Source: Chelativorans petroleitrophicus (GTDB lineage Bacteria > Pseudomonadota > Alphaproteobacteria > Rhizobiales > Rhizobiaceae). Taken from it: a stretch of 64,000 nucleotides of DNA. Location: NCBI RefSeq assembly GCF_025398195.1, contig NZ_JAODNV010000011.1:1-64000 (forward strand), given 5' to 3'. Below the pieces are notes generated by a model. It searched no databases. It was not told the DNA's origin and was given only the letters and a program-made list of their open reading frames with translations. How positions within the stretch are numbered: position 1 is the stretch's first letter; every line of letters starts with the position of its first letter. The position numbers and the translations under genes were made by a program. Below are positions 1-64,000 of the stretch, in pieces.

Positions 1-169
1 AACAACCCGACCCTACCGGAAAAACACTGGTGACCGCCGCTATCCTGCTACACCACGCCCCGGGACATCATCCAACATCGTCTTCCGACGACCAGGATGA
101 CAGGCTCATGTAGCCCCTCCCCGCTTATCTCCTTAACGATTGTCGACAGGCGCCTCGCGGGTACGGAAA

Positions 170-646
170 TCAGGAATTCGTCGCTGGCGTGTTCCGGCGC
201 GTGAAATTTAGCTGCAGCTTCAGGAGGCGTCTAAACTCGGCAAAATCCTCATCAGACAAACCCGAGAACGCCTCTGCCTCGATCCTGTCCGCTACCTCGT
301 CCGCTTGCGCCAGAATGTCTTGGCCTTCTTTTGTCAACCGCGCTGTCAGGATCCGGCGGCTTTGCGCGCTTTCCTCGCGGGACAGGAACCCGCGGCGTTC
401 AAGCGAGCCGACGATCTCGTTCATGGTTTGTGGCGTTACGAAGAACCGGCGGGAAAGCTCTGCCGAGGAGATTCCGTCTCGCGATCCAATGATACTTAGG
501 ACCGTGTATTGAATGCCCGTCAGGCCGAGGGGACGGAGGTCCCGCTCAATCCGGCTGCGAACGGCCTGGTTGGCCTGGTTGAGAAGATACATGGTCCTCG
601 GACGCAGCTTGACCCGCTGCGAAACGGTGCCGGGTTGTCTTGACAA
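170..646 (-). CDS. MarR-family transcriptional regulator (hydroxycinnamate type)
   Basis: This 158-residue protein has the MarR layout: an N-terminal helix, a winged helix-turn-helix at about residues 40-100 (LSIIGSRDGISSAELSRRF followed by a wing rich in basic residues) and a C-terminal dimerisation helix. The start is a TTG at 646, chosen because AAGGAG lies 8 bases upstream on the minus strand. It is transcribed away from the feruloyl-CoA hydratase/lyase operon and shares a promoter region holding a long perfect palindrome. Regulators of this family in hydroxycinnamate clusters (HcaR, CouR, FerC types) are repressors released by hydroxycinnamoyl-CoA thioesters, so the same role is inferred here. 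The ligand itself cannot be read from the sequence. Confidence 0.85.
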   Translation of the reverse strand: MSRQPGTVSQRVKLRPRTMYLLNQANQAVRSRIERDLRPLGLTGIQYTVLSIIGSRDGISSAELSRRFFVTPQTMNEIVGSLERRGFLSREESAQSRRILTARLTKEGQDILAQADEVADRIEAEAFSGLSDEDFAEFRRLLKLQLNFTRRNTPATNS

Positions 647-668
647 TATCAGGTCTCCTTATTTATGG
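640..668 (+). promoter_or_regulatory. Candidate promoter of the hydroxycinnamate operon
   Basis: A perfect TTGACA lies at 640-645, and a poor -10 candidate (TTATGG, 663-668) follows at 17-bp spacing. Transcription would begin inside the palindrome at 667-696, which fits repression by the divergent MarR protein. The -35 is convincing and the -10 is weak, so this is a moderate call. Confidence 0.4.
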
Positions 669-696
669 CTCCTTGAGATGTTTATCTCAAGGAGCC
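667..696. promoter_or_regulatory. Palindromic operator, probable MarR site
   Basis: Two perfect 13-base arms (GGCTCCTTGAGAT and its reverse complement) are separated by the 4-base spacer GTTT. The right arm contains the AAGGAG ribosome-binding site of the hydratase/lyase gene that starts at 702. Bound protein would block transcription, and the RNA hairpin could also hide the ribosome-binding site. The position between a MarR gene and its presumed target operon makes an operator the natural reading. Confidence 0.7.
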
Positions 697-701
697 GGAA
701 A

Positions 702-1568
702 ATGACAGCCAGCGACGGAACGCACGCCTCTCCGGATACGCGCAAGCCTTGGGGTGAGTTCGTGACGGTAGCCATCGAGGATGGGATCGCCTGGATCACG
801 CTCAACAGGCCCGAGAAGCGCAATGCCATCAATCCCGGCATCGTCTACGAGATGAACGCGGTGCTGGACGCGATGGAGGAGAATGACGAAGCAAAGGTTC
901 TCGTCATCACCGGAGCCGGAGAAGCCTTTTCGGCGGGCCAGGATCTGAAGGAGTACTTCCGCATACCCGATGCGGGTCCGCCGCTGGAGCGTGAACGTCT
1001 CTACCGTGCCAATGCCGCATGGCAATGGCGCCGCATGATGTACTTTCCCAAACCCACCATTGCCATGGTCAATGGCTGGTGCTTCGGCGGCGCGTTCCAG
1101 GTATTGATCGCCTGCGATCTCGCGGTGGCGGCAGACGAGGCCGTTTTCGGACTGTCCGAGATCAACTGGGGAATTATCCCGGCGGGCATAGTGACGAAGT
1201 CGGTCGCCGAGGTGATGCGACAGCGCGATGCGCTCTACTACATCATGACCGGCGAAACCTTTGACGGAAAGCGGGCGAAGGAACTTGGCCTCGTCAACAT
1301 TTCCGTGCCGCGCGCCGAGCTGCGCGAGCGCACGATCAAGCTCGCCCAGACTCTGATGGAGAAGAATCCATTCGTTCTGCGCGCCGCCAAGACGGCCTAT
1401 CACCATGTGAAGGCCATGTCCTGGGAATCCGCCTTCGAGTATCTCATGGCGAAGTCTGACGCGACCAAGTATCGAGACCCGGAAAAGGGCGATCAGGTCG
1501 GGATGAAGCAGTTTCTGGACGAAAAGTCTTATCGCCCGGGGCTCGAGAGCTACAAGCGCGAGAGTTGA
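702..1568 (+). CDS. ferB: Feruloyl-CoA / p-hydroxycinnamoyl-CoA hydratase-lyase
   Basis: This crotonase-superfamily enzyme of 288 residues hydrates feruloyl-CoA (or p-coumaroyl-CoA) and splits it by a retro-aldol step into vanillin (or 4-hydroxybenzaldehyde) and acetyl-CoA. The sequence follows the Pseudomonas HCHL enzyme closely as I remember it: the AGQDLKEYF segment near 78-86, the KPTIAMVNGWCFGG block at 117-130, and the acid residue Glu153 in FGLSEINWG. The position matching HCHL Ser123 appears to be Gln133, a mild oddity. The open frame extends upstream, but ATG 702 is chosen because AAGGAG lies 7 bases before it. It is the first gene of a tight operon; the next start follows 3 bases after its stop. 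Confidence 0.9.
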   Translation: MTASDGTHASPDTRKPWGEFVTVAIEDGIAWITLNRPEKRNAINPGIVYEMNAVLDAMEENDEAKVLVITGAGEAFSAGQDLKEYFRIPDAGPPLERERLYRANAAWQWRRMMYFPKPTIAMVNGWCFGGAFQVLIACDLAVAADEAVFGLSEINWGIIPAGIVTKSVAEVMRQRDALYYIMTGETFDGKRAKELGLVNISVPRAELRERTIKLAQTLMEKNPFVLRAAKTAYHHVKAMSWESAFEYLMAKSDATKYRDPEKGDQVGMKQFLDEKSYRPGLESYKRES

Positions 1569-1571
1569 GAC

Positions 1572-3662
1572 ATGGTTCAAGACGGGAGGGGAATTGACCG
1601 GCTGCTGCGGCCGCGTTCCGTGGCCGTGGTCGGGGCGTCGTCTGAACCTTTTTCGCTCGGCGCCAATGTCATGGCGAATTTCGAAACCTTTGGCTACACG
1701 GGCAATCTCCATCCGGTCAGCCGGCGTTTCGAGACGATCAACGGCATTCCGTGCCGCAAGTCGATTTCGGAACTGCCGGACGGCATCGATCTGGCTGCCC
1801 TGGTTGTGCCCGCTGCAGCAGTCCGGCAGGCGATTGAGGAGTGCGCTGCCAAGGGCATTGGCAGCGCGGTCATATTCGCCTCGGGTTTTGCGGAACTTGG
1901 AGAGGAGGGCCTGGCCGAGCAGGCGGAGATCGCCCGCATTGCCCGTGCAGCCGGGATGGCTGTGCTCGGACCGAACTGCCTGGGCTTCACCAATTTCGTT
2001 TCGTCCGTGCCGGTGACATTCGAGCGCATCCAGCCGATGGCGCTCAACGGCCCTGCGGTTGCCGTCGTGGCACAGAGCGGGGCTATGACCGGGAATATCC
2101 GTGAAGCCCTGCGCAGCCGCGGATTGCCCATCGCCTACGCCATCTCGACGGGCAATGAGGCGGTTCTTGCGGCGGAGGACATTCTTTCGGAGCTGGTCGA
2201 CGACGAAGCCGTCGGTTCCTTTGCCGTCTTCGTTGAACAGATCCGCAATCCGTCGGCATTCCTGGCCTTCGCGCACATGGCCTGGGATCGCGGCAAGCCG
2301 GTCGTGCTCATGCACCCGGGCCGCAGCCAGCGCTCGCGCGAAGCGGCCCAGTCGCATACCGGCGCCATGGCCGGCGATCACGCCGTCATGGAAACATTCG
2401 TGCGAGCGGCGGGAGTCACGCTGGTCAGCAGTTTCGACGAACTGTTCGACACAACCCTTCTGCGCCACCGCTATCCGCATGCGCGGATCAACGGGCTCGG
2501 CATCGTCACCAACTCCGGTGCCGTGCGCGGCTTCTGCCTCGATTTCTGCGAAGACATCGGCCTCGAACTGCCGCTGCTTCAGCAGGAGACTTCCGAGGCT
2601 CTGGCAGATGTTCTTCCGGACTTTGCGGCCATCGACAATCCGCTCGACATCACGGCGATGGGCATGAGCAAGCCCAGCCTGTTCGGGGACAGCTGCGCAG
2701 CAATGCTTGAAGACAAGGGAATAGACGCGCTTCTCGTTGCTGCCATGGGTGGTGCCCCGCGCCAGGTGATGGCCAAGTGGGAATCCCTCAAGCCTGTCAT
2801 GTCGGATGCCGGAAAACCGGTCGCAATCGCGTTCATGGGCGACGAACTGCCCATGCCGCAGGAATTTCTCGAAGACATCCGCGCAACCGGCGTTCCCTTT
2901 TTCCGCTCCCCCGAGCGCGCGATGCGGGCCTTTGCAAACATTGCCCGCCTGGAATACCACACCGGCCTCCCGGCACCCGCGCAGTTGCCCGGCGGCACCA
3001 CACGCACTGTCGCAGAGCATCAGGGCAAGGCGCTGCTGCGTGAGCGCGGAATCGCGGTTCCCGACGGAGAACTGGCGCGCGATCTGGCCTCGGCCAAGGC
3101 CATCGCGGCGCGCATCGGCTATCCTGTCGCGCTCAAGGTGCAGGCAGCCCACATTGCCCACAAGAGCGACCTTGGCGGCGTGAAATTGAATCTGACCGAT
3201 GAAGCCGCTCTGGACCGTGCCTGGCAGGACATCGAGACTTCGTTGGAAAATCACGCAGCCGGAGAGGCCATCGACGGCATGCTGGTGGAAAAGATGGCGC
3301 CTGCCTTCGACCTCGAACTGGTGGTTTCAGCCCGCCGGGATCCCTCCTGGGGAGTGGTGCTGATCTTCGGCTTGGGCGGAGTGCTTACGGAACTCCTGCG
3401 CGACATCCGCATGGTCCCGGCCGGAGTGCCCCGAGCCGTGATCGAGAGCAAGCTCCTCTCGCTCAAGGCTGCTCACCTGTTGCAGGGCTACCGTGGCTCG
3501 CCGAGGCTCGACATCGACGCTGTCGTGGAGCTGCTCGAACGGCTCGCGCAACTGATGCTTGATGACTGCTCCATTGCCGAGATCGAGATCAATCCTCTCG
3601 CGGTATATCCCGAGGGCGGCGGTGTCCGTATCCTGGATGTGCTGATGACAAGGAGGGACTGA
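1572..3662 (+). CDS. ferA: Feruloyl-CoA synthetase, NDP-forming acyl-CoA synthetase type
   Basis: The 696-residue protein has the architecture of single-chain NDP-forming acyl-CoA synthetases: a CoA-binding Rossmann domain at the N-terminus (SVAVVGASSEPFSLG near 16-30), succinyl-CoA-ligase-like domains with the phosphohistidine segment AQSHTGAMAG (His262), and a C-terminal ATP-grasp domain from about residue 475. FerA of Sphingobium SYK-6 belongs to this unusual family and activates ferulate, and the position between hydratase/lyase and aldehyde dehydrogenase supports the same role. It supplies the thioester that the upstream gene cleaves. It is not the AMP-forming (Fcs) type found in Pseudomonas. 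Exact substrate preference among hydroxycinnamates is open. Confidence 0.82.
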   Translation: MVQDGRGIDRLLRPRSVAVVGASSEPFSLGANVMANFETFGYTGNLHPVSRRFETINGIPCRKSISELPDGIDLAALVVPAAAVRQAIEECAAKGIGSAVIFASGFAELGEEGLAEQAEIARIARAAGMAVLGPNCLGFTNFVSSVPVTFERIQPMALNGPAVAVVAQSGAMTGNIREALRSRGLPIAYAISTGNEAVLAAEDILSELVDDEAVGSFAVFVEQIRNPSAFLAFAHMAWDRGKPVVLMHPGRSQRSREAAQSHTGAMAGDHAVMETFVRAAGVTLVSSFDELFDTTLLRHRYPHARINGLGIVTNSGAVRGFCLDFCEDIGLELPLLQQETSEALADVLPDFAAIDNPLDITAMGMSKPSLFGDSCAAMLEDKGIDALLVAAMGGAPRQVMAKWESLKPVMSDAGKPVAIAFMGDELPMPQEFLEDIRATGVPFFRSPERAMRAFANIARLEYHTGLPAPAQLPGGTTRTVAEHQGKALLRERGIAVPDGELARDLASAKAIAARIGYPVALKVQAAHIAHKSDLGGVKLNLTDEAALDRAWQDIETSLENHAAGEAIDGMLVEKMAPAFDLELVVSARRDPSWGVVLIFGLGGVLTELLRDIRMVPAGVPRAVIESKLLSLKAAHLLQGYRGSPRLDIDAVVELLERLAQLMLDDCSIAEIEINPLAVYPEGGGVRILDVLMTRRD

Positions 3663-3663
3663 C

Positions 3664-5100
3664 ATGACCTCGGCCTATCCGGAACTCGGGCTTTTCATAG
3701 ACAATGAGCTGCGCCCCGGCAGAGGCTCGGGTGACCGCAGGGTCGTCAACCCGGCCACCGGCGACGAACTGGCTCGCCTGCCGATCGCCTCCGCCGAGGA
3801 CCTCAATGAAGCGCTCACCAGCTCCGAGCGGGCATTTGCCGCGTGGCGCCGGGTATCGGCTCTGGAGCGTTCAAACATCCTGCGCAAGGCGGCGGGTATC
3901 ATCCGCTCTCGCGTTGATGAATTCGCCCGCACACTCACCCTGGAACAGGGGAAGGTGCTCGCCGAGGCGCGCATCGAGATGATGGCGGCGGCCGACATCA
4001 TCGACTGGTTTGCCGAAGAGGGACGCCGCGCCTACGGACGTGTCATCCCGTCTCGTCAGCCGGATATTCGTTTCTCGACCCTGCTGGTGCCGGTTGGACC
4101 GGTGGCGGCCTTCTCACCGTGGAATTTCCCGGCTGTGATTCCCGCGCGCAAAGTCGCTGCGTCGCTCGCGGCCGGTTGTACCTGTATCATCAAGCCCGCC
4201 GAGGAGACACCCGCGACAATGCTTGGGATAGCCCAGGCGTTCGCCGAGGCGGGGCTGCCCGACGGCGTCCTGAACGTGGTGACCGGCGAACCGGCTGAGA
4301 TCTCAACCCATCTCATAGCCTCCCCGATCATCAGGAAAGTCTCCTTCACCGGTTCCACCGCCGTCGGGCGCGAGATTGGACGGCTTGCCGCCGGCGGCAT
4401 CAAGCGGGTGACCTTGGAGCTCGGCGGGCATGCGCCTGTGCTCGTGCTTGAAGATGCGGATATCGAGAAGGCCGTAAGTATCAGCGCGGCCTTCAAATTC
4501 CGCAATGCGGGCCAGGTCTGTATCGCGCCCACGCGGTTCTATGTCCACGAACGAGTTTACGATGATTTCGTGAACGGGCTTACCACCCGCGCCGCGGCGC
4601 TGAAGGTCGCGGACGGCCTTGCAGAGGGGACGCAGATGGGGCCGCTCGCCAATTCACGCCGGGTCAAGGCCATGGAACGTCTCATTTCGGATGCTGTTAC
4701 GGCCGGCGCGAGACTTACGACTGGCGGAGAAAGCGGCGCAAACCGAGGCTATTTCTGGCAGCCGACCGTGCTTGCCGATGTACCGGAAACGGCGCGCATC
4801 ATGAACGAGGAGCCTTTCGGGCCGGTCGCCGTTGTCCGCCGGGTCTCTTCCGTGGACGAGGCCATCGCGGCCGCAAACCGTCTTCCCTACGGGCTTGCTG
4901 CGTACGCCTTCACGCGCTCGACATCGAACAGCATCCGCCTGGGCCAAGAAATCGAGGCAGGAATGCTTGGGATCAACAACATGATGATCAACCTGGCCGA
5001 AACGCCCTTCGGCGGCGTCAAGGAAAGCGGCTACGGAAGCGAAGGCGGCAGTGAAGGGCTGCACGCCTATCTCGACGTTAAGCTGATCAGCGAAAGCTGA
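3664..5100 (+). CDS. Aldehyde dehydrogenase, probably vanillin / 4-hydroxybenzaldehyde
   Basis: This NAD(P)-dependent aldehyde dehydrogenase has 478 residues, the usual family length. The cofactor segment FTGSTAVG (about 228-235), the general base Glu252 in LELGGHAP and the nucleophile Cys286 in NAGQVCIAP are all present, so the enzyme should be active. Sequence alone places it in the broad succinate-semialdehyde/vanillin dehydrogenase branch. Its place directly after the feruloyl-CoA synthetase (one base between stop and start) points to the aldehyde released by the hydratase/lyase, oxidised to vanillate or 4-hydroxybenzoate. Genes for onward vanillate or protocatechuate breakdown are not in this window. 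Confidence 0.82.
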   Translation: MTSAYPELGLFIDNELRPGRGSGDRRVVNPATGDELARLPIASAEDLNEALTSSERAFAAWRRVSALERSNILRKAAGIIRSRVDEFARTLTLEQGKVLAEARIEMMAAADIIDWFAEEGRRAYGRVIPSRQPDIRFSTLLVPVGPVAAFSPWNFPAVIPARKVAASLAAGCTCIIKPAEETPATMLGIAQAFAEAGLPDGVLNVVTGEPAEISTHLIASPIIRKVSFTGSTAVGREIGRLAAGGIKRVTLELGGHAPVLVLEDADIEKAVSISAAFKFRNAGQVCIAPTRFYVHERVYDDFVNGLTTRAAALKVADGLAEGTQMGPLANSRRVKAMERLISDAVTAGARLTTGGESGANRGYFWQPTVLADVPETARIMNEEPFGPVAVVRRVSSVDEAIAAANRLPYGLAAYAFTRSTSNSIRLGQEIEAGMLGINNMMINLAETPFGGVKESGYGSEGGSEGLHAYLDVKLISES

Positions 5101-5117
5101 GACACCGGAGCGGCGCG

Positions 5118-6269
5118 ATGGATTTCAGCTTCAGTGAGGAACAGCGGCTGCTGCGGGAGAGTGTCCGCACGCTCATGGATCGCCATGCGCCGCCTGACAT
5201 GGTGGCGCGTCACGACAGGGAGCGCCTTTACCCCTACGAGCTCCACAAGGCTTGGGCAGAAGCCGGTCTTATTGCCCTTCCGTTCTCGGAGAAGCACGGC
5301 GGGCTCGGAGGATCCGTCATCGACATGGCGATTGTCGCCGAGGAGATCGCCTACACGAACGCCGATTTCTTCATGGCCTACGCGGGCAACGTCTTCTGTG
5401 GACTGAACATCGAGCGCAAGGGAACGGAGGAGCAGAAGGCGGAATTCCTGCCGAGGCTCATCACCGGCGACCTGCGCATGGCGATCTGCATTTCCGAGGC
5501 GGACGCGGGCTCCGATGTGGGTGCGATGCGTACCGTCGCGCGCAAGGATGGCGATGTCTGGCGGGTGAACGGCCACAAGCTCTGGTGTACCGGGGCCGGC
5601 GCCAAGAACACCTTGCTCAACGTGTATCTCAAGACGGATACGACCGTTCATCATTCCAAGGGCATGTCGCTGTTCTTGATCGACAACGACGCCCCGGGCG
5701 TGGACATGAGGAAGCTCGACATGCTCGGGCGCGGCGCCACCGGCACCTACGAGATCAGATTCGATGAGGTGGCCGTCACGCCCGACAGGATTGTTGGCGG
5801 CGTGAACGGCGGTTGGGATTGCATTCTTGCCGGTCTTCAGGTGGAACGCATCACCTCGGCGGCGGGCAATTGCGGGGCGGCACGTGCCGTCGTCGATCTC
5901 GCCGCCAATTATGCACGCGAGCGCAAGCAGTTCGGCCGGCCCATCGGATCCAACCAGGCCATCGCTCACATGCTGGCCGACATGCGCACCGAAGTTGAAG
6001 CGGCGCGGATGCTGATGTGGCGGGCGGCATGGAAAGTGGCGCAGGGAGAGGAAGCGCTGGCGGACATCTCGATGGCGAAGCTCTATTCGTCGGAGACCTA
6101 CGTCAAGGTTGCAAATATGGGCATGCAGATCTTCGGTGCCTATGGCTACTCCATGGAGTTTCCCATGCAGCGACACTATCGCGATGCCCGCAGCGCGACG
6201 ATCGCCGCCGGCTCTTCGCAGATGCTGCGGAATCTCATCGCTCGCTCCATGGGACTGAAGGTCCAGTAG
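5118..6269 (+). CDS. Acyl-CoA dehydrogenase, probably for hydro-hydroxycinnamoyl-CoA
   Basis: This FAD-dependent acyl-CoA dehydrogenase of 383 residues has the family segments CISEADAGSD (flavin/substrate loop, about 122-131) and, near the C-terminus, AGSSQMLRNLIAR. The YEG sequence that carries the catalytic Glu in medium-chain enzymes reads AAG here, as in family branches whose base lies elsewhere. It is the last gene of the hydroxycinnamate operon, 17 bases after the aldehyde dehydrogenase. Acinetobacter hca clusters also carry an acyl-CoA dehydrogenase (HcaD) that lets saturated phenylpropanoids enter the path, so oxidation of dihydroferuloyl-CoA to feruloyl-CoA is the likely role. That assignment rests on context. 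Confidence 0.75.
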   Translation: MDFSFSEEQRLLRESVRTLMDRHAPPDMVARHDRERLYPYELHKAWAEAGLIALPFSEKHGGLGGSVIDMAIVAEEIAYTNADFFMAYAGNVFCGLNIERKGTEEQKAEFLPRLITGDLRMAICISEADAGSDVGAMRTVARKDGDVWRVNGHKLWCTGAGAKNTLLNVYLKTDTTVHHSKGMSLFLIDNDAPGVDMRKLDMLGRGATGTYEIRFDEVAVTPDRIVGGVNGGWDCILAGLQVERITSAAGNCGAARAVVDLAANYARERKQFGRPIGSNQAIAHMLADMRTEVEAARMLMWRAAWKVAQGEEALADISMAKLYSSETYVKVANMGMQIFGAYGYSMEFPMQRHYRDARSATIAAGSSQMLRNLIARSMGLKVQ

Positions 6270-6278
6270 TTTTCCGAA

Positions 6279-6305
6279 CACAAATCTTGCATTTTGAGAT
6301 TTGTG
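6279..6305. promoter_or_regulatory. Inverted repeat upstream of the TAXI transporter gene
   Basis: Perfect 9-base arms, CACAAATCT and AGATTTGTG, are separated by 9 bases. No T-run follows on either strand, so a terminator is unlikely and an operator is preferred. The core TTGAGAT also occurs in the arms of the palindrome at 667-696, which hints at weak binding by the same MarR protein. The AT-rich stretch just after it (TTATATACA near 6326) could hold a -10 element. Confidence 0.4.
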
Positions 6306-6380
6306 CCGGTTAATTACAGGATACCTTATATACAGCCGATGGCGAGGATTCGGCTGTGTCACAACGGGAGGAACGGAGAG

Positions 6381-7385
6381 ATGCAGGGAACTGCCAGAAT
6401 AGTCGGATCATTCGTTACAGCGGCTGTCTTGACGCTTGCCGCAACGCTTGATGCCTCAGCCCAGCTGTCGCGCATCACGATTGGTACCGGGCCCGCCGGT
6501 ACGGCCTATCACCAGATCGGTACAACCGTCTCGGCGGCGTTGCAGGACGCACTCGGCGTTCCGGCGACCGTCCGTCCGTTCAGTGGAACATCCCAGTATC
6601 TGCCGATGCTGCATCGTGGGGAAATCGCGATGGGCATCAATTCTGCCTTGGATGCGCAGGAGGCCTACCTGGGACAGGGCGCCTACGGCCAGCCTATGAC
6701 GGGAATACGGGCGCTCACATTGATCTCCCGCTCGCCCTATGCCTTCTACGTCAAGGCGGACTCAGGGGTGAAGACGCTCGATGAATTGAGGGGGAAACCT
6801 GTCATCACCGAATACCGCGCCATCGCCTCCTTCAATCAGGTTAACGCCGCAGTTCTGGCCACGGCCGGCCTCACACCCGACGATGTCGAGGGTTATACGG
6901 TAGCCGGTATTCCGGAAGCCACACGCGCTCTGGTCGACGATCGGGTTGTCGCCTCAGCCTCCGTTCTCGGAATACCGGCTCTGCGGGAGGCCGATGCCTC
7001 CATTTCCGGTGGCTTACGCGTGCTGCCGTTGGGAGACAAGGAGGATGCCTTGAGTGCCGTGGCGGGCTTTTCGCCCACGACGCTGCAGCCCGGGCCGGCC
7101 TATGTGGGTGTCAGCGAACCGACGCGTGTCGCCCAGTTCGACGTCTTCATGAATGTCGGAGCCAGCATGAGCGAGGACGACGCCTATGCTTTGGCGAAGG
7201 CAATTCACGAGAACTGGGAAAGCATGCAGCAGAATCTACCCATGCTGCGCGGAATAGCGGCTGACGAACTGGCCTCTCTGAATTTCAGCCACCCCTATCA
7301 CGAGGGCGCAATCCGCTACTTCCGCGAAGTGGGGCTTTGGACCGACGTCCATCAGGCACGCCAGGACGAGCTGCTCGCCAACTAG
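6381..7385 (+). CDS. TAXI-family TRAP transporter solute-binding protein
   Basis: The protein has 334 residues and starts with a signal peptide (hydrophobic IVGSFVTAAVLTLAATL, cleavage near ASA). After that it shows the TAXI signature: ITIGTGPAGTAYHQIGTTVS at the mature N-terminus, then a periplasmic-binding fold that closes the substrate site. The open frame runs back to 6294, but ATG 6381 is preferred because GGGAGG lies 9 bases upstream and the signal peptide begins there. The partner membrane protein follows at 7467. Such systems drive uptake of organic acids with an ion gradient. Given the neighbouring operon, the ligand may be a hydroxycinnamate or related aromatic acid, but this is inference. 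Confidence 0.88.
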   Translation: MQGTARIVGSFVTAAVLTLAATLDASAQLSRITIGTGPAGTAYHQIGTTVSAALQDALGVPATVRPFSGTSQYLPMLHRGEIAMGINSALDAQEAYLGQGAYGQPMTGIRALTLISRSPYAFYVKADSGVKTLDELRGKPVITEYRAIASFNQVNAAVLATAGLTPDDVEGYTVAGIPEATRALVDDRVVASASVLGIPALREADASISGGLRVLPLGDKEDALSAVAGFSPTTLQPGPAYVGVSEPTRVAQFDVFMNVGASMSEDDAYALAKAIHENWESMQQNLPMLRGIAADELASLNFSHPYHEGAIRYFREVGLWTDVHQARQDELLAN

Positions 7386-7411
7386 TGGATGAGCCTTCGA
7401 ACTGACCTGAA

Positions 7412-7436
7412 TGCCAGCGACGACACGCCGCTGGCA
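7412..7436 (+). other. Intercistronic hairpin between TAXI binding protein and permease
   Basis: Arms TGCCAGCG and CGCTGGCA enclose a 9-base loop in the 81-base gap between the binding-protein gene and the permease gene. There is no U-run. A stable 3' hairpin could protect the upstream message and give more binding protein than permease. The DctP-DctQ gap at 18260-18296 has the same arrangement. Confidence 0.45.
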
Positions 7437-7466
7437 GTGGCTGATCCATGACAAAAGAGACCAGCA

Positions 7467-9347
7467 ATGATTGCAACCTGCCTCCAGCGCATCTGCCATG
7501 CATTCCTTCTTGTTGGCGGAATCATCTGGGCGCTCAACCTGTTCTCCGTGGCGGGCATTTCCCTTATCGAGGCGGAGTGGTTGGGGCCGTACCTGGGAGT
7601 AGGCATCGCGGCCGCGTTTCTCGGCCATCCTTACGGCAGCAAGGCCGGTGCGCTGGAAATCGTCGCGGCCCTGGCCGCGATTGCCTCCTGGGTCTGGCTG
7701 GCCCTGAACTTCGAATTCTGGATCGTGGACATCGCAGGAGTCACGCCATCGAAATACATCCCGGCAGTCGTTGCGATCGTCCTGTTGATGGAAGCGGTAC
7801 GCAAGGTCTGCGGCCTGTCGATCACCCTGCTGGTCTGGGCACTCATCGCCTACGGGCTTTTCGGCTATCTGCTTGAGCCGCCATTGCAGGCAGACCGCGT
7901 CTCGTTGGAGGCGCTCGCCTTCTATCTCTACTCCGACACCAACGCCATTCCTGGGCTGGTGCTTGCCATTATCGCCTCGATTGTCATTGCATTTCTGCTG
8001 CTCGGCAAGCTGATGGAGGTCAGCGGCGCCACGGCGGCCTTCACCGATCTCGCCCTCGCCTTCATGGGCCACCGGCGTGGCGGACCCGCCAAGGTGGCAA
8101 TCCTGGCCTCCGCCATGTTCGGCTCGATCAGCAGCTCGCCTGTCGCCAACATCATGTCGACAGGAATTGTGACAATCCCGCTGATGAAGCGCACGGGCTT
8201 CCAGGCGCACAATGCAGCCGCAATTGAGGCCGTGGCTTCGACCGGGGGACAGATCAGTCCGCCGGTGATGGGCGCCACTGCCTTCCTGATGGCGGAGTTC
8301 CTCCAGATTGGCTATGGGCAAGTGGTCCTCGCCGCGCTGCTGCCGGCAATTCTCTACTATCTGTGCCTGTTCCTGCAGGTGGACGCCATCGCGGCGCGCC
8401 AGAACTTGAAGGGGCTCGATCGTTCGGAACTGCCACGCTTGAGGCCAACCCTGAAAACGGGCTGGATCTTCATCATCCCGCTTGTCGTCCTCATCTACCT
8501 GATCTTCTGGGGCAATACGACTCCCGGCTTCGCCGCCCTCGTCTCCTCTGCATTGCTGCTGGCATTCGCAGTGTATACGGGACGGCTGCGCAGCCGCGAG
8601 GAATGGGCCCGGCTCATCTTCGGCAGCGGGGAGTCAATCGTTCCGCTGGTGCTGATCGCCGGTGCCGCCGGCGCAGTGGTCGGCATCATGAACATATCCG
8701 GTCTGGGCCAGTCGCTTTCGTTTGTCCTGGTACGCTTGGGTGAAAACTGGGGGCTGCTTGGCATGCTGATCGTGACAGGGCTGTTGGCGATCGTCCTCGG
8801 CATGGGCATGCCCTCAACGGCGATCTATATCATCCTTGCCGCGATCTTGGCTCCCACCCTGGCCGCCATGGGCGTATCGGTTCTCGCCGCACACTTCTTC
8901 ATATTCTACTTCGGTGTGCTTTCCTTTCTTACCCCGCCGGTTGCCGTTTCGAGTTTCGTGGCTGCGGGCCTCGCGGAGACGAACATGTGGAAGACCGGCT
9001 GGGCGGGCATGCGGTTTTCCTTCGTCGCCTATCTCATACCCTTTGTTTGGGTCTATGACCCTGCACTTCTGATGGAAGGTAGCTGGATCGCGACGGGCAT
9101 TGTTGTTGCGACCACAGTCGCGGCAATCATGATCGTCACCAGGGCCATGTCTATCGAAACGGTGCACTGGCGCGGGCGCGTTGTTTATATTGCGCAGTGG
9201 CTGATCGCCATTGCTGTCTGTCTTTCTCCCATACTTCTTGGCGCGGAATCCGTGTGGGCAGCGATCCTCGCAGCAGGAGGAATTAGTTTGTGGTTCTTCG
9301 CCCAGCGAGAACGGAACGCCCGCGCCGCCACGAGCGCGGCCGATTAA
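7467..9347 (+). CDS. TRAP transporter fused membrane protein (DctQM-type, TAXI partner)
   Basis: At 626 residues and almost wholly hydrophobic, this is the fused 4TM/12TM permease that pairs with TAXI binding proteins. The N-terminal part (to about residue 170) supplies the small DctQ-like helices. The rest is the DctM-like ion-coupled translocation domain with conserved segments such as GSISSSPVANIMSTG (about 215-229), STGGQISPPVMGATAFLMAE and GMGMPSTAIYIILA. These are the half-helix loops expected for substrate and sodium binding. It follows its binding protein by 81 bases and ends the hydroxycinnamate/transport block; the next gene is on the opposite strand. Confidence 0.9.
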   Translation: MIATCLQRICHAFLLVGGIIWALNLFSVAGISLIEAEWLGPYLGVGIAAAFLGHPYGSKAGALEIVAALAAIASWVWLALNFEFWIVDIAGVTPSKYIPAVVAIVLLMEAVRKVCGLSITLLVWALIAYGLFGYLLEPPLQADRVSLEALAFYLYSDTNAIPGLVLAIIASIVIAFLLLGKLMEVSGATAAFTDLALAFMGHRRGGPAKVAILASAMFGSISSSPVANIMSTGIVTIPLMKRTGFQAHNAAAIEAVASTGGQISPPVMGATAFLMAEFLQIGYGQVVLAALLPAILYYLCLFLQVDAIAARQNLKGLDRSELPRLRPTLKTGWIFIIPLVVLIYLIFWGNTTPGFAALVSSALLLAFAVYTGRLRSREEWARLIFGSGESIVPLVLIAGAAGAVVGIMNISGLGQSLSFVLVRLGENWGLLGMLIVTGLLAIVLGMGMPSTAIYIILAAILAPTLAAMGVSVLAAHFFIFYFGVLSFLTPPVAVSSFVAAGLAETNMWKTGWAGMRFSFVAYLIPFVWVYDPALLMEGSWIATGIVVATTVAAIMIVTRAMSIETVHWRGRVVYIAQWLIAIAVCLSPILLGAESVWAAILAAGGISLWFFAQRERNARAATSAAD

Positions 9348-9450
9348 GCCTGTCTCCTGAAGGGCCAATGGGCGAACACCATCAGGGCCGGCGGCCGGCG
9401 GCCGCCGCAAGACCGCAATAACCAGCCGGAGACATGACCACGCCTGCCGT

Positions 9451-10641
9451 TTATGCAGGGTCACCTTCTTCTGGCTGGCACGAAAGGCCAAGTTCGGAAA
9501 GTATCTCGTCGGTATGCTCACCGGGCAGGGGCGGTGGTGCGGATACACCGGGTCCATCATGGGCAAAGCGGAAACCCGCGTTGAGAATGGTTGCGCGCGA
9601 GATGGCCGGGTTTGGCACTTCAACCTCAAGCATCAGGTTGCGCCCTTCAAGTTGCGGCAACTTCAGCACCTCGCGCACGGGACGCACCGCGCCAGCGGGT
9701 ACACCCGCTTCCGAAAGTATGGCTTCCCACTCAAGCGCCGTTTTCGTCATGAAGGTCTTTGCAAGTTCCGCCTGCAGTTCCCTGTCATGTGCCATGCGGG
9801 AATCCGGATCTGCAAATCTGGGGTCGGAAAGCAGGTCGGGCCGACCTAGCGCCGCGCACAGCCGCTCATACTGATACTGCTGCACGGCTCCTATGGTTAT
9901 CGCATTCTCGGCGGTTTCGAACGTATCGGCCGTGGGGGCCAGCGAAAAACCGCGATTACCGGTCCGCTTTGGCTCGATGTTGGAGATGACCAGCGGGTTA
10001 ACCACGGACGCCATCATCACCAGCGAAGCGTCGAGCATTGACATGTCGATATACTGGCCGCGCCGTTCAGGATCCCGCTCACGCTGGATATAGGCCGCCT
10101 GGATGGCGAATGCGGCAAGGAGGGCACTGTAGGTATCGACGACAGGAAAGCCGATACGCATCGGCCCACTATCCGGTTCACCCGAAAGGCCCATAAGCCC
10201 CGAAACACTTTGAATGATCTGGTCAATTGCTGGATAGTCGCGCATCGGGCCGTCCTGGCCATAGCCCGAGATCGAACAGAATATGAGACCGGGATTGATC
10301 TCGCGAACCGTTTCATATCCGAGCCCGAGGCGATCGATTACGCCAGGACGGAAGTTCTCGACCATGATATCAGCCGTGGCAATGAGCCGTCGTGCCGCTT
10401 CCCGTCCGAAATCGGTCTTGAGATCAAGGATGATCGATTTCTTGCCGGCGTTGGCACCGATGAACGGCTCCGCCATTCCGCGCAATTCCTTGCGCTGGGT
10501 GTAGTTCCGCAGTACGTCCCCGCCGGGTGGCTCGACCTTGATAACCTCTGCCCCGAGCAAGCATAGGAATTGGGTGGCCAGAGGGCCTGCGATAACATGG
10601 CTGAAATCTGCGACCCGGACGCCTTCGAGCGGTTGTGCCAA
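9451..10641 (-). CDS. Class III CoA-transferase (CaiB/BaiF family)
   Basis: This 396-residue protein has the full family III fold: N-terminal LEGVRVADFSHVIAGP, CoA-contact segment ENFRPGVIDRLGLGYE (about 95-110), and the catalytic Asp at residue 169 in FPVVDTYSALL, the same number as in formyl-CoA transferase. It should move CoA between carboxylic acids through an aspartyl-CoA thioester. The substrate cannot be read from sequence. The gene is preceded, 15 bases before its ATG, by a perfect palindrome that also occurs in front of the operon at 11343, so both are probably controlled by the MarR gene just upstream (10702-11223). Confidence 0.85.
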   Translation of the reverse strand: MAQPLEGVRVADFSHVIAGPLATQFLCLLGAEVIKVEPPGGDVLRNYTQRKELRGMAEPFIGANAGKKSIILDLKTDFGREAARRLIATADIMVENFRPGVIDRLGLGYETVREINPGLIFCSISGYGQDGPMRDYPAIDQIIQSVSGLMGLSGEPDSGPMRIGFPVVDTYSALLAAFAIQAAYIQRERDPERRGQYIDMSMLDASLVMMASVVNPLVISNIEPKRTGNRGFSLAPTADTFETAENAITIGAVQQYQYERLCAALGRPDLLSDPRFADPDSRMAHDRELQAELAKTFMTKTALEWEAILSEAGVPAGAVRPVREVLKLPQLEGRNLMLEVEVPNPAISRATILNAGFRFAHDGPGVSAPPPLPGEHTDEILSELGLSCQPEEGDPA

Positions 10642-10655
10642 TCCTGCTCCTCCGT

Positions 10656-10676
10656 TTAGTTCATCACATGAACTAA
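10656..10676. promoter_or_regulatory. MarR2 operator, copy 1
   Basis: The site is TTAGTTCAT, three bases, then ATGAACTAA: perfect 9-base arms. It sits between the MarR gene and the CoA-transferase gene, both on the minus strand, close to the transferase start. Copies 2 and 3 at 11306-11324 and 13744-13762 share the sequence. Confidence 0.7.
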
Positions 10677-10701
10677 TATGAGGAAGTCTGTCAAGCCGGG
10701 A

Positions 10702-11223
10702 TCAGTCGTCACCTTCTCCGGCAATCGCCGCCGACAATCCGGTACGCTGTGCCTGCCGCTCGCCAAGATGCGCGTATAGCTTATTGAGAAGGTCGAAGAA
10801 CTGCCGTCGCTCTTTCTCGGTGAAGGTTTCAAAGAGCGCGGCATGCTGAGCGGCCACCCGTTCGGAAATTCTTTGGTAGCGCAGCTGTCCCTCTGCCGTA
10901 AGTTGCAAAGCGTTGAAGCGCTTGTCAGCCACCACCTTTGCTCGTTCGATCAAGCCGCGCGCTTCGAGCTCCTTGACCAGCTTCGTAATTGCCGACTTCT
11001 TGAAGACCAGCGTTGCAGCGAGATCGTTCTGAGAAATCCCCGGATTGAGGGCGATGACACTCAAGACCGCGATCTCACCGTGCTCCGTGGCAAGGTCACC
11101 GAAAAATTCCGCATTCTCGGCGCGGATATAGGCGCGCAGGGCGCGTGTCAGGAATGGCAGATTCTCTCGCAGGGAGCCGAGGACCACCCGATCCTGTTGC
11201 CCCCCATCCGATGTACCCGCCAT
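10702..11223 (-). CDS. MarR-family regulator of the CoA-transferase locus
   Basis: The protein has 173 residues with a central winged helix-turn-helix (LSVIALNPGISQNDLAATL, then KSAITKLVKELEARGLIERA, about residues 50-90) flanked by dimerisation helices, typical of MarR. It is divergent from the operon that starts at 11343 and upstream of the CoA-transferase at 9451. Palindromes with one consensus lie before both, so it is probably an autoregulated local repressor responding to a pathway acid or its CoA ester. It shares only family features with the MarR protein at 170-646, and the operators of the two differ. Confidence 0.85.
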   Translation of the reverse strand: MAGTSDGGQQDRVVLGSLRENLPFLTRALRAYIRAENAEFFGDLATEHGEIAVLSVIALNPGISQNDLAATLVFKKSAITKLVKELEARGLIERAKVVADKRFNALQLTAEGQLRYQRISERVAAQHAALFETFTEKERRQFFDLLNKLYAHLGERQAQRTGLSAAIAGEGDD

Positions 11224-11305
11224 GTGCGTCCCCCTCCTTTACTCGATCGCTGACTATCCCTCGCGCCCAAACCTGTCAAACCTGCCAACTTGACGCCCTT
11301 CCAAT

Positions 11306-11324
11306 TAGTTCATAACATGAACTA
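11306..11324. promoter_or_regulatory. MarR2 operator, copy 2
   Basis: TAGTTCAT, AAC, ATGAACTA: perfect 8-base arms in the divergent region between the MarR gene (start 11223) and the operon starting at 11343. One bound dimer could control both directions. The ribosome-binding site AAGGAGGG of the downstream gene follows 7 bases later. Confidence 0.7.
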
Positions 11325-11342
11325 TAGGAAAAGGAGGGATGC

Positions 11343-12467
11343 TTGCCGCACTCATCGTCGCTTCGGTTCGGAGAAGCAGCCGGAACACTACTAGACCGTG
11401 CCTTCGACGCGCGCGATCGGCATCGGCCCAGCGTCCCCCTGCCTCGAATAGGCATCTTCGGCAATGGCTTTCCCGAAACACTGGTTGCCGCTGCAGGTGG
11501 CCTTCCGGTGCATCTTTCGATGGGACGGCTCAGAAGGACGACGGCCATCGACGAGTTCATAGAACCTTTCGTCGACGAGGAAGTCCGTGTCTTTCTCAAT
11601 CGCCTGATGAACGGCGAATTTGCGGACTGCCTTGGGATCATCTTTGCCCGCGACGATGCACCAGCGTTGGTTGCCTATCAGTACACCTCCGAGTGGGTGC
11701 GGCAGGGCCGGGCACCGAAATCCGTTCCGCCGCTGTTCCTCTGGAACCTGGTCCATACCGCAACGCCGGCCGTGATGCACTTTAACGCCCTTCAGGCCGA
11801 AAAACTGTTCGACTTCTTTGAACGGATTGGCCTGAGGAGACCTTCTGATGAAGCGATTGCTGAGGCAGCAGCCGCTGAGGCTGGCCGCCGCCAGGCGCTT
11901 GAACGTCTCGAAACAGCAGGATTGTCCGGTACGACTGCGATGCGTTGGCGTAACGCAGGTCGCTTCATGTCGGCAACCGAACATGCCGACCTCCTCAATG
12001 CCGCCCTTGTGGATACCAAAAGGACCGCGCAAAAGGGTATGCGCATCGGACTGATCGGATCGTCGCTCGCATCAACCGCTTCCTACGAAGTCTTTGAACG
12101 CTTCGGAACAATCGTGTGCGATTGGCAGCCCTGGGGCGCCGTCTGGCCCGGCCCGGGAAACGGCAATGCGACCTTGCCTGAAATCCTGCGCGCAACGGCG
12201 GCCGATCCCTCTTGCCCTCGTATTACGCCAACCACGGCTTACCGGAACGCCCTGCTTCAGGCTCTCGCAAACGCGCGCTGTGACCTCGTGCTCTGCCAGC
12301 TCGCACCGACTGACGACACCTTCGGCTGGGAAATTCCGGCTCTCGCCTCCAGCCTCGAAAGAAGAGCTATCGCCTTCATCAATCTAGGTTTCCGCGACAC
12401 GGATCCCGAAACCTGGCACGCACGCGCCGCAACGCTCATTTCCGCCAAGCTTGAGGCCCGAAAGTGA
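11343..12467 (+). CDS. 2-hydroxyacyl-CoA dehydratase-fold protein lacking usual Fe-S cysteines (first subunit)
   Basis: The 374 residues resemble the HgdB/BcrB-type fold: N-terminal PETLVAAAGGLPVHLSMG (44-61), a middle helical part, then RIGLIGSSLASTASYEVF (234-251), which matches the second Rossmann-like domain. Active relatives hold a [4Fe-4S] cluster with cysteines in CPF, CD and C-terminal CDP-like motifs. Here those places read FVDEEV, ARDDAP and APTDDT, so the ligands seem to be Asp. Remaining Cys (96, 259, 291, 313, 318) do not fit the pattern I know. The start is TTG 11343 after AAGGAGGG. It overlaps the next gene by 4 bases, so the two probably form a heterodimer. No activator ATPase gene is nearby. 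Function is unknown. Confidence 0.6.
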   Translation: MPHSSSLRFGEAAGTLLDRAFDARDRHRPSVPLPRIGIFGNGFPETLVAAAGGLPVHLSMGRLRRTTAIDEFIEPFVDEEVRVFLNRLMNGEFADCLGIIFARDDAPALVAYQYTSEWVRQGRAPKSVPPLFLWNLVHTATPAVMHFNALQAEKLFDFFERIGLRRPSDEAIAEAAAAEAGRRQALERLETAGLSGTTAMRWRNAGRFMSATEHADLLNAALVDTKRTAQKGMRIGLIGSSLASTASYEVFERFGTIVCDWQPWGAVWPGPGNGNATLPEILRATAADPSCPRITPTTAYRNALLQALANARCDLVLCQLAPTDDTFGWEIPALASSLERRAIAFINLGFRDTDPETWHARAATLISAKLEARK

Positions 12468-13741
12468 CAAGCACCTACGTGCCGCTTGAATCCACCAGAA
12501 TTGCCACAGACCATCAACGCGGATGGGCCAAAAGCCTTCGGGCGCAAATTACCTCGGGCGCCAAATACGCCTTCGTCAACGCCGATACCCCGCACGAACT
12601 CTTTCATCACATGGGCCTGCCTATTGTGACCAACCAGTGGTGGTCGGCGATCATCGCGGCAAAGCAGCTCTCGGAATACTACTTCGATTATATGGAAACC
12701 CTTGGTTTCCACGACCGGCTTGCGCGTTATTCCAGCCTTCCTCTCATCGCGGAACTCGAGGGAGATACCGAGCGGCAGCCATGGGGAGGCCTGCCGAAAC
12801 CGTCCATCCTGTGCGCACGCCAGAGCGCCGACGATCATCAGAAGATCTTTTCGCTCTGGTCGGAAAGAACGGGGGCGCCGCTCTTTCTCATTTCCGCGCC
12901 AGCTGTGCCTGACCCGCATCCGGAATGGTGGCGGCTTGCCCGGAGTGACTGGGAAACGCTTTACAGGAGCGACAGGCTCGATCTCATGGTGGCGGAGTTC
13001 GAAGCCCTCATCGCCCAGCTCGAGGAACTCACAGGCCGCTCGTTCGATCATGACGGCTTCGTCCGCTACATGGAAGCGATCAATGAGCAGGAACGCATTT
13101 TCGAGGACATTTCGGAAATCCTCGCTACTGCTCCACGTTGCCCGATCCGGATTTCCGAGCAGATCCCCAACGTGATGATCCCGCAGTGGCATAGGGGATC
13201 AGAATGGGCACTGTCCCACGCGAAGCGTTTTCGCGCCGAGCTTCACGAGCGTGTCAAGGCTGGCGTATCAGTGCTCGAGGAAGAGCGTATCCGCATGATG
13301 TGGATCGGCGCTGGTCTCTGGTTTGACACGAGCTTCTACTCAACCTTCGAGGAAAGCCATGGAGCGGTCTTCGCCTGGTCCATGTACCTTCCCTTCGCCG
13401 CCGACGGCTACATTCGCGAGATCAAAGGCGACTCACTGCGTGCCCTCGCAGCGCGGGTCTCTGCCATGAACGAACAGCTGCACCAGCCACCATGGATCAA
13501 TAGCTGGTTGGTCGAGCAGGCGAAGAAGTACCGGATTGATGTGGCACTGATGCTTATTCCCGAGCATGATCGCTTTTCGGGCCAGGGTTCCCTCTTTGCG
13601 AAGAAGGCTCTGGAGGAGGCGGGTGTTCGCGTCATCGAAGTCTGGTCCGACATGGTCGACAGGCGCAAGTGGAACCGGGACGAGATGTCCGCCCGCGTCA
13701 GCGCCGTTCTCGACGCCGTGCTGGCAGAGAAAGGCGTTTGA
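12464..13741 (+). CDS. 2-hydroxyacyl-CoA dehydratase-fold protein lacking usual Fe-S cysteines (second subunit)
   Basis: The protein has 425 residues and begins with the HgdA/BcrC-like pattern FVNADTPHELFHHMGLPIV (37-55), followed by LPKPSILCARQSADDHQK (110-127) and a C-terminal Rossmann-like half (about 330-425) ending in VIEVWSDMVDRRKW. In Fe-S members the segment after PKP carries a Cys where this protein has Asp123, and the preceding Cys-Tyr-Arg segment is replaced by HDRLARYSS; only Cys117 is near. ATGA-type overlap with the preceding gene indicates co-translation. The pair seems to keep the two-subunit architecture while losing the oxygen-sensitive cluster, so a non-redox or structural role is possible. 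No specific reaction can be assigned. Confidence 0.6.
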   Translation: MTSTYVPLESTRIATDHQRGWAKSLRAQITSGAKYAFVNADTPHELFHHMGLPIVTNQWWSAIIAAKQLSEYYFDYMETLGFHDRLARYSSLPLIAELEGDTERQPWGGLPKPSILCARQSADDHQKIFSLWSERTGAPLFLISAPAVPDPHPEWWRLARSDWETLYRSDRLDLMVAEFEALIAQLEELTGRSFDHDGFVRYMEAINEQERIFEDISEILATAPRCPIRISEQIPNVMIPQWHRGSEWALSHAKRFRAELHERVKAGVSVLEEERIRMMWIGAGLWFDTSFYSTFEESHGAVFAWSMYLPFAADGYIREIKGDSLRALAARVSAMNEQLHQPPWINSWLVEQAKKYRIDVALMLIPEHDRFSGQGSLFAKKALEEAGVRVIEVWSDMVDRRKWNRDEMSARVSAVLDAVLAEKGV

Positions 13742-13743
13742 CT

Positions 13744-13762
13744 TAGTTCATTCGCTTAACTA
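13744..13762. promoter_or_regulatory. MarR2 operator, copy 3 (one degenerate half)
   Basis: The left half TAGTTCAT is identical to copies 1 and 2. After three bases the right half reads CTTAACTA instead of ATGAACTA. It lies just after the stop of the preceding gene and 55 bases before the GTG start of the CoA-transferase at 13817, suggesting a separate internal promoter under weaker control. Confidence 0.5.
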
Positions 13763-13816
13763 CCATCCGGGATTGGGATCGGCGCATAACACTTGCGGAC
13801 AGATGGGAGGAACGCG

Positions 13817-14953
13817 GTGGGTGCATTGGATGGACTGAAGATCGCCGACTTTTCTTGGGTTGGCGCAGGTCCGCGGGCAACCAAAGACCTCGCCGACAAC
13901 GGTGCAACAGTCATCAAGATCGAATCCCGCAAGCGCCTCGATTTGGGCCGCATGTCCCCACCCTTTGCCGGTGATCCGAAGGACGTCGACGGTTCGGCAT
14001 TTTTTGCGCAGACGAACACCTCAAAGAGGAGCGTCACGGTCAACCTGTCCGACCCGCGCGGCATCGAGATCGCGAAAAAGCTCGTGGCATGGGCGGACGT
14101 GGTGGTAGAAAATTTCGGGCCGGGCTTCATGGAGCGCATCGGTTTGCACTATCAGGCGCTTCGGAAAATCAAGCCGGACATAATACTTGCCAGTGTTTCG
14201 GTAGCCGGGAGGACAGGGCCTCTGTCCGGCTTTCGCGGTTACGGCAACTCCGCTGCGGCCCATTCTGGCCACGCCTGGCTGACAGGCGAGCCGGGAAGCC
14301 CACCGCACATGCCTCCCCTCGCCTATGGCGACGTGGTAGCCCCGATGTTTCTCACCGTCGCCATTCTCGCCGCGCTCGAACATCGCGCTCGTACCGGCGA
14401 AGGCCAGCACGTCGACGTCTCGCAGATTGAGCCGATGGTGCACGTCATCGCCGATCTCTACGCCCAGGACGAAGCAAAAAAGACAGGCAACGACGACATC
14501 GACTTCCTGATCCATGGCGTCTTCCCGACACAGGGCGATGACCACTGGATCGCGATCGCCGTCGAGAACGAAACTCAGGCCGAGGCACTCAAGCGCGAGC
14601 TTGGCATTTCGAGCCTAGACCGCGACGCCATCAGCGCTGCGACCAGCGCGCATGACAAGTTCGCACTCTTTGACCGGCTGGCCGCCGCCGGTGTCCCCGC
14701 AGGCCCGGTGCTCGACGGCAAGAACGTCCTCGAGAACCCAGAGCTCGCGGCCGCTGGCCATTTCGTCAAGCTCGACCACCCCGTGCTGGGACCGTCGAAT
14801 ATGCCTGCTCCGCCCTATGTGCTGCACGGCACGCCGGGCAAGGTGAACCGCGCGCCGCGCCTTGGCGAGCACAACCGCGAAGTCTTCATCGACATGCTTG
14901 GCCTCGAAGCGGACGAGATCGAGATTCTAATCGCCGAAGGGTGTCTCGCATGA
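13817..14953 (+). CDS. Class III CoA-transferase (CaiB/BaiF), probable catalytic partner
   Basis: This 378-residue protein has N-terminal LDGLKIADFSWVGAGP, the ENFGPGFMERIGLHY block (about 98-112) and Asp172 in PPLAYGDVVAPM at the catalytic position. The open frame reaches back to 13793, but GTG 13817 is chosen because GGGAGG lies 6 bases upstream. It overlaps the next CoA-transferase-like gene by 4 bases (ATGA), and that neighbour lacks the catalytic Asp, so the two may form a heteromeric transferase with this chain supplying the active site. Heteromeric family III enzymes such as BbsEF are known. The substrate is unknown. Confidence 0.8.
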   Translation: MGALDGLKIADFSWVGAGPRATKDLADNGATVIKIESRKRLDLGRMSPPFAGDPKDVDGSAFFAQTNTSKRSVTVNLSDPRGIEIAKKLVAWADVVVENFGPGFMERIGLHYQALRKIKPDIILASVSVAGRTGPLSGFRGYGNSAAAHSGHAWLTGEPGSPPHMPPLAYGDVVAPMFLTVAILAALEHRARTGEGQHVDVSQIEPMVHVIADLYAQDEAKKTGNDDIDFLIHGVFPTQGDDHWIAIAVENETQAEALKRELGISSLDRDAISAATSAHDKFALFDRLAAAGVPAGPVLDGKNVLENPELAAAGHFVKLDHPVLGPSNMPAPPYVLHGTPGKVNRAPRLGEHNREVFIDMLGLEADEIEILIAEGCLA

Positions 14954-16032
14954 GCATGCTGGCCGCTCTCCGCGTTCTCGAGATCGCTGACGGGCTCACC
15001 GATTTCGGCGGCCGCATGCTGGCGGAGCTGGGCGCCGACGTTGCCGTTGTCCTTCCCGTGACAAAGGCCAACCGTGCCCGCACGCTCGCCTGGCACCACG
15101 GCAAGACGGTCATCGCGCCCGATGACGCCGAGGCGATCCGCGCCCTCGCGGCCAAGGCTGATGTCGTCCTCGACGGCCAGCGCGAAGGCGACCGCTTCGG
15201 CCTCGACAAAGCCGTTTCGGACAAAACCATCTACATCCGTGTTGCGCCCTTCAGCGCCAACGGTCCCTATGCCGGCCGCCCGGCAACGGACCTCACGCTC
15301 TTTGCGCTTTCGGGCCTCATGCACGTCACCGGCGAACCAGACGGGCCGCCCCTGAAATTCCCCGGTCAGCAGGCATATGCCCTGACCGGTATCCAAGCGG
15401 CCACCGTCGCCCTCCTGGGGCTTTACGCCCGTCGGCGTACAGGCAAGGGGCAGAAAGCGGACCTCTCCGCCTTCCAGTGCGCCACACTCTCGAACTACCG
15501 CGAAGCCATCATGTACGAATGGACCGGCCGCATCGGCCGCCGCCGAGGCAACATGCTGGTGCGCGGCAAGTCGGGCGTACGCCAGATCTGGGAGTGCAAG
15601 GACGGCTTCGTTACTTGGTCGATGATCGACAACCCGTCAATGATGCGCGCGGTCGTGTCCGTTATGGAGGAAAAGGGCGCCGCAGGGGAGCTGAGCCATA
15701 TCGACTGGAACAACACCCTTGTCGCGGACACCCCACAGGAAACCATCGAGCGTTGGCAGGGGATCGTCGCTGCCTTCTTTGCCAACCATACGCGCGAAGA
15801 ACTGGGCGCCTGGTCGCTCGAAAAGGGCTGGGGCCTGTCCGTGATCTGCAGCCCGCAGGATGTATGCGACAGCGAACACCTGAAGGCACGCGGCCTTTTC
15901 GTCGAGGTGACAGACGAAGAAACGGGCAAGACCGTATCGGTCCCCGGCCCTCTCTTCCGTTCGGCGCAGATGGATACCCCGAGGCGTACCCTCGCAAAGC
16001 CGGTGCCTGCCTCAAGCTTCACGGGATGGTAA
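14950..16032 (+). CDS. CoA-transferase family III-like protein without the catalytic Asp
   Basis: The 360-residue protein keeps the family fold (RVLEIADGLTDFGGRMLAE at 8-26, SGLMHVTGEPDGPPLKFPG at 121-139, RRTGKGQKADLSAFQ near 161-175). The residue aligned with the catalytic Asp of formyl-CoA transferase is Tyr143, in PGQQAYALTG. It also lacks the usual NFRPG-type segment; the matching region is shorter. The start is ATG 14950, overlapping the previous stop. A non-catalytic subunit paired with the 13817 product is the simplest reading; a changed reaction is the alternative. Codon use looks like its neighbours, and the gene is intact, so it is not a decaying copy. Confidence 0.75.
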   Translation: MSMLAALRVLEIADGLTDFGGRMLAELGADVAVVLPVTKANRARTLAWHHGKTVIAPDDAEAIRALAAKADVVLDGQREGDRFGLDKAVSDKTIYIRVAPFSANGPYAGRPATDLTLFALSGLMHVTGEPDGPPLKFPGQQAYALTGIQAATVALLGLYARRRTGKGQKADLSAFQCATLSNYREAIMYEWTGRIGRRRGNMLVRGKSGVRQIWECKDGFVTWSMIDNPSMMRAVVSVMEEKGAAGELSHIDWNNTLVADTPQETIERWQGIVAAFFANHTREELGAWSLEKGWGLSVICSPQDVCDSEHLKARGLFVEVTDEETGKTVSVPGPLFRSAQMDTPRRTLAKPVPASSFTGW

Positions 16033-16037
16033 GGGTA

Positions 16038-17204
16038 ATGAGCGCGCTCGAAAGGGTCAGGGTCGTCGACTTTTCGAAATTCCTGCCGGGGCCTTATTGC
16101 ACCTGGCTGCTCGCCGACATGGGCGCCGACGTTATCCGCATCGAGAACCCGCGCGAGATCGCCAAGCAAGCCAAGGTGTTCGGCTGGGACCGGCTCTCCG
16201 AGGACGAGCGCAAGGCGCTGCGTGAGGTCGATATCCTGGCCCGCAACAAGCGCTCGGTAATGCTCGATATCGGTGACGAGAAGGCGCAGGAAGCTATTAA
16301 GGCGCTGGTTGCCACCGCCGATATCGTGGTCGAGGATTACCGGCCGGGCGTACTCGAAGGCATCGGGCTAGGCTACGAGTCGCTCAAGGCCGTCAAGCCC
16401 GACCTCATCTATGTGAGCCTCACCCTTTGTGGGCAGACCGGCCCTTATCGAGAAAAGCCCGGACACGATCCGATCGCGCTTGCCATATCTGGCGTTCTCT
16501 CACGCATCGGTGAGAACCCCGACGCACCGAGTTTCCCGGGAGTACCTGCTGCCGACGTCATTACCGGCACCCACGCCGCCTTTGCGACACTCGCCGCCTT
16601 CATTCACCGCCAGCGCACCGGCGAGGGGCGGCATATCGATGTGGCGATGAGCGATTGTGCGATGAGTCTTCTCGTCAACGTACTCTCGCGCCATCCAGAC
16701 CCTTCGACCATTCCTCCACGCGGCACACGTCGCGCCGACACGGGGCTGTGGCGCACGAAGGATGGCTCCTTCATCTGCACCACCGATATGGAACCGCGCT
16801 ACTGGCGCACCTTCTGTGAAACGATTGGGCGGCCCGATTTCATCGAAAGCCAGAATGATGTTGCGCGCCGCAGCGAAATCCGTGCCGAACTCGAGGAGCT
16901 ATTTGCGTCACGCACCCGTGACGAATGGATCAGGATTCTGGAAGCGGCCGGAACGCAGTTTGCTCCGGTCAATGAGATTTCCGAAGCACTAGTTGATCCC
17001 CACCTCCGCGCACGCGGCATGGTTATAGAAAAGCAGGGAACATCCGGCCGCACCGTGCGACAGATTGGACAGCCAGTCCGGTTGGAGGGGGAGACCAGAA
17101 TCCGGAATTTAGGCCATGCGCCCGGCAGCGACACGGAAGAGGTTCTATCGGAACTGGGACTTTCCAAGGAAAAGATCAACCAGCTCAAGCCAAAGGCAAC
17201 CTGA
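16038..17204 (+). CDS. Class III CoA-transferase (CaiB/BaiF family)
   Basis: The protein has 388 residues: N-terminal LERVRVVDFSKFLPGPY, CoA-binding region VEDYRPGVLEGIGLGYE (about 98-114), catalytic Asp173 in GVPAADVITGTHAA, and the C-terminal SELGL segment. All expected active-site elements are present. The frame is open far upstream inside the previous gene, but family alignment and the 5-base gap after the preceding stop place the start at ATG 16038. It is the third consecutive and fourth overall family III member of the locus and is followed after 34 bases by a TRAP transporter operon. The substrate is unknown; a dicarboxylate or branched/aromatic acid taken up by that transporter is plausible. 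Confidence 0.83.
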   Translation: MSALERVRVVDFSKFLPGPYCTWLLADMGADVIRIENPREIAKQAKVFGWDRLSEDERKALREVDILARNKRSVMLDIGDEKAQEAIKALVATADIVVEDYRPGVLEGIGLGYESLKAVKPDLIYVSLTLCGQTGPYREKPGHDPIALAISGVLSRIGENPDAPSFPGVPAADVITGTHAAFATLAAFIHRQRTGEGRHIDVAMSDCAMSLLVNVLSRHPDPSTIPPRGTRRADTGLWRTKDGSFICTTDMEPRYWRTFCETIGRPDFIESQNDVARRSEIRAELEELFASRTRDEWIRILEAAGTQFAPVNEISEALVDPHLRARGMVIEKQGTSGRTVRQIGQPVRLEGETRIRNLGHAPGSDTEEVLSELGLSKEKINQLKPKAT

Positions 17205-17238
17205 CGCGCAGGGATGCCCGAACAGAGGGAGGAGAACC

Positions 17239-18249
17239 ATGACAATTAGATCAATAACCATCGCGCTGCTCACCGCGGTGAGTATGGGTACGGCATCCGG
17301 CGCCGTGGCGGCGGAGTTCGAACTGACTTACTCAACCACCTATTCTCCAACACATCCGTATGGCCAGGCGGATGAAATGTGGATTCAGCGCATCGAGGAG
17401 CAGACCAACGGCCGCGTAAAGATAACCCCCTTCTGGGGTGGTGCGCTCATCAGCAGCCGGGAAGGTATCGACGAGCTCAACGCCGGTGTAGCGGACATCG
17501 CCTACATTGCTCCGATCTACGCGACCTCCGGCTATGATCTCAACCGGCTCACGCCGCAATTCTTCTACGGCTATGAGGACGCTTCCAAGGTTCTCGAGGT
17601 TTATCTGCAGCTCTGGGAAGAATATCCGCAATATGCGGAGGAACTCGATGGCGCCCAGGTACTCGGCTACAATGTGGGCACCCCGATGCATCTGATGCTT
17701 CGGGAAAAGCCCTTTACCCAACTTTCGGACCTCGAAGGTCTCCGTATCCGTTCGGCCGTAGATTATATCGGCGCGCTTACCGCGGCCGGCGCCGAGGGCG
17801 TTACCATGCCCATGACCGAAACCTATCCGTCGCTGCAGCGCGGCGTTCTGGATGGCGTTATCGCTCCTTATGAGGCGCTGAAGTCGCTGAGTTTCGCGGA
17901 GGTGATCAAGTATTATTCCGAACTGCCGCACAGCCGCGGGGCCTATCCCTCGCGTGCAATAAACGCGGCCGCGTGGTCACGCCTGCCTGAGGACATACAG
18001 CAGGTTTTTCTCGATAATATCGATTTCCTCACGCAGAAAACCTACGAACTTGCGCAGGCTGCCGAAGATGAAGGCCGTGCTTACGGCGAGCAGCTTGGCG
18101 TTCAGTTCAACGCCGTAGCGCCCGAGGTCATCGCCGAGTACTCTGCTGCCTTCGAGCCCGCCGCCAGGGAGACTGCAGCGCAGCTCGATGCAAAAGGGCT
18201 GCCGGGCACGGAAATTCTCGACAAGATTCGCGCCGCCATCAAGAACTAG
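17239..18249 (+). CDS. dctP: TRAP transporter solute-binding protein, DctP family
   Basis: The protein has 336 residues and a clear signal peptide (ITIALLTAVSMGTASGAVAA, mature start near AEFEL). The mature part has the DctP fold with the segment LSDLEGLRIRS (about 167-177) that carries the conserved Arg used to clamp the substrate carboxylate. GGAGGAG precedes the ATG at 17239. It is followed by matching DctQ and DctM genes, forming a complete C4-dicarboxylate-type TRAP system of a family that imports organic acids using sodium or proton gradients. The location after four CoA-transferase-like genes suggests it imports the acid that the locus activates. Confidence 0.9.
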   Translation: MTIRSITIALLTAVSMGTASGAVAAEFELTYSTTYSPTHPYGQADEMWIQRIEEQTNGRVKITPFWGGALISSREGIDELNAGVADIAYIAPIYATSGYDLNRLTPQFFYGYEDASKVLEVYLQLWEEYPQYAEELDGAQVLGYNVGTPMHLMLREKPFTQLSDLEGLRIRSAVDYIGALTAAGAEGVTMPMTETYPSLQRGVLDGVIAPYEALKSLSFAEVIKYYSELPHSRGAYPSRAINAAAWSRLPEDIQQVFLDNIDFLTQKTYELAQAAEDEGRAYGEQLGVQFNAVAPEVIAEYSAAFEPAARETAAQLDAKGLPGTEILDKIRAAIKN

Positions 18250-18259
18250 AGCGAAGGAA

Positions 18260-18296
18260 CGCTTTGCTGCCCGGGCAACCCCGTGGCGGCAAAGCG
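18260..18296 (+). other. Intercistronic hairpin between dctP and dctQ
   Basis: A 12-base stem (CGCTTTGCTGCC paired with GGCGGCAAAGCG, one G-U pair) encloses a 13-base loop and has no following U-run. It lies in the 61-base gap after the binding-protein gene. The position matches the hairpin in the TAXI operon and would fit raised stability of the binding-protein message. Confidence 0.5.
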
Positions 18297-18310
18297 GCAC
18301 CGAATAGACC

Positions 18311-18832
18311 ATGCATTTCATTGATACGACTTTGCGACGTATTTGCGCCACAGCCGGCGTAATAGGCATTGCCGCCATTCTCGGCCTTATGGGGCTGACG
18401 GTCATTACCGTGGTGCTGCGTGCCCTGCACATCGCTTTTCCGGGAACATACTCACTTTCTGAGCTTCTGCTGATCCCCGCCGTGAGCATTTCGATTGCCT
18501 ATGCTGCCATGCATAACGACCACACGCGGGCGGTAATCTTCGTAAATCGGATTTCAAACACTAGGCTTCGCCACTTCATTCACGGCCTCATGCTGATCTT
18601 GGGGTCGCTGTTCTGGGCGGTGGTGGCTTGGGCCACCATGCGCGAGGCGATCCGTCGTATGGCACAGAACGAGCTTTCGCCCATCATCGACGTCCCGGTG
18701 GCTCCGTTTCGCTGGGCAATGGCGTTGGCCATCCTCCTTTGCGTGATCGTGCTGCTCTGGCAGGGGTTCAAGCTCCTGAAAGGCATCCCGGTCGAAGATG
18801 AATCTCACCAGTACGCGGACCCGGAAAAATGA
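18311..18832 (+). CDS. dctQ: TRAP transporter small membrane subunit, DctQ family
   Basis: The 173-residue protein has four predicted membrane helices (about 15-40, 50-68, 90-112 and 133-155), the DctQ pattern. It acts as the scaffold subunit binding DctM. Its last codons overlap the dctM start by 4 bases, and it sits 61 bases after dctP. The middle region includes the conserved-type HNDHTRAVIFVNRI loop between helices 2 and 3. Confidence 0.87.
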   Translation: MHFIDTTLRRICATAGVIGIAAILGLMGLTVITVVLRALHIAFPGTYSLSELLLIPAVSISIAYAAMHNDHTRAVIFVNRISNTRLRHFIHGLMLILGSLFWAVVAWATMREAIRRMAQNELSPIIDVPVAPFRWAMALAILLCVIVLLWQGFKLLKGIPVEDESHQYADPEK

Positions 18833-20124
18833 CCGCGCCGACATTCGGCTTGATCGGAATTGTCATCCTGTTCACGTTGATCGGCTTCGGCATGCCGATC
18901 GGCTTTGCGATGGGCCTTGTCGGCTTTGCAGGGTTCGCGTTCCTGGTGAGTCTTGATGCCGCCATCGTGAGGACCGGCGTCACCACCTATAACCTTGCCA
19001 CCAACTACGCCATCGGCACGGTACCGCTGTTTCTTTTCATGGCTCACATCCTCTTCGCGGCTGGTATCGGCAAGGATCTTTTCGACTTTGCCGCCAAGTG
19101 GATTGGCCGCCGGCGCGGCGGCCTGGCAATGGCAACTATCGGTGCTTCGGCTGGATTTGCCTCCGTCAACGCTTCCAGCCTTGCGGCGACAGCGACCATG
19201 GGGCTCATCGCGCTACCTGAAATGCGCAAACACAACTACGGTCTTCCACTAGCCTCGGGCAGCGTCGTTGCTGGCGGCACAATCGGCTCGCTTATCCCGC
19301 CCAGCGGCATGTTTATCATCTACGGCATCCTTACCGAGACTTCGATCGGAAGGCTTTTCTCCGCTGGCATCATCCCCGGCATCCTGCTCGCCATCTTCTA
19401 CATGGTAGCGATCGGCATCTGGTGCCGCGTCGATCCCGGGGCCGGGCCGCGCGGACCCAAATATTCCTGGCGAGAAAAGCTTCTGAGCTTCACCAAGATC
19501 GGCGAAGTCCTCGCGCTCTTCGTTCTTGTCATGGGCGGCATCATCAGCGGCTGGTTTACCGCCACTGAAGCTGGCGCGGTAGGCGCAACGGGGGCCATCC
19601 TCATCGCCCTCGTCCGGCGGCGTCTGACATTTGAAAGCGCCAAAACCGCCATTTATGCCACTCTTAAGACAACCGGCATGATCTTCGGCATCCTTTTTGG
19701 CGCCATGGTTTTCAACAGCTTCGTCACCGTTACCACTATCCCCACGCGCGTCGTCGACTTGGTGGCGAATGGCGACTTCTCACCCATGGTCGTGCTGCTG
19801 CTGATCCTGATAGTCTATTTCTTTCTGGGTATGATCCTCGATGCCTCAGCGATGATGACGCTGACCGTCCCCCTCTTCTTTCCAATCGTCACGTCGCTGG
19901 GCTTCGATGCGATTCTCTTCGGTGTTCTGGTCGTCCGCATGACGGAGATCGCTCTCATCACGCCGCCGGTAGGGATGAATGTCTATGTCCTTTCAGGTAT
20001 CGCCAAAGATATCCCCCTGACCACCATGTTCCGGGGTGCCATGCCATTCGTCGCGGCTGACATTCTGCACGTAACAGCCCTCATCATCTTCCCCGCGCTT
20101 GCTCTCTGGTTGGCCTACCTATGA
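18829..20124 (+). CDS. dctM: TRAP transporter large permease subunit, DctM family
   Basis: The 431-residue protein is very hydrophobic, with the DctM helices and re-entrant hairpin motifs: FASVNASSLAATATMG (about 108-123), GGTIGSLIPPSGMFIIYG (about 144-161) and near the C-terminus ITPPVGMNVYVLSG. It forms the ion-coupled translocation path with DctQ. Both flanking junctions are 4-base ATGA overlaps, with dctQ upstream and the MFS gene downstream, so all are one operon. Confidence 0.9.
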   Translation: MTAPTFGLIGIVILFTLIGFGMPIGFAMGLVGFAGFAFLVSLDAAIVRTGVTTYNLATNYAIGTVPLFLFMAHILFAAGIGKDLFDFAAKWIGRRRGGLAMATIGASAGFASVNASSLAATATMGLIALPEMRKHNYGLPLASGSVVAGGTIGSLIPPSGMFIIYGILTETSIGRLFSAGIIPGILLAIFYMVAIGIWCRVDPGAGPRGPKYSWREKLLSFTKIGEVLALFVLVMGGIISGWFTATEAGAVGATGAILIALVRRRLTFESAKTAIYATLKTTGMIFGILFGAMVFNSFVTVTTIPTRVVDLVANGDFSPMVVLLLILIVYFFLGMILDASAMMTLTVPLFFPIVTSLGFDAILFGVLVVRMTEIALITPPVGMNVYVLSGIAKDIPLTTMFRGAMPFVAADILHVTALIIFPALALWLAYL

Positions 20125-21344
20125 GCGATAGCCGGCGGACGAGCTGGGCGCTGGTCACCACAACCGGCGTACTCACAGGTTTGGGACACGGCTTTGCCGC
20201 CTTTGCGGTTTCCGCCCTACTGAAGCCCCTTGCCGTCGACCTGAATACGGGGCGCGGTACCGTTTCGACCGCCATTGGACTGGGCAGGCTCATCAGTGGA
20301 CTTTCCGCCCCAATCGTAGGGCGCATCACCGACCTCCACGGGCCACGCCTTATTGTGATCGGCGGTATGCTTCTTTCAGCGCTTGGACTTTTCGTCCTTG
20401 CTTTCGTGCGCTCCGAGCTCGAACTTTATATCGCCTGGTCGCTGCTAATTTCGGCTGGCGTAGCGGCAGGTTTTACCGTTGCGCTCGATAAGCTTGTCGT
20501 CGCCAGCGTCGCGCGAAGGCGCGGCATGGCGCTTGCGGTGCGGTTCTCGATATCGGCACTCGTCGCGACGCTGATCGTGCCCGTAGTCAGCGTCATGGTC
20601 GAAGTTGTCGGCTGGCGTCAGACATGCATCGCCTGGGCCGCCATCACCCTCCTGTTGATCCCGATTCCGGCAATCTGGTTTCGGCGGGCTCCGGTTGCGG
20701 AATGCGGAACACTGGAGCTCCGGGATCACGTCGAAGCGAACACCTTGGCCGCGCCATTCAAGGTTCGATCCTTTCTGGGGAACATGAATTTCTGGCTTGT
20801 CGCCACGGCACTTTGCGCGCAGGCATCCGTTACCACCGGGCTTTCAGTGCACCTCCTGCCCTTAATGACTGACTACGGGCTCGATCCGGTATTTGCAGGA
20901 ACACTCTTGGGCGCCACGATCCTCATGACCATTCCGGTTCGTCTGCTGGCCGGCTATATCGCCGACCGGTTGGACCCGAGGCTTCTTCCCAGCATGCTTA
21001 GCGGCCTCCTCCTCCTCGAGGGCCTCGCCATTTGCAGCTTCCCGCTTGCGCCGGGCCTTCCGGCCATGCTCGTTGTTGCATGCGCCCTCGGAATCGCCGC
21101 CGGCGCCCCCATGGTTCTCGTGCTTGTCATCTGCAACGAACTGTTCGGCCAGTCCAGATTCGGCACTGTCCAGGGAAGTCTGATGATGATCCAGTTTCCC
21201 GGAACCACGCTGGCGCCAGCCCTGGCAGGCTATATATACGATTTCACTGGGTCGTATGTCGCGGTTATCGCCGGCTTTGGAATTCTGTTGATTCTTGGCG
21301 GTTCGATGCTTGGCTTCGTACGGATGCCGGATCAACGCCGCTAG
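20121..21344 (+). CDS. MFS transporter, monocarboxylate/oxalate-formate type
   Basis: The protein has 407 residues and twelve predicted membrane helices. The loop between helices 2 and 3 reads GRITDLHGPRLIVIGG, the MFS signature, and the general pattern resembles the oxalate/formate and monocarboxylate branch. It is translationally coupled to dctM by a 4-base overlap. Having both a TRAP importer and an MFS carrier in one operon suggests two carriers for related acids, or an importer with an exporter. The direction of transport cannot be told from sequence. Confidence 0.8.
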   Translation: MSDSRRTSWALVTTTGVLTGLGHGFAAFAVSALLKPLAVDLNTGRGTVSTAIGLGRLISGLSAPIVGRITDLHGPRLIVIGGMLLSALGLFVLAFVRSELELYIAWSLLISAGVAAGFTVALDKLVVASVARRRGMALAVRFSISALVATLIVPVVSVMVEVVGWRQTCIAWAAITLLLIPIPAIWFRRAPVAECGTLELRDHVEANTLAAPFKVRSFLGNMNFWLVATALCAQASVTTGLSVHLLPLMTDYGLDPVFAGTLLGATILMTIPVRLLAGYIADRLDPRLLPSMLSGLLLLEGLAICSFPLAPGLPAMLVVACALGIAAGAPMVLVLVICNELFGQSRFGTVQGSLMMIQFPGTTLAPALAGYIYDFTGSYVAVIAGFGILLILGGSMLGFVRMPDQRR

Positions 21345-21356
21345 GTCACCAGTTCG

Positions 21357-21590
21357 CTATACACCCGCCGGACAAATAGCTTCAAGCGCGGGGATTTCTT
21401 CCAGCTTAAAGAGGTAGCGTGCCGCAACCGTTTCGTCGATCTCGATGCCAAGTCCGGGGGCGTCCGGCGCACTCCAAACTCCATTCTTCATATCGAGCGG
21501 ATAGACCTCGGTGCAGATGTCTCGAAACGAGGGTACAAGCCCTACCGTTCGGACCATAGCGCCGCCGCCTGAAAAAATCTTATAGTTCAA
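21357..21590 (-). pseudogene. C-terminal remnant of an enolase-superfamily (mandelate racemase/dehydratase) gene
   Basis: Only about 77 codons remain open. Residues 31-61 contain VYPLDMKNGVWSAPDAPGLG followed by IEIDE, the signature C-terminus of mandelate racemase / sugar-acid dehydratase proteins (dG...PdgPGLGvevD). The other 300 or so residues, with all metal ligands, are absent. The fragment points toward the end of the MFS gene and starts 12 bases from the tRNA-Asp 3' end, so it looks like the truncated edge of an inserted or deleted segment. Confidence 0.6.
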
Positions 21591-21601
21591 GGGATCAGTA
21601 A

Positions 21602-21678
21602 TGGCGCGAGTGACGGGGCTCGAACCCGCGACCTCCGGCGTGACAGGCCGGCACTCTAACCAGCTGAGCTACACCCGC
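21602..21678 (-). tRNA. tRNA-Asp (anticodon GTC)
   Basis: Read on the minus strand this is a 77-base cloverleaf with encoded CCA: acceptor GCGGGTG pairs with CACTCGC (one G-U), the D-arm has AGCTCAGCTGGT, the anticodon loop is CTGTCAC, and the T-arm holds GGTTCGAGCCCC. The anticodon GTC reads Asp codons. The accessory catabolic block ends right beside its 3' end. Confidence 0.95.
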
Positions 21679-21866
21679 GCTTCGACGCGGCTCGCGCGTC
21701 GTGGCGGTGAATTAGGCGCTTCCCGTTGCGCTGTCAAGCAGGTGCAAGCGGGTAACCGGTGAATTCGTCTATTAGCCTGTTGAAGGGCGATTCCCCCTTG
21801 CGATCGGGCAGCGAACGGCCTAAACGGACGGGCTTGAAAATGGGCGGCAGCACCGCCCCTTCAGGC

Positions 21867-21942
<76 letters not shown>

Positions 21943-22404
21943 TTTCAACCCTTGGAATCACCGGAAGTGACCCCGGGGCCGCTATTCAGCCCTCGTGAAA
22001 AGATGGCCTGCGTCAATCGTCAGCGGGCCCCGATCCCTGATGCAACCACGATCTCGGATGCTGGAGCCGCCTTTCCTGCGCGGGTTCAATGAGAACCTGA
22101 CAGCGCTCGCGCTCAAGCACTTGAAAGTCTGATTTTTGAGGCCTTTGGCTAAGTGGCGGGTTTTCGATGGCCCGCAAAGTGCTGGGGATCCCGCCCTTCG
22201 AGCACGCCCGCGCCGCATGGGCTGTGCGTGGCCGGAAACCCGATTGGCGAGATCGCGAATTACCTGTCGGCGAATAAGGCTACCGTCAAGAAGCACGATC
22301 GCCGTCGCCACCGTGGCATTACAGGATACCCGAAGGGTCCTCGCGACGGGCTCAGGGCAGACGCCGAGGAGGCGGAACGTGGGATGGCCGGCCGCCCGCC
22401 AATC
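21943..22404. other. Intergenic stretch without a convincing gene
   Basis: These 462 bases between tRNA-Val and the GNAT gene hold no reading frame with a good start and family match. One frame near 22240-22310 reads GEIANYLSANKATVKKH, which looks like a decayed helix-turn-helix, but no intact protein surrounds it. It may be the eroded remains of a regulator gene or chance. Confidence 0.35.
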
Positions 22405-22977
22405 TCACTCGCGCATCAGCACGGCCGCGCGTTCGCGGGATGAAAGCTCCCGCACCGTCTCTTCTTTCCGCCAGACAGGCTCGAACCCCATTTTCTGATA
22501 GAGGCCGAGCGCGGCGGGATGATCGAGCGTGCAGGTCTCCACCGAGACCAGACGGGGATTGTGCGCCCAGGCAGCCCGGATCGCCTCTCCCAGGAACCAG
22601 CGACCGAGCCCGCGGCCGATCGCATGCGCCATCAGGCCGAAATGAACGAGCCGGCATTCCCCCTCGTTGAGAAGCCTCAGCTCGAAGAACCCCGCCGGGG
22701 CGCCGTCCATATAGAGCACGTGGATGTCCGTGCGGCTGCTTGAGAGCCGTTCGGCAAGCTCCGCATCGCTCAGCATCAGCGCGGCCGTCCAGTGCCATGT
22801 CCGGCCTACCCGGTCGTAGAGATAGCGGTAATAGTGCAGCGGCATGTTGCGGCATCTCAGAAGCGCAAGCTGAACGCCCACCGGCAGCGGCGGATAACGC
22901 TCGGGCGGCCGGTCCATCCGCAGCCGCGTGACGGTCGCGCGAAGCACCCGGCCTTCTCCTGCCGAACCGCCGCTCAT
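22405..22977 (-). CDS. GNAT family N-acetyltransferase
   Basis: The 190-residue protein has the acetyl-CoA binding core of GNAT enzymes: strand AGFFELRLL (about 94-102), then LMAHAIGRGLGRWFLGEAI (about 114-132), with the G-x-G-x-G/A-like turn, and NPRLVSVETCTLDHPAALGL followed by YQKMGFEP. The start ATG at 22977 overlaps the sseA stop by 4 bases, so the two are co-translated. The acceptor substrate is unknown. Confidence 0.8.
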   Translation of the reverse strand: MSGGSAGEGRVLRATVTRLRMDRPPERYPPLPVGVQLALLRCRNMPLHYYRYLYDRVGRTWHWTAALMLSDAELAERLSSSRTDIHVLYMDGAPAGFFELRLLNEGECRLVHFGLMAHAIGRGLGRWFLGEAIRAAWAHNPRLVSVETCTLDHPAALGLYQKMGFEPVWRKEETVRELSSRERAAVLMRE

Positions 22978-23825
22978 CCCTCCTCCGTCACGACCGGCGT
23001 GTCGGTTCTGCCGCCCCACTCGCTCCAGGAGCCGTCGTAAAGCCGGTTGTCACGATGGCCGAGCGACTCCAAGGCCAGCGTGATCACCGCCGCCGTAACG
23101 CCAGAGCCGCAGGAGGTGACGACCGGGCGCGACAGATCCACGCCGGCCTCCGCCAGCCGTGTGCGAAGCCGATCGAGCGGCAGCAGGCTGCCGTTTTCGG
23201 CAAGCGATGCGGCCGGCACGTTCAACGCTCCGGGCATATGGCCGGAGCGCACGCCGGGGCGCGGTTCCGGCTCCTTGCCGGCGAAGCGCCCGGGCGAACG
23301 CGCGTCAGCGATCTGCGCCTCGCCCGTTTCCACGAGCCGCCGCATCTCGGCAAGCGTTGCCACGCGGCTTTCATCGAATTCCGGCATGAAGGCGGACGGA
23401 GCGATCCGGGTCGGCTCCGCCGTCACGGGACGCCCCTCGGCGCGCCAGCGGTCGAACCCGCCGTCGAGGACATAGACGCGCTCCGCACCCATGACCCGAA
23501 AGAGCCACCACACGCGCGGTGCTGAGAAGAGGCCTGGCCCGTCATAAACGACGATGGTGTCGTCCCGCGTGATTCCCATGGAACTTACGTGACGCTGGAA
23601 TGTGACCGGGTCGGGAAGCGCATGCGGCAGCTCCGATTCGGGATCGACCACAAGATCCTGGTCAAAGAAGATCGCGCCCGGAATGTGCGCTGCCTCGTAT
23701 TCTACCCGCCCGTCGCGGCCCTGCGCGGGCAGGTACCAAGAGCCGTCTACTATGGACAGGCCAGGCGTCTCCAAACGTTCCTCCAGCCAGTCAGAAGAGA
23801 CAATGAAGGGGCTCTTTTCGCTCAT
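22974..23825 (-). CDS. sseA: 3-mercaptopyruvate sulfurtransferase (two-domain rhodanese)
   Basis: The 283-residue protein has two rhodanese domains. The N-terminal, inactive one spans about 8-130 (VDGSWYLPAQGRDG). The C-terminal one holds the active-site loop CGSGVTA at about 240-246, whose Cys accepts sulfur. CGSGVTA marks mercaptopyruvate sulfurtransferases rather than thiosulfate ones. The frame is open 26 codons further upstream, but ATG 23825 with AGGGAG before it fits the family start. It lies upstream of the GNAT gene and downstream of alaX on the same strand, near cysK, in a sulfur/cysteine setting. Confidence 0.9.
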   Translation of the reverse strand: MSEKSPFIVSSDWLEERLETPGLSIVDGSWYLPAQGRDGRVEYEAAHIPGAIFFDQDLVVDPESELPHALPDPVTFQRHVSSMGITRDDTIVVYDGPGLFSAPRVWWLFRVMGAERVYVLDGGFDRWRAEGRPVTAEPTRIAPSAFMPEFDESRVATLAEMRRLVETGEAQIADARSPGRFAGKEPEPRPGVRSGHMPGALNVPAASLAENGSLLPLDRLRTRLAEAGVDLSRPVVTSCGSGVTAAVITLALESLGHRDNRLYDGSWSEWGGRTDTPVVTEEG

Positions 23826-23927
23826 GGATGCTCCCTGATACCCGCTCGGCGGCAATGAAGGTTCAGCCGCCTTCAATAGATAGGACGCCGCATGTCCCGG
23901 CAAGAGGCCTTCGGTTTCGCGCGCCGC

Positions 23928-24665
23928 TCAGTACGCCGGGAGAGGCCCGAAGCGGATGCGGAACCGCCGGTTCTCGCGCCCCTTCTTCTCGATCTTTCCG
24001 ATGTGCACCTCTCCCACCTCACCCGTACGCGCCACGTGGGTGCCGCCGCAGGGCTGGCTGTCCACAAGAGCGTCCTCGCCGATACAGACCAGCCGGATGC
24101 GACCGCTGCCGGCCGGCGGGCGCACGTTCTTGGACTTCACCAGGGAGGGGTTGGCCTCAAGCTCCTCCTCGGTGATCCAGCGCGTGTAGACGGGGTGGTC
24201 GGCCTCCACCAGCTCCATGAGCCGCTCCGTAACGGCCTCCTTGGTCCAGCCCGCCTCGGGCAGATCGAAATCGAGGCGCGAATCGGTCTCGTCCACCGCC
24301 GCCCCCGTGACCGGGAAGGGGCAGATAGCGCTGATAAGGTGACAGGCGGTGTGCATGCGCATGAGTCGGTAGCGCCTGTCCCAGTCGATCTCTGCCGTCA
24401 CCGTCTCGCCCAGCTCAGGCAGGGCTTCGCCTTCGGCGGGCACATGGATGATGTCGTCCTTGGTAAGCCCGGTGACGGTCGTGGCGACGCGGATGCGTGA
24501 TCCGTCGGCGCGCAGCAGATGCCCCGTATCGCCCGGCTGCCCGCCCGATGTGGCGTAGAATACCGTGCGGTCCAAAATGATGCCGCCGCGCTCGTTGATG
24601 CCGGTGACCACGGCTTCTGTCGATTTGAGATAGGGCTGATCGCGGAAAAGCGCTTCGCTGCGCAT
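23928..24665 (-). CDS. alaX: Alanyl-tRNA editing protein AlaX
   Basis: The 245-residue protein resembles the editing and C-terminal parts of alanyl-tRNA synthetase as a stand-alone trans-editing factor that removes Ser or Gly from mischarged tRNA-Ala. The zinc-binding motifs are present: HTACHL (about 100-105) and the CGGTH motif (about 205-209). The open frame extends upstream to 25010 but family alignment begins at the ATG at 24665 (MRSEALFRDQPYL). It lies between sseA and cysK on the same strand. Confidence 0.88.
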   Translation of the reverse strand: MRSEALFRDQPYLKSTEAVVTGINERGGIILDRTVFYATSGGQPGDTGHLLRADGSRIRVATTVTGLTKDDIIHVPAEGEALPELGETVTAEIDWDRRYRLMRMHTACHLISAICPFPVTGAAVDETDSRLDFDLPEAGWTKEAVTERLMELVEADHPVYTRWITEEELEANPSLVKSKNVRPPAGSGRIRLVCIGEDALVDSQPCGGTHVARTGEVGEVHIGKIEKKGRENRRFRIRFGPLPAY

Positions 24666-24882
24666 TGCTGGCTCCGTCGCTGGTTGCAGATGCCGGTTCT
24701 GAAAGCAGGCCGAATGCAGCACAGACATAAACCGGATTGTGCCACCGGAAAACCGGCCTTTTTCGCCCGCGCCGAAGCCGCAGCGGACTTGGCCGCGGCC
24801 GCACAGTTGGTAGCCGACGGCTTTGCCGGTGCGCACCGGCAGACGATCGGCCGGAAGCGTCTCGGACTGAGGGTCGCCGGTA

Positions 24883-25923
24883 TCAGCCTTCAAGCACCGG
24901 CTCGAAGGGCACGGAGATGTTGCCGCGCATCTCGATCCACGCCGGTACAGGCAGGCCCTTTTCGCGCAGGAAGGCCGGGTTGAACAGCTTCGACTGATAG
25001 CGCGTGCCATAGTCGGCGAGGATGGTGACGATCACGTGCCCTGGCCCCATCTCCCTGGCAAGCCGGATGGCGCCGGCAATGTTGATGCCGGTCGAGCCTC
25101 CCAGGCAAAGCCCTTCCTCCTGAACAAGGCCGAAGATGAGCGGCAGGGCCTCCGCATCGGGAATCTGATAGGAGAAATCAGGCCGGAAGCCTTCGAGATT
25201 GGCGGTCACGCGACCCTGGCCGATACCTTCGGTGATCGAACTTCCCTCTGCCTTCAGCTCACCCGTGGTGTAGTAGCTGTGAAGCGCCGCCCCCATGGGG
25301 TCGGCGAGAGCGATCTTGACGTTCGGATTCCTTTCCCGCAGCCCCTCGGAAACACCGGCCAGCGTGCCGCCCGTGCCGACAGCGGTGACGAAGCCGTCGA
25401 TCCGGCCTTCGGTCTGCCGCCAGATTTCCTGCGCCGTGGTCTCCCGGTGCCCGTCGCGGTTCGCCACATTGTCGAACTGGTTTGCCCAGATGGCTCCATT
25501 GGGTTCGGTGCGGGCAAGCTGCTCTGCAAGCCTGCCGGAGACCTTCACGTAATTGTTCGGGTTCTTGTAGGGCACTGCGGGCACCTCGATCAGCTCGGCG
25601 CCCAGAACGCGCAGCGCGTCCTTCTTCTCCTGGCTCTGGGTTTCGGGAATGACGATGACCGTGCGGTAGCCAAGCGCCCTGCCGACCACGGTGAGGCCAA
25701 TGCCCGTATTGCCGGCCGTGCCTTCCACGATGACGCCGCCGGGCCGCAATAGGCCCTTCCGCTCCGCATCCCGGATGATGAACAGGGCAGCCCTGTCCTT
25801 GACGGACTGACCAGGATTCATGAACTCGGCCTTGCCGTAGATATCGCAGCCGGTCTCCTCAGAGGCGCGCCGGAGACGGATGAGCGGCGTGTTGCCGATG
25901 GTTTCGATCACGGATTGATGCAT
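24883..25923 (-). CDS. cysK: Cysteine synthase A (O-acetylserine sulfhydrylase)
   Basis: This PLP-dependent enzyme of 346 residues makes cysteine from O-acetylserine and sulfide. The PLP lysine lies in NPGQSVKDRAA (about residue 42), the substrate loop is GTAGNTGIGL (about 68-77), and the phosphate-binding glycine loop is VGTGGT (about 181-186). The C-terminus is longer than in the classic E. coli enzyme, as in other alphaproteobacterial members. It begins a same-strand series with alaX, sseA and GNAT. Confidence 0.9.
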   Translation of the reverse strand: MHQSVIETIGNTPLIRLRRASEETGCDIYGKAEFMNPGQSVKDRAALFIIRDAERKGLLRPGGVIVEGTAGNTGIGLTVVGRALGYRTVIVIPETQSQEKKDALRVLGAELIEVPAVPYKNPNNYVKVSGRLAEQLARTEPNGAIWANQFDNVANRDGHRETTAQEIWRQTEGRIDGFVTAVGTGGTLAGVSEGLRERNPNVKIALADPMGAALHSYYTTGELKAEGSSITEGIGQGRVTANLEGFRPDFSYQIPDAEALPLIFGLVQEEGLCLGGSTGINIAGAIRLAREMGPGHVIVTILADYGTRYQSKLFNPAFLREKGLPVPAWIEMRGNISVPFEPVLEG

Positions 25924-26078
25924 AACGATCCTCGATTGCGGCCGGCTTTACGCGCAGGGGCGCCAGTGAAACCTAGAAACCGGCGCCACGCATGGCAAGC
26001 CTCCTGATTTTGGAGCAATGTCCGGTGGTGGCAAATGCTTCGGCCTATGTCCATCCGCTTGGGACGGATTTCCAGTAT

Positions 26079-27302
26079 CTACCGCTCCGCCGGTTCGGGT
26101 GCCGCGTCGATGGAACGCTCAGGCGCGGCGTCCCTCGATACAAGATAGACAAGCAGGGCCGCCGCCAGCGGCGCGGCGTAGAAGGCAAAAAGCCAGCGGT
26201 AAGCGACGGCCGGCTCTCCCGGCACGGTGGCGGCCGTCACGACTGCCCCGGTCGCAAACTGCATCGCGCCGGTACCGCCAATGGAAAAGAAGTTGAGCAG
26301 CGTTACCCCGCGCCCCATCAGATGCGGCGGCAGGAAGGCTCGGCCCTGCGCAAGCAATATGCCATAACCGCCGCCGCAAATGCCGATGACAACCAGCACC
26401 AGCGTGGTAATGCCGAGCGGCAGGACCGGAAAGGCGGCAAGCCAGACAAGGGCCGCAAGCCCGATTCCGTTGCTGGCCATCGCTACCCATTTGCGGGTGC
26501 CGAAGATCGTGTCGAGAGGCCCGTGAAGAAACGAGCCTGCCGCCATGGCGAGCGCCATGAACAGCGTGATCTCGCCGATGAGCAGTGCCTCCGCGCCATG
26601 GACATCGACTAGATATGGCCCTGCCCATAGTCCGCGGATGCCCACCGAAGCGGCCGTGGTAAGCGCAATTAGCGGAAAGATCGGCCACAGCTCACGCAGC
26701 CGCAGAAGCTCGAGATAGCCGGAAAGCCCGGCATCGGCCGCGGAATGGCCTTCCGCCGGCGGGTCTTTCAGAAAGACGAGGACCGCCGCGGCGACCACAA
26801 GCGTAAAAACTCCAAATCCCGCCAGCACCGGCCGCCAACCGAGCGCCTCGGCGGCCGCTGCCAGGGGTGCCGCCCCAACCACATTGCCCAGCATGCCTGT
26901 CGCCATGAGCCAAGAGGTCAGCACCGCCAGCCGCGCAGACGAAAAGGACCGGGCAAAGATGTAGACGGACGCCATCAGGATAGGCGCGCAGCCCATGCCG
27001 ATCAGCCCCATGGCCAGGATGACCACCCATGGCGCCCAAGCGGACGCACAGAGAAACGCGCCGCCACCCGCTCCGATAGCCAGCAGAGCAGAGGCGGTGC
27101 GGCGCGGACCGTAACGGTCAAGCCACACGCCCACAGCGAACTGCATCAGGGCGAAGACGGCAAACCACGTACCCGAAGCTGCGGAGAGGTCCGCCGTGCT
27201 CGCGCCAAGCTCGGTCGTCAATGCAGGTGTCAGAACCGCAAGAAAAGAGCGGTAGAACTGCGAAAGGACATAGGCGACCGCGAGCGCGGCGATCCCTGCC
27301 AT
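26079..27302 (-). CDS. MFS transporter
   Basis: The 407-residue, twelve-helix membrane protein carries the MFS loop DRYGPRRTASALLAIG between helices 2 and 3. The first helix region (YVLSQFYRSFLAVLTPALT) is typical of the nitrate/nitrite-like and organic-acid branch found near amino-acid metabolism genes. It is monocistronic: 155 bases follow to the cysK start and 271 bases precede it. The substrate is not predictable. Confidence 0.8.
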   Translation of the reverse strand: MAGIAALAVAYVLSQFYRSFLAVLTPALTTELGASTADLSAASGTWFAVFALMQFAVGVWLDRYGPRRTASALLAIGAGGGAFLCASAWAPWVVILAMGLIGMGCAPILMASVYIFARSFSSARLAVLTSWLMATGMLGNVVGAAPLAAAAEALGWRPVLAGFGVFTLVVAAAVLVFLKDPPAEGHSAADAGLSGYLELLRLRELWPIFPLIALTTAASVGIRGLWAGPYLVDVHGAEALLIGEITLFMALAMAAGSFLHGPLDTIFGTRKWVAMASNGIGLAALVWLAAFPVLPLGITTLVLVVIGICGGGYGILLAQGRAFLPPHLMGRGVTLLNFFSIGGTGAMQFATGAVVTAATVPGEPAVAYRWLFAFYAAPLAAALLVYLVSRDAAPERSIDAAPEPAER

Positions 27303-27468
27303 CGGTGGAGATTTCCCCCTCTTTGGACGAGCCTAAGCCTCGGCGGTAAATCCGGCAGGACGTGCCTAACCCAGACCGGTGGGGCAGGCATTGTGCCAGG
27401 ACCATGGCAATGGGTTGTCCAGAGGCGGCGCAACCGATGCCGGAACGGGCAAGCGCCCGCGCTCGCGC

Positions 27469-27508
27469 TAGATCCCTTCTGCGTCTCGCCGAAACGTAGA
27501 AGGATCTA
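27469..27508. repeat. Imperfect palindrome in the helicase/MFS gap
   Basis: The outer arms CTAGATC and GATCTAAG and the inner arms CTTCTGCGT and ACGTAGAAG make a near-perfect hairpin of about 18 pairs around CTCGCCGAA. A T-rich stretch follows on the plus strand, yet no plus-strand gene ends here. On the minus strand it lies about 70 bases after the helicase stop. It may be a dispersed intergenic palindrome; no second copy was seen in the window. Confidence 0.4.
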
Positions 27509-27573
27509 AGTTGTTGTTTTTGCGCAATTCCAAACGGAAAAATTACCTACTTTCCTGGAATTGTGCCGGACGA

Positions 27574-28911
27574 TCAGGCTGCCTGGGAACCGGCGCGCCT
27601 TGAAGTCCCCCAGTTCCGTCTGCGCCGGCTTGAGCTGCGGCGCGGCGGCTTGGACGCCGTCTGCTGCCCCCTCCATGTTCTCGAGCTGCGTGCGGGAACC
27701 GAAGCCTCTTCCGCACCATGTCCGGCGTTCGCAGGGCGGGGCTGCGCCGGATCGGGCTCGCCGGTCACATCGCGCAGGACGGGCAGGCGCATACGGATCA
27801 CCCGTTCCACCTGCCGCAGTTTGGCGACCTCGGACGGATCGCACAGCGTGATGGCCTCGCCGACCGCTCCATTGCGCCCGGTGCGGCCTATGCGGTGTAC
27901 ATAGCTTTCCGCCTCGTCCGGTAGGTCGAAGTTCACGACATGGCTGATGCCCGGCACGTCGATCCCGCGGGCGGCAATATCGGTCGCCACGAGGATGCGC
28001 ACCGTGCCTTCGCGGAAACTGTCGAGCGCCCTCTGCCGGGCATTCTGCGACTTGTTCCCGTGGATAACGGCGGCTTCAAAGCCGTCGCGTAGAAGATCGC
28101 GTGTCACTCGATCCGCGCCATGTTTCGTGCGGGCGAAGACAATGACCTGCCTCATCGTGCCGGTGGAGAGCAGGTCGGCCAGCACCTGCCGCTTCTGCTT
28201 CAGGCGTGCCATCACCAAGTGCTGGCGGATTTCGGCTGCCGTCGTGCCCTGGGGCGAGACCTCAATGCGCACGGGATCGCGCAGCAGGCTTGAGGCCAGC
28301 GCTTCGATCTCCTTGGGCATGGTGGCGGAAAAGAGTGCCGTCTGGCGTGCGGGGTGCGTCGCCTTCGCGATGCGCCGCACGTCGTTGATGAATCCCATGT
28401 CAAGCATGCGGTCGGCCTCGTCGAGAACCAGCCAGGTGGTCTCCGAAAGCACGACCTCTTTCTCGCGCACCAGGTCGGTCAGGCGTCCGGGTGTGGCGAT
28501 CAGCACGTCCACGCCGGGTGCCATGCGCCTGACCTGGGAGCTACGCGAAACACCGCCGAGCACCATCGCCGTTGAAACATGCGCTCCACGGGCAAGCTCG
28601 CGCACCACCTTTTCGATCTGAACCGCGAGTTCCCGCGTCGGCACCAGAACCAGCGCGCGCGCTGTGCGCGGCCGGCGCTTGTCGCCAAGGCCGATGATCT
28701 TCGACAGGATTGGCAGGGCGTAGGTGGCCGTCTTCCCGGAGCCGGTCTGCGCCACGCCGAGGACGTCACGCCCGGCCAGGAGCGGTGGTATTGCCCTCTG
28801 CTGGATCGGTTTGGGTTCGCACAGACCTGCGGCCGCCGCTGATTTCAGCAATGTGCCCGAAAGCCCAAGACCGGCGAAGCCCGCCGGAACGGCATTGTCA
28901 TGATTGGTCAA
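27574..28911 (-). CDS. DEAD-box RNA helicase, RhlE-like
   Basis: The 445-residue ATP-dependent RNA helicase carries the complete motif set: Q-motif (KPIQQRAIPPL), motif I AQTGSGKT, motif II DEAD in LVLDEADRMLDMGF, motif III SAT, and motif VI HRIGRTGRNG. The C-terminus is short, Pro/Arg/Ser-rich and basic, as in RhlE proteins that act on ribosomal RNA or mRNA, often in the cold. The start is taken as TTG 28911 (MTNHDNAV); a more upstream ATG at 28959 has no ribosome-binding site. The gene is monocistronic. Confidence 0.87.
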   Translation of the reverse strand: MTNHDNAVPAGFAGLGLSGTLLKSAAAAGLCEPKPIQQRAIPPLLAGRDVLGVAQTGSGKTATYALPILSKIIGLGDKRRPRTARALVLVPTRELAVQIEKVVRELARGAHVSTAMVLGGVSRSSQVRRMAPGVDVLIATPGRLTDLVREKEVVLSETTWLVLDEADRMLDMGFINDVRRIAKATHPARQTALFSATMPKEIEALASSLLRDPVRIEVSPQGTTAAEIRQHLVMARLKQKRQVLADLLSTGTMRQVIVFARTKHGADRVTRDLLRDGFEAAVIHGNKSQNARQRALDSFREGTVRILVATDIAARGIDVPGISHVVNFDLPDEAESYVHRIGRTGRNGAVGEAITLCDPSEVAKLRQVERVIRMRLPVLRDVTGEPDPAQPRPANAGHGAEEASVPARSSRTWRGQQTASKPPRRSSSRRRRNWGTSRRAGSQAA

Positions 28912-29224
28912 ATCTTTTCTTTCTGTACGGCCTTCCAAGAGGAAAGCCCGAATGAACATGCGGCGGGGCGCAACCCGCCGGCTATAGCTTTGATGAAACG
29001 ACGAGACGGCGGGATTTCCCCCGCGCGGCTGCGCTGTCGCGCCGGGGGCTATTGCCCCAGGCTGCTAATCCTCTTGCCGTCAAAGAAGGACATGAGAGGC
29101 AAGGCGCAACCAGTCTCTTGGAGAGAAAGCCGGTCAACCCAGCCCATACGCCTGTGAACTCCATATGGCGCTTCGGGGCCCAAAGCGCAACATAATTATT
29201 TGTGCGCCGCAAAATAGTTCAGGG
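28912..29224. other. Helicase upstream region without a recognised gene
   Basis: The 313 bases between the helicase start and the DUF1697 stop hold GC-rich short repeats near 28970-29060 and an AT-rich patch at 29186-29220 (ATAATTATTTGT). Long 5' leaders are common for cold-induced helicases, so a regulatory leader is possible, but no element was identified. Confidence 0.3.
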
Positions 29225-29764
29225 TCAGAGCGCCTCGACCATGCGTCGCAAGGCCAGCGCGGTGCGCCAGTTACGCGCAGTCATGGGCACTTTAAGCGTC
29301 GGCTCTATTTTGGGAGCGAAGAGAGACCGACCCATGCCATCTGGCGTATGAAGATAAAGCACCCTGCCCTTCACGACGAAACGCTCGGTGCCGGTGGCCT
29401 TTTCCTGAAGCGCAGCCACACGGTCGGGATCCGGCTCACGTTCGAGACAGTAGAGATGGAGCTTGGTAGGTGTCTCGACGGCTTGGGGATAGGGGTTGGC
29501 ATCGACCGCCCAAGCCCATTCCGCCGCGCTGCGGGCGAAAACGCTCTTGCCAAAACCCATTTTCTCGCTGACCACGGCGGCGACGCGCGCCACAATCTCT
29601 TCCTCCGATGCCGACGAGGAAAGGACGGCATTGCCACTGTTGATATAGGTGGCAACGTTCCTGAAACCGGCTTCAGTCAGCACTTCGCGCAGCCTCTTCA
29701 CGGGGAGCTGGGTGTCGCCACCCACCCCGCGGAAGAGAACGACATATGCCGTTTCCTTCACCAT
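29225..29764 (-). CDS. DUF1697 family protein
   Basis: The 179-residue protein matches the DUF1697 pattern: YVVLFRGVGG at the N-terminus, then LREVLTEAGFRNVATYINSG (25-44) and a C-terminal KVPMTARNWRTALAL segment. The biochemical role of this widespread family is unknown. It starts 4 bases after the adenine deaminase stop and is probably co-transcribed with it. Confidence 0.85.
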   Translation of the reverse strand: MVKETAYVVLFRGVGGDTQLPVKRLREVLTEAGFRNVATYINSGNAVLSSSASEEEIVARVAAVVSEKMGFGKSVFARSAAEWAWAVDANPYPQAVETPTKLHLYCLEREPDPDRVAALQEKATGTERFVVKGRVLYLHTPDGMGRSLFAPKIEPTLKVPMTARNWRTALALRRMVEAL

Positions 29765-29768
29765 GCTC

Positions 29769-31589
29769 TCACGCAGGCATCAACAGATCGATCTTCCGGA
29801 AGGCGGTAACGTCGATAATCCCGAGGTCGGAAATGCGCAGTTCGGGAATGACGACCAGCGCCAGCAGCGAGTGCTGCATGAAGGCGTTGTTGAGCATGCA
29901 GCCCATCTCGCGCATGACCGCGGAAAGCCGCGCCGCCTTCTCCGCGACGATCTCCGCACGCTCATCGGACATGAGGCCGGCGATCGGCAGCTCCACCAGG
30001 GCGAGCTCGCGCCCGCCGGATATCAGCACCACGCCGCCGCCCACCTCGCCCAGGCGGTTGGCGGCAGCAGCCATGTCCTCTTTGCCGGTGCCCACCACGA
30101 TCATGTGGTGTGAATCATGCGCCACGGTGGAGGCGAGCGCGCAGTCCTGCCGGTAGCCGAAGCCGGACACGAAGCCGTTCACCACACCGCCGGTGCCACG
30201 ATGGCGTTCCACCAGGGCGATCTGGCAGATGTCGTTCGGCCGATCCATGGCGACGACGCCATTCTCGACTGCCAGTTCCGCCTCAAGCGCCCTGGTCGGC
30301 GCCTGGTTCTCGATGACGCCGATGACATGGGCGCGGACGCGCTGCGCCCCTTCAGGCGCGCGGATGTCGAAATCGGAGGCCGAGAGGCGCCGGCCGAGCC
30401 GCACCGTGTTCTTCGCATGCGCGGGATAGTCGTAGGCCGGAATGTCCGCCTCCAGCCGACCTCCCCGCGCGAGGCACACACCCCGAGCGTAGACCTCGTC
30501 GATGACGAGAGACGGGAGATCAGAAACGATGAGGAAGTCCGCAAGCCTTCCCGGGGCAATGGAACCCAGTTCGCGGTCGAGGCGGAAGTGCTGGGCCGTA
30601 TTGATGGTGGCCATCTGGATGGCTGTGATCGGCTTCAGGCCCTGCTGGATGGCGTGGCGCACCACACGGTCCATGTGCCCGTCATGGACGAGGGTACCGG
30701 AGTGGCTGTCGTCCGTGCAGAGGATGAAGTTGCGCGGATCGAGCCCCAGCTCGGTGATGGCCCTCACCTGGCTCGCGACATCGTACCAGGCGGAGCCGAG
30801 CCGAAGCATGGCGCGCATACCCTGGCGCACGCGGGCCACCGCATCATCGAGGCGCGTTCCCTCGTGGTCGTCCTCCAGGCCGCCGGCGACATAGCCGTGG
30901 AAGGGGCGGCCCAGATCCGGCGAGGCATAGTGACCGCCCACGGTCTTCCCGGCACGCATGGTAGCCGCAATCTCGCCTACCATGAGCGGATCGTTCGCAG
31001 CCACGCCTGGGAAGTTCATCACCTCTCCCAGGCCGATGATGTTCGGCCAGGACATGGCCTCTGCCACGTCCTCGACGCTGAGCCGTGCGCCGGCGTTTTC
31101 CAGGCCCGGTGCGGAAGGCACGCAGGAGGGCATTTGGACGTAGACATTGATCGGCTGCGCCATGGCCTCGTCATGCATGAGCCGCACGCCATCGATTCCC
31201 AGAACGTTGGCGATCTCATGGGGGTCGATGAACATCGTGGTGGTGCCGTGCGGAATGACGGCGCGGCAGAATTCCGTCACCGTCACCATGCCGCTTTCCA
31301 CATGCATGTGGCCGTCGCAGAGGCCCGGCACCAGATAGCGCCCGCCCGCGTCGATCACCCTGGTGTTTTCACCAATCGTATGTTGCGCGTCGGGTCCGCA
31401 ATAGGCGAAGCGCCCTTCAGCAATCGCAAGATCGGTTCCGGGGATGATCTCCCCCGAGTACACATTCACCCAGCGTCCGTTGCGCACCACGAGATCCGCG
31501 GGCCTGCGCCCCATCGCTACGTCGACGAGAACCGGCGCAACTGCGCTCCAGGGCTTGGGGTGAGCTGTGCTGGCAGGCATTGTCGGCAT
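29769..31589 (-). CDS. ade: Adenine deaminase (Ade family)
   Basis: The 606-residue amidohydrolase converts adenine to hypoxanthine and ammonia. The metal site motif GHMHVESG (about 93-100), the FIDPHEIANVLG segment and the later TDDSH (about 296-300) are present, and length fits the Ade family. The open frame goes further upstream, but ATG 31589 is preferred because AAGGGG lies about 7 bases before it. It heads a two-gene unit with DUF1697. The function is in purine salvage; the cytosolic enzyme binds Mn or Fe. Confidence 0.9.
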   Translation of the reverse strand: MPTMPASTAHPKPWSAVAPVLVDVAMGRRPADLVVRNGRWVNVYSGEIIPGTDLAIAEGRFAYCGPDAQHTIGENTRVIDAGGRYLVPGLCDGHMHVESGMVTVTEFCRAVIPHGTTTMFIDPHEIANVLGIDGVRLMHDEAMAQPINVYVQMPSCVPSAPGLENAGARLSVEDVAEAMSWPNIIGLGEVMNFPGVAANDPLMVGEIAATMRAGKTVGGHYASPDLGRPFHGYVAGGLEDDHEGTRLDDAVARVRQGMRAMLRLGSAWYDVASQVRAITELGLDPRNFILCTDDSHSGTLVHDGHMDRVVRHAIQQGLKPITAIQMATINTAQHFRLDRELGSIAPGRLADFLIVSDLPSLVIDEVYARGVCLARGGRLEADIPAYDYPAHAKNTVRLGRRLSASDFDIRAPEGAQRVRAHVIGVIENQAPTRALEAELAVENGVVAMDRPNDICQIALVERHRGTGGVVNGFVSGFGYRQDCALASTVAHDSHHMIVVGTGKEDMAAAANRLGEVGGGVVLISGGRELALVELPIAGLMSDERAEIVAEKAARLSAVMREMGCMLNNAFMQHSLLALVVIPELRISDLGIIDVTAFRKIDLLMPA

Positions 31590-31720
31590 ATTTTTCCCCT
31601 TTTTGCCGCAGAAGAACACGCCGCGCGGCCGAGCGCAACGGGCATAAAAGGGTCGCGACAGCGCCTGCCCTACTCTCATTGCGCTGTGATCAGCACCAGC
31701 GTTGGTGCAGAGCAGCCAGC

Positions 31721-31848
31721 GCCAACACCGTCATCCCGGCCAAGCGAAGCGAGAGCCGGGTTCTAGAGAGGCGGTGGAGATGGCGCTGCTGGGTCCCGGA
31801 TAGCCGCTGCGCGGCTTCCGGGATGATGGGTGCGACGGGTGTTGGTGC
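31721..31848. repeat. Large intergenic palindromic element upstream of ade
   Basis: This lies in the 310-base gap between metY and ade, which holds no gene. Arms TCATCCCGG (31731-31739) and CCGGGATGA (31818-31826) are perfect, and they are nested inside CCAACACC / GGTGTTGG-type arms. Inner segments AAGCGAAGCGAGAGCCGGG and CGCTGCGCGGCTTCCGGG add further pairing. This resembles the GTCATCCCGGCC... dispersed palindromes seen in many alphaproteobacterial genomes. Confidence 0.5.
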
Positions 31849-31899
31849 GATCACCCTCCGCGCCAACACCAACGTCAATGATGGCCATGAGCGCCGAGC

Positions 31900-33183
31900 C
31901 TAGACCTTCGCCAGCGCCTGCTCCAGATCGCCAATGATGTCGTCCACGTCCTCGATGCCGATCGACAGGCGGATAACATCGGGCCCCGCGCCCGCAGCGA
32001 TCTTCTGCTCGTCGGAGAGCTGCCGGTGGGTCGTGGAGGCCGGATGGATGATGAGCGAGCGTGTATCGCCGATATTGGCAAGGTGCGAGAAGAGCTCCAC
32101 ACCTTCCACCAGCTTCACCCCGGCGTCATATCCGCCCTTGAGCCCGAAGGTGAAGACCGCACCGGCCCCTTTGGGAGAATACTTCTGCTGGAGCGCATGG
32201 TTGGGATCATCCGGCAGGCCGGGATAGGACACCCACGCGACGGCCGGGTGGTCCTTCAGCCATTCGGCCACCTTCTGCGCGTTGTCGCAATGGCGCTGCA
32301 TCCTGAGCGGCAACGTCTCGATGCCGGTGAGGATCAGGAAGGCGTTGAAGGGCGAGATCGCCGGGCCGAAATCGCGCAGGCCCAAGACGCGCGCGGCAAT
32401 GGCAAAGGCGAAGTTGCCGAACGTCTCGTGCAACACCATGCCGCCATATTCGGGCCGGGGCTCGGAGAGCATCGGGTACTTGCCGGATTTCGACCAGTCG
32501 AAGGTGCCGCAATCGACCAGAATGCCGCCGATTGAGTTGCCGTGCCCGCCCATGAACTTCGTGAGCGAGTGCACGACAATGTCGGCGCCGTGCTCGATGG
32601 GCCGTATCAGATAAGGCGTCGCCATGGTGTTGTCGACGATGAACGGCACACCGTGCCGGTGCGCCACCTCGGCGATCTTTTCCAAGTCAACAAAAGTTCC
32701 GCCCGGATTGGCAAGGCTCTCCACGAAAATGGCGCGTGTCTTGTCGTCAATCTGGCTTTCGAAGCTGTCGACGTCATCGGGGTCCGCCCAGCGGACGTGC
32801 CAGTCGAAGTTCTTGAAGGCATGGCCCATCTGGTTGATCGACCCGCCGTAGAGCTTGCGCGCGGCAATGAAGTTGCAGCCCGGCTGCATCAGCGTGTGAA
32901 AGACAAGAAGCTGAGCCCCGTGGCCCGACGCCGCGGCAAGGGCCGCGGTGCCGCCCTCAAGGGCTGCGACGCGTTCCTCCAGCACCGCCTGCGTCGGGTT
33001 CATAATCCGCGTGTAGATGTTGCCGAAGGCCTTCAAGCCGAACAGCGAGGCGGCATGATCCACGTCGTCGAACACATAGGAGGTGGTCTGGTAGATCGGC
33101 GTCGCGCGGGCGCCGGTGGCCGGATCGGGCTGGGCGCCTGCATGGACGGCAAGCGTGTTGAAACCGGGCGTGCGCTCGTTCAT
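31900..33183 (-). CDS. metY: O-acetylhomoserine sulfhydrylase
   Basis: This PLP enzyme of the Cys/Met metabolism family has 427 residues, the longer MetY-type length. It makes homocysteine from O-acetylhomoserine and sulfide (direct sulfhydrylation). The PLP lysine lies in VHSLTKFMGGHGNS (about 209-222), and N-terminal TLAVHAGAQPDPATGARATP and the IYTRIMNPT segment are diagnostic. No SAM-II riboswitch was found in the 99-base leader, although such elements often precede alphaproteobacterial met genes. GGAGG precedes the ATG. Confidence 0.9.
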   Translation of the reverse strand: MNERTPGFNTLAVHAGAQPDPATGARATPIYQTTSYVFDDVDHAASLFGLKAFGNIYTRIMNPTQAVLEERVAALEGGTAALAAASGHGAQLLVFHTLMQPGCNFIAARKLYGGSINQMGHAFKNFDWHVRWADPDDVDSFESQIDDKTRAIFVESLANPGGTFVDLEKIAEVAHRHGVPFIVDNTMATPYLIRPIEHGADIVVHSLTKFMGGHGNSIGGILVDCGTFDWSKSGKYPMLSEPRPEYGGMVLHETFGNFAFAIAARVLGLRDFGPAISPFNAFLILTGIETLPLRMQRHCDNAQKVAEWLKDHPAVAWVSYPGLPDDPNHALQQKYSPKGAGAVFTFGLKGGYDAGVKLVEGVELFSHLANIGDTRSLIIHPASTTHRQLSDEQKIAAGAGPDVIRLSIGIEDVDDIIGDLEQALAKV

Positions 33184-33272
33184 CGTTTCCTCCTTAGGGC
33201 GGTAATTTCCGCGGCCATCAATACAGTTGCCACAGGCAATGGCAAAGGAGATTCAATCCAAAGAGCCGGGTG

Positions 33273-33286
33273 TTGAGCAAAATCAA
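33273..33286. promoter_or_regulatory. FNR/FixK-like box upstream of metY
   Basis: TTGAGCAAAATCAA fits the TTGA-N6-TCAA pattern, and one further base pair each side extends the dyad. It sits 90 bases before the metY ATG and overlaps the end of the CoA-binding protein gene. The half next to TTGA deviates from the TTGAT consensus. It could be a real oxygen-responsive site or chance. Confidence 0.25.
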
Positions 33287-33804
33287 CGCTGGCGAATGCC
33301 GAAACTCTGAAAACCTTGCCGCATCACCGGTTTTTTGGATGAAATTACTCTGCTGTTCACGCCGTTCCAGCCGATCTCACCAGAGAGGCGCCCGTATTCA
33401 ATCTTGGGGCAGCGGTTCATGACCACCTTGATGCCCTTCTCCTCCAGCCGAGCAGCAGACGCGTCGTCGCGCACGGTGAGCTGCATCCACACCACCTTCG
33501 GCAAAGGGTCCATGGCGAGAATCTCGTCCGTAATACTGGGCACGGCGCTGGAAGGCCGGAAAATGTCCACCATGTCGACGGGTTGGGGCAGATCCGCCAG
33601 GGATGCATAGACCTTTGCGCCCTCTATCTCCTTGCCCGCGTGGCCGGGATTGATGGGAAAGACCTTGTAGCCCTTGTCGATCAGATATTTGGTGACGAAG
33701 AAGCTCGGCCTGACATCGTTGGCGGACGCGCCGACAATGGCAACGGACTTCACGCTGTGAAGGATGCCGGCGATGTAGGAGTTATCGTAGGAGTCGTGGT
33801 TCAT
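33283..33804 (-). CDS. CoA-binding domain protein (YccU-like)
   Basis: The 173-residue single-domain Rossmann protein begins KSVAIVGASANDVRPSFFV (18-36) and continues with GYKVFPINPGHAGKEIEG, which matches the CoA-binding family. The VWMQLTVRDDASAARLEEKG and MNRCPKIEYGRL segments complete the fold. The biological role is unclear; some members bind CoA without known catalysis. Its start overlaps the VOC gene stop by 4 bases, and metY follows 99 bases later. Confidence 0.85.
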   Translation of the reverse strand: MNHDSYDNSYIAGILHSVKSVAIVGASANDVRPSFFVTKYLIDKGYKVFPINPGHAGKEIEGAKVYASLADLPQPVDMVDIFRPSSAVPSITDEILAMDPLPKVVWMQLTVRDDASAARLEEKGIKVVMNRCPKIEYGRLSGEIGWNGVNSRVISSKKPVMRQGFQSFGIRQR

Positions 33805-34247
33805 TCGGGAAGCGATATACGGCCCTGTTCGTCTAGAGGGAAGCCCGGATTGTGGGCGACCTCCCAGAGATTGCCCTCGGTGTCGCGGAAATAGCCCTGC
33901 ACGCCGCCGAAGAAGGCACGCTGGGCGGGCTTGACTATGCGGCCGCCGGCCTTCTCCGCCATTTCCAGGATGAGACCGACCTCTGGCTCCGTGCGTGTGT
34001 TATAGGCAAGCGCCACGCTCGACGATGCCGTCGCCGCCCGCTCGTGGTCCCCGTCGCCCTCCCCGATATCCGCCGCCATCTCCGCGCGCGGCCACAGCGC
34101 GAGGATCATGCCGCCCATCTGGAAGAAGGCTACGCCCTCGGTGATCTTCCGGTTACGCTCAAGCCCCATGGCTTCATAGAAGCGCACTGCCCGGTCGAGA
34201 TCATCCACGCCAAGCGTGACGATGGATATGCGTGGTTCCAGTTTCAT
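33801..34247 (-). CDS. VOC (glyoxalase/bleomycin-resistance fold) protein
   Basis: The 148-residue protein shows the paired beta-alpha-beta-beta-beta units of the VOC fold: ISIVTLGVDDLDRAVRFYEA (7-26) and a C-terminal GVQGYFRDTEGNLWEVAHNP (about 118-137) with the usual metal-ligand Glu in NLWEV. The substrate is unknown. It is co-translated with the CoA-binding gene downstream. Confidence 0.85.
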   Translation of the reverse strand: MKLEPRISIVTLGVDDLDRAVRFYEAMGLERNRKITEGVAFFQMGGMILALWPRAEMAADIGEGDGDHERAATASSSVALAYNTRTEPEVGLILEMAEKAGGRIVKPAQRAFFGGVQGYFRDTEGNLWEVAHNPGFPLDEQGRISLPE

Positions 34248-34320
34248 TTGAATCCAAAATGGCTCCGGAGAATTGAGAACAATTGCGCGGAAGAATGCTC
34301 GTCCAATTGGATTGATTGGC

Positions 34321-34470
34321 TCACTTTTCCTGGCATTTCGCGAGTTGGCCGTCCCATAGTGTTAATTTGAAGTAGCTTTCGGCCATCCATCTCGTATCTA
34401 CTGCATCTATCGGATCATGCAGACTCATTCGCTCGAGTTTTCCTTCCGAGAAGTTCTGAATTCTCGCCAT
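34321..34470 (-). CDS. Small hypothetical protein (49 residues) coupled to enoyl-CoA hydratase
   Basis: The ATG at 34470 lies 2 bases after the hydratase stop, and GGGGGAG sits 6 bases upstream of it. The 49-residue product begins MARIQNFSEGKLERM and ends LAKCQEK. It has no signal peptide or membrane helix and is not recognised as any family. The strong ribosome-binding site and tight spacing support a real translated small gene. Confidence 0.45.
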   Translation of the reverse strand: MARIQNFSEGKLERMSLHDPIDAVDTRWMAESYFKLTLWDGQLAKCQEK

Positions 34471-34472
34471 AC

Positions 34473-35294
34473 TCACTCCCCCGTCCATTGCGGCTCGCGT
34501 TTTTCGATAAAGGCACCGATACCCTCTTCCGCGTCCCGCGCCAGCATGTTCTCCACCATCACGCGCGCGGTATATTCATACGCATCCGACAGGCCCATCT
34601 CGGCCTGGGCGTAAAAAGCCTCTTTGCCGATCTTGAGCGTCAACGGCGATTTCGAAGCTATGGTTCCGGCGAGCTCAGCCACAGCCGCCTGCACTTCGCC
34701 AGAGGGCACCACGCGGTTGACGAGACCGAAGGAAAGCGCCTTCTGCGCGTCAATCATCTCTCCGGTCAGAAGCATCTCCATGGCGTGCTTGCGCGAAACG
34801 TTGCGCGACAGTGCCACCATTGGCGTGGAGCAGAACAGGCCGATATTGACCCCAGGTGTTGCAAAGCGGGCCTGATCGCTCGCCACCGCCAGATCGCAGG
34901 AAGCGACGAGCTGGCAGCCGGCCGCCGTCGCCACGCCGTCCACGGCCGCAATTACGGGCTTCGGATGGCTCACGATCGTCTGCATAAGGGACGAGCACAG
35001 CGCCATGGCGTTGGTAAAGAACGTCCTGCCGCGGTCCGAGTCTTTCCGGTGCGCCGTCAGTTCCTTGAGATCGTGGCCGGCCGAGAACACCTTGCCTCCG
35101 TGCGCCAGAACGATCACACGCACCGCCTTGTCCTCGCGGGCGCGGTCAAGAGCGGCTTTCAGTGCCTCCATCATTGCCATGGAAAGCGCGTTGGCCGGCG
35201 GATTCCGCAAGGTGAGCGTCAGCACGCCCCCATCCAGCCGGCTTTCCACGAGGCCCACAGTTTCGCCACGGGCGGGCACGACAATTTCGGCCAT
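34473..35294 (-). CDS. Enoyl-CoA hydratase/isomerase family protein
   Basis: The 273-residue crotonase-fold protein carries the oxyanion-hole segments FSAGHDLKEL (about 69-78) and DGVATAAGCQLVASCDLAVA (about 118-137). Glu residues used by classic hydratases are not in their usual places: the position after FATPGVNIGLFC lacks the second acid. This pattern is that of ECHDC3-like proteins, whose reaction is unknown. It is monocistronic apart from the small ORF downstream. Confidence 0.78.
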   Translation of the reverse strand: MAEIVVPARGETVGLVESRLDGGVLTLTLRNPPANALSMAMMEALKAALDRAREDKAVRVIVLAHGGKVFSAGHDLKELTAHRKDSDRGRTFFTNAMALCSSLMQTIVSHPKPVIAAVDGVATAAGCQLVASCDLAVASDQARFATPGVNIGLFCSTPMVALSRNVSRKHAMEMLLTGEMIDAQKALSFGLVNRVVPSGEVQAAVAELAGTIASKSPLTLKIGKEAFYAQAEMGLSDAYEYTARVMVENMLARDAEEGIGAFIEKREPQWTGE

Positions 35295-35486
35295 TCCTCG
35301 CCTCCTTCATCTCACTCCTCACCTAACATAGGGCGGCAAGAAGAACAGCCTCCAATCTACGCCGCGCAGGTCTCACTATGACGGAAGGCCACGCAAACGG
35401 GTACAGAATTTGTGGTATTATATTACCTATTTCGTAAGCGATTGATTCAACGATGCTTTTCTTTCTGCACTCCAGCAATAACCCTT

Positions 35487-35515
35487 GACATGCAATTAAG
35501 CGCCTCTTATAAGCC
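35487..35515 (+). promoter_or_regulatory. Sigma-70 promoter of rplM-rpsI
   Basis: A perfect TTGACA (35487-35492) and TATAAG (35510-35515) are separated by exactly 17 bases. Transcription would start near 35522, leaving a leader of about 105 bases before rplM, room for ribosomal-protein autoregulation. The rest of the 332-base gap from 35295 holds no gene, and an AT-rich patch lies near 35420-35450. Confidence 0.8.
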
Positions 35516-35626
35516 GCCAGTCGCCGCACCTGCCGGCATTTCGAGGGTTCGCTCGGCGGGCCATCGGTTTAAGCAACAAGAAACGCTCTGCCTTGCGGCA
35601 GGGATCTGAAGACGGACAGGACAGTC

Positions 35627-36088
35627 ATGAAGACCTTCTCGCAGAAACCTGCGGAGGTGACGAAGAAATGGGTGCTGATCGACGCTGAAGGGCTCGTCGT
35701 CGGCCGCCTCGCCTCTATCGTTGCCAACCGCCTGCGCGGCAAGCACAAGCCCACCTATACGCCGCATGTGGATGATGGCGACAACGTCATCGTCATCAAT
35801 GCGGACAAGGTGGTGTTCACCGGCCGGAAATACCAGAACAAGAAGTATTACTGGCATACGGGCCATCCTGGCGGCATCAAGGAGCGCACGGCGCGCGAAA
35901 TTCTCGAGGGCCGGTTCCCCGAGCGCGTGGTGGAAAAGGCCGTGGAACGCATGATCCCACGCGGGCCGCTTGGACGGCGCCAGATGAAGAACCTGCGCGT
36001 CTATGCCGGTCCCGACCATCCACACGAGGCGCAGCAGCCCGAGAAGCTCGACATTGCGGCGCTGAATAAGAAGAACGTAAGGGTCTAG
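35627..36088 (+). CDS. rplM: 50S ribosomal protein L13
   Basis: The 153-residue protein aligns with L13 along its length: [20 protein letters not shown] (14-33), the [18 protein letters not shown] block and the [19 protein letters not shown] signature (about 110-128). It binds 23S rRNA early in 50S assembly. The start ATG 35627 follows GGACAGGACAG. rpsI follows 4 bases after the stop, the universal L13-S9 pair. Confidence 0.97.
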
Positions 36089-36092
36089 GCCT

Positions 36093-36572
36093 ATGGCTGA
36101 AATCAACTCCCTCCAGGAACTCGGCGCGACCACCCAGACGGCAACTGCTCCTGAAGCTCCGGTGCACGTGCAGAAGCTCGACGCCCATGGTCGGGCCTAC
36201 GCTACCGGCAAACGCAAGAACGCGATCGCCCGCGTTTGGGTGAAGCCGGGCACGGGCAAGATCATCGTCAACGACAAGGAATTCAGCGAATATTTCGCTC
36301 GCCCGGTGCTGCAGATGATCCTGCAGCAGCCGATCGTAGCCGCCAACCGCAACGGGCAGTACGACATCGTCGCCACCGTGAAGGGCGGCGGCCTTTCGGG
36401 CCAAGCCGGTGCGGTTCGCCATGGCATTTCCAAGGCGCTCACCTATTACGAGCCGGAACTGCGTGCGGTTCTCAAGAAGGGCGGGTTCCTTACCCGCGAC
36501 GCTCGCGTCGTGGAGCGCAAGAAGTACGGCCGCCGCAAGGCCCGCCGTTCCTTCCAGTTCTCCAAGCGCTAA
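36093..36572 (+). CDS. rpsI: 30S ribosomal protein S9
   Basis: The 159-residue protein has the S9 core [20 protein letters not shown] (about 31-50) and the basic C-terminal tail ending FQFSKR, whose last residues reach the P-site tRNA. An extended N-terminal part of about 30 residues (Ala/Glu/Thr-rich) is typical of alphaproteobacteria. It is followed by a strong terminator. Confidence 0.97.
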
Positions 36573-36596
36573 GGCTCGGGCGCATATCATTTATGG

Positions 36597-36623
36597 AAAG
36601 CGGGCCTCCGGGCCCGCTTTTTT
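36597..36623 (+). terminator. Rho-independent terminator of rplM-rpsI
   Basis: Perfect 10-base arms AAAGCGGGCC and GGCCCGCTTT surround a TCCG loop and run into six T residues. It lies 25 bases after the rpsI stop. Confidence 0.9.
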
Positions 36624-36681
36624 GTTGCGCGAGCGTCGCGCGCTGCCTAGCCGTGTTCGGTGCCGAAGGAAATTGCCAACC

Positions 36682-37632
36682 ATGCCATCGAAATCCATCG
36701 ATCATGCATTTACCGCGCGGCACGCGCTGGGTGCGGCCAGCGACCCGACCTATGCGGGCGCGCTGTCCTTCATGCGCCGCAGATTCACTAAGAATGTGAA
36801 GGGCGCGGACGCTGTGATATGGGGCATTCCTTTTGACGCGGCAGTGTCGAACAGGCCGGGCGCGCGCTTCGGTCCGCAGGCGATCCGGCGAGCCTCGGCG
36901 ATTTTCGACAACGACCCGCAATATCCTTTCAGCCTGGACCTTTTCGAGGCGCTTTCGGTCGTCGATTACGGCGACTGCCTCCTTGACTATGGCCGGCCTG
37001 ACAGGGCTCCCGCCATGATCGAGCGGGAAGCGTCGAAGATTCTGGCTTCAGGCGCATTTCTCGTCTCTCTCGGCGGAGATCATTTCGTCACCTGGCCTCT
37101 GCTCAGGGCGCACGCGGAAAAACATGGCTCGCCGCTTGCCCTCGTCCAGTTCGACGCGCATCAGGACACCTGGCCGGATGACGGCAAGCGCGTGGATCAC
37201 GGCTCCTTTGTAGGCCGCGCCGTGCGCGAGGACATCATCGACCCAGCCCGCTCCATTCAGGTGGGCATCCGCACGCATGCGCCGGAAGATTGCGGTATCC
37301 GCATCCTGCACGGGTTCGACCTCGAGGAGATGAGAGCTGAGGAGATTGCCGAAATCATCCTCGGACATGTCGGAGAGACTCCGGCCTATGTCACCTTCGA
37401 CATAGACTGCCTCGATCCAGCCTTTGCCCCCGGCACCGGGACGCCGGTGGCGGGCGGCCCCTCCTCCGCCAAGATGCTGTCTGTGCTGCGCCGGCTGGGC
37501 GGGCTCAACATCGTCGGTGCGGATGTGGTGGAGGTCGCGCCGCCCTATGACCATGCGGACATCACGGCCATTGCGGGTGCGGCCGTGGCGATGCACTATC
37601 TGGGTCTCCTGGCCGAGCGGAAGCGACGATAG
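36682..37632 (+). CDS. speB: Agmatinase / ureohydrolase family protein
   Basis: The 316-residue Mn-dependent ureohydrolase has all three metal motifs: GGDH in SLGGDHFVTWP (about 135-145), DAHQD (about 158-162) and the FDIDCLDPAFAPGTGTP block (about 236-252). Agmatinase gives putrescine and urea; related guanidinobutyrases share these motifs, so the exact substrate is less certain. The frame is open upstream into rpsI, but ATG 36682 fits the family start. argC follows 87 bases later. Confidence 0.85.
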   Translation: MPSKSIDHAFTARHALGAASDPTYAGALSFMRRRFTKNVKGADAVIWGIPFDAAVSNRPGARFGPQAIRRASAIFDNDPQYPFSLDLFEALSVVDYGDCLLDYGRPDRAPAMIEREASKILASGAFLVSLGGDHFVTWPLLRAHAEKHGSPLALVQFDAHQDTWPDDGKRVDHGSFVGRAVREDIIDPARSIQVGIRTHAPEDCGIRILHGFDLEEMRAEEIAEIILGHVGETPAYVTFDIDCLDPAFAPGTGTPVAGGPSSAKMLSVLRRLGGLNIVGADVVEVAPPYDHADITAIAGAAVAMHYLGLLAERKRR

Positions 37633-37719
37633 GCTTGAAGGGATGATTCAAGAAGTTTCCGGATTGATTCCGGATTCGGCCCCAACCATCTGAAACAGAC
37701 TCTTTTCGGGCGATAACCC

Positions 37720-38652
37720 ATGACGGCAAAAATCTTCATCGACGGTGAGCACGGCACGACGGGGCTGCAAATACGCGCGCGGCTTGCCGGGCGCAAGGAC
37801 ATCGAGCTCATTTCGGTTCCGGCGGAGCGGCGCAAGGACCCAGCGGCCCGCGCCGAGTTCCTGAACGCCGCCGACATCGCCATTCTGTGCCTGCCCGACG
37901 ATGCCGCGCGCGAGAGCGTATCGCTGATCGAGAACGATACGACGCGGGTGATCGATGCCTCGACCGCCCATCGGGTGGCGGATGGCTGGACCTACGGATT
38001 CGCTGAGATGGATGGCGGCCAAGCGGAGGCCATCGCAAAGGCCAAGCGCGTGGCGAATCCAGGCTGCTGGCCGCAGGGACCCATCGCGCTTCTGCGCCCC
38101 CTGATATCGGCCGGTCTGCTTCCGGCCGACTTCCCGGTCACGGTCAACGGCATTTCTGGCTATACAGGCGGCGGGCGGTCCATGATCGAGGATTATGAAG
38201 CCAAGGGCGAGGATGCACCCGAGTTCCTGCCCTACGGCCTCACGCTTTCGCACAAGCATCTGCCGGAGCTGCGCGCCTATGCCAAACTCGCCCGCGACCC
38301 CCTGATACAGCCCGCGGTCGGCAATTTCGCCCAAGGGATGATCACCGCCGTTCCCTTGCAGCTCGGTCATCTCGATCGTGTGCCGAAAGGTGAGGAACTC
38401 TACGAGGCGATCGCCGGGCACTATGCCGGGCTTAAGGCAAGTCTGGTCGAGGTGGCGCCCCTCACGGCCATCGAACGTTCGCCGGAAATCGAGCCGGAAC
38501 GCTTCAACAACACGGACCGAATGCGGCTTTACGTCTTCGCCAACGATGCGCGCGCGCAGGCGCTGCTGCTTGCCGTCTATGACAATCTCGGCAAGGGCGC
38601 ATCAGGTGCGGCGGTGCAGAACCTGGACCTGATGCTGAACGGAGCGGGTTGA
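37720..38652 (+). CDS. argC: N-acetyl-gamma-glutamyl-phosphate reductase (type 2)
   Basis: The 310-residue NADPH-dependent enzyme performs the third step of arginine biosynthesis. The catalytic Cys lies in VANPGCWPQG (about 107-116), followed by NGISGYTGGGRSMIEDY. The short length and FIDGEHGTTGLQI N-terminus mark the compact type 2 form common in alphaproteobacteria, which here lies beside rplM-rpsI as in many Rhizobiales. Confidence 0.93.
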   Translation: MTAKIFIDGEHGTTGLQIRARLAGRKDIELISVPAERRKDPAARAEFLNAADIAILCLPDDAARESVSLIENDTTRVIDASTAHRVADGWTYGFAEMDGGQAEAIAKAKRVANPGCWPQGPIALLRPLISAGLLPADFPVTVNGISGYTGGGRSMIEDYEAKGEDAPEFLPYGLTLSHKHLPELRAYAKLARDPLIQPAVGNFAQGMITAVPLQLGHLDRVPKGEELYEAIAGHYAGLKASLVEVAPLTAIERSPEIEPERFNNTDRMRLYVFANDARAQALLLAVYDNLGKGASGAAVQNLDLMLNGAG

Positions 38653-38673
38653 GAAGCCCGCCTGCAAGCGCGA

Positions 38674-39780
38674 TCAGCCCACGCTGGACACCCGATCGAA
38701 ATCTTCAGAAGCAAGCGCGCCGGAGGGGTAGCTCCCTCTGGTGGCGCGCCAGTGGGCCGTGGCAAAGCCCAGGACAACCAAGGCGGCAGCCTGATGGAGC
38801 AGCGCCCAACCAAGCGGCGCGACCAGGAGGAGCGTGGCGATTCCGATTGCCGCCTGCAGTGAGACAAGCACGAAGAGAAGTACGGCACGGCGCGCGTGGG
38901 TGGTGCCGGGTTCAGAACGCCAGACCGCGATCGCGTGCCAGAGCGAGAGGGGGAGCACCGTATAGGCGCCGAGACGGTGCACGAACTGAACGGTCTTCGG
39001 GTTTTCGAACAGGTTCACCCATACCGGTTCCTGCGTGAAAAGCCCGCCGGGAATGAGCGCGCCGTCCATCAGCGGCCAGGTATTGTAGGTCGCCCCCGCA
39101 TCGAGGCCGGCGACAAGCCCGCCGAGATAGATCTGCACGAGAACGGCGACGACGAGCCAGCCGGAAAAGCGGCGCGTCCCGTAGCTCGACGGCCCGGTGC
39201 TGTGAGGGGCTAGCCCCCGCGCGACGGCCATCGTAGCGACGAAGATGAGGCAGGCGATGGTAAGATGCGTGGCGAGTCTGTACTGGCTCACGTCGACGCG
39301 GTCGACCAGACCCGAGGCTACCATCCACCACCCGACGGCTCCCTGAACGCCGCCCAAAGCCAGAATGCCGAGAAGCTTCAGTTTAAGGTGACTTTCCAGC
39401 CGTCCGGTTACCCAGAAGAAGAGAAGCGGCAGGGCGAAGACAAAGCCCACGCCGCGCGCCAGAAGTCGGTGCGCCCATTCCCACCAGAAAATCACCTTGA
39501 ACTCGTCAAGGCTCATGCCGCGATTGATCTGCTGGTATTCCGGTATCTGCCGGTACTTGTCGAATTCCTCCTGCCATTGAGCGGCATTGAGCGGCGGGAT
39601 CACACCATGAATGGGCTTCCATTCGGTAATTGACAGGCCGGAATCGGTAAGCCGCGTCGCTCCTCCGACCAGCACCAAGGCGAACAACAGTATGAGAACG
39701 CAATAGAGCCAAACGCGCAACCAGAGGCGGTTGCGATGTTCATCGATGCGGCTTGAGGTCTTCAACTCGGTCGCAGTCAC
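38674..39780 (-). CDS. ctaA: Heme A synthase (COX15/CtaA)
   Basis: The 368-residue protein has eight predicted membrane helices and the heme-ligand histidines in [35 protein letters not shown] and ALLHQAAAL. The N-terminal [18 protein letters not shown] motif is diagnostic. It hydroxylates heme O to heme A for cytochrome aa3 oxidase in the inner membrane. The open frame runs much further upstream, but the family starts at GTG 39780 (MTATELK). It faces argC convergently. Confidence 0.92.
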
Positions 39781-39930
39781 GGCTTTTCCATCCAGATGAC
39801 GAGCTAGGTGGACCAAAGCCACCCTGCTTGCAAGGCTTCGCTGCGCGACACGAGGTCGCCGCGTGCGGCAATATGGGGCTGTCGGCCAGCTGCCGATTGT
39901 TTTATGGACGGCCGCGAAAGGATTTCCGCG

Positions 39931-40158
39931 ATGCCCGTGCGCCTGAAGAAGTTCATCGGCATGATCGGCCTGCTGCTTCTGGTGGTGATCTATGCCGTCG
40001 TCTCCACGGCGGTGGCCGTAGCGCAGCTTGCCGACAAGAGCGCATGGGTGCATCTGGCCTTCTATTTCTTCACTGGCCTGCTGTGGGTGCTCCCGGCCAT
40101 GCTTCTCATAAAATGGATGGAGGGTAGGCCCCGGCGTGGAACCGATATCGAGCATTGA
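39931..40158 (+). CDS. DUF2842 small membrane protein
   Basis: The 75-residue protein has two membrane helices (about 8-30 and 40-62) and the [20 protein letters not shown] and [12 protein letters not shown] segments typical of DUF2842. ATG 39931 is preferred over an open frame start at 39808. The neighbour of cox15 in this orientation is a common Rhizobiales arrangement. The function is unknown. Confidence 0.8.
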
Positions 40159-40213
40159 TTCACTTTTTCCGCCTAAGCTGCGGGAAAAATGTGACGAATG
40201 CCGGTATGAGGAC

Positions 40214-41404
40214 ATGGCAGAGATTGCGGCGCCGGAACAGGCAATTTTCCCGACGGAAGGGACGGCTGTCGAAGCCATAGGCTGGTCGGCCCGAGTACTG
40301 CCTGCCGACGAAGCGGGGCTTAAGGCCTATGAAGCCTTTTGCGAAGGCGCCTGCTGGGCGCCGCCGCAAAGTCCGCTTTGGGCAAAGGCCTGGCTGTACG
40401 ATGCTGACGAAAACGGGGTTATCGCCCTGCTTTTCCGCGACGGCGCGCCGGCCATGGCCCTGGCGCTCGAAGTCGTACGTAAGGGCTTCGTACGCGTGGC
40501 GCGCTTTGCCGGCGGGTCACATGCCAACGGAAACTTCCCCGCCCTTCACCCCTCTGCCGGTCCGGAGCGCGGTGATCCTTCGGCCGTTCGGTCCCTCCTG
40601 CAAGGCGTCCGCGCCGCCCGGCCGGACATCGACATGCTCGCGCTCGAGCGGCAGATGGAAAGTCTCGGGAACCATCCAAATCCGCTGCTCACCCTCCCCC
40701 ACACTCAAAGTCCCAATCTGGCGCTTGCCGCCGACCTTACGGGCGGTTTCGACCGGCTTCTGTCGCGCAGCAGCAAGGACCGGCGACGCAAGAAGTACCG
40801 TTCCCAGCTCCGCAAGTTCGAGGCCGCCGGCGGCTACCGCCGCTTTGAAGCGTCCTCGGCAGCTGAGGTGGACAACCTCCTCGACCTGTTCTTCCGGTTC
40901 AAGGGCGAGCGCCTAAAGCGCATGGGTGTTGCGGATACCTTCGCCTCCCCGCATGTGCGCGAAAGCTTCCGCCGTCTTTTCCGCGCCGCCCTCGACACAC
41001 AGCCGTCCCCCTTTGCCCTGCATGCGCTTGAAGTGGGCGGCAAAATCCGTGCCATCACGGGGTCGAGCCGCAGCGGCGACAGGATTATTTGCGAGTTCGG
41101 CGCTTTCGCTGAAGACGAACTTACCAAGGTCGCGCCGGGTGATTTCCTGTCCTATCAAAATATTGCCGAAGCCTGTGCCGAGGGTGTTGCGCTCTACGAT
41201 TTCGGCGTCGGGGACGAGCCCTACAAGCGCGCCTGGTGCGACATCGAAATCCGCCACGCCGATGTGTTTGTCGGCCTGACACGGCGGGGCCGCGCGTTGG
41301 CCATGACGAGCTTTGCCAAGACCGCTGCGAAACGCATGGTCAAGCAGAATCCCACTCTGGCGAGGATTGCGCGACGCGCGCGACAGGTGCTCGGCCGGGG
41401 CTAA
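40214..41404 (+). CDS. CelD/BcsL-type GNAT acetyltransferase of the polysaccharide locus
   Basis: The protein has 396 residues with a paired GNAT-like (FemAB-related) fold: N-terminal [14 protein letters not shown] region, a basic stretch [19 protein letters not shown] (about 192-210), and C-terminal [18 protein letters not shown] (about 340-357), the hallmark of CelD/BcsL acetyltransferases. These are found with polysaccharide genes and are thought to modify sugars or carriers. ATG 40214 is used; a GTG at 40136 that overlaps the DUF2842 gene is an alternative start with a more distant GGAGGG. It converges on the chain-length gene. Confidence 0.75.
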
Positions 41405-41406
41405 TG

Positions 41407-43581
41407 TTACGCCGCATCGCGGCCTGGCGGCGCGGAGGGCGGCACGTAGCCGGCAGGGGTGACCAGAAGCGGTTTGCCCAGCCCGCCATCAGCGAGGGCG
41501 GCGGCAGTGGCCGTGACGCGGTTCTCCTGTGGATCGAGGACGCTGACGAGCACTTGCGCGTCGTCCCCCATAAGGCACTTCACGGCGGCGGCATCCGCCG
41601 CTCCGCATTCCACCACCACCACGTCATAAGCGATGGTGAGCGAATTCAGGATGATCGGCAGCCGGTCAAAACCCCGCATGGCATGCTCGGGATCGGCCGT
41701 GCCCACGGGAATGATATGGCAGCTTGAATAGAGGTCGGCGTGGATGACATCGGCGAACTGCGCCCGCACCGCCAGAAGATTCGTAATACCGGCATAGGCC
41801 GTGCTTTCCAGCATGGGCCGCGAGGCGGCACCCGAGGCGGTAAGATCGATGAGCAACACCCGTAGGCCCGCATCGGCCACCTCGCGCGCCACCAGAACGG
41901 CGGTCGCCGCGGCCTCGTCGCCTTCCGGAGAGACGAAGATGGCGCGGGCGATCCCCTTGGAAATCAGTGCTTCGGCCGCCATTTCGATATCGATTTCCCC
42001 GAGGCTGCGCGAGCGGTATGGGCGGCTGGCTTCAGCACCGGTGCCCTGTTTCGGTTCAGCCGTGGAAGCCGTGGGCGGCGGGGTCGCTGCCGGCGCGGCC
42101 TCCCTCTCCACGGTCTCGGTTTCCTCCTCCGCCACTGCAGGCGCGAGGACGGGCATATCGGTAGATTCGGCCTCCAGAGCCCCTTCGGCAGGTCGCAGAG
42201 CGCGGCCGCTGAAAAGCTCCTTCAGAAGCGTGAAGATGAGCATCAGCAGAAGGGTGGCCGCGAAGGCGGCGAGTGTCAGCGGCCCCACTTTCGGAAAATA
42301 GGACTCCGAAGGCACGATGGCGCGCGAGAAGATGCGGGCGTCGACCGGCAGGTAATTGCGGTCCCTGCGCGCGGCGGCCTCGCGATAGCGCGTCAAATAG
42401 GATTCCAAGAGCTCGCGCTGCGCTGCCGCCTGCCGCTCAAGGGCCCTCAACTCGACCTGTTGCTCTTCCGCACGCGCCGATTCGGCCTTGAGCCGCTCCA
42501 CCTCGGCTGCAAGTTCCTCTTCGCGCCTGCGGGCTGTCCCAGCCTCGGTTTCAAGCCCGGCTAAAACCTTCTCGGATTCGGCGCGGATCTGAGTGTCCAG
42601 ATCGGAAAGCTGCGAACGCAGTGCCCTTATGCGCGGATGGTTATCGAGGAGCGTGGTGGACAGTTCAGCGATCTCAGCCTGCAGCTCCACCTGCCGCTCA
42701 CGCAGCCGCTGTATCAGGCCGGAAGCGAGAACATCGGGTAGAGTCTCGGGAGGCACACCGCTTTCGATGGCGGCGCGAACCGATTCGGCCTTGGCTTCGG
42801 CAGCGGACCGGCTGACGCGCACGCGCGACAATTCACTGGACAGTTCGGCGAGCTGCTGCGTCGCCAGGACGGTGTTGTTCCGGCCGATCAGAAGATCCGA
42901 TTGCGCGCGGAACTCCGCCACACGCGCCTCCGCCTCCCTCACGCGCTCGCTGAGATCGGCAATTTCCGGCTCCAGCCATTCCGTCGCATCCACATTGGAC
43001 TGCAGCTTGGCTTCGCGCTGGTTTGCCACATAGGCATCGGCCACTGCATTCACCACCTGCGCGGCAAGCTCCGGATCCTCGGAGGAAAACTGGATGACGA
43101 TGACGCGGGAATCCTCCACGCGGTAGACATTGAGCTTTTCACGGAAGGCGCGCAGCACCCTTTCCTCCGGCGGGATGCTGGAAGGGCTTTTCAGGCCAAC
43201 GGTTATGAGCGTCCGCTCAAGTAAAGAATCTGTGGCCTTGAACTCTTCCCGGCTCGCCAGATTGAGCTCCCGGGCAACCCGCGTCAGCACTTCCGACGAG
43301 GTGATGACTTCCACCTGGCTGGCGACACCCTCCTCGTCGAGAATGGCGGAATCGCTGTTGGTGCCCGCCGCCTGCGGCCGCGTGTAGACCGACTCGCGCG
43401 TCTCGATCAGCACCCGAGTTTCGGCGCGATAAAGGGGGGTGACGAGGAGCAGGAGCACGAAGACGGCGGCCGCAACCACAAGGGAGACAAGCAGGATGCG
43501 CCGCCAATCGCGCCGGACGCTCGCCAGCAGCCGGCCAAGATCGACATCCACGTCGTTGACATCAGGCGCGCGGCTGTTCAT
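41407..43581 (-). CDS. Exopolysaccharide chain-length protein with a degenerate tyrosine-kinase domain
   Basis: The 724-residue protein has a Wzz domain: helix 1 at about 24-47, a long periplasmic coiled coil (about 180-420, with many Glu/Arg/Ala heptads) and helix 2 near 440-465. The last 190 residues form a BY-kinase/MinD-like domain. In that domain the Walker A region reads FVSPEGDEAAATA, with no GK[ST], while the Walker A' strand VLLIDLTASG is kept. No tyrosine cluster ends the protein. The kinase half is therefore probably inactive and may be a regulator or binding module. It is divergent from wza, with a CtrA-like site between them. Confidence 0.82.
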   Translation of the reverse strand: MNSRAPDVNDVDVDLGRLLASVRRDWRRILLVSLVVAAAVFVLLLLVTPLYRAETRVLIETRESVYTRPQAAGTNSDSAILDEEGVASQVEVITSSEVLTRVARELNLASREEFKATDSLLERTLITVGLKSPSSIPPEERVLRAFREKLNVYRVEDSRVIVIQFSSEDPELAAQVVNAVADAYVANQREAKLQSNVDATEWLEPEIADLSERVREAEARVAEFRAQSDLLIGRNNTVLATQQLAELSSELSRVRVSRSAAEAKAESVRAAIESGVPPETLPDVLASGLIQRLRERQVELQAEIAELSTTLLDNHPRIRALRSQLSDLDTQIRAESEKVLAGLETEAGTARRREEELAAEVERLKAESARAEEQQVELRALERQAAAQRELLESYLTRYREAAARRDRNYLPVDARIFSRAIVPSESYFPKVGPLTLAAFAATLLLMLIFTLLKELFSGRALRPAEGALEAESTDMPVLAPAVAEEETETVEREAAPAATPPPTASTAEPKQGTGAEASRPYRSRSLGEIDIEMAAEALISKGIARAIFVSPEGDEAAATAVLVAREVADAGLRVLLIDLTASGAASRPMLESTAYAGITNLLAVRAQFADVIHADLYSSCHIIPVGTADPEHAMRGFDRLPIILNSLTIAYDVVVVECGAADAAAVKCLMGDDAQVLVSVLDPQENRVTATAAALADGGLGKPLLVTPAGYVPPSAPPGRDAA

Positions 43582-43677
43582 CCACCCTCTCCGGATCGCT
43601 CGACTGTCAAGGTAAATGCACATGGTAACCAGCAGGTTAACCGGCGCATCTCACGCTTCCTGCCCCGCGGCGGCAAC

Positions 43678-43693
43678 TTAACCGAGCATTAAC
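43678..43693. promoter_or_regulatory. CtrA-like binding box in the wza divergent promoter
   Basis: TTAACCGAGCATTAAC fits the CtrA consensus TTAA-N7-TTAAC exactly. It lies between the divergent chain-length gene (start 43581) and wza (start 43762). A further TTAACC lies near 43637. CtrA is a cell-cycle regulator that controls envelope genes in alphaproteobacteria. Confidence 0.5.
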
Positions 43694-43761
43694 CCTGATG
43701 TTTCAATAACGTCAGAGTTATGGCATTCGCAGGATGCCGCCCGGGAGATCGCAATCCGGCT

Positions 43762-44325
43762 ATGAAGAAACTGATCCCGCTCCTTATGAGCCTTGTTGCG
43801 GCGGCCATGCTTGCTGCATGCTCAGGTTACACGCCGCCCCCTCCCGCCTTCCATGAGGTCCTGTATCAGCCTTACGTGATCGATGCGGGAGACGAGTTGC
43901 GGATCACGGTCTTCGGCCAGGACAATCTCACCAACACCTACAGCGTGAACCAAGCGGGATACATCGCTTTCCCGCTGATCGGCGCTGTGCCCGCGCGCGG
44001 CCATACCGCCAGCCAGATCGAGCAGCAGATCGCAAGGATGCTGCGCAACGGCTATCTGCGTGATCCCGACGTTACGGTGGAGGTGGCGCGCTACCGGCCC
44101 ATCTTCGTGATGGGCGAGGTCGGAAACCCCGGACAATATTCCTACGTGCCCGGCATGACCGTGCAGAAGGCGATCGCGGCGGCCGGCGGCTTCACTCCCC
44201 GCGCCAATCAGCGCAATGTGGACGTCACCCGCGACATCAACGGCCAGGTGATGACGGGACGGGTCGTAACATCCGACCCGCTGCTTCCCGGCGATACGAT
44301 CTATGTACGTGAGCGCCTGTTCTGA
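43762..44325 (+). CDS. wza: Polysaccharide export lipoprotein (Wza family)
   Basis: The 187-residue protein has a lipoprotein signal (LVAAAMLAAC, lipid-modified Cys about residue 20). The Poly_export domain follows (YVIDAGDELRITVFGQDNLT at about 36-55), then a SLBB domain (FVMGEVGNPGQYSYVPG, about 115-131). It is much shorter than E. coli Wza (about 380) and lacks the C-terminal helix of the outer-membrane barrel. Such short exporters are common in rhizobia. The end overlaps the glycosyltransferase gene. Confidence 0.85.
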   Translation: MKKLIPLLMSLVAAAMLAACSGYTPPPPAFHEVLYQPYVIDAGDELRITVFGQDNLTNTYSVNQAGYIAFPLIGAVPARGHTASQIEQQIARMLRNGYLRDPDVTVEVARYRPIFVMGEVGNPGQYSYVPGMTVQKAIAAAGGFTPRANQRNVDVTRDINGQVMTGRVVTSDPLLPGDTIYVRERLF

Positions 44326-45490
44326 CGGCGGCGGCGCCGTTTCCGGCAGAAGGCGACCCTTGCGTGTCGTCCATTGCTTCCGCTCGCCCGTAGGCGGCAT
44401 CTTCCGCCATGTCAGGGATCTGTGCGAGGCGCAGGCTGCAGCGGGCTATGAAATTGGCATCGTGTGTGATTCCACCACCGGTGGAGCCTTCGAGGACCGG
44501 CTTTTCGAGGCCATAGCCGACAAGCTCGCGTTGGGCGTGGTGCGCACGCCGATGCAGCGGCACGTCGGCCCCGGCGATCTTTCCGCCGCCTGGCGCACAC
44601 TCCGCATTATTCGGCGCATGAAGCCCGATATTCTGCACGGACACGGGGCGAAGGGCGGCGCCTATGCACGGCTGTTCGGCACCGCGCTAAGGGCCACCGG
44701 CCGTCGCGTCGTGCGGCTATACGCGCCCCACGGCGGCAGCCTGCATTACGACGCCGACGCGCTGTCCGGCCGCGCCTTCTTCATGCTGGAGGCGCTGATG
44801 GGTCGGATGACAGACCATATCTTCTTCGTCTCCGAATATGAAAACCGCGCCTACAAGGAGAAGGTGGGCGTGCCGCACGCGCCGGCAAGCCTTATCTACA
44901 ACGGCTTGCGGCCGGAAGAATTCGTCTCGATCGCCAATGCGTCCGATGCCGCCGACTTCCTCTATGTCGGCATGATGCGGGATCTCAAGGGGCCTGATCT
45001 CTTCATAGAGGCCCTCAAGGAAACGGAGCGGCGCACGGGCCGCACCTTGTCTGCAAAGTTGGTGGGCGACGGCGACGACCGGCCAAAATATATGGAGCAG
45101 ACCAGCAGGCTTGGCCTGTCGGATCGAGTGACCTTCCTGCCCGCCATGCCTGCACGCGAAGCCTTTGCTCTGGGCAGGATCATGGTGGTGCCCTCGCGCG
45201 CGGAAGCCATGCCCTATGTCGTGCTGGAGGCGCTGGCGGCCGGAAAACCGCTGATCGCGACCGCCGTGGGTGGCGTGCCCGAGATTCTCGGCGTAGACTC
45301 CCCTGCCCTTGCCGCGCCTTCCGTCTCCTCCCTCGCCGACCGGATGGTTCTGGCGCTGGCCGACGAAGAGGCCTACCGGAAGCTCATGCCATCGGAAGAC
45401 GTGTTGCGATCCCGCTTCAGCGTGAGCCGCATGGCGGAACGGATCGAGGCGGTCTACCAAGAGGCCCTAGCAACAGCCTTGCCGCGCTGA
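44303..45490 (+). CDS. Glycosyltransferase family 4
   Basis: The 395-residue GT-B enzyme has an N-terminal acceptor domain (LRVVHCFRSPVGGIFRHVRD, about 20-39) and a C-terminal donor domain with SRAEAMPYVVLEALAAGKPL (about 293-312), the retaining GT4 EX7E-type motif. It adds a sugar to the lipid-linked repeat unit. It overlaps wza by 23 bases; a GTG at 44309 is an alternative start. Confidence 0.87.
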   Translation: MYVSACSDGGGAVSGRRRPLRVVHCFRSPVGGIFRHVRDLCEAQAAAGYEIGIVCDSTTGGAFEDRLFEAIADKLALGVVRTPMQRHVGPGDLSAAWRTLRIIRRMKPDILHGHGAKGGAYARLFGTALRATGRRVVRLYAPHGGSLHYDADALSGRAFFMLEALMGRMTDHIFFVSEYENRAYKEKVGVPHAPASLIYNGLRPEEFVSIANASDAADFLYVGMMRDLKGPDLFIEALKETERRTGRTLSAKLVGDGDDRPKYMEQTSRLGLSDRVTFLPAMPAREAFALGRIMVVPSRAEAMPYVVLEALAAGKPLIATAVGGVPEILGVDSPALAAPSVSSLADRMVLALADEEAYRKLMPSEDVLRSRFSVSRMAERIEAVYQEALATALPR

Positions 45491-45534
45491 CGCGACAGCC
45501 GCTCTTCGTATCAAGGGATTCTTTAGGTCCTTGC

Positions 45535-45563
45535 CATAATAGCCGAACGAACTGGCTATTATG
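45535..45563. promoter_or_regulatory. Inverted repeat overlapping the start region of the priming transferase
   Basis: Perfect 10-base arms CATAATAGCC and GGCTATTATG are separated by 9 bases and end 5 bases before the ATG at 45568. The right arm contains TATTAT (45557-45562), a good -10 sequence, so transcription could begin at or next to the ATG itself. No Shine-Dalgarno sequence is present. An operator over a promoter for a leaderless message is proposed. Confidence 0.5.
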
Positions 45564-45567
45564 CACC

Positions 45568-47094
45568 ATGAACAAGGTCGAGACCACGGATCGTTTTGCC
45601 ACCGAGGCGGGGCGGACTCAGGCAGAGCGGCGAGAACAGGCCGTGCTTAGTCCCGTCGCGCTTCAGGTCGCGCAGCAATACCGCCGCGATACCATGTCCC
45701 CCGTCATCGTCAGCGGGGTCATGCGACTTGTGGAATTTGCGGTCCTTCTTCTTTCGGGGTTGCAAATTTATGCTGGCTATGTGGGTCTGGGCGGAGAGCT
45801 CTCATGGGAGTACCCGCTCGTCATCACCGGCGTGTCGCTGCTCGCCGTGATCCTCCTGGAGGTGCTTGACGCCTACCAGATGCCAGCGCTGCGCAATCCG
45901 CTTTCCCAGGCGGGACGCATTTTCCTCACCTGGTCGGCCGCTTTCGCGCTGCTCATCGTCGGGCTGTTCTTTCTGAAGGTTTCAGCCCAGTTCTCGCGCT
46001 TCTGGCTGGGCACCTGGTACGCCGCGGGCCTGTTGCTAATGCTCATCCTGCGGCTTGCCGCCGCAAGGCTCATCCGCCGCTGGGCACGCAACGGCCGCAT
46101 CGAGCGGCGGGCCGTAATCGTCGGCGGAGGCAAGAACGCCGAAACGCTCATCCGCGCGATCGAGCAGCAGCCCTATAACGACATTCGCATCTGCGGTATC
46201 TTCGACGACCGCGATGACACACGCTCGCCACCCGTGGTGGCGGGATATCCCAAGCTCGGCAACATAGACGAGCTGATCGCCTTCGCCCGCATCGCGCGCA
46301 TCGACATGCTGATCGTCTCACTGCCGATCAGCGCCGAAGCCCGCGTGCTCTCGCTTCTGCGCAAGCTTTGGGTGCTGCCGATCGACATCCGGCTTTCCGC
46401 ACATGCAAACCAGCTTCGCTTCCGCCCGCACGCCTATTCCTACATCGGTTCCGTGCCGATGCTGGATATATTCGACCGCCCGATCAACGACTGGGATTCG
46501 GTGGCGAAGCGGGCCTTCGACATCGTCTTCAGCCTGCTCGGCATCATCGTCTTTTCACCCATCATGCTGGCGACGGCCATCGCCATAAAGCTCGACAGCA
46601 AGGGGCCTGTGATCTTCAAGCAGAAGCGGCACGGCTTCAACAACGAGGTGATCGAGGTCTACAAGTTCCGCTCGATGTATGTTGAACACAGCGATCCCAC
46701 CGCGCGCAAGCCGGTGACGAAGGGCGATCCACGGGTAACGCGCGTCGGCCGCTTCATCCGCAAGACGTCGATCGACGAACTGCCACAATTCTTCAACGCG
46801 CTTTTCGGCAGCCTCTCCCTTGTCGGCCCGAGGCCGCATGCGGTAGCCGCCGAAGCGCACAACCGCCTGTTTTACGAGGTAGTGGACGGCTATTTTGCCC
46901 GCCACAGGGTGAAGCCCGGCGTGACCGGCTGGGCCCAGATCAACGGTTGGCGCGGCGAACTGGATACGGAGGAAAAGATCAGGAAGCGTATCGAATACGA
47001 CCTCTACTATATTGAGAACTGGTCGCTTCTGTTCGATCTGAAGATCCTGTTCCTGACGCCGATCCGGCTTTTGGACACGAGAAACGCCTATTGA
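45568..47094 (+). CDS. Undecaprenyl-phosphate sugar phosphotransferase (WcaJ/ExoY-like priming enzyme)
   Basis: The 508-residue protein has an N-terminal four-helix region (about 50-150), a CoA-binding-like Rossmann domain ([20 protein letters not shown], about 188-207) and the C-terminal bacterial sugar-transferase domain ([20 protein letters not shown], about 313-332; [16 protein letters not shown], about 418-433). It transfers a hexose-1-phosphate to undecaprenyl phosphate, the first step of repeat-unit assembly. It overlaps the next gene by 4 bases. Confidence 0.9.
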
Positions 47095-48347
47095 TTGCTC
47101 AAGGCCAGGAAAGCGCAGCCTTCCCCACACTGCCGCGTGCGGTGGTGAACGCGAAGCTCGTGGTGCTGATACGCACAGGGGCTGTCATGCTCGGGGTATT
47201 CCTTTCGGGCTTCGTGCTGCGGGAGCCGGCGCCCTATGAGCTCTACATGGCCGGGCTGATCGCTGTATGGAGCCTGTTCGGGCTGCGGCTGTCGCGTCAC
47301 GTCATGCCGCTTCTTGTCCTCCTGGTCGTGTTCAATATCGGCGGGCTCATCTCCATGAGCCAGCTACCCGAGCTCGGCGACATCCCCCTCTACCTCGCCG
47401 TCTCCCTCTTTCTCGCCCTGACGGCGGTTTTCTTCGCTGCTATTGTAGAGGCCTATCCCGACCTCCTGCCGCTCATCTTCCGTCCCTGGATCGCGGCGGC
47501 GGTGGTCACTGCGTTTGCCGGTATCCTGGGCTATTTCAATGCCTTCCCTGGTGCTGAAATCTTCACCCGCTACGGGCGAGCATCAGGCGTGTTCGAAGAC
47601 CCCAACGTGTTCGGCCCCTTTCTCACATTGCCGGCCATCTTCCTGCTACACCGGATGATGACGGGTGCGCCACGCGCGGCCTTTCTCGCCATACCGGCCT
47701 TTCTCGTCATCCTCTTCGGCCTCTTTCTCTCCTTCTCGCGTGGCGCATGGGGCCTCTTCCTCGCTTCAGCGGTGATGCTCACGCTCGCGCTTTTCATTCA
47801 CAATCGGCGCGGCGCGGTACGGCTCAGAATCGCGGGCATGAGCCTCGCGGCCTTTGCGATCATAACGCTGACGCTTCTCGTCGCCCTGCAGATTCCTGCC
47901 GTGGCGGACCTCTTCTCCGAGCGCGCACGCCTGGTGCAGGAATATGACGCTGCCAGACTGGGCCGCTTCGCCCGCCATCTGATCGGCTTTGCGATGGCGG
48001 CCGAACATCCGCTCGGAATAGGCCCCCTGCAGTTCGGCAAGCTCTACGGCGAGGACACGCATAATATCTGGCTCAAGGCGCTCCTCGACTATTCCTGGCT
48101 GGGTTTCGCGGCCTGGCTGACACTGATGGTGTGGACAGTGGCGGCGGGCTTCCGCATCATCTTCCGTGCCCGGAGCTGGCAACCCTTTCTGCTTTGCACC
48201 TATGTGACCTTCCTCGGCCACATCGCGCTCGGCACGGTGATCGATACCGACCATTGGCGGCATTTCTATATGCTTTTGGGTCTGTTGTGGGGCATGATGG
48301 CGCTGGAACAGCGGCATCAGACAGCAGCGCGGCATGTGACCTTCTGA
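47091..48347 (+). CDS. O-antigen ligase / polymerase family protein (Wzy-like)
   Basis: This 418-residue membrane protein has about 11 helices and one large periplasmic loop (about 275-325) with GRFARHLIGFAMAAEHPLGI and the conserved THN motif in EDTHNIWLKALLD. That pattern marks Wzy_C polymerases and ligases. In an EPS locus, polymerisation of repeat units is the likely role. The start is TTG 47091, overlapping the preceding stop. No flippase gene follows. Confidence 0.82.
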   Translation: MIAQGQESAAFPTLPRAVVNAKLVVLIRTGAVMLGVFLSGFVLREPAPYELYMAGLIAVWSLFGLRLSRHVMPLLVLLVVFNIGGLISMSQLPELGDIPLYLAVSLFLALTAVFFAAIVEAYPDLLPLIFRPWIAAAVVTAFAGILGYFNAFPGAEIFTRYGRASGVFEDPNVFGPFLTLPAIFLLHRMMTGAPRAAFLAIPAFLVILFGLFLSFSRGAWGLFLASAVMLTLALFIHNRRGAVRLRIAGMSLAAFAIITLTLLVALQIPAVADLFSERARLVQEYDAARLGRFARHLIGFAMAAEHPLGIGPLQFGKLYGEDTHNIWLKALLDYSWLGFAAWLTLMVWTVAAGFRIIFRARSWQPFLLCTYVTFLGHIALGTVIDTDHWRHFYMLLGLLWGMMALEQRHQTAARHVTF

Positions 48348-48466
48348 GATCCAGAGCCTTGAAAGGAGGCTCGCCAGGCTCGGGCCCAGCCTCGGCCATG
48401 ACCCCTTGGACAGGGTCTCTTTAGGTCTTGCGCCGCTTCGTGCGAAACTATAAGGGTTCAGCGGTT

Positions 48467-48543
<77 letters not shown>

Positions 48544-48714
48544 TTTCTCAAATTGCCTGGCCCGAAGACAGGGCAACAGCTCGTCCCCAAGACATGGGTG
48601 ATAATCTGTTCACCGGTCAGCGACACTTGAGCCCCTCCTCACACGAACGATTCGCTCAAGGCGAAACCAGAAGGCTTTCCGGGCGTTACAGCCAGACACG
48701 CCTTGGAGGGCGAT

Positions 48715-49524
48715 ATGGCGCCGCGTCCTTACTGGAAGGGATATCTGAAACTCTCGCTCGTGACCTGTCCGGTCTCGCTCACGCCAGCGACCACGGAGGG
48801 CGAGAAGATTCGCTTCCACACCATCAACCGCGTAACCGGTCACCGCGTTAAAAGCCGCTATGTGGATGCCGAAACTGGCAAGCCGCTTCGTGAAGAGGAC
48901 GAGATAAAGGGTTACGAGACGGCCGAAGGCGAATATGTGACCTTCGAGGATGAAGAGTTGGAGGCCGTCGGCCTCGAAAGCACGCGCACGATCGACATCG
49001 AGCAGTTCGTGCCCGCCGATTCGATCGAGTGGATATGGTACGACAAGCCTTACTACCTCGTGCCGGACGACGAAGTCGGCCAGGAGGCCTTCGCCGTCAT
49101 CCGCGAAGCCATGGCAGCGACGGATACAGTGGGCATTTCCCGGCTCGTGCTTTCCCGGCGGGAGCGCGCCGTTCTTCTGGAGCCGCGCGGCAAGGGGATC
49201 GTGCTTTGGACGCTGCGTTACGGCGATGAGGTGCGCCAGCCGGAGGAGATCTTTGCCGGGCTAGGGGACAGAAAGGTGGAATCCCGGCTCGTCCCCCTTA
49301 TCGAGAATCTGATCGAAGACATGAAGCAGCCCTGGGATGCCTCCATGGTCACGGACCCGGTGCAGGCGCGGCTTAAAGAGATCATCGAGCTCAAGCAGAA
49401 AAAGACCAAGCGCCCGGCGAAGCGGAAGAAGAAAGAGGAGGAAGAGCCAGAGGTGCCAGGCAATGTCGTCAGCATCATGGATGCACTGAAGAGATCCATC
49501 TCCCACGAAAAGAAGCGGCGCTAA
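48715..49524 (+). CDS. ku: Non-homologous end joining protein Ku (first copy)
   Basis: The 269-residue bacterial Ku has the core beta-barrel pattern WKGYLKLSLVTCPVSLTPAT (8-27) and a Lys/Glu-rich C-terminus (KKTKRPAKRKKKEEEE). Ku binds DNA ends as a ring-shaped dimer and recruits LigD. ATG 48715 follows TTGGAGGGCG. It converges on ligD; the terminator hairpin spans both 3' ends. Confidence 0.93.
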   Translation: MAPRPYWKGYLKLSLVTCPVSLTPATTEGEKIRFHTINRVTGHRVKSRYVDAETGKPLREEDEIKGYETAEGEYVTFEDEELEAVGLESTRTIDIEQFVPADSIEWIWYDKPYYLVPDDEVGQEAFAVIREAMAATDTVGISRLVLSRRERAVLLEPRGKGIVLWTLRYGDEVRQPEEIFAGLGDRKVESRLVPLIENLIEDMKQPWDASMVTDPVQARLKEIIELKQKKTKRPAKRKKKEEEEPEVPGNVVSIMDALKRSISHEKKRR

Positions 49525-49545
49525 CGGGTTTTAAGCCGCTTTTTT
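49513..49545 (+). terminator. Terminator between ku and ligD
   Basis: Arms AAGCGGC (end of ku) and GCCGCTT, with a 15-base loop, lead into six T residues. The stem uses the last codons of ku, and the T-run falls within the 3' end of ligD on the other strand. Confidence 0.6.
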
Positions 49546-52014
49546 GATACGGCGCCCGAGGGGAGCCGCCGCCTTGAAGAAATCCTCCCATGGATCGGTA
49601 TCAACCGCTGCAAGGCGGGTGAGCGCGTTTTTCACCGTAAAGTATGACGGGCCGATCGCGGGGCTGAGTTCGTCCCAGGCAAGCGGCATGGAAACAGCCG
49701 CTCCCGGCCGTGCGCGCGTGGAATAGGGAGCGATTGCCGTCGCGCCCCGGCCGTTTCGCAGATAATCGATCAGGATTTTTCCGTTTCGTCTGGCCTTGGT
49801 GACGGTAGCGACGAAGCGGTCCGGACTGTCGGCGGCCATGCCGTCGGCGATCCCCTTGGCGAAAGCCTTCACCTCCTCCCAGCCGGCGCGTGGCTTCAGC
49901 GGCGCGACCACATGCAGGCCCTTGCCGCCGGAGGTCTTCACGAAACTCGCCAGCCCTTTCCGGTCAAGCCTTTCACAGACTTCCTGTGCAGCTTCAATCA
50001 CCCTTGTCCACGGAACGCCAGGGCCCGGGTCGAGGTCCATGGTGATCATATCGGGCCGTTCCAGGTCGTCGAGGCGCGCACCCCAGGGATGGATTTCCAA
50101 GGCGCCGCCCTGCACCAGCCCCAGCAGCCCAGACAAACCGTCGATAGCAATGATCGGCTCATCGTCCTCAGGGTCATCCGCCTTCAGGATCTCGGCGGAC
50201 TGGCCTTTCCATGCGTGCTTCTGGAAAAAGCACTGCCCCTCCACCCCGTCGGGGCAGCGCAGCAGGGCCAGCGGCCGCTTGACAATGAAGGGCTCCATGC
50301 GCGGCCAGACTTCGGCGTAGTAATCGGCCAAGCCTTGCTTGGTAACGCCTGCATCCTTCCAATAGAGCCGGTCCGGATGCGTGAGCCGGACTGCCGGTGC
50401 CCGTCTCTCCGGCAATGCCTGGCCGCCCGTCTCGCGAACGATCTGGCAAGGTTCCTTGTCCTCGCGCAGTCCGCGGAAAGAGGCGTGGCGGATGTGATCG
50501 TCAGCTGTCCATGTCCTGAATTCCACCTCCGCCACCAGCTCCGGGCGGACGAATCTGGCCTGCCGTGCCTCTTCGGTCGAAAGCTTGTTTGCAAAGGGGC
50601 TTTTCGCCACCCGCATCGGCTCCAGGCGCTGATAGAGCTCCTGCGCCAGCGCGTGGCTAAAGCCCGTGCCCACGCGACCCGCATGCATCAGATTGCCGTC
50701 CTCGTAATAGCCAAGAATCAGCGAACCGATTGCGTTGCGGAAGGTGGCCGACGGCACATAGCCCGCGATCACGAATTCCTGGCTCAGGGCGCATTTGACC
50801 TTGAACCAGTTCTTGCCCCGGCCGGAGCGATAGGGCGCATCGCGATCCTTAGAGATAATTCCCTCGAGGCTCAGCCTGCAAGCGTGGCGCAACACCAGGG
50901 CGCCGTCCTCCTCGAAATGCTCGCTGTAGCGCAGGACGGGCGGTGCGTGTTCCAGCAGTTTTTCCAGAACCTCCTTGCGCTCGATAAGTGCTGCGGGGCG
51001 CACATCATTGCCATCCAGATAGAGGAGATCAAAGAGGTAAAAGACCATCCGGTCGGTGCGGCCGGCCGACAAATCCGCCTGAAGAGCGGAGAAGTCCGCC
51101 GCACCGCCGTTGCCTTCCACCACCAGCTCCCCATCGATGATGGCCTGCGTTACCGGGAGGGCGGATAGGGCGCTCGAAACCGCCTTGCCGAACCGCGCGG
51201 TCCAGTCTAGCCCGCTTCGGGTGAAGAGCTTGACCGCATTGCCGCGGATATGAGCCTGCAGGCGATAGCCGTCGAACTTGATTTCGTGCAGCCATTTCGT
51301 GCCGGATGGCGGCGTGTTCCTGGGCGAAGCCAGTGCCGGCTCGATGAAGCCCGGATATCCGGCCTTCCTCGCGCGCTTGGGCAGCGGGAGCTTGTCCACC
51401 GACGGCCGCTCTATGCGTCCCGTTCTCGACGACCAGCCCGGCGCCTCTCCCTCGACATCCTCGATCATTCGCCCCGTCTTCACCGATTCGGGACGTTCCT
51501 CGAGAATGTCCGGGGCCCGTTCGTCGCGGGCAAATTCGTCATCGCCCTTGATCAGAAGCCAGTTTTCCTTCTCCTCGCGCGGCTTCTTCGCCATGCGTAC
51601 AAGGTGCCACCGCCCGCGCAGCTTCTCGCCATGGATCTCGAAACCGAGATGCCCCTTGGCGTAGCCCTTCTTCGCATCCCCGATGGGAGACCAGCGCCCC
51701 CGGTCCCAGATGATCACCGTGCCGCCGCCGTACTCCCCTTTGGGAATGGTGCCTTCGAAGTCACCATATTCCAGCGGATGATCCTCCACATGGACGGCGA
51801 GCCGCTTCTCGCCCGGCACCAGGCTAGGCCCCTTGGCGACCGCCCAGCTCTTCAGAACGCCGTCCATCTCCAGGCGCAGATCGTAGTGGAGGCGCCGAGC
51901 GGCGTGCTTCTGTATGACGTAGCTGTCGCCGCCTTGGGGCTTCTTTTTCGCCCTGCCGCGCGGCTCTGGCGTAGCGGCAAAGTCCCGCTTCTTGCGGTAG
52001 GCGGTCAGCGCCAT
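49531..52014 (-). CDS. ligD: ATP-dependent DNA ligase D, three-domain
   Basis: The 827-residue enzyme has the order phosphoesterase - ligase - polymerase. The 3'-phosphoesterase (about 30-150) has metal histidines in KHAARRLHYD (His37, His43) and HVEDHP (His75). The ligase (about 220-520) has adenylated Lys246 in HEIKFDGYRL. The primase-like polymerase (about 545-810) has DLDPGPG metal acids. It repairs double-strand breaks with Ku. Both the ku copies flank it: the first convergent, the second upstream with the starts and stop overlapping by one base. Confidence 0.95.
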   Translation of the reverse strand: MALTAYRKKRDFAATPEPRGRAKKKPQGGDSYVIQKHAARRLHYDLRLEMDGVLKSWAVAKGPSLVPGEKRLAVHVEDHPLEYGDFEGTIPKGEYGGGTVIIWDRGRWSPIGDAKKGYAKGHLGFEIHGEKLRGRWHLVRMAKKPREEKENWLLIKGDDEFARDERAPDILEERPESVKTGRMIEDVEGEAPGWSSRTGRIERPSVDKLPLPKRARKAGYPGFIEPALASPRNTPPSGTKWLHEIKFDGYRLQAHIRGNAVKLFTRSGLDWTARFGKAVSSALSALPVTQAIIDGELVVEGNGGAADFSALQADLSAGRTDRMVFYLFDLLYLDGNDVRPAALIERKEVLEKLLEHAPPVLRYSEHFEEDGALVLRHACRLSLEGIISKDRDAPYRSGRGKNWFKVKCALSQEFVIAGYVPSATFRNAIGSLILGYYEDGNLMHAGRVGTGFSHALAQELYQRLEPMRVAKSPFANKLSTEEARQARFVRPELVAEVEFRTWTADDHIRHASFRGLREDKEPCQIVRETGGQALPERRAPAVRLTHPDRLYWKDAGVTKQGLADYYAEVWPRMEPFIVKRPLALLRCPDGVEGQCFFQKHAWKGQSAEILKADDPEDDEPIIAIDGLSGLLGLVQGGALEIHPWGARLDDLERPDMITMDLDPGPGVPWTRVIEAAQEVCERLDRKGLASFVKTSGGKGLHVVAPLKPRAGWEEVKAFAKGIADGMAADSPDRFVATVTKARRNGKILIDYLRNGRGATAIAPYSTRARPGAAVSMPLAWDELSPAIGPSYFTVKNALTRLAAVDTDPWEDFFKAAAPLGRRIKKAA

Positions 52015-52877
52015 CAGCCTGCCTTGCGGCGCCGCGCGGACGCGGTCTTTTTCGTTTTGTCGGCGCGCGCCTTCTTCGGTGCCTTCCCGCCGCTGGCTTC
52101 AGCGCTTCTGCGCAAGGCATCCATCAGGTTCACCACCTTCGTCTCCTTAGGCGGCTTCGGCAGCTCGATCTCCCTCCCCTCCAGCTTCGCCTTGACCAAC
52201 TCCGCCAGCGCCTGGTCGTAGCGGTCGTCGAAGGCACACGGATCGAAGTCGCCCTGCTTGGTCTCGATGATGTATCTGGCAAGATCGAGCATCTCGCTCT
52301 CGATCTTCAGATCGGGTAGATCCTCGAAGACGGTCTCAGCGGGGCGCACTTCGTAGTCGAAATTGAGAGTGTTGGCGACAAGCCCGGGCCCATCCGGGCG
52401 CAGCAGCAGTGGGCGCACACGCCGGAAGAGAACCGCACGCGCGAAGGCGGCAACCTTCTTCCGCCGCATGCCCTCGCGGATCACCGCGAAGGAATCGGCG
52501 CCCACGGGTCCCGTGGGCGCGATGTAATAGGGCCGGTCGAAATAGGCGGTGTCCACCTCGTCCAGAGGCAGAAATGCTTCGATCCGGATGGTCTTGTCGC
52601 TTTCCGGAATCGTCTCGGCGATCTCTTCCGGCTCCAGGACGACATATCGGTCGTCGCCCGCATCATAGCCTTTCACCTGCGCGTCGCGCTCTACCGGCTC
52701 CTCCGTTTCCTCGTCGATATACTCTCGATGGACGCGGTTGCCGGTTTTGCGGTTAAGCACATGGAAGGAGACGCGCTGTGAAGTGGTGGCACCGGCGTAA
52801 AGCGCAACCGGCACCGTGAGTTCGGAAATCTTGAGATAACCTTTCCAGGTTGCCCGGGGCGCCACGGTACTCTCCAT
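52014..52877 (-). CDS. ku: Non-homologous end joining protein Ku (second copy)
   Basis: The 287-residue Ku paralogue begins APRATWKGYLKISELTVPVA (6-25) and ends in a Lys/Arg-rich tail. It differs from the first copy across the core (for example RIEAFLPLDEVDTAYFDRPY against DIEQFVPADSIEWIWYDKPY), so the two are old paralogues able to form heterodimers. ATG 52877 is used. It overlaps the ligD start by one base, so the pair is an operon. The 395-base region upstream is AT-rich. Confidence 0.92.
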   Translation of the reverse strand: MESTVAPRATWKGYLKISELTVPVALYAGATTSQRVSFHVLNRKTGNRVHREYIDEETEEPVERDAQVKGYDAGDDRYVVLEPEEIAETIPESDKTIRIEAFLPLDEVDTAYFDRPYYIAPTGPVGADSFAVIREGMRRKKVAAFARAVLFRRVRPLLLRPDGPGLVANTLNFDYEVRPAETVFEDLPDLKIESEMLDLARYIIETKQGDFDPCAFDDRYDQALAELVKAKLEGREIELPKPPKETKVVNLMDALRRSAEASGGKAPKKARADKTKKTASARRRKAG

Positions 52878-53084
52878 CAACAGAACCGCTCTAAACGCGC
52901 GCGGCCGGCTGTATGTTCCGCCACGCGGTAGTGCTGACTCATTCGGGAAGAGCTGTCGGATCAGGGGTTACAATACCCGCTCACAGGAGCATGACTAACA
53001 TTAACATTTTCCGTGCACGCTTTATCTTCTTGCTAGAATCGCAAACGATCACAATAAGTTATCTCACGTAATGGTACATAGATT

Positions 53085-53093
53085 TGGTATAAT
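53085..53093 (+). promoter_or_regulatory. Extended -10 promoter in the AT-rich region upstream of the small lipoprotein
   Basis: TGGTATAAT matches an extended -10 (TGn plus a perfect TATAAT at 53088-53093). No clear -35 lies at the right spacing, as expected for extended -10 promoters. The 12-base palindrome ATTTTGCAAAAT follows at 53113-53124. The surrounding 392-base gap (52881-53272) is AT-rich and otherwise holds only an EF-hand-like fragment. Confidence 0.55.
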
Positions 53094-53148
53094 CTATTTG
53101 TAAAATTACTTCATTTTGCAAAATTGCTCTCCACTTCCCCTTGAGTAG

Positions 53149-53260
53149 TCCTGCTCATGCAGAAAGACAGCTGGGGCGGGAGCAAAGGCCGCGGATGCGG
53201 ACGGCAGCGGCGATCTTTCGCCGTACGAGTTCGCTGCCCTTGCCGGCCAGGTCAAAAAAG
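53149..53260 (+). pseudogene. EF-hand-like remnant
   Basis: In one frame, bases near 53191-53240 read ADADGSGDLSPYEFAALAGQ. The 12-residue loop DADGSGDLSPYE has every EF-hand ligand position: Asp 1, Asp 3, Ser 5, Gly 6, Asp 7, Ser 9 and Glu 12. The frame has no start codon upstream (a stop lies at 53146) and later runs through the lipoprotein region out of frame. It looks like the tail of a lost EF-hand protein. Confidence 0.4.
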
Positions 53261-53272
53261 AGGAATATGACA

Positions 53273-53446
53273 ATGAGGACACTTATCGGATCGATCGCAG
53301 GGGTTCTGCTTCTTGCGCTCGCCGCTTGCGACGGCGGCGGTTCTGCTCCGCCTCAGGGCGGCAGCGACGCAGGTGGAACGGTCACCGTTCCGTCGTCGGA
53401 GCCGACCGACATGGGCGGAGCCAGTCCTACCCAGCCTGCACAATAA
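53273..53446 (+). CDS. Small lipoprotein of unknown function
   Basis: The 57-residue protein starts MRTLIGSIAGVLLLALAAC, a lipoprotein signal with lipobox LAAC. The mature part of about 39 residues is Gly/Ser/Pro/Thr-rich (CDGGGSAPPQGG...) and ends SPTQPAQ. ATG 53273 is preferred over ATG 53267 because AGAGGA lies 8 bases before it. Two hairpin terminators follow. No family was recognised. Confidence 0.65.
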   Translation: MRTLIGSIAGVLLLALAACDGGGSAPPQGGSDAGGTVTVPSSEPTDMGGASPTQPAQ

Positions 53447-53474
53447 GGCTGTGCGGGAATCCTGAACGCCGACT

Positions 53475-53518
53475 GCTCCCGGCGCCCCGCAAAGGCTTAG
53501 ACCGCCGGGAGCGGTTTT
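53475..53518 (+). terminator. Terminator hairpin after the small lipoprotein
   Basis: Perfect 10-base arms GCTCCCGGCG and CGCCGGGAGC are separated by 18 bases and followed by GGTTTT. It lies 28 bases after the lipoprotein stop. Confidence 0.6.
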
Positions 53519-53532
53519 CTCCCTACTGTGCC

Positions 53533-53560
53533 AACCCTCCCCGGCGGGGAGGGTTTTATT
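53533..53560 (+). terminator. Second terminator between lipoprotein and bamE-like gene
   Basis: Perfect 10-base arms AACCCTCCCC and GGGGAGGGTT enclose loop GGC and lead into TTTTATT. It insulates the convergent bamE-like gene. Confidence 0.75.
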
Positions 53561-53582
53561 GTCTCTGTCATATTCTGCTGTC

Positions 53583-54092
53583 CTACGGCGCACCGAGCGG
53601 ATTGGACGGCGGGGCACCAGACGCGACACCTGCAATGACCTGTTGCAGGAAGTTGACTTCGCGGCCACCTGTAGGCGTCGTCCGTGAGATGAAGTCGAAC
53701 ACCTTGCCGTCCTTGAGCCCGTAGTGAGCGATCTGCCGGACGCGCTCGTCGTCACCGAAATAGACGGCCAGCACCTGCTGCTCGACCAGTTTCGGCCGCA
53801 TGAAGGCCGCGCCCCGCACCCGCTTCTGAGAAATGTAGTAGAAGGCCTCGTTGTCGAAGGTCGCTGTGGTGGACGGCGTGCCGAGCGCAAGCAGCACCTG
53901 CTCCCGGCTGGAGCCAACCGGAACAAGTTCCAGCGCCTCCTCGTCGATGACGAAGCCATGGGTCAGGGTCTCGCTTCCACCGAGGGTCGAGCCCACACTG
54001 CCGCATCCTGAAAGCAGCACGCCGCCGATCGCAGCGGCAAGCACTGCCCGGCAGGCACCGTTGGTCTTGATTTTCCGCACCCGCAACGACAT
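53583..54092 (-). CDS. bamE: Outer-membrane assembly lipoprotein, BamE/SmpA family
   Basis: The protein has 169 residues with lipobox LLSGC (Cys about residue 30) and the SmpA/OmlA fold from about 55: VPVGSSREQVLLALGTPSTT (about 58-77), FYYISQKRVRG and QVLAVYFGDDERV. BamE stabilises the BAM complex that inserts outer-membrane proteins. ATG 54092 directly follows AGGGAG with no spacer; TTG 54086 would have better spacing. It is divergent from the cytochrome c chaperone gene. Confidence 0.85.
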   Translation of the reverse strand: MSLRVRKIKTNGACRAVLAAAIGGVLLSGCGSVGSTLGGSETLTHGFVIDEEALELVPVGSSREQVLLALGTPSTTATFDNEAFYYISQKRVRGAAFMRPKLVEQQVLAVYFGDDERVRQIAHYGLKDGKVFDFISRTTPTGGREVNFLQQVIAGVASGAPPSNPLGAP

Positions 54093-54212
54093 CTCCCTGA
54101 TCGACCCGCCCGGCAAAGCCGGGTCCAGCCCTTTGCGTAGCCCGGCAAAACCGGTAAACCAGCTTTCGCGCCGATGCAACCGGACCCCAACCAGTCGAAG
54201 GAGGCGCCCGTC

Positions 54213-54776
54213 ATGTTTCAATGGCTTTCCGGCGCGCGCCGGCGCGACCGCCGCCTCGTGGTGGAGGCGCTCTACGGAGAAATCGTGGCAGCGGCACGGC
54301 GGCCGCCGCTTTACGCCGACTGGGGTGTGCCCGACACGCCGCTGGGACGCTTCGAGATGCTGTCACTCTTCATGTTCCTGTTTCTTCACCGCATGCGCCA
54401 GAGCGGCACCAGCGGGGCGCCGAAGGAGCTCTCACAGGAAGTGACCGACCTCTTCTTCCTCGAGGTGGATCATTCGCTGCGGGAGCTCGGCGTGGGCGAT
54501 CTCGGCGTACCGAAGCGTATGAAGAAGCTCGCCCGCATGTTCTACGGAAGGCTCAATGCCTACGGAGCTGCAGTGGATGCGGCCGACGCCCTTGCCCTCG
54601 CCTCCGCATTGCACAGGAACATTGCGCCCGATCGCGCGGTATGGGAAGAGGCGGCCGCGCTGGCAAACCACGTGCTGGAAGCCCACCGGTCGCTCGCCGG
54701 GCTCGCCGATGAGGAGATTCTGGCCGGCAGGCTTCGCTTCGCGCCCTTGCCGCAGGAGATTGACCATGGCCCGTGA
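54213..54776 (+). CDS. Ubiquinol-cytochrome c chaperone (CBP3 family)
   Basis: The 187-residue protein has the CBP3 core: VVEALYGEIVAAARRPPLYA (16-35), then VPDTPLGRFEMLSLFMFLFL and FFLEVDHSLRELGVGDLGVP (about 81-100). The family helps assemble the cytochrome bc1 complex. AAGGAGG precedes ATG 54213. Its end overlaps the DUF177 gene by 11 bases. Confidence 0.87.
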   Translation: MFQWLSGARRRDRRLVVEALYGEIVAAARRPPLYADWGVPDTPLGRFEMLSLFMFLFLHRMRQSGTSGAPKELSQEVTDLFFLEVDHSLRELGVGDLGVPKRMKKLARMFYGRLNAYGAAVDAADALALASALHRNIAPDRAVWEEAAALANHVLEAHRSLAGLADEEILAGRLRFAPLPQEIDHGP

Positions 54777-55317
54777 CCCTGTCACCAGCCCCGTTTCCTA
54801 TGAGCTGAACGTCAGCCGTCTTCCCGCGAAGGGTATCACCATCACCATGGAGGCCGACACGGCGCAGCGGGTCGCCCTTGCCCGTACCCACGGCCTTCTT
54901 TCAGTTGAATTTTTCTCGACCGAACTTCTGGTACGGCCATGGAGGGGCGACGGTGTGCGGGTGACCGGCAGGGTAACAGCCGACATGACGCAGGCCTGCG
55001 TGGTAACTCTTGAGCCGCTCGCGGCGCGAGTCGACGAGGAGATTTCCGCTGTTTTCATCCCCGAGGGATCGAAGCTCGCCCGAATCGAGGGGGAGAGCGG
55101 CGAGATCGTCATCGAGCCTGAAGGCGCTGACCTGCCGGAGACATTTTCCGGCGACACGATCGATCTGGGCGCGCTGGCTGAGGAGTTTTTCGCCCTTGGA
55201 ATCGATCCCTACCCCAGAAAGGAAGGAGCGGCGTTCGACATCACAGCGGAACCGCCCGAGGAAGCCGCTGCCGGACCGCTGCAGGAAGCGCTCATGAGGC
55301 TGCGCAACGGGAGGTGA
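54766..55317 (+). CDS. DUF177 (YceD) family protein
   Basis: The 183-residue protein has the DUF177 core, with the TQACVVTLEPLAARVDEEIS segment (about 74-93; conserved Cys-x-V-T-L-EP) and the acidic DTIDLGALAEEFFALGIDPYP near the C-terminus (about 130-150). YceD proteins are linked to 23S rRNA accumulation and often lie near rpmF-plsX-fabH. Here plsX follows directly after 99 bases. Confidence 0.88.
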   Translation: MARDPVTSPVSYELNVSRLPAKGITITMEADTAQRVALARTHGLLSVEFFSTELLVRPWRGDGVRVTGRVTADMTQACVVTLEPLAARVDEEISAVFIPEGSKLARIEGESGEIVIEPEGADLPETFSGDTIDLGALAEEFFALGIDPYPRKEGAAFDITAEPPEEAAAGPLQEALMRLRNGR

Positions 55318-55416
55318 AAAGCCTGTGGACGAAAGCAGGTTGTGCGGTTGCGCAAAAGCGCTATTTTCGCCGGACTTTTCGGGTTTCGTTCGTTGTATAA
55401 ATTGAGGCAATAAAGC

Positions 55417-56469
55417 GTGATACGCATATCGATCGACGCAATGGGCGGCGACCACGGGCCGGAGGTCGTCCTACCGAGCCTTCTCAGGGTCGCCGAGCGG
55501 CGGCCAGATGCGCGTTTTGTGATCTTCGGCCGCGAGGAGGCTGTCCGCCCGGTGCTCGATCGACTGCCCCGGCTTCGGGAGGTGAGCGACTTCGTGCATT
55601 GCGACGTCGCCGTGCGCATGGACGACAAGCCCAGCCAAGCGCTTCGCCAGGGGCGCTGGAAATCCTCGATGTGGAAGGCGATCGAGGCAGTCAAGACCGG
55701 CGATGCCGACGCCTGCATCTCGGCCGGCAACACCGGCGCTCTGATGGCCATGTCGAAATTCTGTCTGCGGACGATGGCGGACATCGAGCGCCCGGCCATA
55801 GCAGCGATCTGGCCGACCATACGCGGCGAAAGCATTGTGCTCGACGTGGGCGCCACCATCGGCGCCGATGCCCAGCAGCTTGTCGATTTCGCGATATTGG
55901 GCGCGGCCATGGCCAACGCCCTGTTCGACATCGAGCGCCCGACGGTTGGCCTTCTCAATGTGGGCGTGGAGGAGATCAAGGGCCAGGAGGAGGTCAAGGA
56001 AGCCGGGCGCATGCTGCGCGAGGCGGCGCTGGAGACCATAGACTATCGCGGCTTCGTGGAGGGCGACGACATCGGTAAGGGCACGGTGGACGTGGTGGTC
56101 ACCGAAGGTTTTTCCGGCAATATCGCGCTCAAGGCCGCGGAGGGAACGGCGCGCCAGATCGCTGAATATCTGCGCGCCGCCATGAGCCGCACTCTCATGG
56201 CGCGGATCGGCTATCTGTTCGCGCGCGGCGCCTTCCAGCGGCTCCGTGAGAAGATGGATGTGCGCAAGATCAATGGCGGGGTCTTTCTCGGCCTGAAAGG
56301 CATCGTCATCAAGAGCCACGGCGCCGCGGACGAGGAAGGCTTTGCGGCGGCGGTCGAACTCGGCTACGAGATGATTCGCAGCGGCGTCTTCGACAAGACA
56401 CGCGCCACGCTAGACCTCTATCACGCCCGCAGGCCGATGCTGGCCGTCGGCGCGGTGTCCGATGCATAG
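55417..56469 (+). CDS. plsX: Phosphate acyltransferase PlsX
   Basis: The 350-residue enzyme makes acyl-phosphate from acyl-ACP for phospholipid synthesis. It starts with a GTG ([17 protein letters not shown]) and contains the [12 protein letters not shown] (about 108-119) and [19 protein letters not shown] segments typical of PlsX. fabH follows 6 bases later. Confidence 0.95.
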
Positions 56470-56475
56470 GAAAGC

Positions 56476-57450
56476 ATGATGATCAGGTCCGCCGTCGTCG
56501 GAGTGGGCTCGGCGCTGCCCCGCCGCGTTATGACAAACAAGGAGTTCGAGTCGCTTGTCGATACCTCGGACGAATGGATCGTTCAGAGAACCGGGATACG
56601 CCAGCGGTACATCGCGGGCGCGGACGAGACCACGGCTTCCCTGGGCGAGGCGGCCGCGCGCGATGCACTGGCCAATGCAGGCTTGGGACCCGCCGATATC
56701 GACTTCATCGTGCTTGCCACATCGACGCCCAACAACACCTTTCCCGCCACCGCTGTAGAAATCCAGAACCGGCTCGGAATGGCGCATGGCTTCGCCTTTG
56801 ACATGCAGGCCGTTTGCTCGGGCTTCGTCTATGCCATCAGCACGGCGGATGCTTATCTGCGCGGTGGCGGGTTGCGGCGCGCGCTAGTGATCGGCTCCGA
56901 GACCTTCTCGCGCATTCTCGACTGGACGGACCGCACCACCTGCGTGCTCTTCGGCGATGGCGCAGGCGCGGTGGTGCTGGAAGCGATCGAGGGTAGCGGC
57001 ACGATGGAGGATCGTGGCGTTCTAGCCTCCGCCCTGCGCTCCGACGGCTCGCAGAAGGACAAGCTCTATGTGGACGGCGGGCCTTCCACCACCGGAACGG
57101 TCGGCCATCTGCGCATGCAGGGCCGCGAGGTCTTCAAACATGCGGTGGGCATGATCACCGATGTGATCGAGGATGTTTTCCGGAAGGCGGACATTACCGC
57201 CGAGGAAATCGACTGGTTCGTGCCCCATCAGGCCAACAAGCGAATCATCGACGCCTCCGCGCGCAAGCTTGGCATTGCCGAGGAAAAGGTGGTCGTGACG
57301 GTCGATCTCCACGGCAACACGTCAGCCGCCTCAGTGCCGCTCGCACTGGCTCATGCCACCGGTCAGGGCAAGATCAAACGCGGCGATCTCGTGCTTCTGG
57401 AGGCGATGGGCGGCGGCTTCACCTGGGGTGCTGTGTTGCTTAGATGGTAA
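56476..57450 (+). CDS. fabH: 3-oxoacyl-ACP synthase III (KAS III)
   Basis: The 324-residue condensing enzyme starts fatty-acid synthesis with acetyl-CoA and malonyl-ACP. The active-site triad is present: Cys in DMQAVCSGF (about residue 114), His in PHQANKR (about 251) and Asn in HGNTSAA (about 281). ATG 56476 (or the next codon) follows plsX directly. Confidence 0.96.
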
Positions 57451-57483
57451 AATAATTGATCGGGTCCTAGCCGAATCGGGTTC

Positions 57484-57512
57484 TTGACCTGGCCCGCCCA
57501 ATTTCTTAACGT
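57484..57512 (+). promoter_or_regulatory. Candidate promoter of ihfA
   Basis: TTGACC (57484-57489) and TAACGT (57507-57512) are 17 bases apart, with ihfA starting 48 bases later. The -10 is poor. Confidence 0.4.
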
Positions 57513-57560
57513 CGCGCCGTCGCGTGTATTTTCAATAGTTTCGAACGGTTGGATGGTCGG

Positions 57561-57896
57561 ATGGGGGGAAAGACGGTGACACGGGCCGATTTGGCGGAGG
57601 CCGTCTACCGCAAGGTCGGACTCTCGCGTACGGAATCGGCTCAGATCGTCGAAATGGTGCTTCAGGAGGTTTGCGACGCGATTGTTCGCGGAGAGACCGT
57701 CAAGCTTTCTTCCTTTGCCACGTTTCAGGTGCGCCACAAGAATGAGCGCGTCGGCCGCAACCCGAAAACCGGCGAGGAAGTGCCGATCCTGCCCCGCCGG
57801 GTTATGACGTTCAAGGCGTCCAATGTGCTGAAAAACCGGATTCTGCGTGCGCATCAGGCACGCAAGGCCGAGAAGAAGGCTGAAAAGAAAGCCTGA
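57561..57896 (+). CDS. ihfA: Integration host factor alpha subunit
   Basis: The 111-residue HU/IHF-family DNA-bending protein has [20 protein letters not shown] at the N-terminus and the conserved arm segment [19 protein letters not shown] (about 56-74). IHF acts as a heterodimer in recombination and transcription. ATG 57561 is preferred to a TTG 12 bases earlier. The C-terminus ends in a Lys/Ala/Glu-rich tail. Confidence 0.93.
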
Positions 57897-58001
57897 TCCT
57901 TCCAGGCCCGGCGGCAACAGATCCGGTTTGAGCCACCTTGTCATGTGGCATTCCGGTTTGTTGAATGAGAAACGAATCGCCGGCCAGGAGGTGAACACGG
58001 G

Positions 58002-58520
58002 ATGGAAAAGAGCCCGGACGCATTCCGCACCATCAGTGAGGTCGCCGAGGAGCTCGACCTGCCGCAGCATGTGCTGCGTTTCTGGGAGACGCGCTTTTCA
58101 CAGATCAAGCCCATGAAGCGCGGCGGCGGCCGTCGCTATTACCGCCCGCAGGACGTGGAGCTGATCAAGGGCATCCGTCACATGCTCTATGATCAGGGCT
58201 ATACGATCAAGGGCGTGCAAAAGCTCCTGCGTGAGAATGGCAATCAGTTCGTCATCGCCATCGGCCGCGGCGACATGGCCGCCGTGGAGGCGATTGCGCA
58301 GCAGAAGCTAGCCGAGAAGAACGCAGCGGCTTCCGAGGAGGAACTTGTCATCGGCAAGCCGAAGGTGAAGCCGCGAAGCCGCTTTTTCGGCCTCGGCCGC
58401 GAGGAGGATGGTCCGGTCGCAGCAGACGATGGCCGGCTTTCACGCGACAATCGGGCGCTTCTGCAAGAGACTTTGTTCGATCTTCTGGAATGCAAGCGCC
58501 TGCTTGACCAGGTGCGGTAA
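58002..58520 (+). CDS. MerR-family transcriptional regulator
   Basis: The 172-residue protein has an N-terminal MerR helix-turn-helix ([20 protein letters not shown] followed by [13 protein letters not shown], about 8-40) and the wing with [15 protein letters not shown]. The effector region is short and carries no cysteine metal site. This MerR gene after ihfA is a conserved feature of Rhizobiales; its target is unknown. Confidence 0.9.
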
Positions 58521-58554
58521 GCCGCCTTTCGCTTTCAGGAAATTTTGCCAGCAA

Positions 58555-58580
58555 AAAGGCCCGCTGGGAGGCGGGCCTTT
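58555..58580. terminator. Bidirectional terminator between merR and hppA
   Basis: Perfect 10-base arms AAAGGCCCGC and GCGGGCCTTT surround a 6-base loop. On the minus strand a run of T residues follows (for hppA), and on the plus strand a weaker GGTGTTTTGGTTTT. Confidence 0.8.
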
Positions 58581-58603
58581 CGGTGTTTTGGTTTTGCCTG
58601 CCG

Positions 58604-60736
58604 TCAGTGCGCCAGCACCGCCAGTAGCAGAAGCGCGATGATGTTCGTGATCTTGATCATCGGATTCACCGCCGGACCAGCCGTGTCCTTGTAGGGGTCG
58701 CCGACCGTATCGCCGGTAACGGAAGCCTTGTGCGCTTCCGAGCCCTTCTCATGCTTCACGCCGTCCTTGTCGATGAAGCCGTCCTCGAAGGACTTCTTGG
58801 CATTGTCCCAGGCGCCACCGCCCGCCGTCATGGAGATGGCGACGAAAAGCCCCGTGGCGATCACACCGAGCAGCATGGCGCCAAGGGCGGCGAGCGCCTC
58901 GTTCTTGCCACCGATGAGGTAGATCACCGCGAAGACCACCAAGGGCGACAGGACCGGCAAAAGCGAAGGAACGATCATTTCCTTGATCGCGGCCCGGGTC
59001 AGAAGATCGACCGCACGGCTGTAGTCGGGCTTGTCCTTGCCCTCCATGATGCCGGGCTTCTCGCGGAACTGCCGGCGCACCTCCTCAACGATGGCGCCAC
59101 CGGCACGGCCGACGGCCGTCATGGACAGGCCGCCGAACAGGAAGGGCAGCAGACCGCCGAAGAGAAGCCCCACCACCACATACGGGTTGGACAGGGCGAA
59201 ATCGACCGTCACGCCATCGAAGAAGGTGCCTGGCGCGGCATTCTCGGAGAAGAACTTGAGGTCTTCCGTATAGGCTGCGAAAAGCACCAGCGCGCCCAGA
59301 CCTGCCGAGCCGATGGCGTAGCCCTTGGTGACGGCCTTGGTCGTGTTGCCCACCGCGTCGAGCGCGTCCGTGGTCTGGCGAACCTCGCCCGGCAGGTCAG
59401 ACATTTCGGCGATGCCGCCTGCATTGTCGGTGACGGGGCCGAAAGCGTCGAGCGCCACCACCATGCCGGCCAGCGCCAGCATTGTCGTGACCGCGATGGC
59501 GATGCCGAAGAGGCCGGCAAGATTGTAGCTCACCAGAATGCCGCCCACGATGACGATGGCGGGCAGCGCGGTCGCCTCCAAAGAGACCGCCAAGCCCTGG
59601 ATGACGTTCGTGCCGTGCCCCGTGACGGAAGCTTGGGCGATCGAGCGGACCGGCCGGTAGCCGACGCCCGTGTAGTATTCCGTGATCCAGATGATGAGGC
59701 CGGTGACCACCAGCCCGACCAAGCCGCATACGAAGAGTTTTGCGGCGGTAAAGGACGAGCCGTCGCTGGCCGAGAACTCGGTGCCGCCGCCCAGCCAGAG
59801 CCAGACGAGAAGCGCCAGCGCGACCACCGAAAGGATCGCCGTTGCCCAGAACCCCTTGTAAAGCGCGCCCATGATGGAATTGTTGGAGCCGAGCTTCACG
59901 AAGAAGGTGCCGATGATCGAGGTGACCACGCAGGCCGCACCGATCGCCAGCGGGAAGAGCATTAGGGTGACCGCGTCCGAATCGGTGAAGAAGATCGAGG
60001 CCAGAACCATCGTGGCCACGACGGTGACCACATAGGTCTCGAACAGGTCGGCCGCCATGCCGGCGCAGTCGCCGACATTGTCGCCCACATTGTCCGCAAT
60101 GGTGGCTGGGTTGCGCGGATCGTCCTCCGGAATACCCGCTTCAACCTTGCCCACAAGGTCACCGCCCACATCGGCACCCTTGGTGAAGATGCCGCCGCCA
60201 AGACGCGCGAAAATCGAGATCAGGGAGGCGCCGAAGCCGAGCGCAACCAGCGCATCAACCACCGTGCGGTCCGTGGGCTCAAAGCCCATCGGCCCCGTCA
60301 GCACCCAGAAATAGACGGACACGCCGAGGAGCGCCAGGCCCGCCACCAAAAGGCCAGTGATTGCGCCCGACTTGAAGGCGATGTCCAGCCCCGCTGCGAG
60401 GCTGCCCGAAGCAGCCTGCGCCGTGCGAACATTGGCGCGCACCGAAACATGCATGCCGATGAAGCCTGCAGCGCCCGAAAGCACGGCGCCGATCAGAAAG
60501 CCAACGGCCGCCGCAGCGGTCAGCAGCCACCAGGCCAGGAGAAACACGATCACGCCGACGATGGAGATGGTTGTGTACTGGCGGGTAAGATAAGCCTGCG
60601 CGCCTTCCCGAATCGCGCCGGCGATCTCCTGCATGCGCGCATTTCCCTGATCGGCCGCAAGGACCGATTGCGTCGCCCAGACGGCGTAAAGTACGGAAAG
60701 CAGGCCGCAGGCGATGACGACGTAAAGCATAGTCAT
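58604..60736 (-). CDS. hppA: K+-independent membrane pyrophosphatase (proton pump)
   Basis: The 710-residue integral membrane protein has about 16 helices and hydrolyses pyrophosphate to pump protons. Catalytic segments are present: [20 protein letters not shown], then [20 protein letters not shown]. The sequence [20 protein letters not shown] carries Lys where K+-dependent enzymes have Ala, which marks the K+-independent subclass. ATG 60736 follows AAGGGA at 9-base spacing. Confidence 0.95.
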
Positions 60737-60984
60737 TGCCAATTATCCCTTGATTTCGGCCCGCTGGAACCCCTCCCGGGCCTAGAGAAAGGCCGCCGGC
60801 GGATCGCGCCGCGACCTTAACCGAGCGCTTATGCGAAAGACATCGCGCAAGGTCAAGGTTTTGTCGTCTATTGCACCATTTTCGTCTGTTTACCGGTGCG
60901 CTTGTTTCATAAGCGGCCCAAGAAATGGGAGCGGCGGCGGACAGTAAGAGCCGCTTCGAATCTCGCTTGACGCAAGAAATGCCG

Positions 60985-62199
60985 TCAGGCCGCCTTCAGC
61001 CACCGCCGGCGCAAGGCGAGAAGCCCAAGCAGGAAAAGACAGAATCCCACCACCGGGAAGACAATCCAGTTAAGCCATTCCCAGCCGAGCGCATTGTAGA
61101 CGCGCCCTGACATCAGCGAAGCAAAAGCCACTGTGGAAAACAGTATGAAATCATGCGTGCCCTGGACCTTGTTCTTTTCCGCCGGGCGGTAGCATTCGGC
61201 CACCATGGCCGTGGCGCCGATAAAGCCGAAGTTCCAGCCCACGCCGAGCAGGATGAGCGCCAGCCAGAACTGCCACAGGGCGATTCCGGAGAGCGCGACC
61301 GCGCCGCAAGCGGCAAGCAGAAGAAGGCCTGCAGCCACCACCGTCTCCTTGCCAAAGCGGGCGATCAGGCCGCCGGTAATGAAGCTCGGCCCATACATCG
61401 CCATCACATGCCAGGAGATTCCGAGAGTAGCTTCGTCGGGTGAGAAACCGCAGCCCACCATGGCGAGCGGTGCGCCGGTCATGATGAAACTCATCAGCGC
61501 AAAGGCGCTGACACCGCTCAAGAGAGCGACGAGGAAGCGGGGCTGAAGGAGGATCTGCAAAAGAGGGCGAGCGGGCTCATTGTCCTGAACGGTCTCAGCG
61601 GGCACGTCATCTTTTGCAAGGCGCAAAAAGGAAAGAATGACCGCCCCGATGGCGGCGAGGCCGACAACACCGGCGAAGGCGCCGGCAAACATGATGGGCG
61701 CGAACAGTTCACGCGTATGGATCGCCACCTGCGGCCCGATGATGGCCGCGAAGATGCCGCCGCCCAGTACCCAGGAGATCGCTCGCGGCTTGAAGTCGGC
61801 CGGTGCGTTGTCGGCCGCCGCAAACCGGTATTGCTGGACGAAGGCATTGCCCGCGCCGATCAGCAGCATGCCGAAGGCAAACAGCCAGAAATTCATCTGA
61901 AAGAGGGCGCCCGTCGCGACCACACCGCCCAAGGCCGTCACACCCGCGCCGGAAATAAAACCGTTGCTCCGCCCCACCAGCCGCATCAGCATTGCGGCGG
62001 GCAATGCACTGATGGCCACGCCGACCGTGTAGCCGGTCACAGGCGCGGTAGCGAGCGACTTGTCGGCTTCGAGCAGGTAGCTTCCCGCCAGCGCGCCCAT
62101 CGAAATGGCAATGGTGGCACTGGAACCGACGATCGCCTGTGAGGCCGCGAAGATAAGCGCGGTCCGCCGGGCTTCCCGATAGGCCGCGCCTTGGCTCAC
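60985..62199 (-). CDS. MFS transporter
   Basis: The 404-residue, twelve-helix protein has the general MFS shape ([18 protein letters not shown] in place of the classic loop 2-3 motif; [20 protein letters not shown] in the C-half). A 4-base overlap joins its start to the nusB stop. The substrate is unknown. Confidence 0.8.
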
Positions 62200-62702
62200 C
62201 GCCGATCCCGTCCCCTGCCCTCGCCGCGCACGCGGCGGGCTACGCGGTCAAGCACCGCGTTGACGAGCTTCGGTTCTTCCTCCTCTCCGTAGAACGCCTT
62301 GGCGATGTCGACATATTCGGAGACGGCCACGGGAACCGGAACGTCCTTGCGTTTCATCAACTCATAGACGCCCGCGCGCAGGATAGCACGCAGCGTTGAA
62401 TCGAGGCGCGAAAGCGGCCAGTCTTCCGTCAGCGACTGTCGGATGATCGGGTCGATGATCTTCTGGTTCTCCACCACGCCGGCCAGAATAGCACGAAACC
62501 ACTGGGCGTCGGCCTCGCGATAGGTCTGGCCGTCGATCTCGCGGCCCAAGCGGAAGGCCTCGTATTCGGCAGTGGTTTCCAAAAGGCCGGTGCCTGCCAC
62601 GTCCATCTGGTAGAGCGCCTGAACGGCGGCTAGCCTTGCGGCGCCGCGCTTGTTGGCAGGACGGACGCCAGCCGGTTTGCCGGCATGATCGGGATCCGCC
62701 AC
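62196..62702 (-). CDS. nusB: Transcription antitermination factor NusB
   Basis: The 168-residue all-helical RNA-binding protein has the NusB patterns [19 protein letters not shown] (21-39) and, in the C-half, [17 protein letters not shown] and [20 protein letters not shown]. It acts in rRNA antitermination with NusE. It follows ribH by one base. Confidence 0.95.
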
Positions 62703-62703
62703 G

Positions 62704-63171
62704 TCAAACTCCCAGTTGTTTTTTCAGCGCGATCATGCGCAGGGCCGCTTCCGCAGCCGCATATCCCTTGCCGCCAGGAGCGTTCGAGCCCTCGCTCTTT
62801 TCGATTCGTGCGAGAGCCTGCGCCTCGTTTTCCACCGTCAGGATACCATTGCCGATTGCAAGCTTGTGCGACACAGCAAGATCCGTCAATCCGCGGCTCG
62901 ATTCATTTGCCACCACATCGAAGTGATAGGTCTCGCCACGGATCACGCAGCCGAGCGCCACAAAGCCGTCATAGGCGGTTCCGCCCTTTTCTGCCGCGGC
63001 GTGGGCGAAGGCGATAGCCGCGGGAATCTCCAGCGCGCCTGGCACGGTCACCACGTCATAGGACGCACCTGCCTTCTTGAGCGCGGCCTCAGCCCCGGCT
63101 AGCAGGCCATCGGAAAGGTGGTCATAAAAACGCGCCTCGACGATAAGGAGGCGAAGGTCGTTGGTCGTCAT
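62704..63171 (-). CDS. ribH: 6,7-dimethyl-8-ribityllumazine synthase
   Basis: The 155-residue enzyme joins the ribitylamino-pyrimidinedione with dihydroxybutanone phosphate to form lumazine. Segments [19 protein letters not shown] (about 40-58), [14 protein letters not shown] (His about 87) and [20 protein letters not shown] are diagnostic. It lies between nusB and ribE. Confidence 0.95.
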
Positions 63172-63418
63172 GGTTGCTCCTTGTCAGCGACGACGCTCCA
63201 TGAAACGGCCCCGGTTTCGGCCGCCGCCCGCGGATGGCTATGCTCAGGCACAGTTCCGCATGGTCAAGCTGAAGAATGAGGACGTGGGAAGCATTCCGCC
63301 ATTCCCGACCAACGGGCCGACAAAAACCTCCCTGTCCCCATCACCCTCGAGCTTGACCCGGGGACCATTCCTGAACGGTCCCAGACCTGCAAGCGATCGA
63401 TCTGTGAGGCCGTTGCTA

Positions 63419-64000
63419 TTAGGCTTCTTGGCTCGCCTCCGCAAGCCGCGCGGCATAACGGGCCATCATATCGACTTCGAAATTCACCCGGTCGCCCGCC
63501 TGCCGTTCGCCCCAGGTAGTTACGGCAAGGGTGTGCTGGATGACCAGCACGTCGAAGCGGTTGCCTTCAACCCGGTTCACCGTGAGCGACGTACCATCGA
63601 GCGCGACCGATCCCTTCGGCGCGATGAATTTCGCCAGCTCGGCGGGAGCCTCGATCACGAATCGTATCGCGTCGCCTTCCTCTCGGCGATCGACAATCTC
63701 CGCCATGCCGTCCACATGGCCCGAGACGATATGGCCGCCAAGCTCGTCGCCCACCTTCAGCGCCCGTTCGAGGTTGATCCGTGTGCCCTCGCGCCACTCC
63801 GCCACGGTGGTCAGGCGCAACGCTTCTTCCCATGCCTCCACCTCGAACCAGCGGCTGTTCGCCCCCTGCTCGGGCAGAGCGACCACCGTCAGACATACGC
63901 CCGAGCAGGCGATGGAGGCGCCGATATCAATCGTTGCCGGATCGTAATTCGTCTCGATGCGCAGCCGGAGCCCCTCCCGCAAGGGCTGGATTGAACGGAC
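63419..64000 (-). CDS. ribE: Riboflavin synthase alpha chain (5' end cut by the window)
   Basis: The frame enters from the right edge; 194 codons are visible before the stop. Two lumazine-binding repeats are present: CSGVCLTVV and LDGTSLTVN. It dismutates lumazine to riboflavin. The upstream start lies beyond 64000, and the ribE-ribH-nusB order is standard. A 247-base gap to ribH holds no gene. Confidence 0.93.
   Translation of the reverse strand, partial: VRSIQPLREGLRLRIETNYDPATIDIGASIACSGVCLTVVALPEQGANSRWFEVEAWEEALRLTTVAEWREGTRINLERALKVGDELGGHIVSGHVDGMAEIVDRREEGDAIRFVIEAPAELAKFIAPKGSVALDGTSLTVNRVEGNRFDVLVIQHTLAVTTWGERQAGDRVNFEVDMMARYAARLAEASQEA

Follow-up and report, generated by a model that had tools for sequence, protein, structure and literature searches.

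Enzymes of the HGD-D fold are known as oxygen-sensitive radical machines activated by ATP, and two of them, (R)-2-hydroxyisocaproyl-CoA dehydratase (HadBC) and phenyllactyl-CoA dehydratase (FldBC), belong to sets that include a class III CoA-transferase, a class in which catalysis proceeds through a conserved aspartate. In the class I benzoyl-CoA reductase BzdNO, as given in an excerpt of PMC11971306, the alpha chain BzdO uses Cys95, Cys128 and Cys380 as ligands of a [4Fe-4S] cluster and also Glu65 and His131, and the beta chain BzdN holds an [8Fe-9S] cluster with six cysteines.

Here we analyse a stretch of 64,000 nucleotides (the window), in which positions 9451-21344 hold a MarR regulator, four class III CoA-transferases or relatives thereof (C1-C4), two HGD-D-fold subunits that we name HgdS and HgdL, a DctPQM importer and an MFS carrier (Table 1). 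Every gene claimed by an earlier, sequence-only reading was found where it had been placed, and its statement that it knew of no described pathway with this combination is in agreement with our searches, in which no described operon matched and no description of the set was found. What is new here, judged from aligned sequences, is that HgdL has lost all three [4Fe-4S] ligand cysteines of the benzoyl-CoA reductase/dehydratase family.

Table 1. Features of the locus and of the adjoining operon (window positions)
Feature	Coordinates	Strand	Evidence
p-Hydroxycinnamoyl-CoA hydratase/lyase	513..1568	+	NF006588, 411 bits (cut-off 276)
ADP-forming acyl-CoA ligase-like	1572..3662	+	NCBIfam acetate-CoA ligase, 372 bits (1200 required)
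Aldehyde dehydrogenase	3664..5100	+	PF00171, 540 bits
Acyl-CoA dehydrogenase	5118..6269	+	PF00441/PF02771
TAXI-type TRAP solute-binding protein	6294..7385	+	TIGR02122, 149 bits (cut-off 84)
Fused TRAP permease	7467..9347	+	TIGR02123, 488 bits (cut-off 321)
C1, class III CoA-transferase, catalytic Asp present	9451..10641	-	PF02515, 391 bits
Candidate MarR-type operator 1, C1/MarR gap	10657..10675		exact palindrome TAGTTCAT-N3-ATGAACTA
MarR-family regulator	10702..11223	-	PF12802/PF01047
Candidate MarR-type operator 2, MarR/HgdS divergent promoter region	11306..11324		exact palindrome TAGTTCAT-N3-ATGAACTA
HgdS, beta-type HGD-D subunit without full cluster site	11343..12467	+	PF06050, 53.5 bits
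HgdL, alpha-type (substrate-binding) HGD-D subunit	12464..13741	+	PF06050, 136 bits
Weaker third operator-like site, HgdL/C2 gap	13744..13762		2 mismatches
C2, class III CoA-transferase, catalytic Asp present	13793..14953	+	PF02515, 299 bits
C3, class III CoA-transferase-like, without catalytic Asp	14950..16032	+	PF02515, 160 bits
C4, class III CoA-transferase, catalytic Asp present	16026..17204	+	PF02515, 314 bits
DctP, TRAP solute-binding protein	17239..18249	+	PF03480, 130 bits; likely start 17239
DctQ	18311..18832	+	PF04290, 52 bits
DctM	18829..20124	+	PF06808, 287 bits
MFS carrier, monocarboxylate/oxalate-formate kind	20121..21344	+	NCBIfam L-lactate MFS

Layout, operators and recurrence of the locus

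The ATGA overlaps that had been read between the genes exist for C2/C3, DctQ/DctM and DctM/MFS, whereas HgdS and HgdL overlap by GTGA and C3 and C4 by ATGGTAA. The C3 frame is listed from 14941, its ATGA start being 14950, and the open frame of DctP spans 17116-18249. Shared operators had likewise been proposed, and an operator-like palindrome is indeed common to several places in the locus, with three sites at up to three mismatches in the window against 0.05 expected; genome-wide, AGTTCAT-N3-ATGAACT is found with at most one mismatch at the first two sites only. Among relatives, palindromes of this MarR type are seen again at three places in synteny, the position of operator 1 being kept in part of the relatives and that of the third site in 10 (L018-L026, L028), and no operator-like site within four mismatches was found in 10 of the 27 window-type loci. 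We infer that MarR, whose best NCBIfam match is the Saro_0803 family (65 bits, 200 required), binds operators 1 and 2.

The genes recur together in relatives, as the novelty of the system had presupposed. Among the best 80 of 276 HgdL relatives in genome contigs, HgdS is encoded in 78 loci and a class III CoA-transferase in 75, the latter being present in all 58 HgdL loci of at least 19 kb, and C1, C2, C3, C4, MarR, HgdS, DctP and DctM occur together in 19/27 window-type loci. Judged from this gene content the locus is a conserved system, and its reading as a catabolic module working through thioesters seems well founded. The single organic acid implied by the earlier reading may be too narrow a view: in many relatives the locus also encodes esterases, a TonB receptor and a protein resembling CapA, which suggests that these bacteria may start from esters. 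The CapA-like gene has MslH lasso-peptide epimerase (CapA fold; 8gq9, identified from a listing of PMC10406935) as its nearest solved chains, although NF038314 is matched with 96 bits of the 700 required; no PF09587 gene was found in the window's own genome.

Cluster ligand positions and activase

Both subunits score above the PF06050 (HGD-D) cut-off of 28.4 bits and are the only HGD-D genes of their genome at E<=0.001. Their AlphaFold models (pLDDT 94.3 for HgdS and 91.1 for HgdL) confirm the predicted fold, matching the beta and alpha chains, respectively, of benzoyl-CoA reductases and dehydratases: HgdS (Foldseek E 3e-16) is closest to BzdN (8s02_B, TMq 0.78) and HgdL (E 4e-17) to the alpha chains MbdO, BzdO and HadB (TMq 0.76-0.82 over the first nine chains). 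HgdS and HgdL form one ORF in 5 of 10 relative stretches examined, and these fusions support an HgdS-HgdL heterodimer.

The description of the pair as cysteine-poor is correct in number (5 in 374 residues of HgdS, 2 in 425 of HgdL), but the more specific point is that Fe-S ligand positions are lost. By ligand mapping, BzdO Cys95, Cys128 and Cys380 correspond to HgdL 87, 122 and 369, and none of the three is a cysteine in the window, where A87, A122 and D369 are found instead. For BzdN five of the six cysteines, all but C100, are alignable, C36, C73, C263, C293 and C327 falling on HgdS G40, D78, P263, C291 and D324, so that cysteine is kept at one of five comparable positions (C291). Across 49 aligned HgdS rows cysteine is found at 40, 78, 263 and 324 in none and at 291 in 17, and in no column of the C100 region (94-130) in more than 5. 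From these alignments, loss of the ligand positions appears almost certain.

All three canonical cysteines are kept in 3 of the 54 HgdL rows, 30 keep Cys87 and Cys122 without Cys369 and carry C90 and C124, and 21, the window included, keep no ligand cysteine; in these sequences the family is a gradient from canonical through relocated CxxC/CxC cysteines to none. E58/C87/C122/C369 is seen in L006 and L009, two distant relatives whose matched parts are 21% and 24% identical, and the window-type state occupies one side of a 100/100 branch of the tree. In the window clade an invariant D/E124-H125 and D369 take the cluster spot, which is weak evidence of function since the pattern lies within one high-identity clade; in other HgdL clades cysteine was lost with different residues in its place.

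It could be argued that the pair works as radical dehydratases or reductases usually do, with ligands that have moved and an activase encoded elsewhere, as the three canonical rows, the C87-x2-C90 and C122-x-C124 motifs of the 30 rows and an activase scoring above cut-off in 5 of 38 related genomes examined would allow. This is however extremely improbable for an enzyme whose clade lacks all three HgdL cysteines, whose HgdS keeps the single C291, and whose own genome gives 0 matches to the TIGR00241 activase; alpha cysteines, a complete set of beta ligands and an own-genome activase, the marks of a radical dehydratase or class I benzoyl-CoA reductase, are all absent. As far as TIGR00241 matches go, the earlier remark that no activator ATPase lies inside the locus extends to the whole genome, and none scored above the TIGR00241 cut-off in the 12 window-type and 14 sphingomonad-type genomes examined. 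PF01869 has three matches in the own genome, two of them weak; the one above cut-off (L098) is located between SIS-like and ABC-ATPase-like genes and, going by its translation, reads as an amino-sugar kinase.

Ligand loss in both subunits could furthermore mean that HgdS-HgdL, as a pseudoenzyme, serves as a scaffold that binds CoA esters or carries thioesters for the CoA-transferases, with all the chemistry done by the latter, and this notion is in agreement with the recurrence of the transferase genes and with Q58 in 54/54 rows, where MbdO, HadB, L006 and L009 have Glu. The 64 invariant columns of the 54 HgdL rows, many of them W, R, E or H, are nonetheless unlike a mere scaffold, and we consider this reading unlikely. 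With no alpha-cluster ligands, no complete site for the beta cluster and no activase, reductive radical chemistry would be unavailable, and non-reductive catalysis by HgdS-HgdL is somewhat favoured; what would be left is acid/base catalysis, perhaps helped by a metal, of an elimination, an isomerisation or a C-C cleavage, and the enzyme is possibly O2-tolerant. The bolder idea of a redox-free descendant of the radical family, performing difficult acyl-CoA chemistry in air after the cluster gave way to a relocated CxxC/CxC site and then, in this clade, to D/E-H-D, is unlikely. Dehydration of a 2-hydroxyacyl-CoA from a plant phenolic ester would be an example.

CoA transfer, transport and the candidate substrate

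That there are four CoA-transferase-like genes is true of the profile, but C3 lacks the catalytic Asp, a point the sequence-only reading overlooked: C1, C2 and C4 have profile and Asp, C3 the profile only, and the residue occurs in 59/59 domains of the C1 class, 23/23 of C2, 23/23 of C4 and 0/21 of C3. The sphingomonad-type counterparts of C3 are two-domain ORFs, and an ORF with two CoA-transferase domains is present in 32 of 85 loci scanned; such fusions support a C3-C2 heterodimer, with C3 probably the partner subunit. By this kind of evidence the HgdS-HgdL and C2-C3 heterodimers are highly probable.

No acyl-CoA synthetase gene lies within 9451-21344, as had been noted, and activation by CoA transfer alone holds for that interval, but not for the adjacent convergent operon (513-9347), which contains a ligase-like gene. 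This hydroxycinnamate operon directly upstream, which brings a CoA ligase and an acyl-CoA dehydrogenase of its own, had been overlooked; its hydratase/lyase passes the equivalog profile, and its ligase-like product matches the ligase adjoining the Croceicoccus locus at 43%. The block adjoins the system in the window, in Croceicoccus (L014), in Rhodospirillales TMPK1 (L046) and in genome G683, while in G577 some 26 kb separate the two. The hydratase/lyase is found in 18/18 HgdL genomes of one related family sample, against 57/249 genomes overall (statistics that ignore phylogeny), and in 4/4 of the class sample. Within the clade of the window the link, as read from these genomes, is weak: the enzyme reaches the threshold used in 1 of 12 related genomes, plus the window itself. 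It reaches that threshold neither in the nearest relative's genome (L018 = G445) nor in 9 acidobacterial, bacteroidotal or betaproteobacterial-type genomes. A hydroxycinnamate-related substrate is accordingly a tentative proposal for the family as a whole, falling a little short of even, and a doubtful one for the window's clade.

These co-occurrences, together with esterases, tannase and a TonB receptor in part of the relatives and with enzymes of the two classes to which FldA and FldBC belong, could point to an Fld-like route, in which a CoA-transferase would pass CoA from hydroxycinnamoyl-CoA to an aryl-lactate and HgdS-HgdL would dehydrate aryl-lactyl-CoA to hydroxycinnamoyl-CoA; as CoA cycles, no ligase would be needed, and the hydratase/lyase would then cleave the product. 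The dihydroxyphenyl-lactate half of rosmarinate is an example of such an aryl-lactate. Removal of the non-acidic beta-proton, however, normally requires the radical cluster, which is absent here, and with the hydratase/lyase so rare among window-type genomes we find this route quite unlikely.

The same rarity would fit a catabolic module for a non-phenylpropanoid acid, for instance a hydroxylated dicarboxylate, the hydratase/lyase link then reflecting a plant-matter lifestyle only. C1 resembles the YfdE/SUGCT dicarboxylate transferases (nearest solved chain YfdE 4hl6, 244 bits), DctP is a TRAP binding protein, and an MmgE/PrpD gene is close by in 5 of the best 80 HgdL loci; the adjoining hydroxycinnamate blocks speak against this reading, which we give less than an even chance by some way.

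Our preferred explanation, a MarR-controlled, thioester-dependent catabolic module with a non-reductive acyl-CoA enzyme, is one we hold to be evenly poised. A carboxylic acid would likely be imported by the TRAP importer or by the MFS carrier (87 bits to the L-lactate family, 320 required), and the acid or its thioester would likely bind MarR and release it from the operators. C1, C4 and the C2-C3 heterodimer would likely load acids with CoA and pass it from one acid to another, and HgdS-HgdL would likely act on the acyl-CoA without reduction. The acid may perhaps be a plant-phenolic one released from hydroxycinnamate esters, its product perhaps feeding hydroxycinnamoyl-CoA or a neighbouring pool. 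Operator, transporter, transferases and enzyme would make a testable operon for a carboxylic acid that may stem from phenolic esters of plants.

Comparison with known systems

Like DctPQM TRAP transporters, the importer has its solute-binding protein and small and large permeases in order, although the nearest solved chain of DctP (4n6d) matches with 100 bits only. Benzylsuccinate CoA-transferase BbsEF (9fn0) consists of two unlike class III subunits, as C2 and C3 may do; in the direct comparison C1 matches both of its chains, and two-domain ORFs occur in part of the relatives. BzdNO and MbdON, CoA-thioester enzymes with an alpha/beta HGD-D fold pair, rank with the top PDB hits for the HgdS model as well as the HgdL model; HgdL however differs from BzdO in its three ligand positions and in having Gln for Glu, while H125 is kept at the place of His131, and the locus differs from BzdNO in the incomplete beta site and the missing activase. 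HadBC with HadI and FldBC with FldA and FldI likewise combine an HGD-D pair and a class III CoA-transferase in one gene set, but activase and cluster ligands are absent here, and 33 of the 38 related genomes examined have no activase above cut-off. Since the beta site is lost, the genomes mostly lack an activase and the alpha ligands disappear stepwise, the sequence comparison suggests that the HGD-D fold has been taken over for other chemistry in a widespread branch; if true, some '2-hydroxyacyl-CoA dehydratase' annotations in activase-free genomes are misleading, and the branch could be a source of an acyl-CoA enzyme that is simple and stable in air.

Gene content and recurrence of the locus

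The set of regulator, CoA-transferase, dehydratase-fold and transporter genes that the sequence-only reading had placed at 9451-21344 is present as described, and its members are collected below under names of which HgdS, HgdL and C1-C4 were coined in this analysis, the first two denoting the beta-type and alpha-type subunits of the HGD-D fold (PF06050) and the remainder the class III CoA-transferases. In a profile search of the whole genome HgdS and HgdL were the only PF06050 matches.

Genes of the locus, with position and strand
Gene	Position	Strand	Description
C1	9451-10641	-	class III CoA-transferase
MarR	10702-11223	-	regulator
HgdS	11343-12467	+	
HgdL	12464-13741	+	
C2	13793-14953	+	
C3	end 16032	+	
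C4	16026-17204	+	
DctP	start most likely 17239	+	
DctQ, DctM, MFS	after DctP; MFS end 21344	+	

A scan of genome contigs with HgdL gave 276 relatives, and among the best 80 of these 276 loci HMM scans found HgdS in 78 and a class III CoA-transferase in 75, next to DctM (58), DctP (57), MarR (39), a TonB receptor (27) and CocE (26). These counts rest on the HMM scans and not on clusters of greedy-ORF gene calls, which include antisense artefacts (c36 antisense to a P450, c8 antisense to HgdL). Where the stretch measures at least 19 kb (58 of the best 80 of 276), HgdS is found in 57/58 loci and a CoA-transferase in 58/58, and the two loci giving no HgdS match are L045, a metagenome assembly whose reading frames are short and numerous at that place, and L082, a stretch of only 3.4 kb. 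The full set of C1, C2, C3, C4, MarR, HgdS, DctP and DctM is furthermore present in 19 of the 27 loci of the window's own clade (window-type); of the incomplete ones L021 and L038 are short stretches, and L035, L039 and L041-L044 lack members despite stretches of about 21 kb. The sequence-only reading had treated these genes as one system, and the HgdS and CoA-transferase counts together with the 19 full cores demonstrate that they recur together in other genomes, on which ground a chance neighbourhood was rejected.

The typical order in sphingomonad-type loci is CocE-TonB receptor-CapA-DctQM-HgdS-C3/C2-HgdL-DctP-(hydrolase)-C1, and the Acidobacteria and Bacteroidota types typically have a single CoA-transferase class (C6), an MFS carrier, esterases and often CapA, with no DctPM adjoining. 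Beside one Bacteroidota-type locus two adjoining genes of 514 and 268 residues lack a Pfam match (L050:1296-3640), and the clustering places them in 7 and 6 loci, respectively. A CapA-like (PF09587) gene accompanies the system in 44 of the best 80 loci (e.g. L015:8132-9232), its product having the epimerase MslH as nearest solved relative, and since no CapA gene was found in the window's genome, it is not essential to the window's system. Cytochrome P450 genes lie near several loci (L020:5610-6878, minus strand; L013:574-1782), their nearest solved relatives giving no substrate, and a glycyl-radical enzyme gene lies near the system in two genomes (L047:17122-19587 and L066). On annotated plasmids HgdL is labelled '2-hydroxyacyl-CoA dehydratase family protein' and HgdS 'hypothetical protein'.

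The distribution of the HgdL gene is patchy: it is found at E<=1e-20 in 4 of 385 genomes of a class-wide sample and as a strong match in 3 of 16 same-genus genomes, the window's own included in both cases and G002, among the latter, at just 44% identity. The HgdL of the same-genus genome G014 is identical in sequence to that of Nitratireductor aestuarii (L018) and 90% identical to window HgdL, on which basis the window's genome is assigned to the same genus as N. aestuarii. Directly past the locus end lie tRNA-Asp (21602-21678, minus strand) and tRNA-Val (21867-21942, plus strand), and, in view of the gene's scattered presence among same-genus genomes, this pair may point to a site of insertion.

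Cluster ligands and activase

The HgdL model (pLDDT 91.1) best matches the alpha chains MbdO, BzdO and HadB, and the HgdS model (pLDDT 94.3) the beta chains BzdN and HadC. According to a published study (PMC11971306), the [4Fe-4S] cluster of BzdO is carried by Cys95, Cys128 and Cys380, with Glu65 and His131 as acid/base catalysts. On alignment to the HgdL profile the three cysteines so described fall on A87, A122 and D369 of window HgdL and His131 on H125, and the motif glutamate of MbdO and HadB falls on Q58, Glu65 of BzdO itself lying outside the printed alignment. A check on this mapping is provided by the distant relatives L006 and L009 of one and the same genome, which have E58, C87, C122 and C369 in a larger alignment where L007 and L017 could be placed only in part.

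Among the 54 rows of the HgdL alignment (the window and 53 of the 80 loci), all of which have Q58, just 3 retain all three cysteines, 30 have cysteine at 87 and 122 and none at 369, with C90 and C124 in addition, and 21, the window included, have none of the three and carry S90, D/E124, H125 and D369 instead. In the HgdL tree a branch with 100/100 support separates the window-type state from the rest; since the outgroup branches are very long and drew a long-branch warning, it is uncertain in what order and how often the cysteines were lost. The cysteines are likewise missing, with other residues in their place, from a group in which HgdS and HgdL are fused and from a paralogous group. Five of the six BzdN ligands can be aligned to HgdS, where they correspond to G40, D78, P263, C291 and D324; cysteine occurs in 0/49 rows at 40, 78, 263 and 324 and in 17/49 at 291.

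A profile search of the window's own genome furthermore found no activase of the TIGR00241 family, and a BadF-like gene of that genome (L098) was dismissed as a candidate, since its context, on our reading of the translation, appears to be that of an amino-sugar kinase. Across 38 genomes drawn from the 80 loci TIGR00241 was matched in 7 at E<=1e-3 and in 5 above cut-off (L045, L047, L056, L061 and L067), the latter including 0/12 window-type and 0/14 sphingomonad-type genomes. On a Rhizobium leguminosarum plasmid (L017) the genes that follow an HGD-D pair encode two annotated activases, a bile acid:sodium symporter, rhodanese-domain proteins and a sulphate permease. Given the loss of ligands and the lack of a TIGR00241 activase, window HgdS-HgdL should have no access to the known type of reductive and radical chemistry, and an ordinary radical dehydratase can be set aside for the window's clade.

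CoA-transferases, fusions and operators

In a survey of 211 CoA-transferase domains, scored for an aspartate which we take from formyl-CoA transferase work to be the catalytic residue, this residue is present in C1-class (59/59), C2 (23/23), C4 (23/23), C6 (15/15) and C2n (35/36, the remaining one being X) domains, and it is missing from C3 (21/21), C3n (32/32) and two lone L047 domains. An open reading frame with two CoA-transferase domains occurs in 32 of 85 scanned loci (the window, four plasmid loci and 80 contigs), and in five genomes (L129, L130, L131, L132 and L133) HgdS and HgdL share one open frame of 741-823 codons; both kinds of fusion support heterodimers, which probably exist in the window's system as well. 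Searches of the PDB with C1 and DctP indicated no substrate.

The palindrome TAGTTCAT-N3-ATGAACTA has exact copies at 10657 and 11306 and a weaker copy at 13744, and at up to 3 mismatches the window holds 3 operator-like sites against 0.05 expected; genome-wide, the 17-base core at up to 1 mismatch is found at 10657 and 11306 only. At up to 4 mismatches the 27 related loci L018-L044 contain 46 such sites, compared with 3.0 for block-shuffled sequence, L018-L026 and L028 having them at three shared places (C1-MarR, MarR-HgdS and HgdL-C2) and 10 of the 27 having none. These are putative operators, through which the MarR protein of the locus would act.

Hydroxycinnamate neighbourhood and possible function

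A convergent operon at 513-9347, ending 103 bases beyond C1, encodes a p-hydroxycinnamoyl-CoA hydratase/lyase, which scores 411 bits where the profile's cut-off is 276, together with an ADP-forming acyl-CoA ligase-like gene, an aldehyde dehydrogenase, an acyl-CoA dehydrogenase and a TAXI-TRAP importer. Hydratase/lyase, aldehyde dehydrogenase and a ligase likewise adjoin the system in Croceicoccus (L014), Rhodospirillales TMPK1 (L046) and G683, and lie about 26 kb away on the HgdL contig of G577. The hydratase/lyase is present in 4/4 HgdL genomes of the class sample, the window's included, and in 19/385 overall, and in one related family in 18/18 HgdL genomes and 57/249 overall (Fisher p 2.8e-13 by genome and 1.1e-8 by genus, both ignoring phylogeny). 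In the 38 locus genomes it occurs in 14, namely 1/12 window-type, 12/14 sphingomonad-type, 1/3 of L045-L047 and 0/9 others, so that its link with HgdL is strong in the sphingomonad type and weak in the window's own clade. The co-occurrence could also stem simply from a lifestyle on plant matter in general.

We propose that an acid would be imported by the module and then passed through CoA thioesters, CoA transfer presumably being carried out by the module itself and HgdS-HgdL acting as a non-reductive acyl-CoA enzyme. More speculatively, the substrate may derive from hydroxycinnamate esters, the reaction of HgdS-HgdL may be a dehydration, and a replacement metal site may exist. Searches of the open-access literature, with few subscription papers covered, brought up no account of a comparable locus or of an HGD-D branch lacking the cluster. 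In the Fld system a CoA-transferase and an HGD-D dehydratase lead to cinnamoyl-CoA, and the gene set of the window fits this logic, whereas its missing cluster does not.
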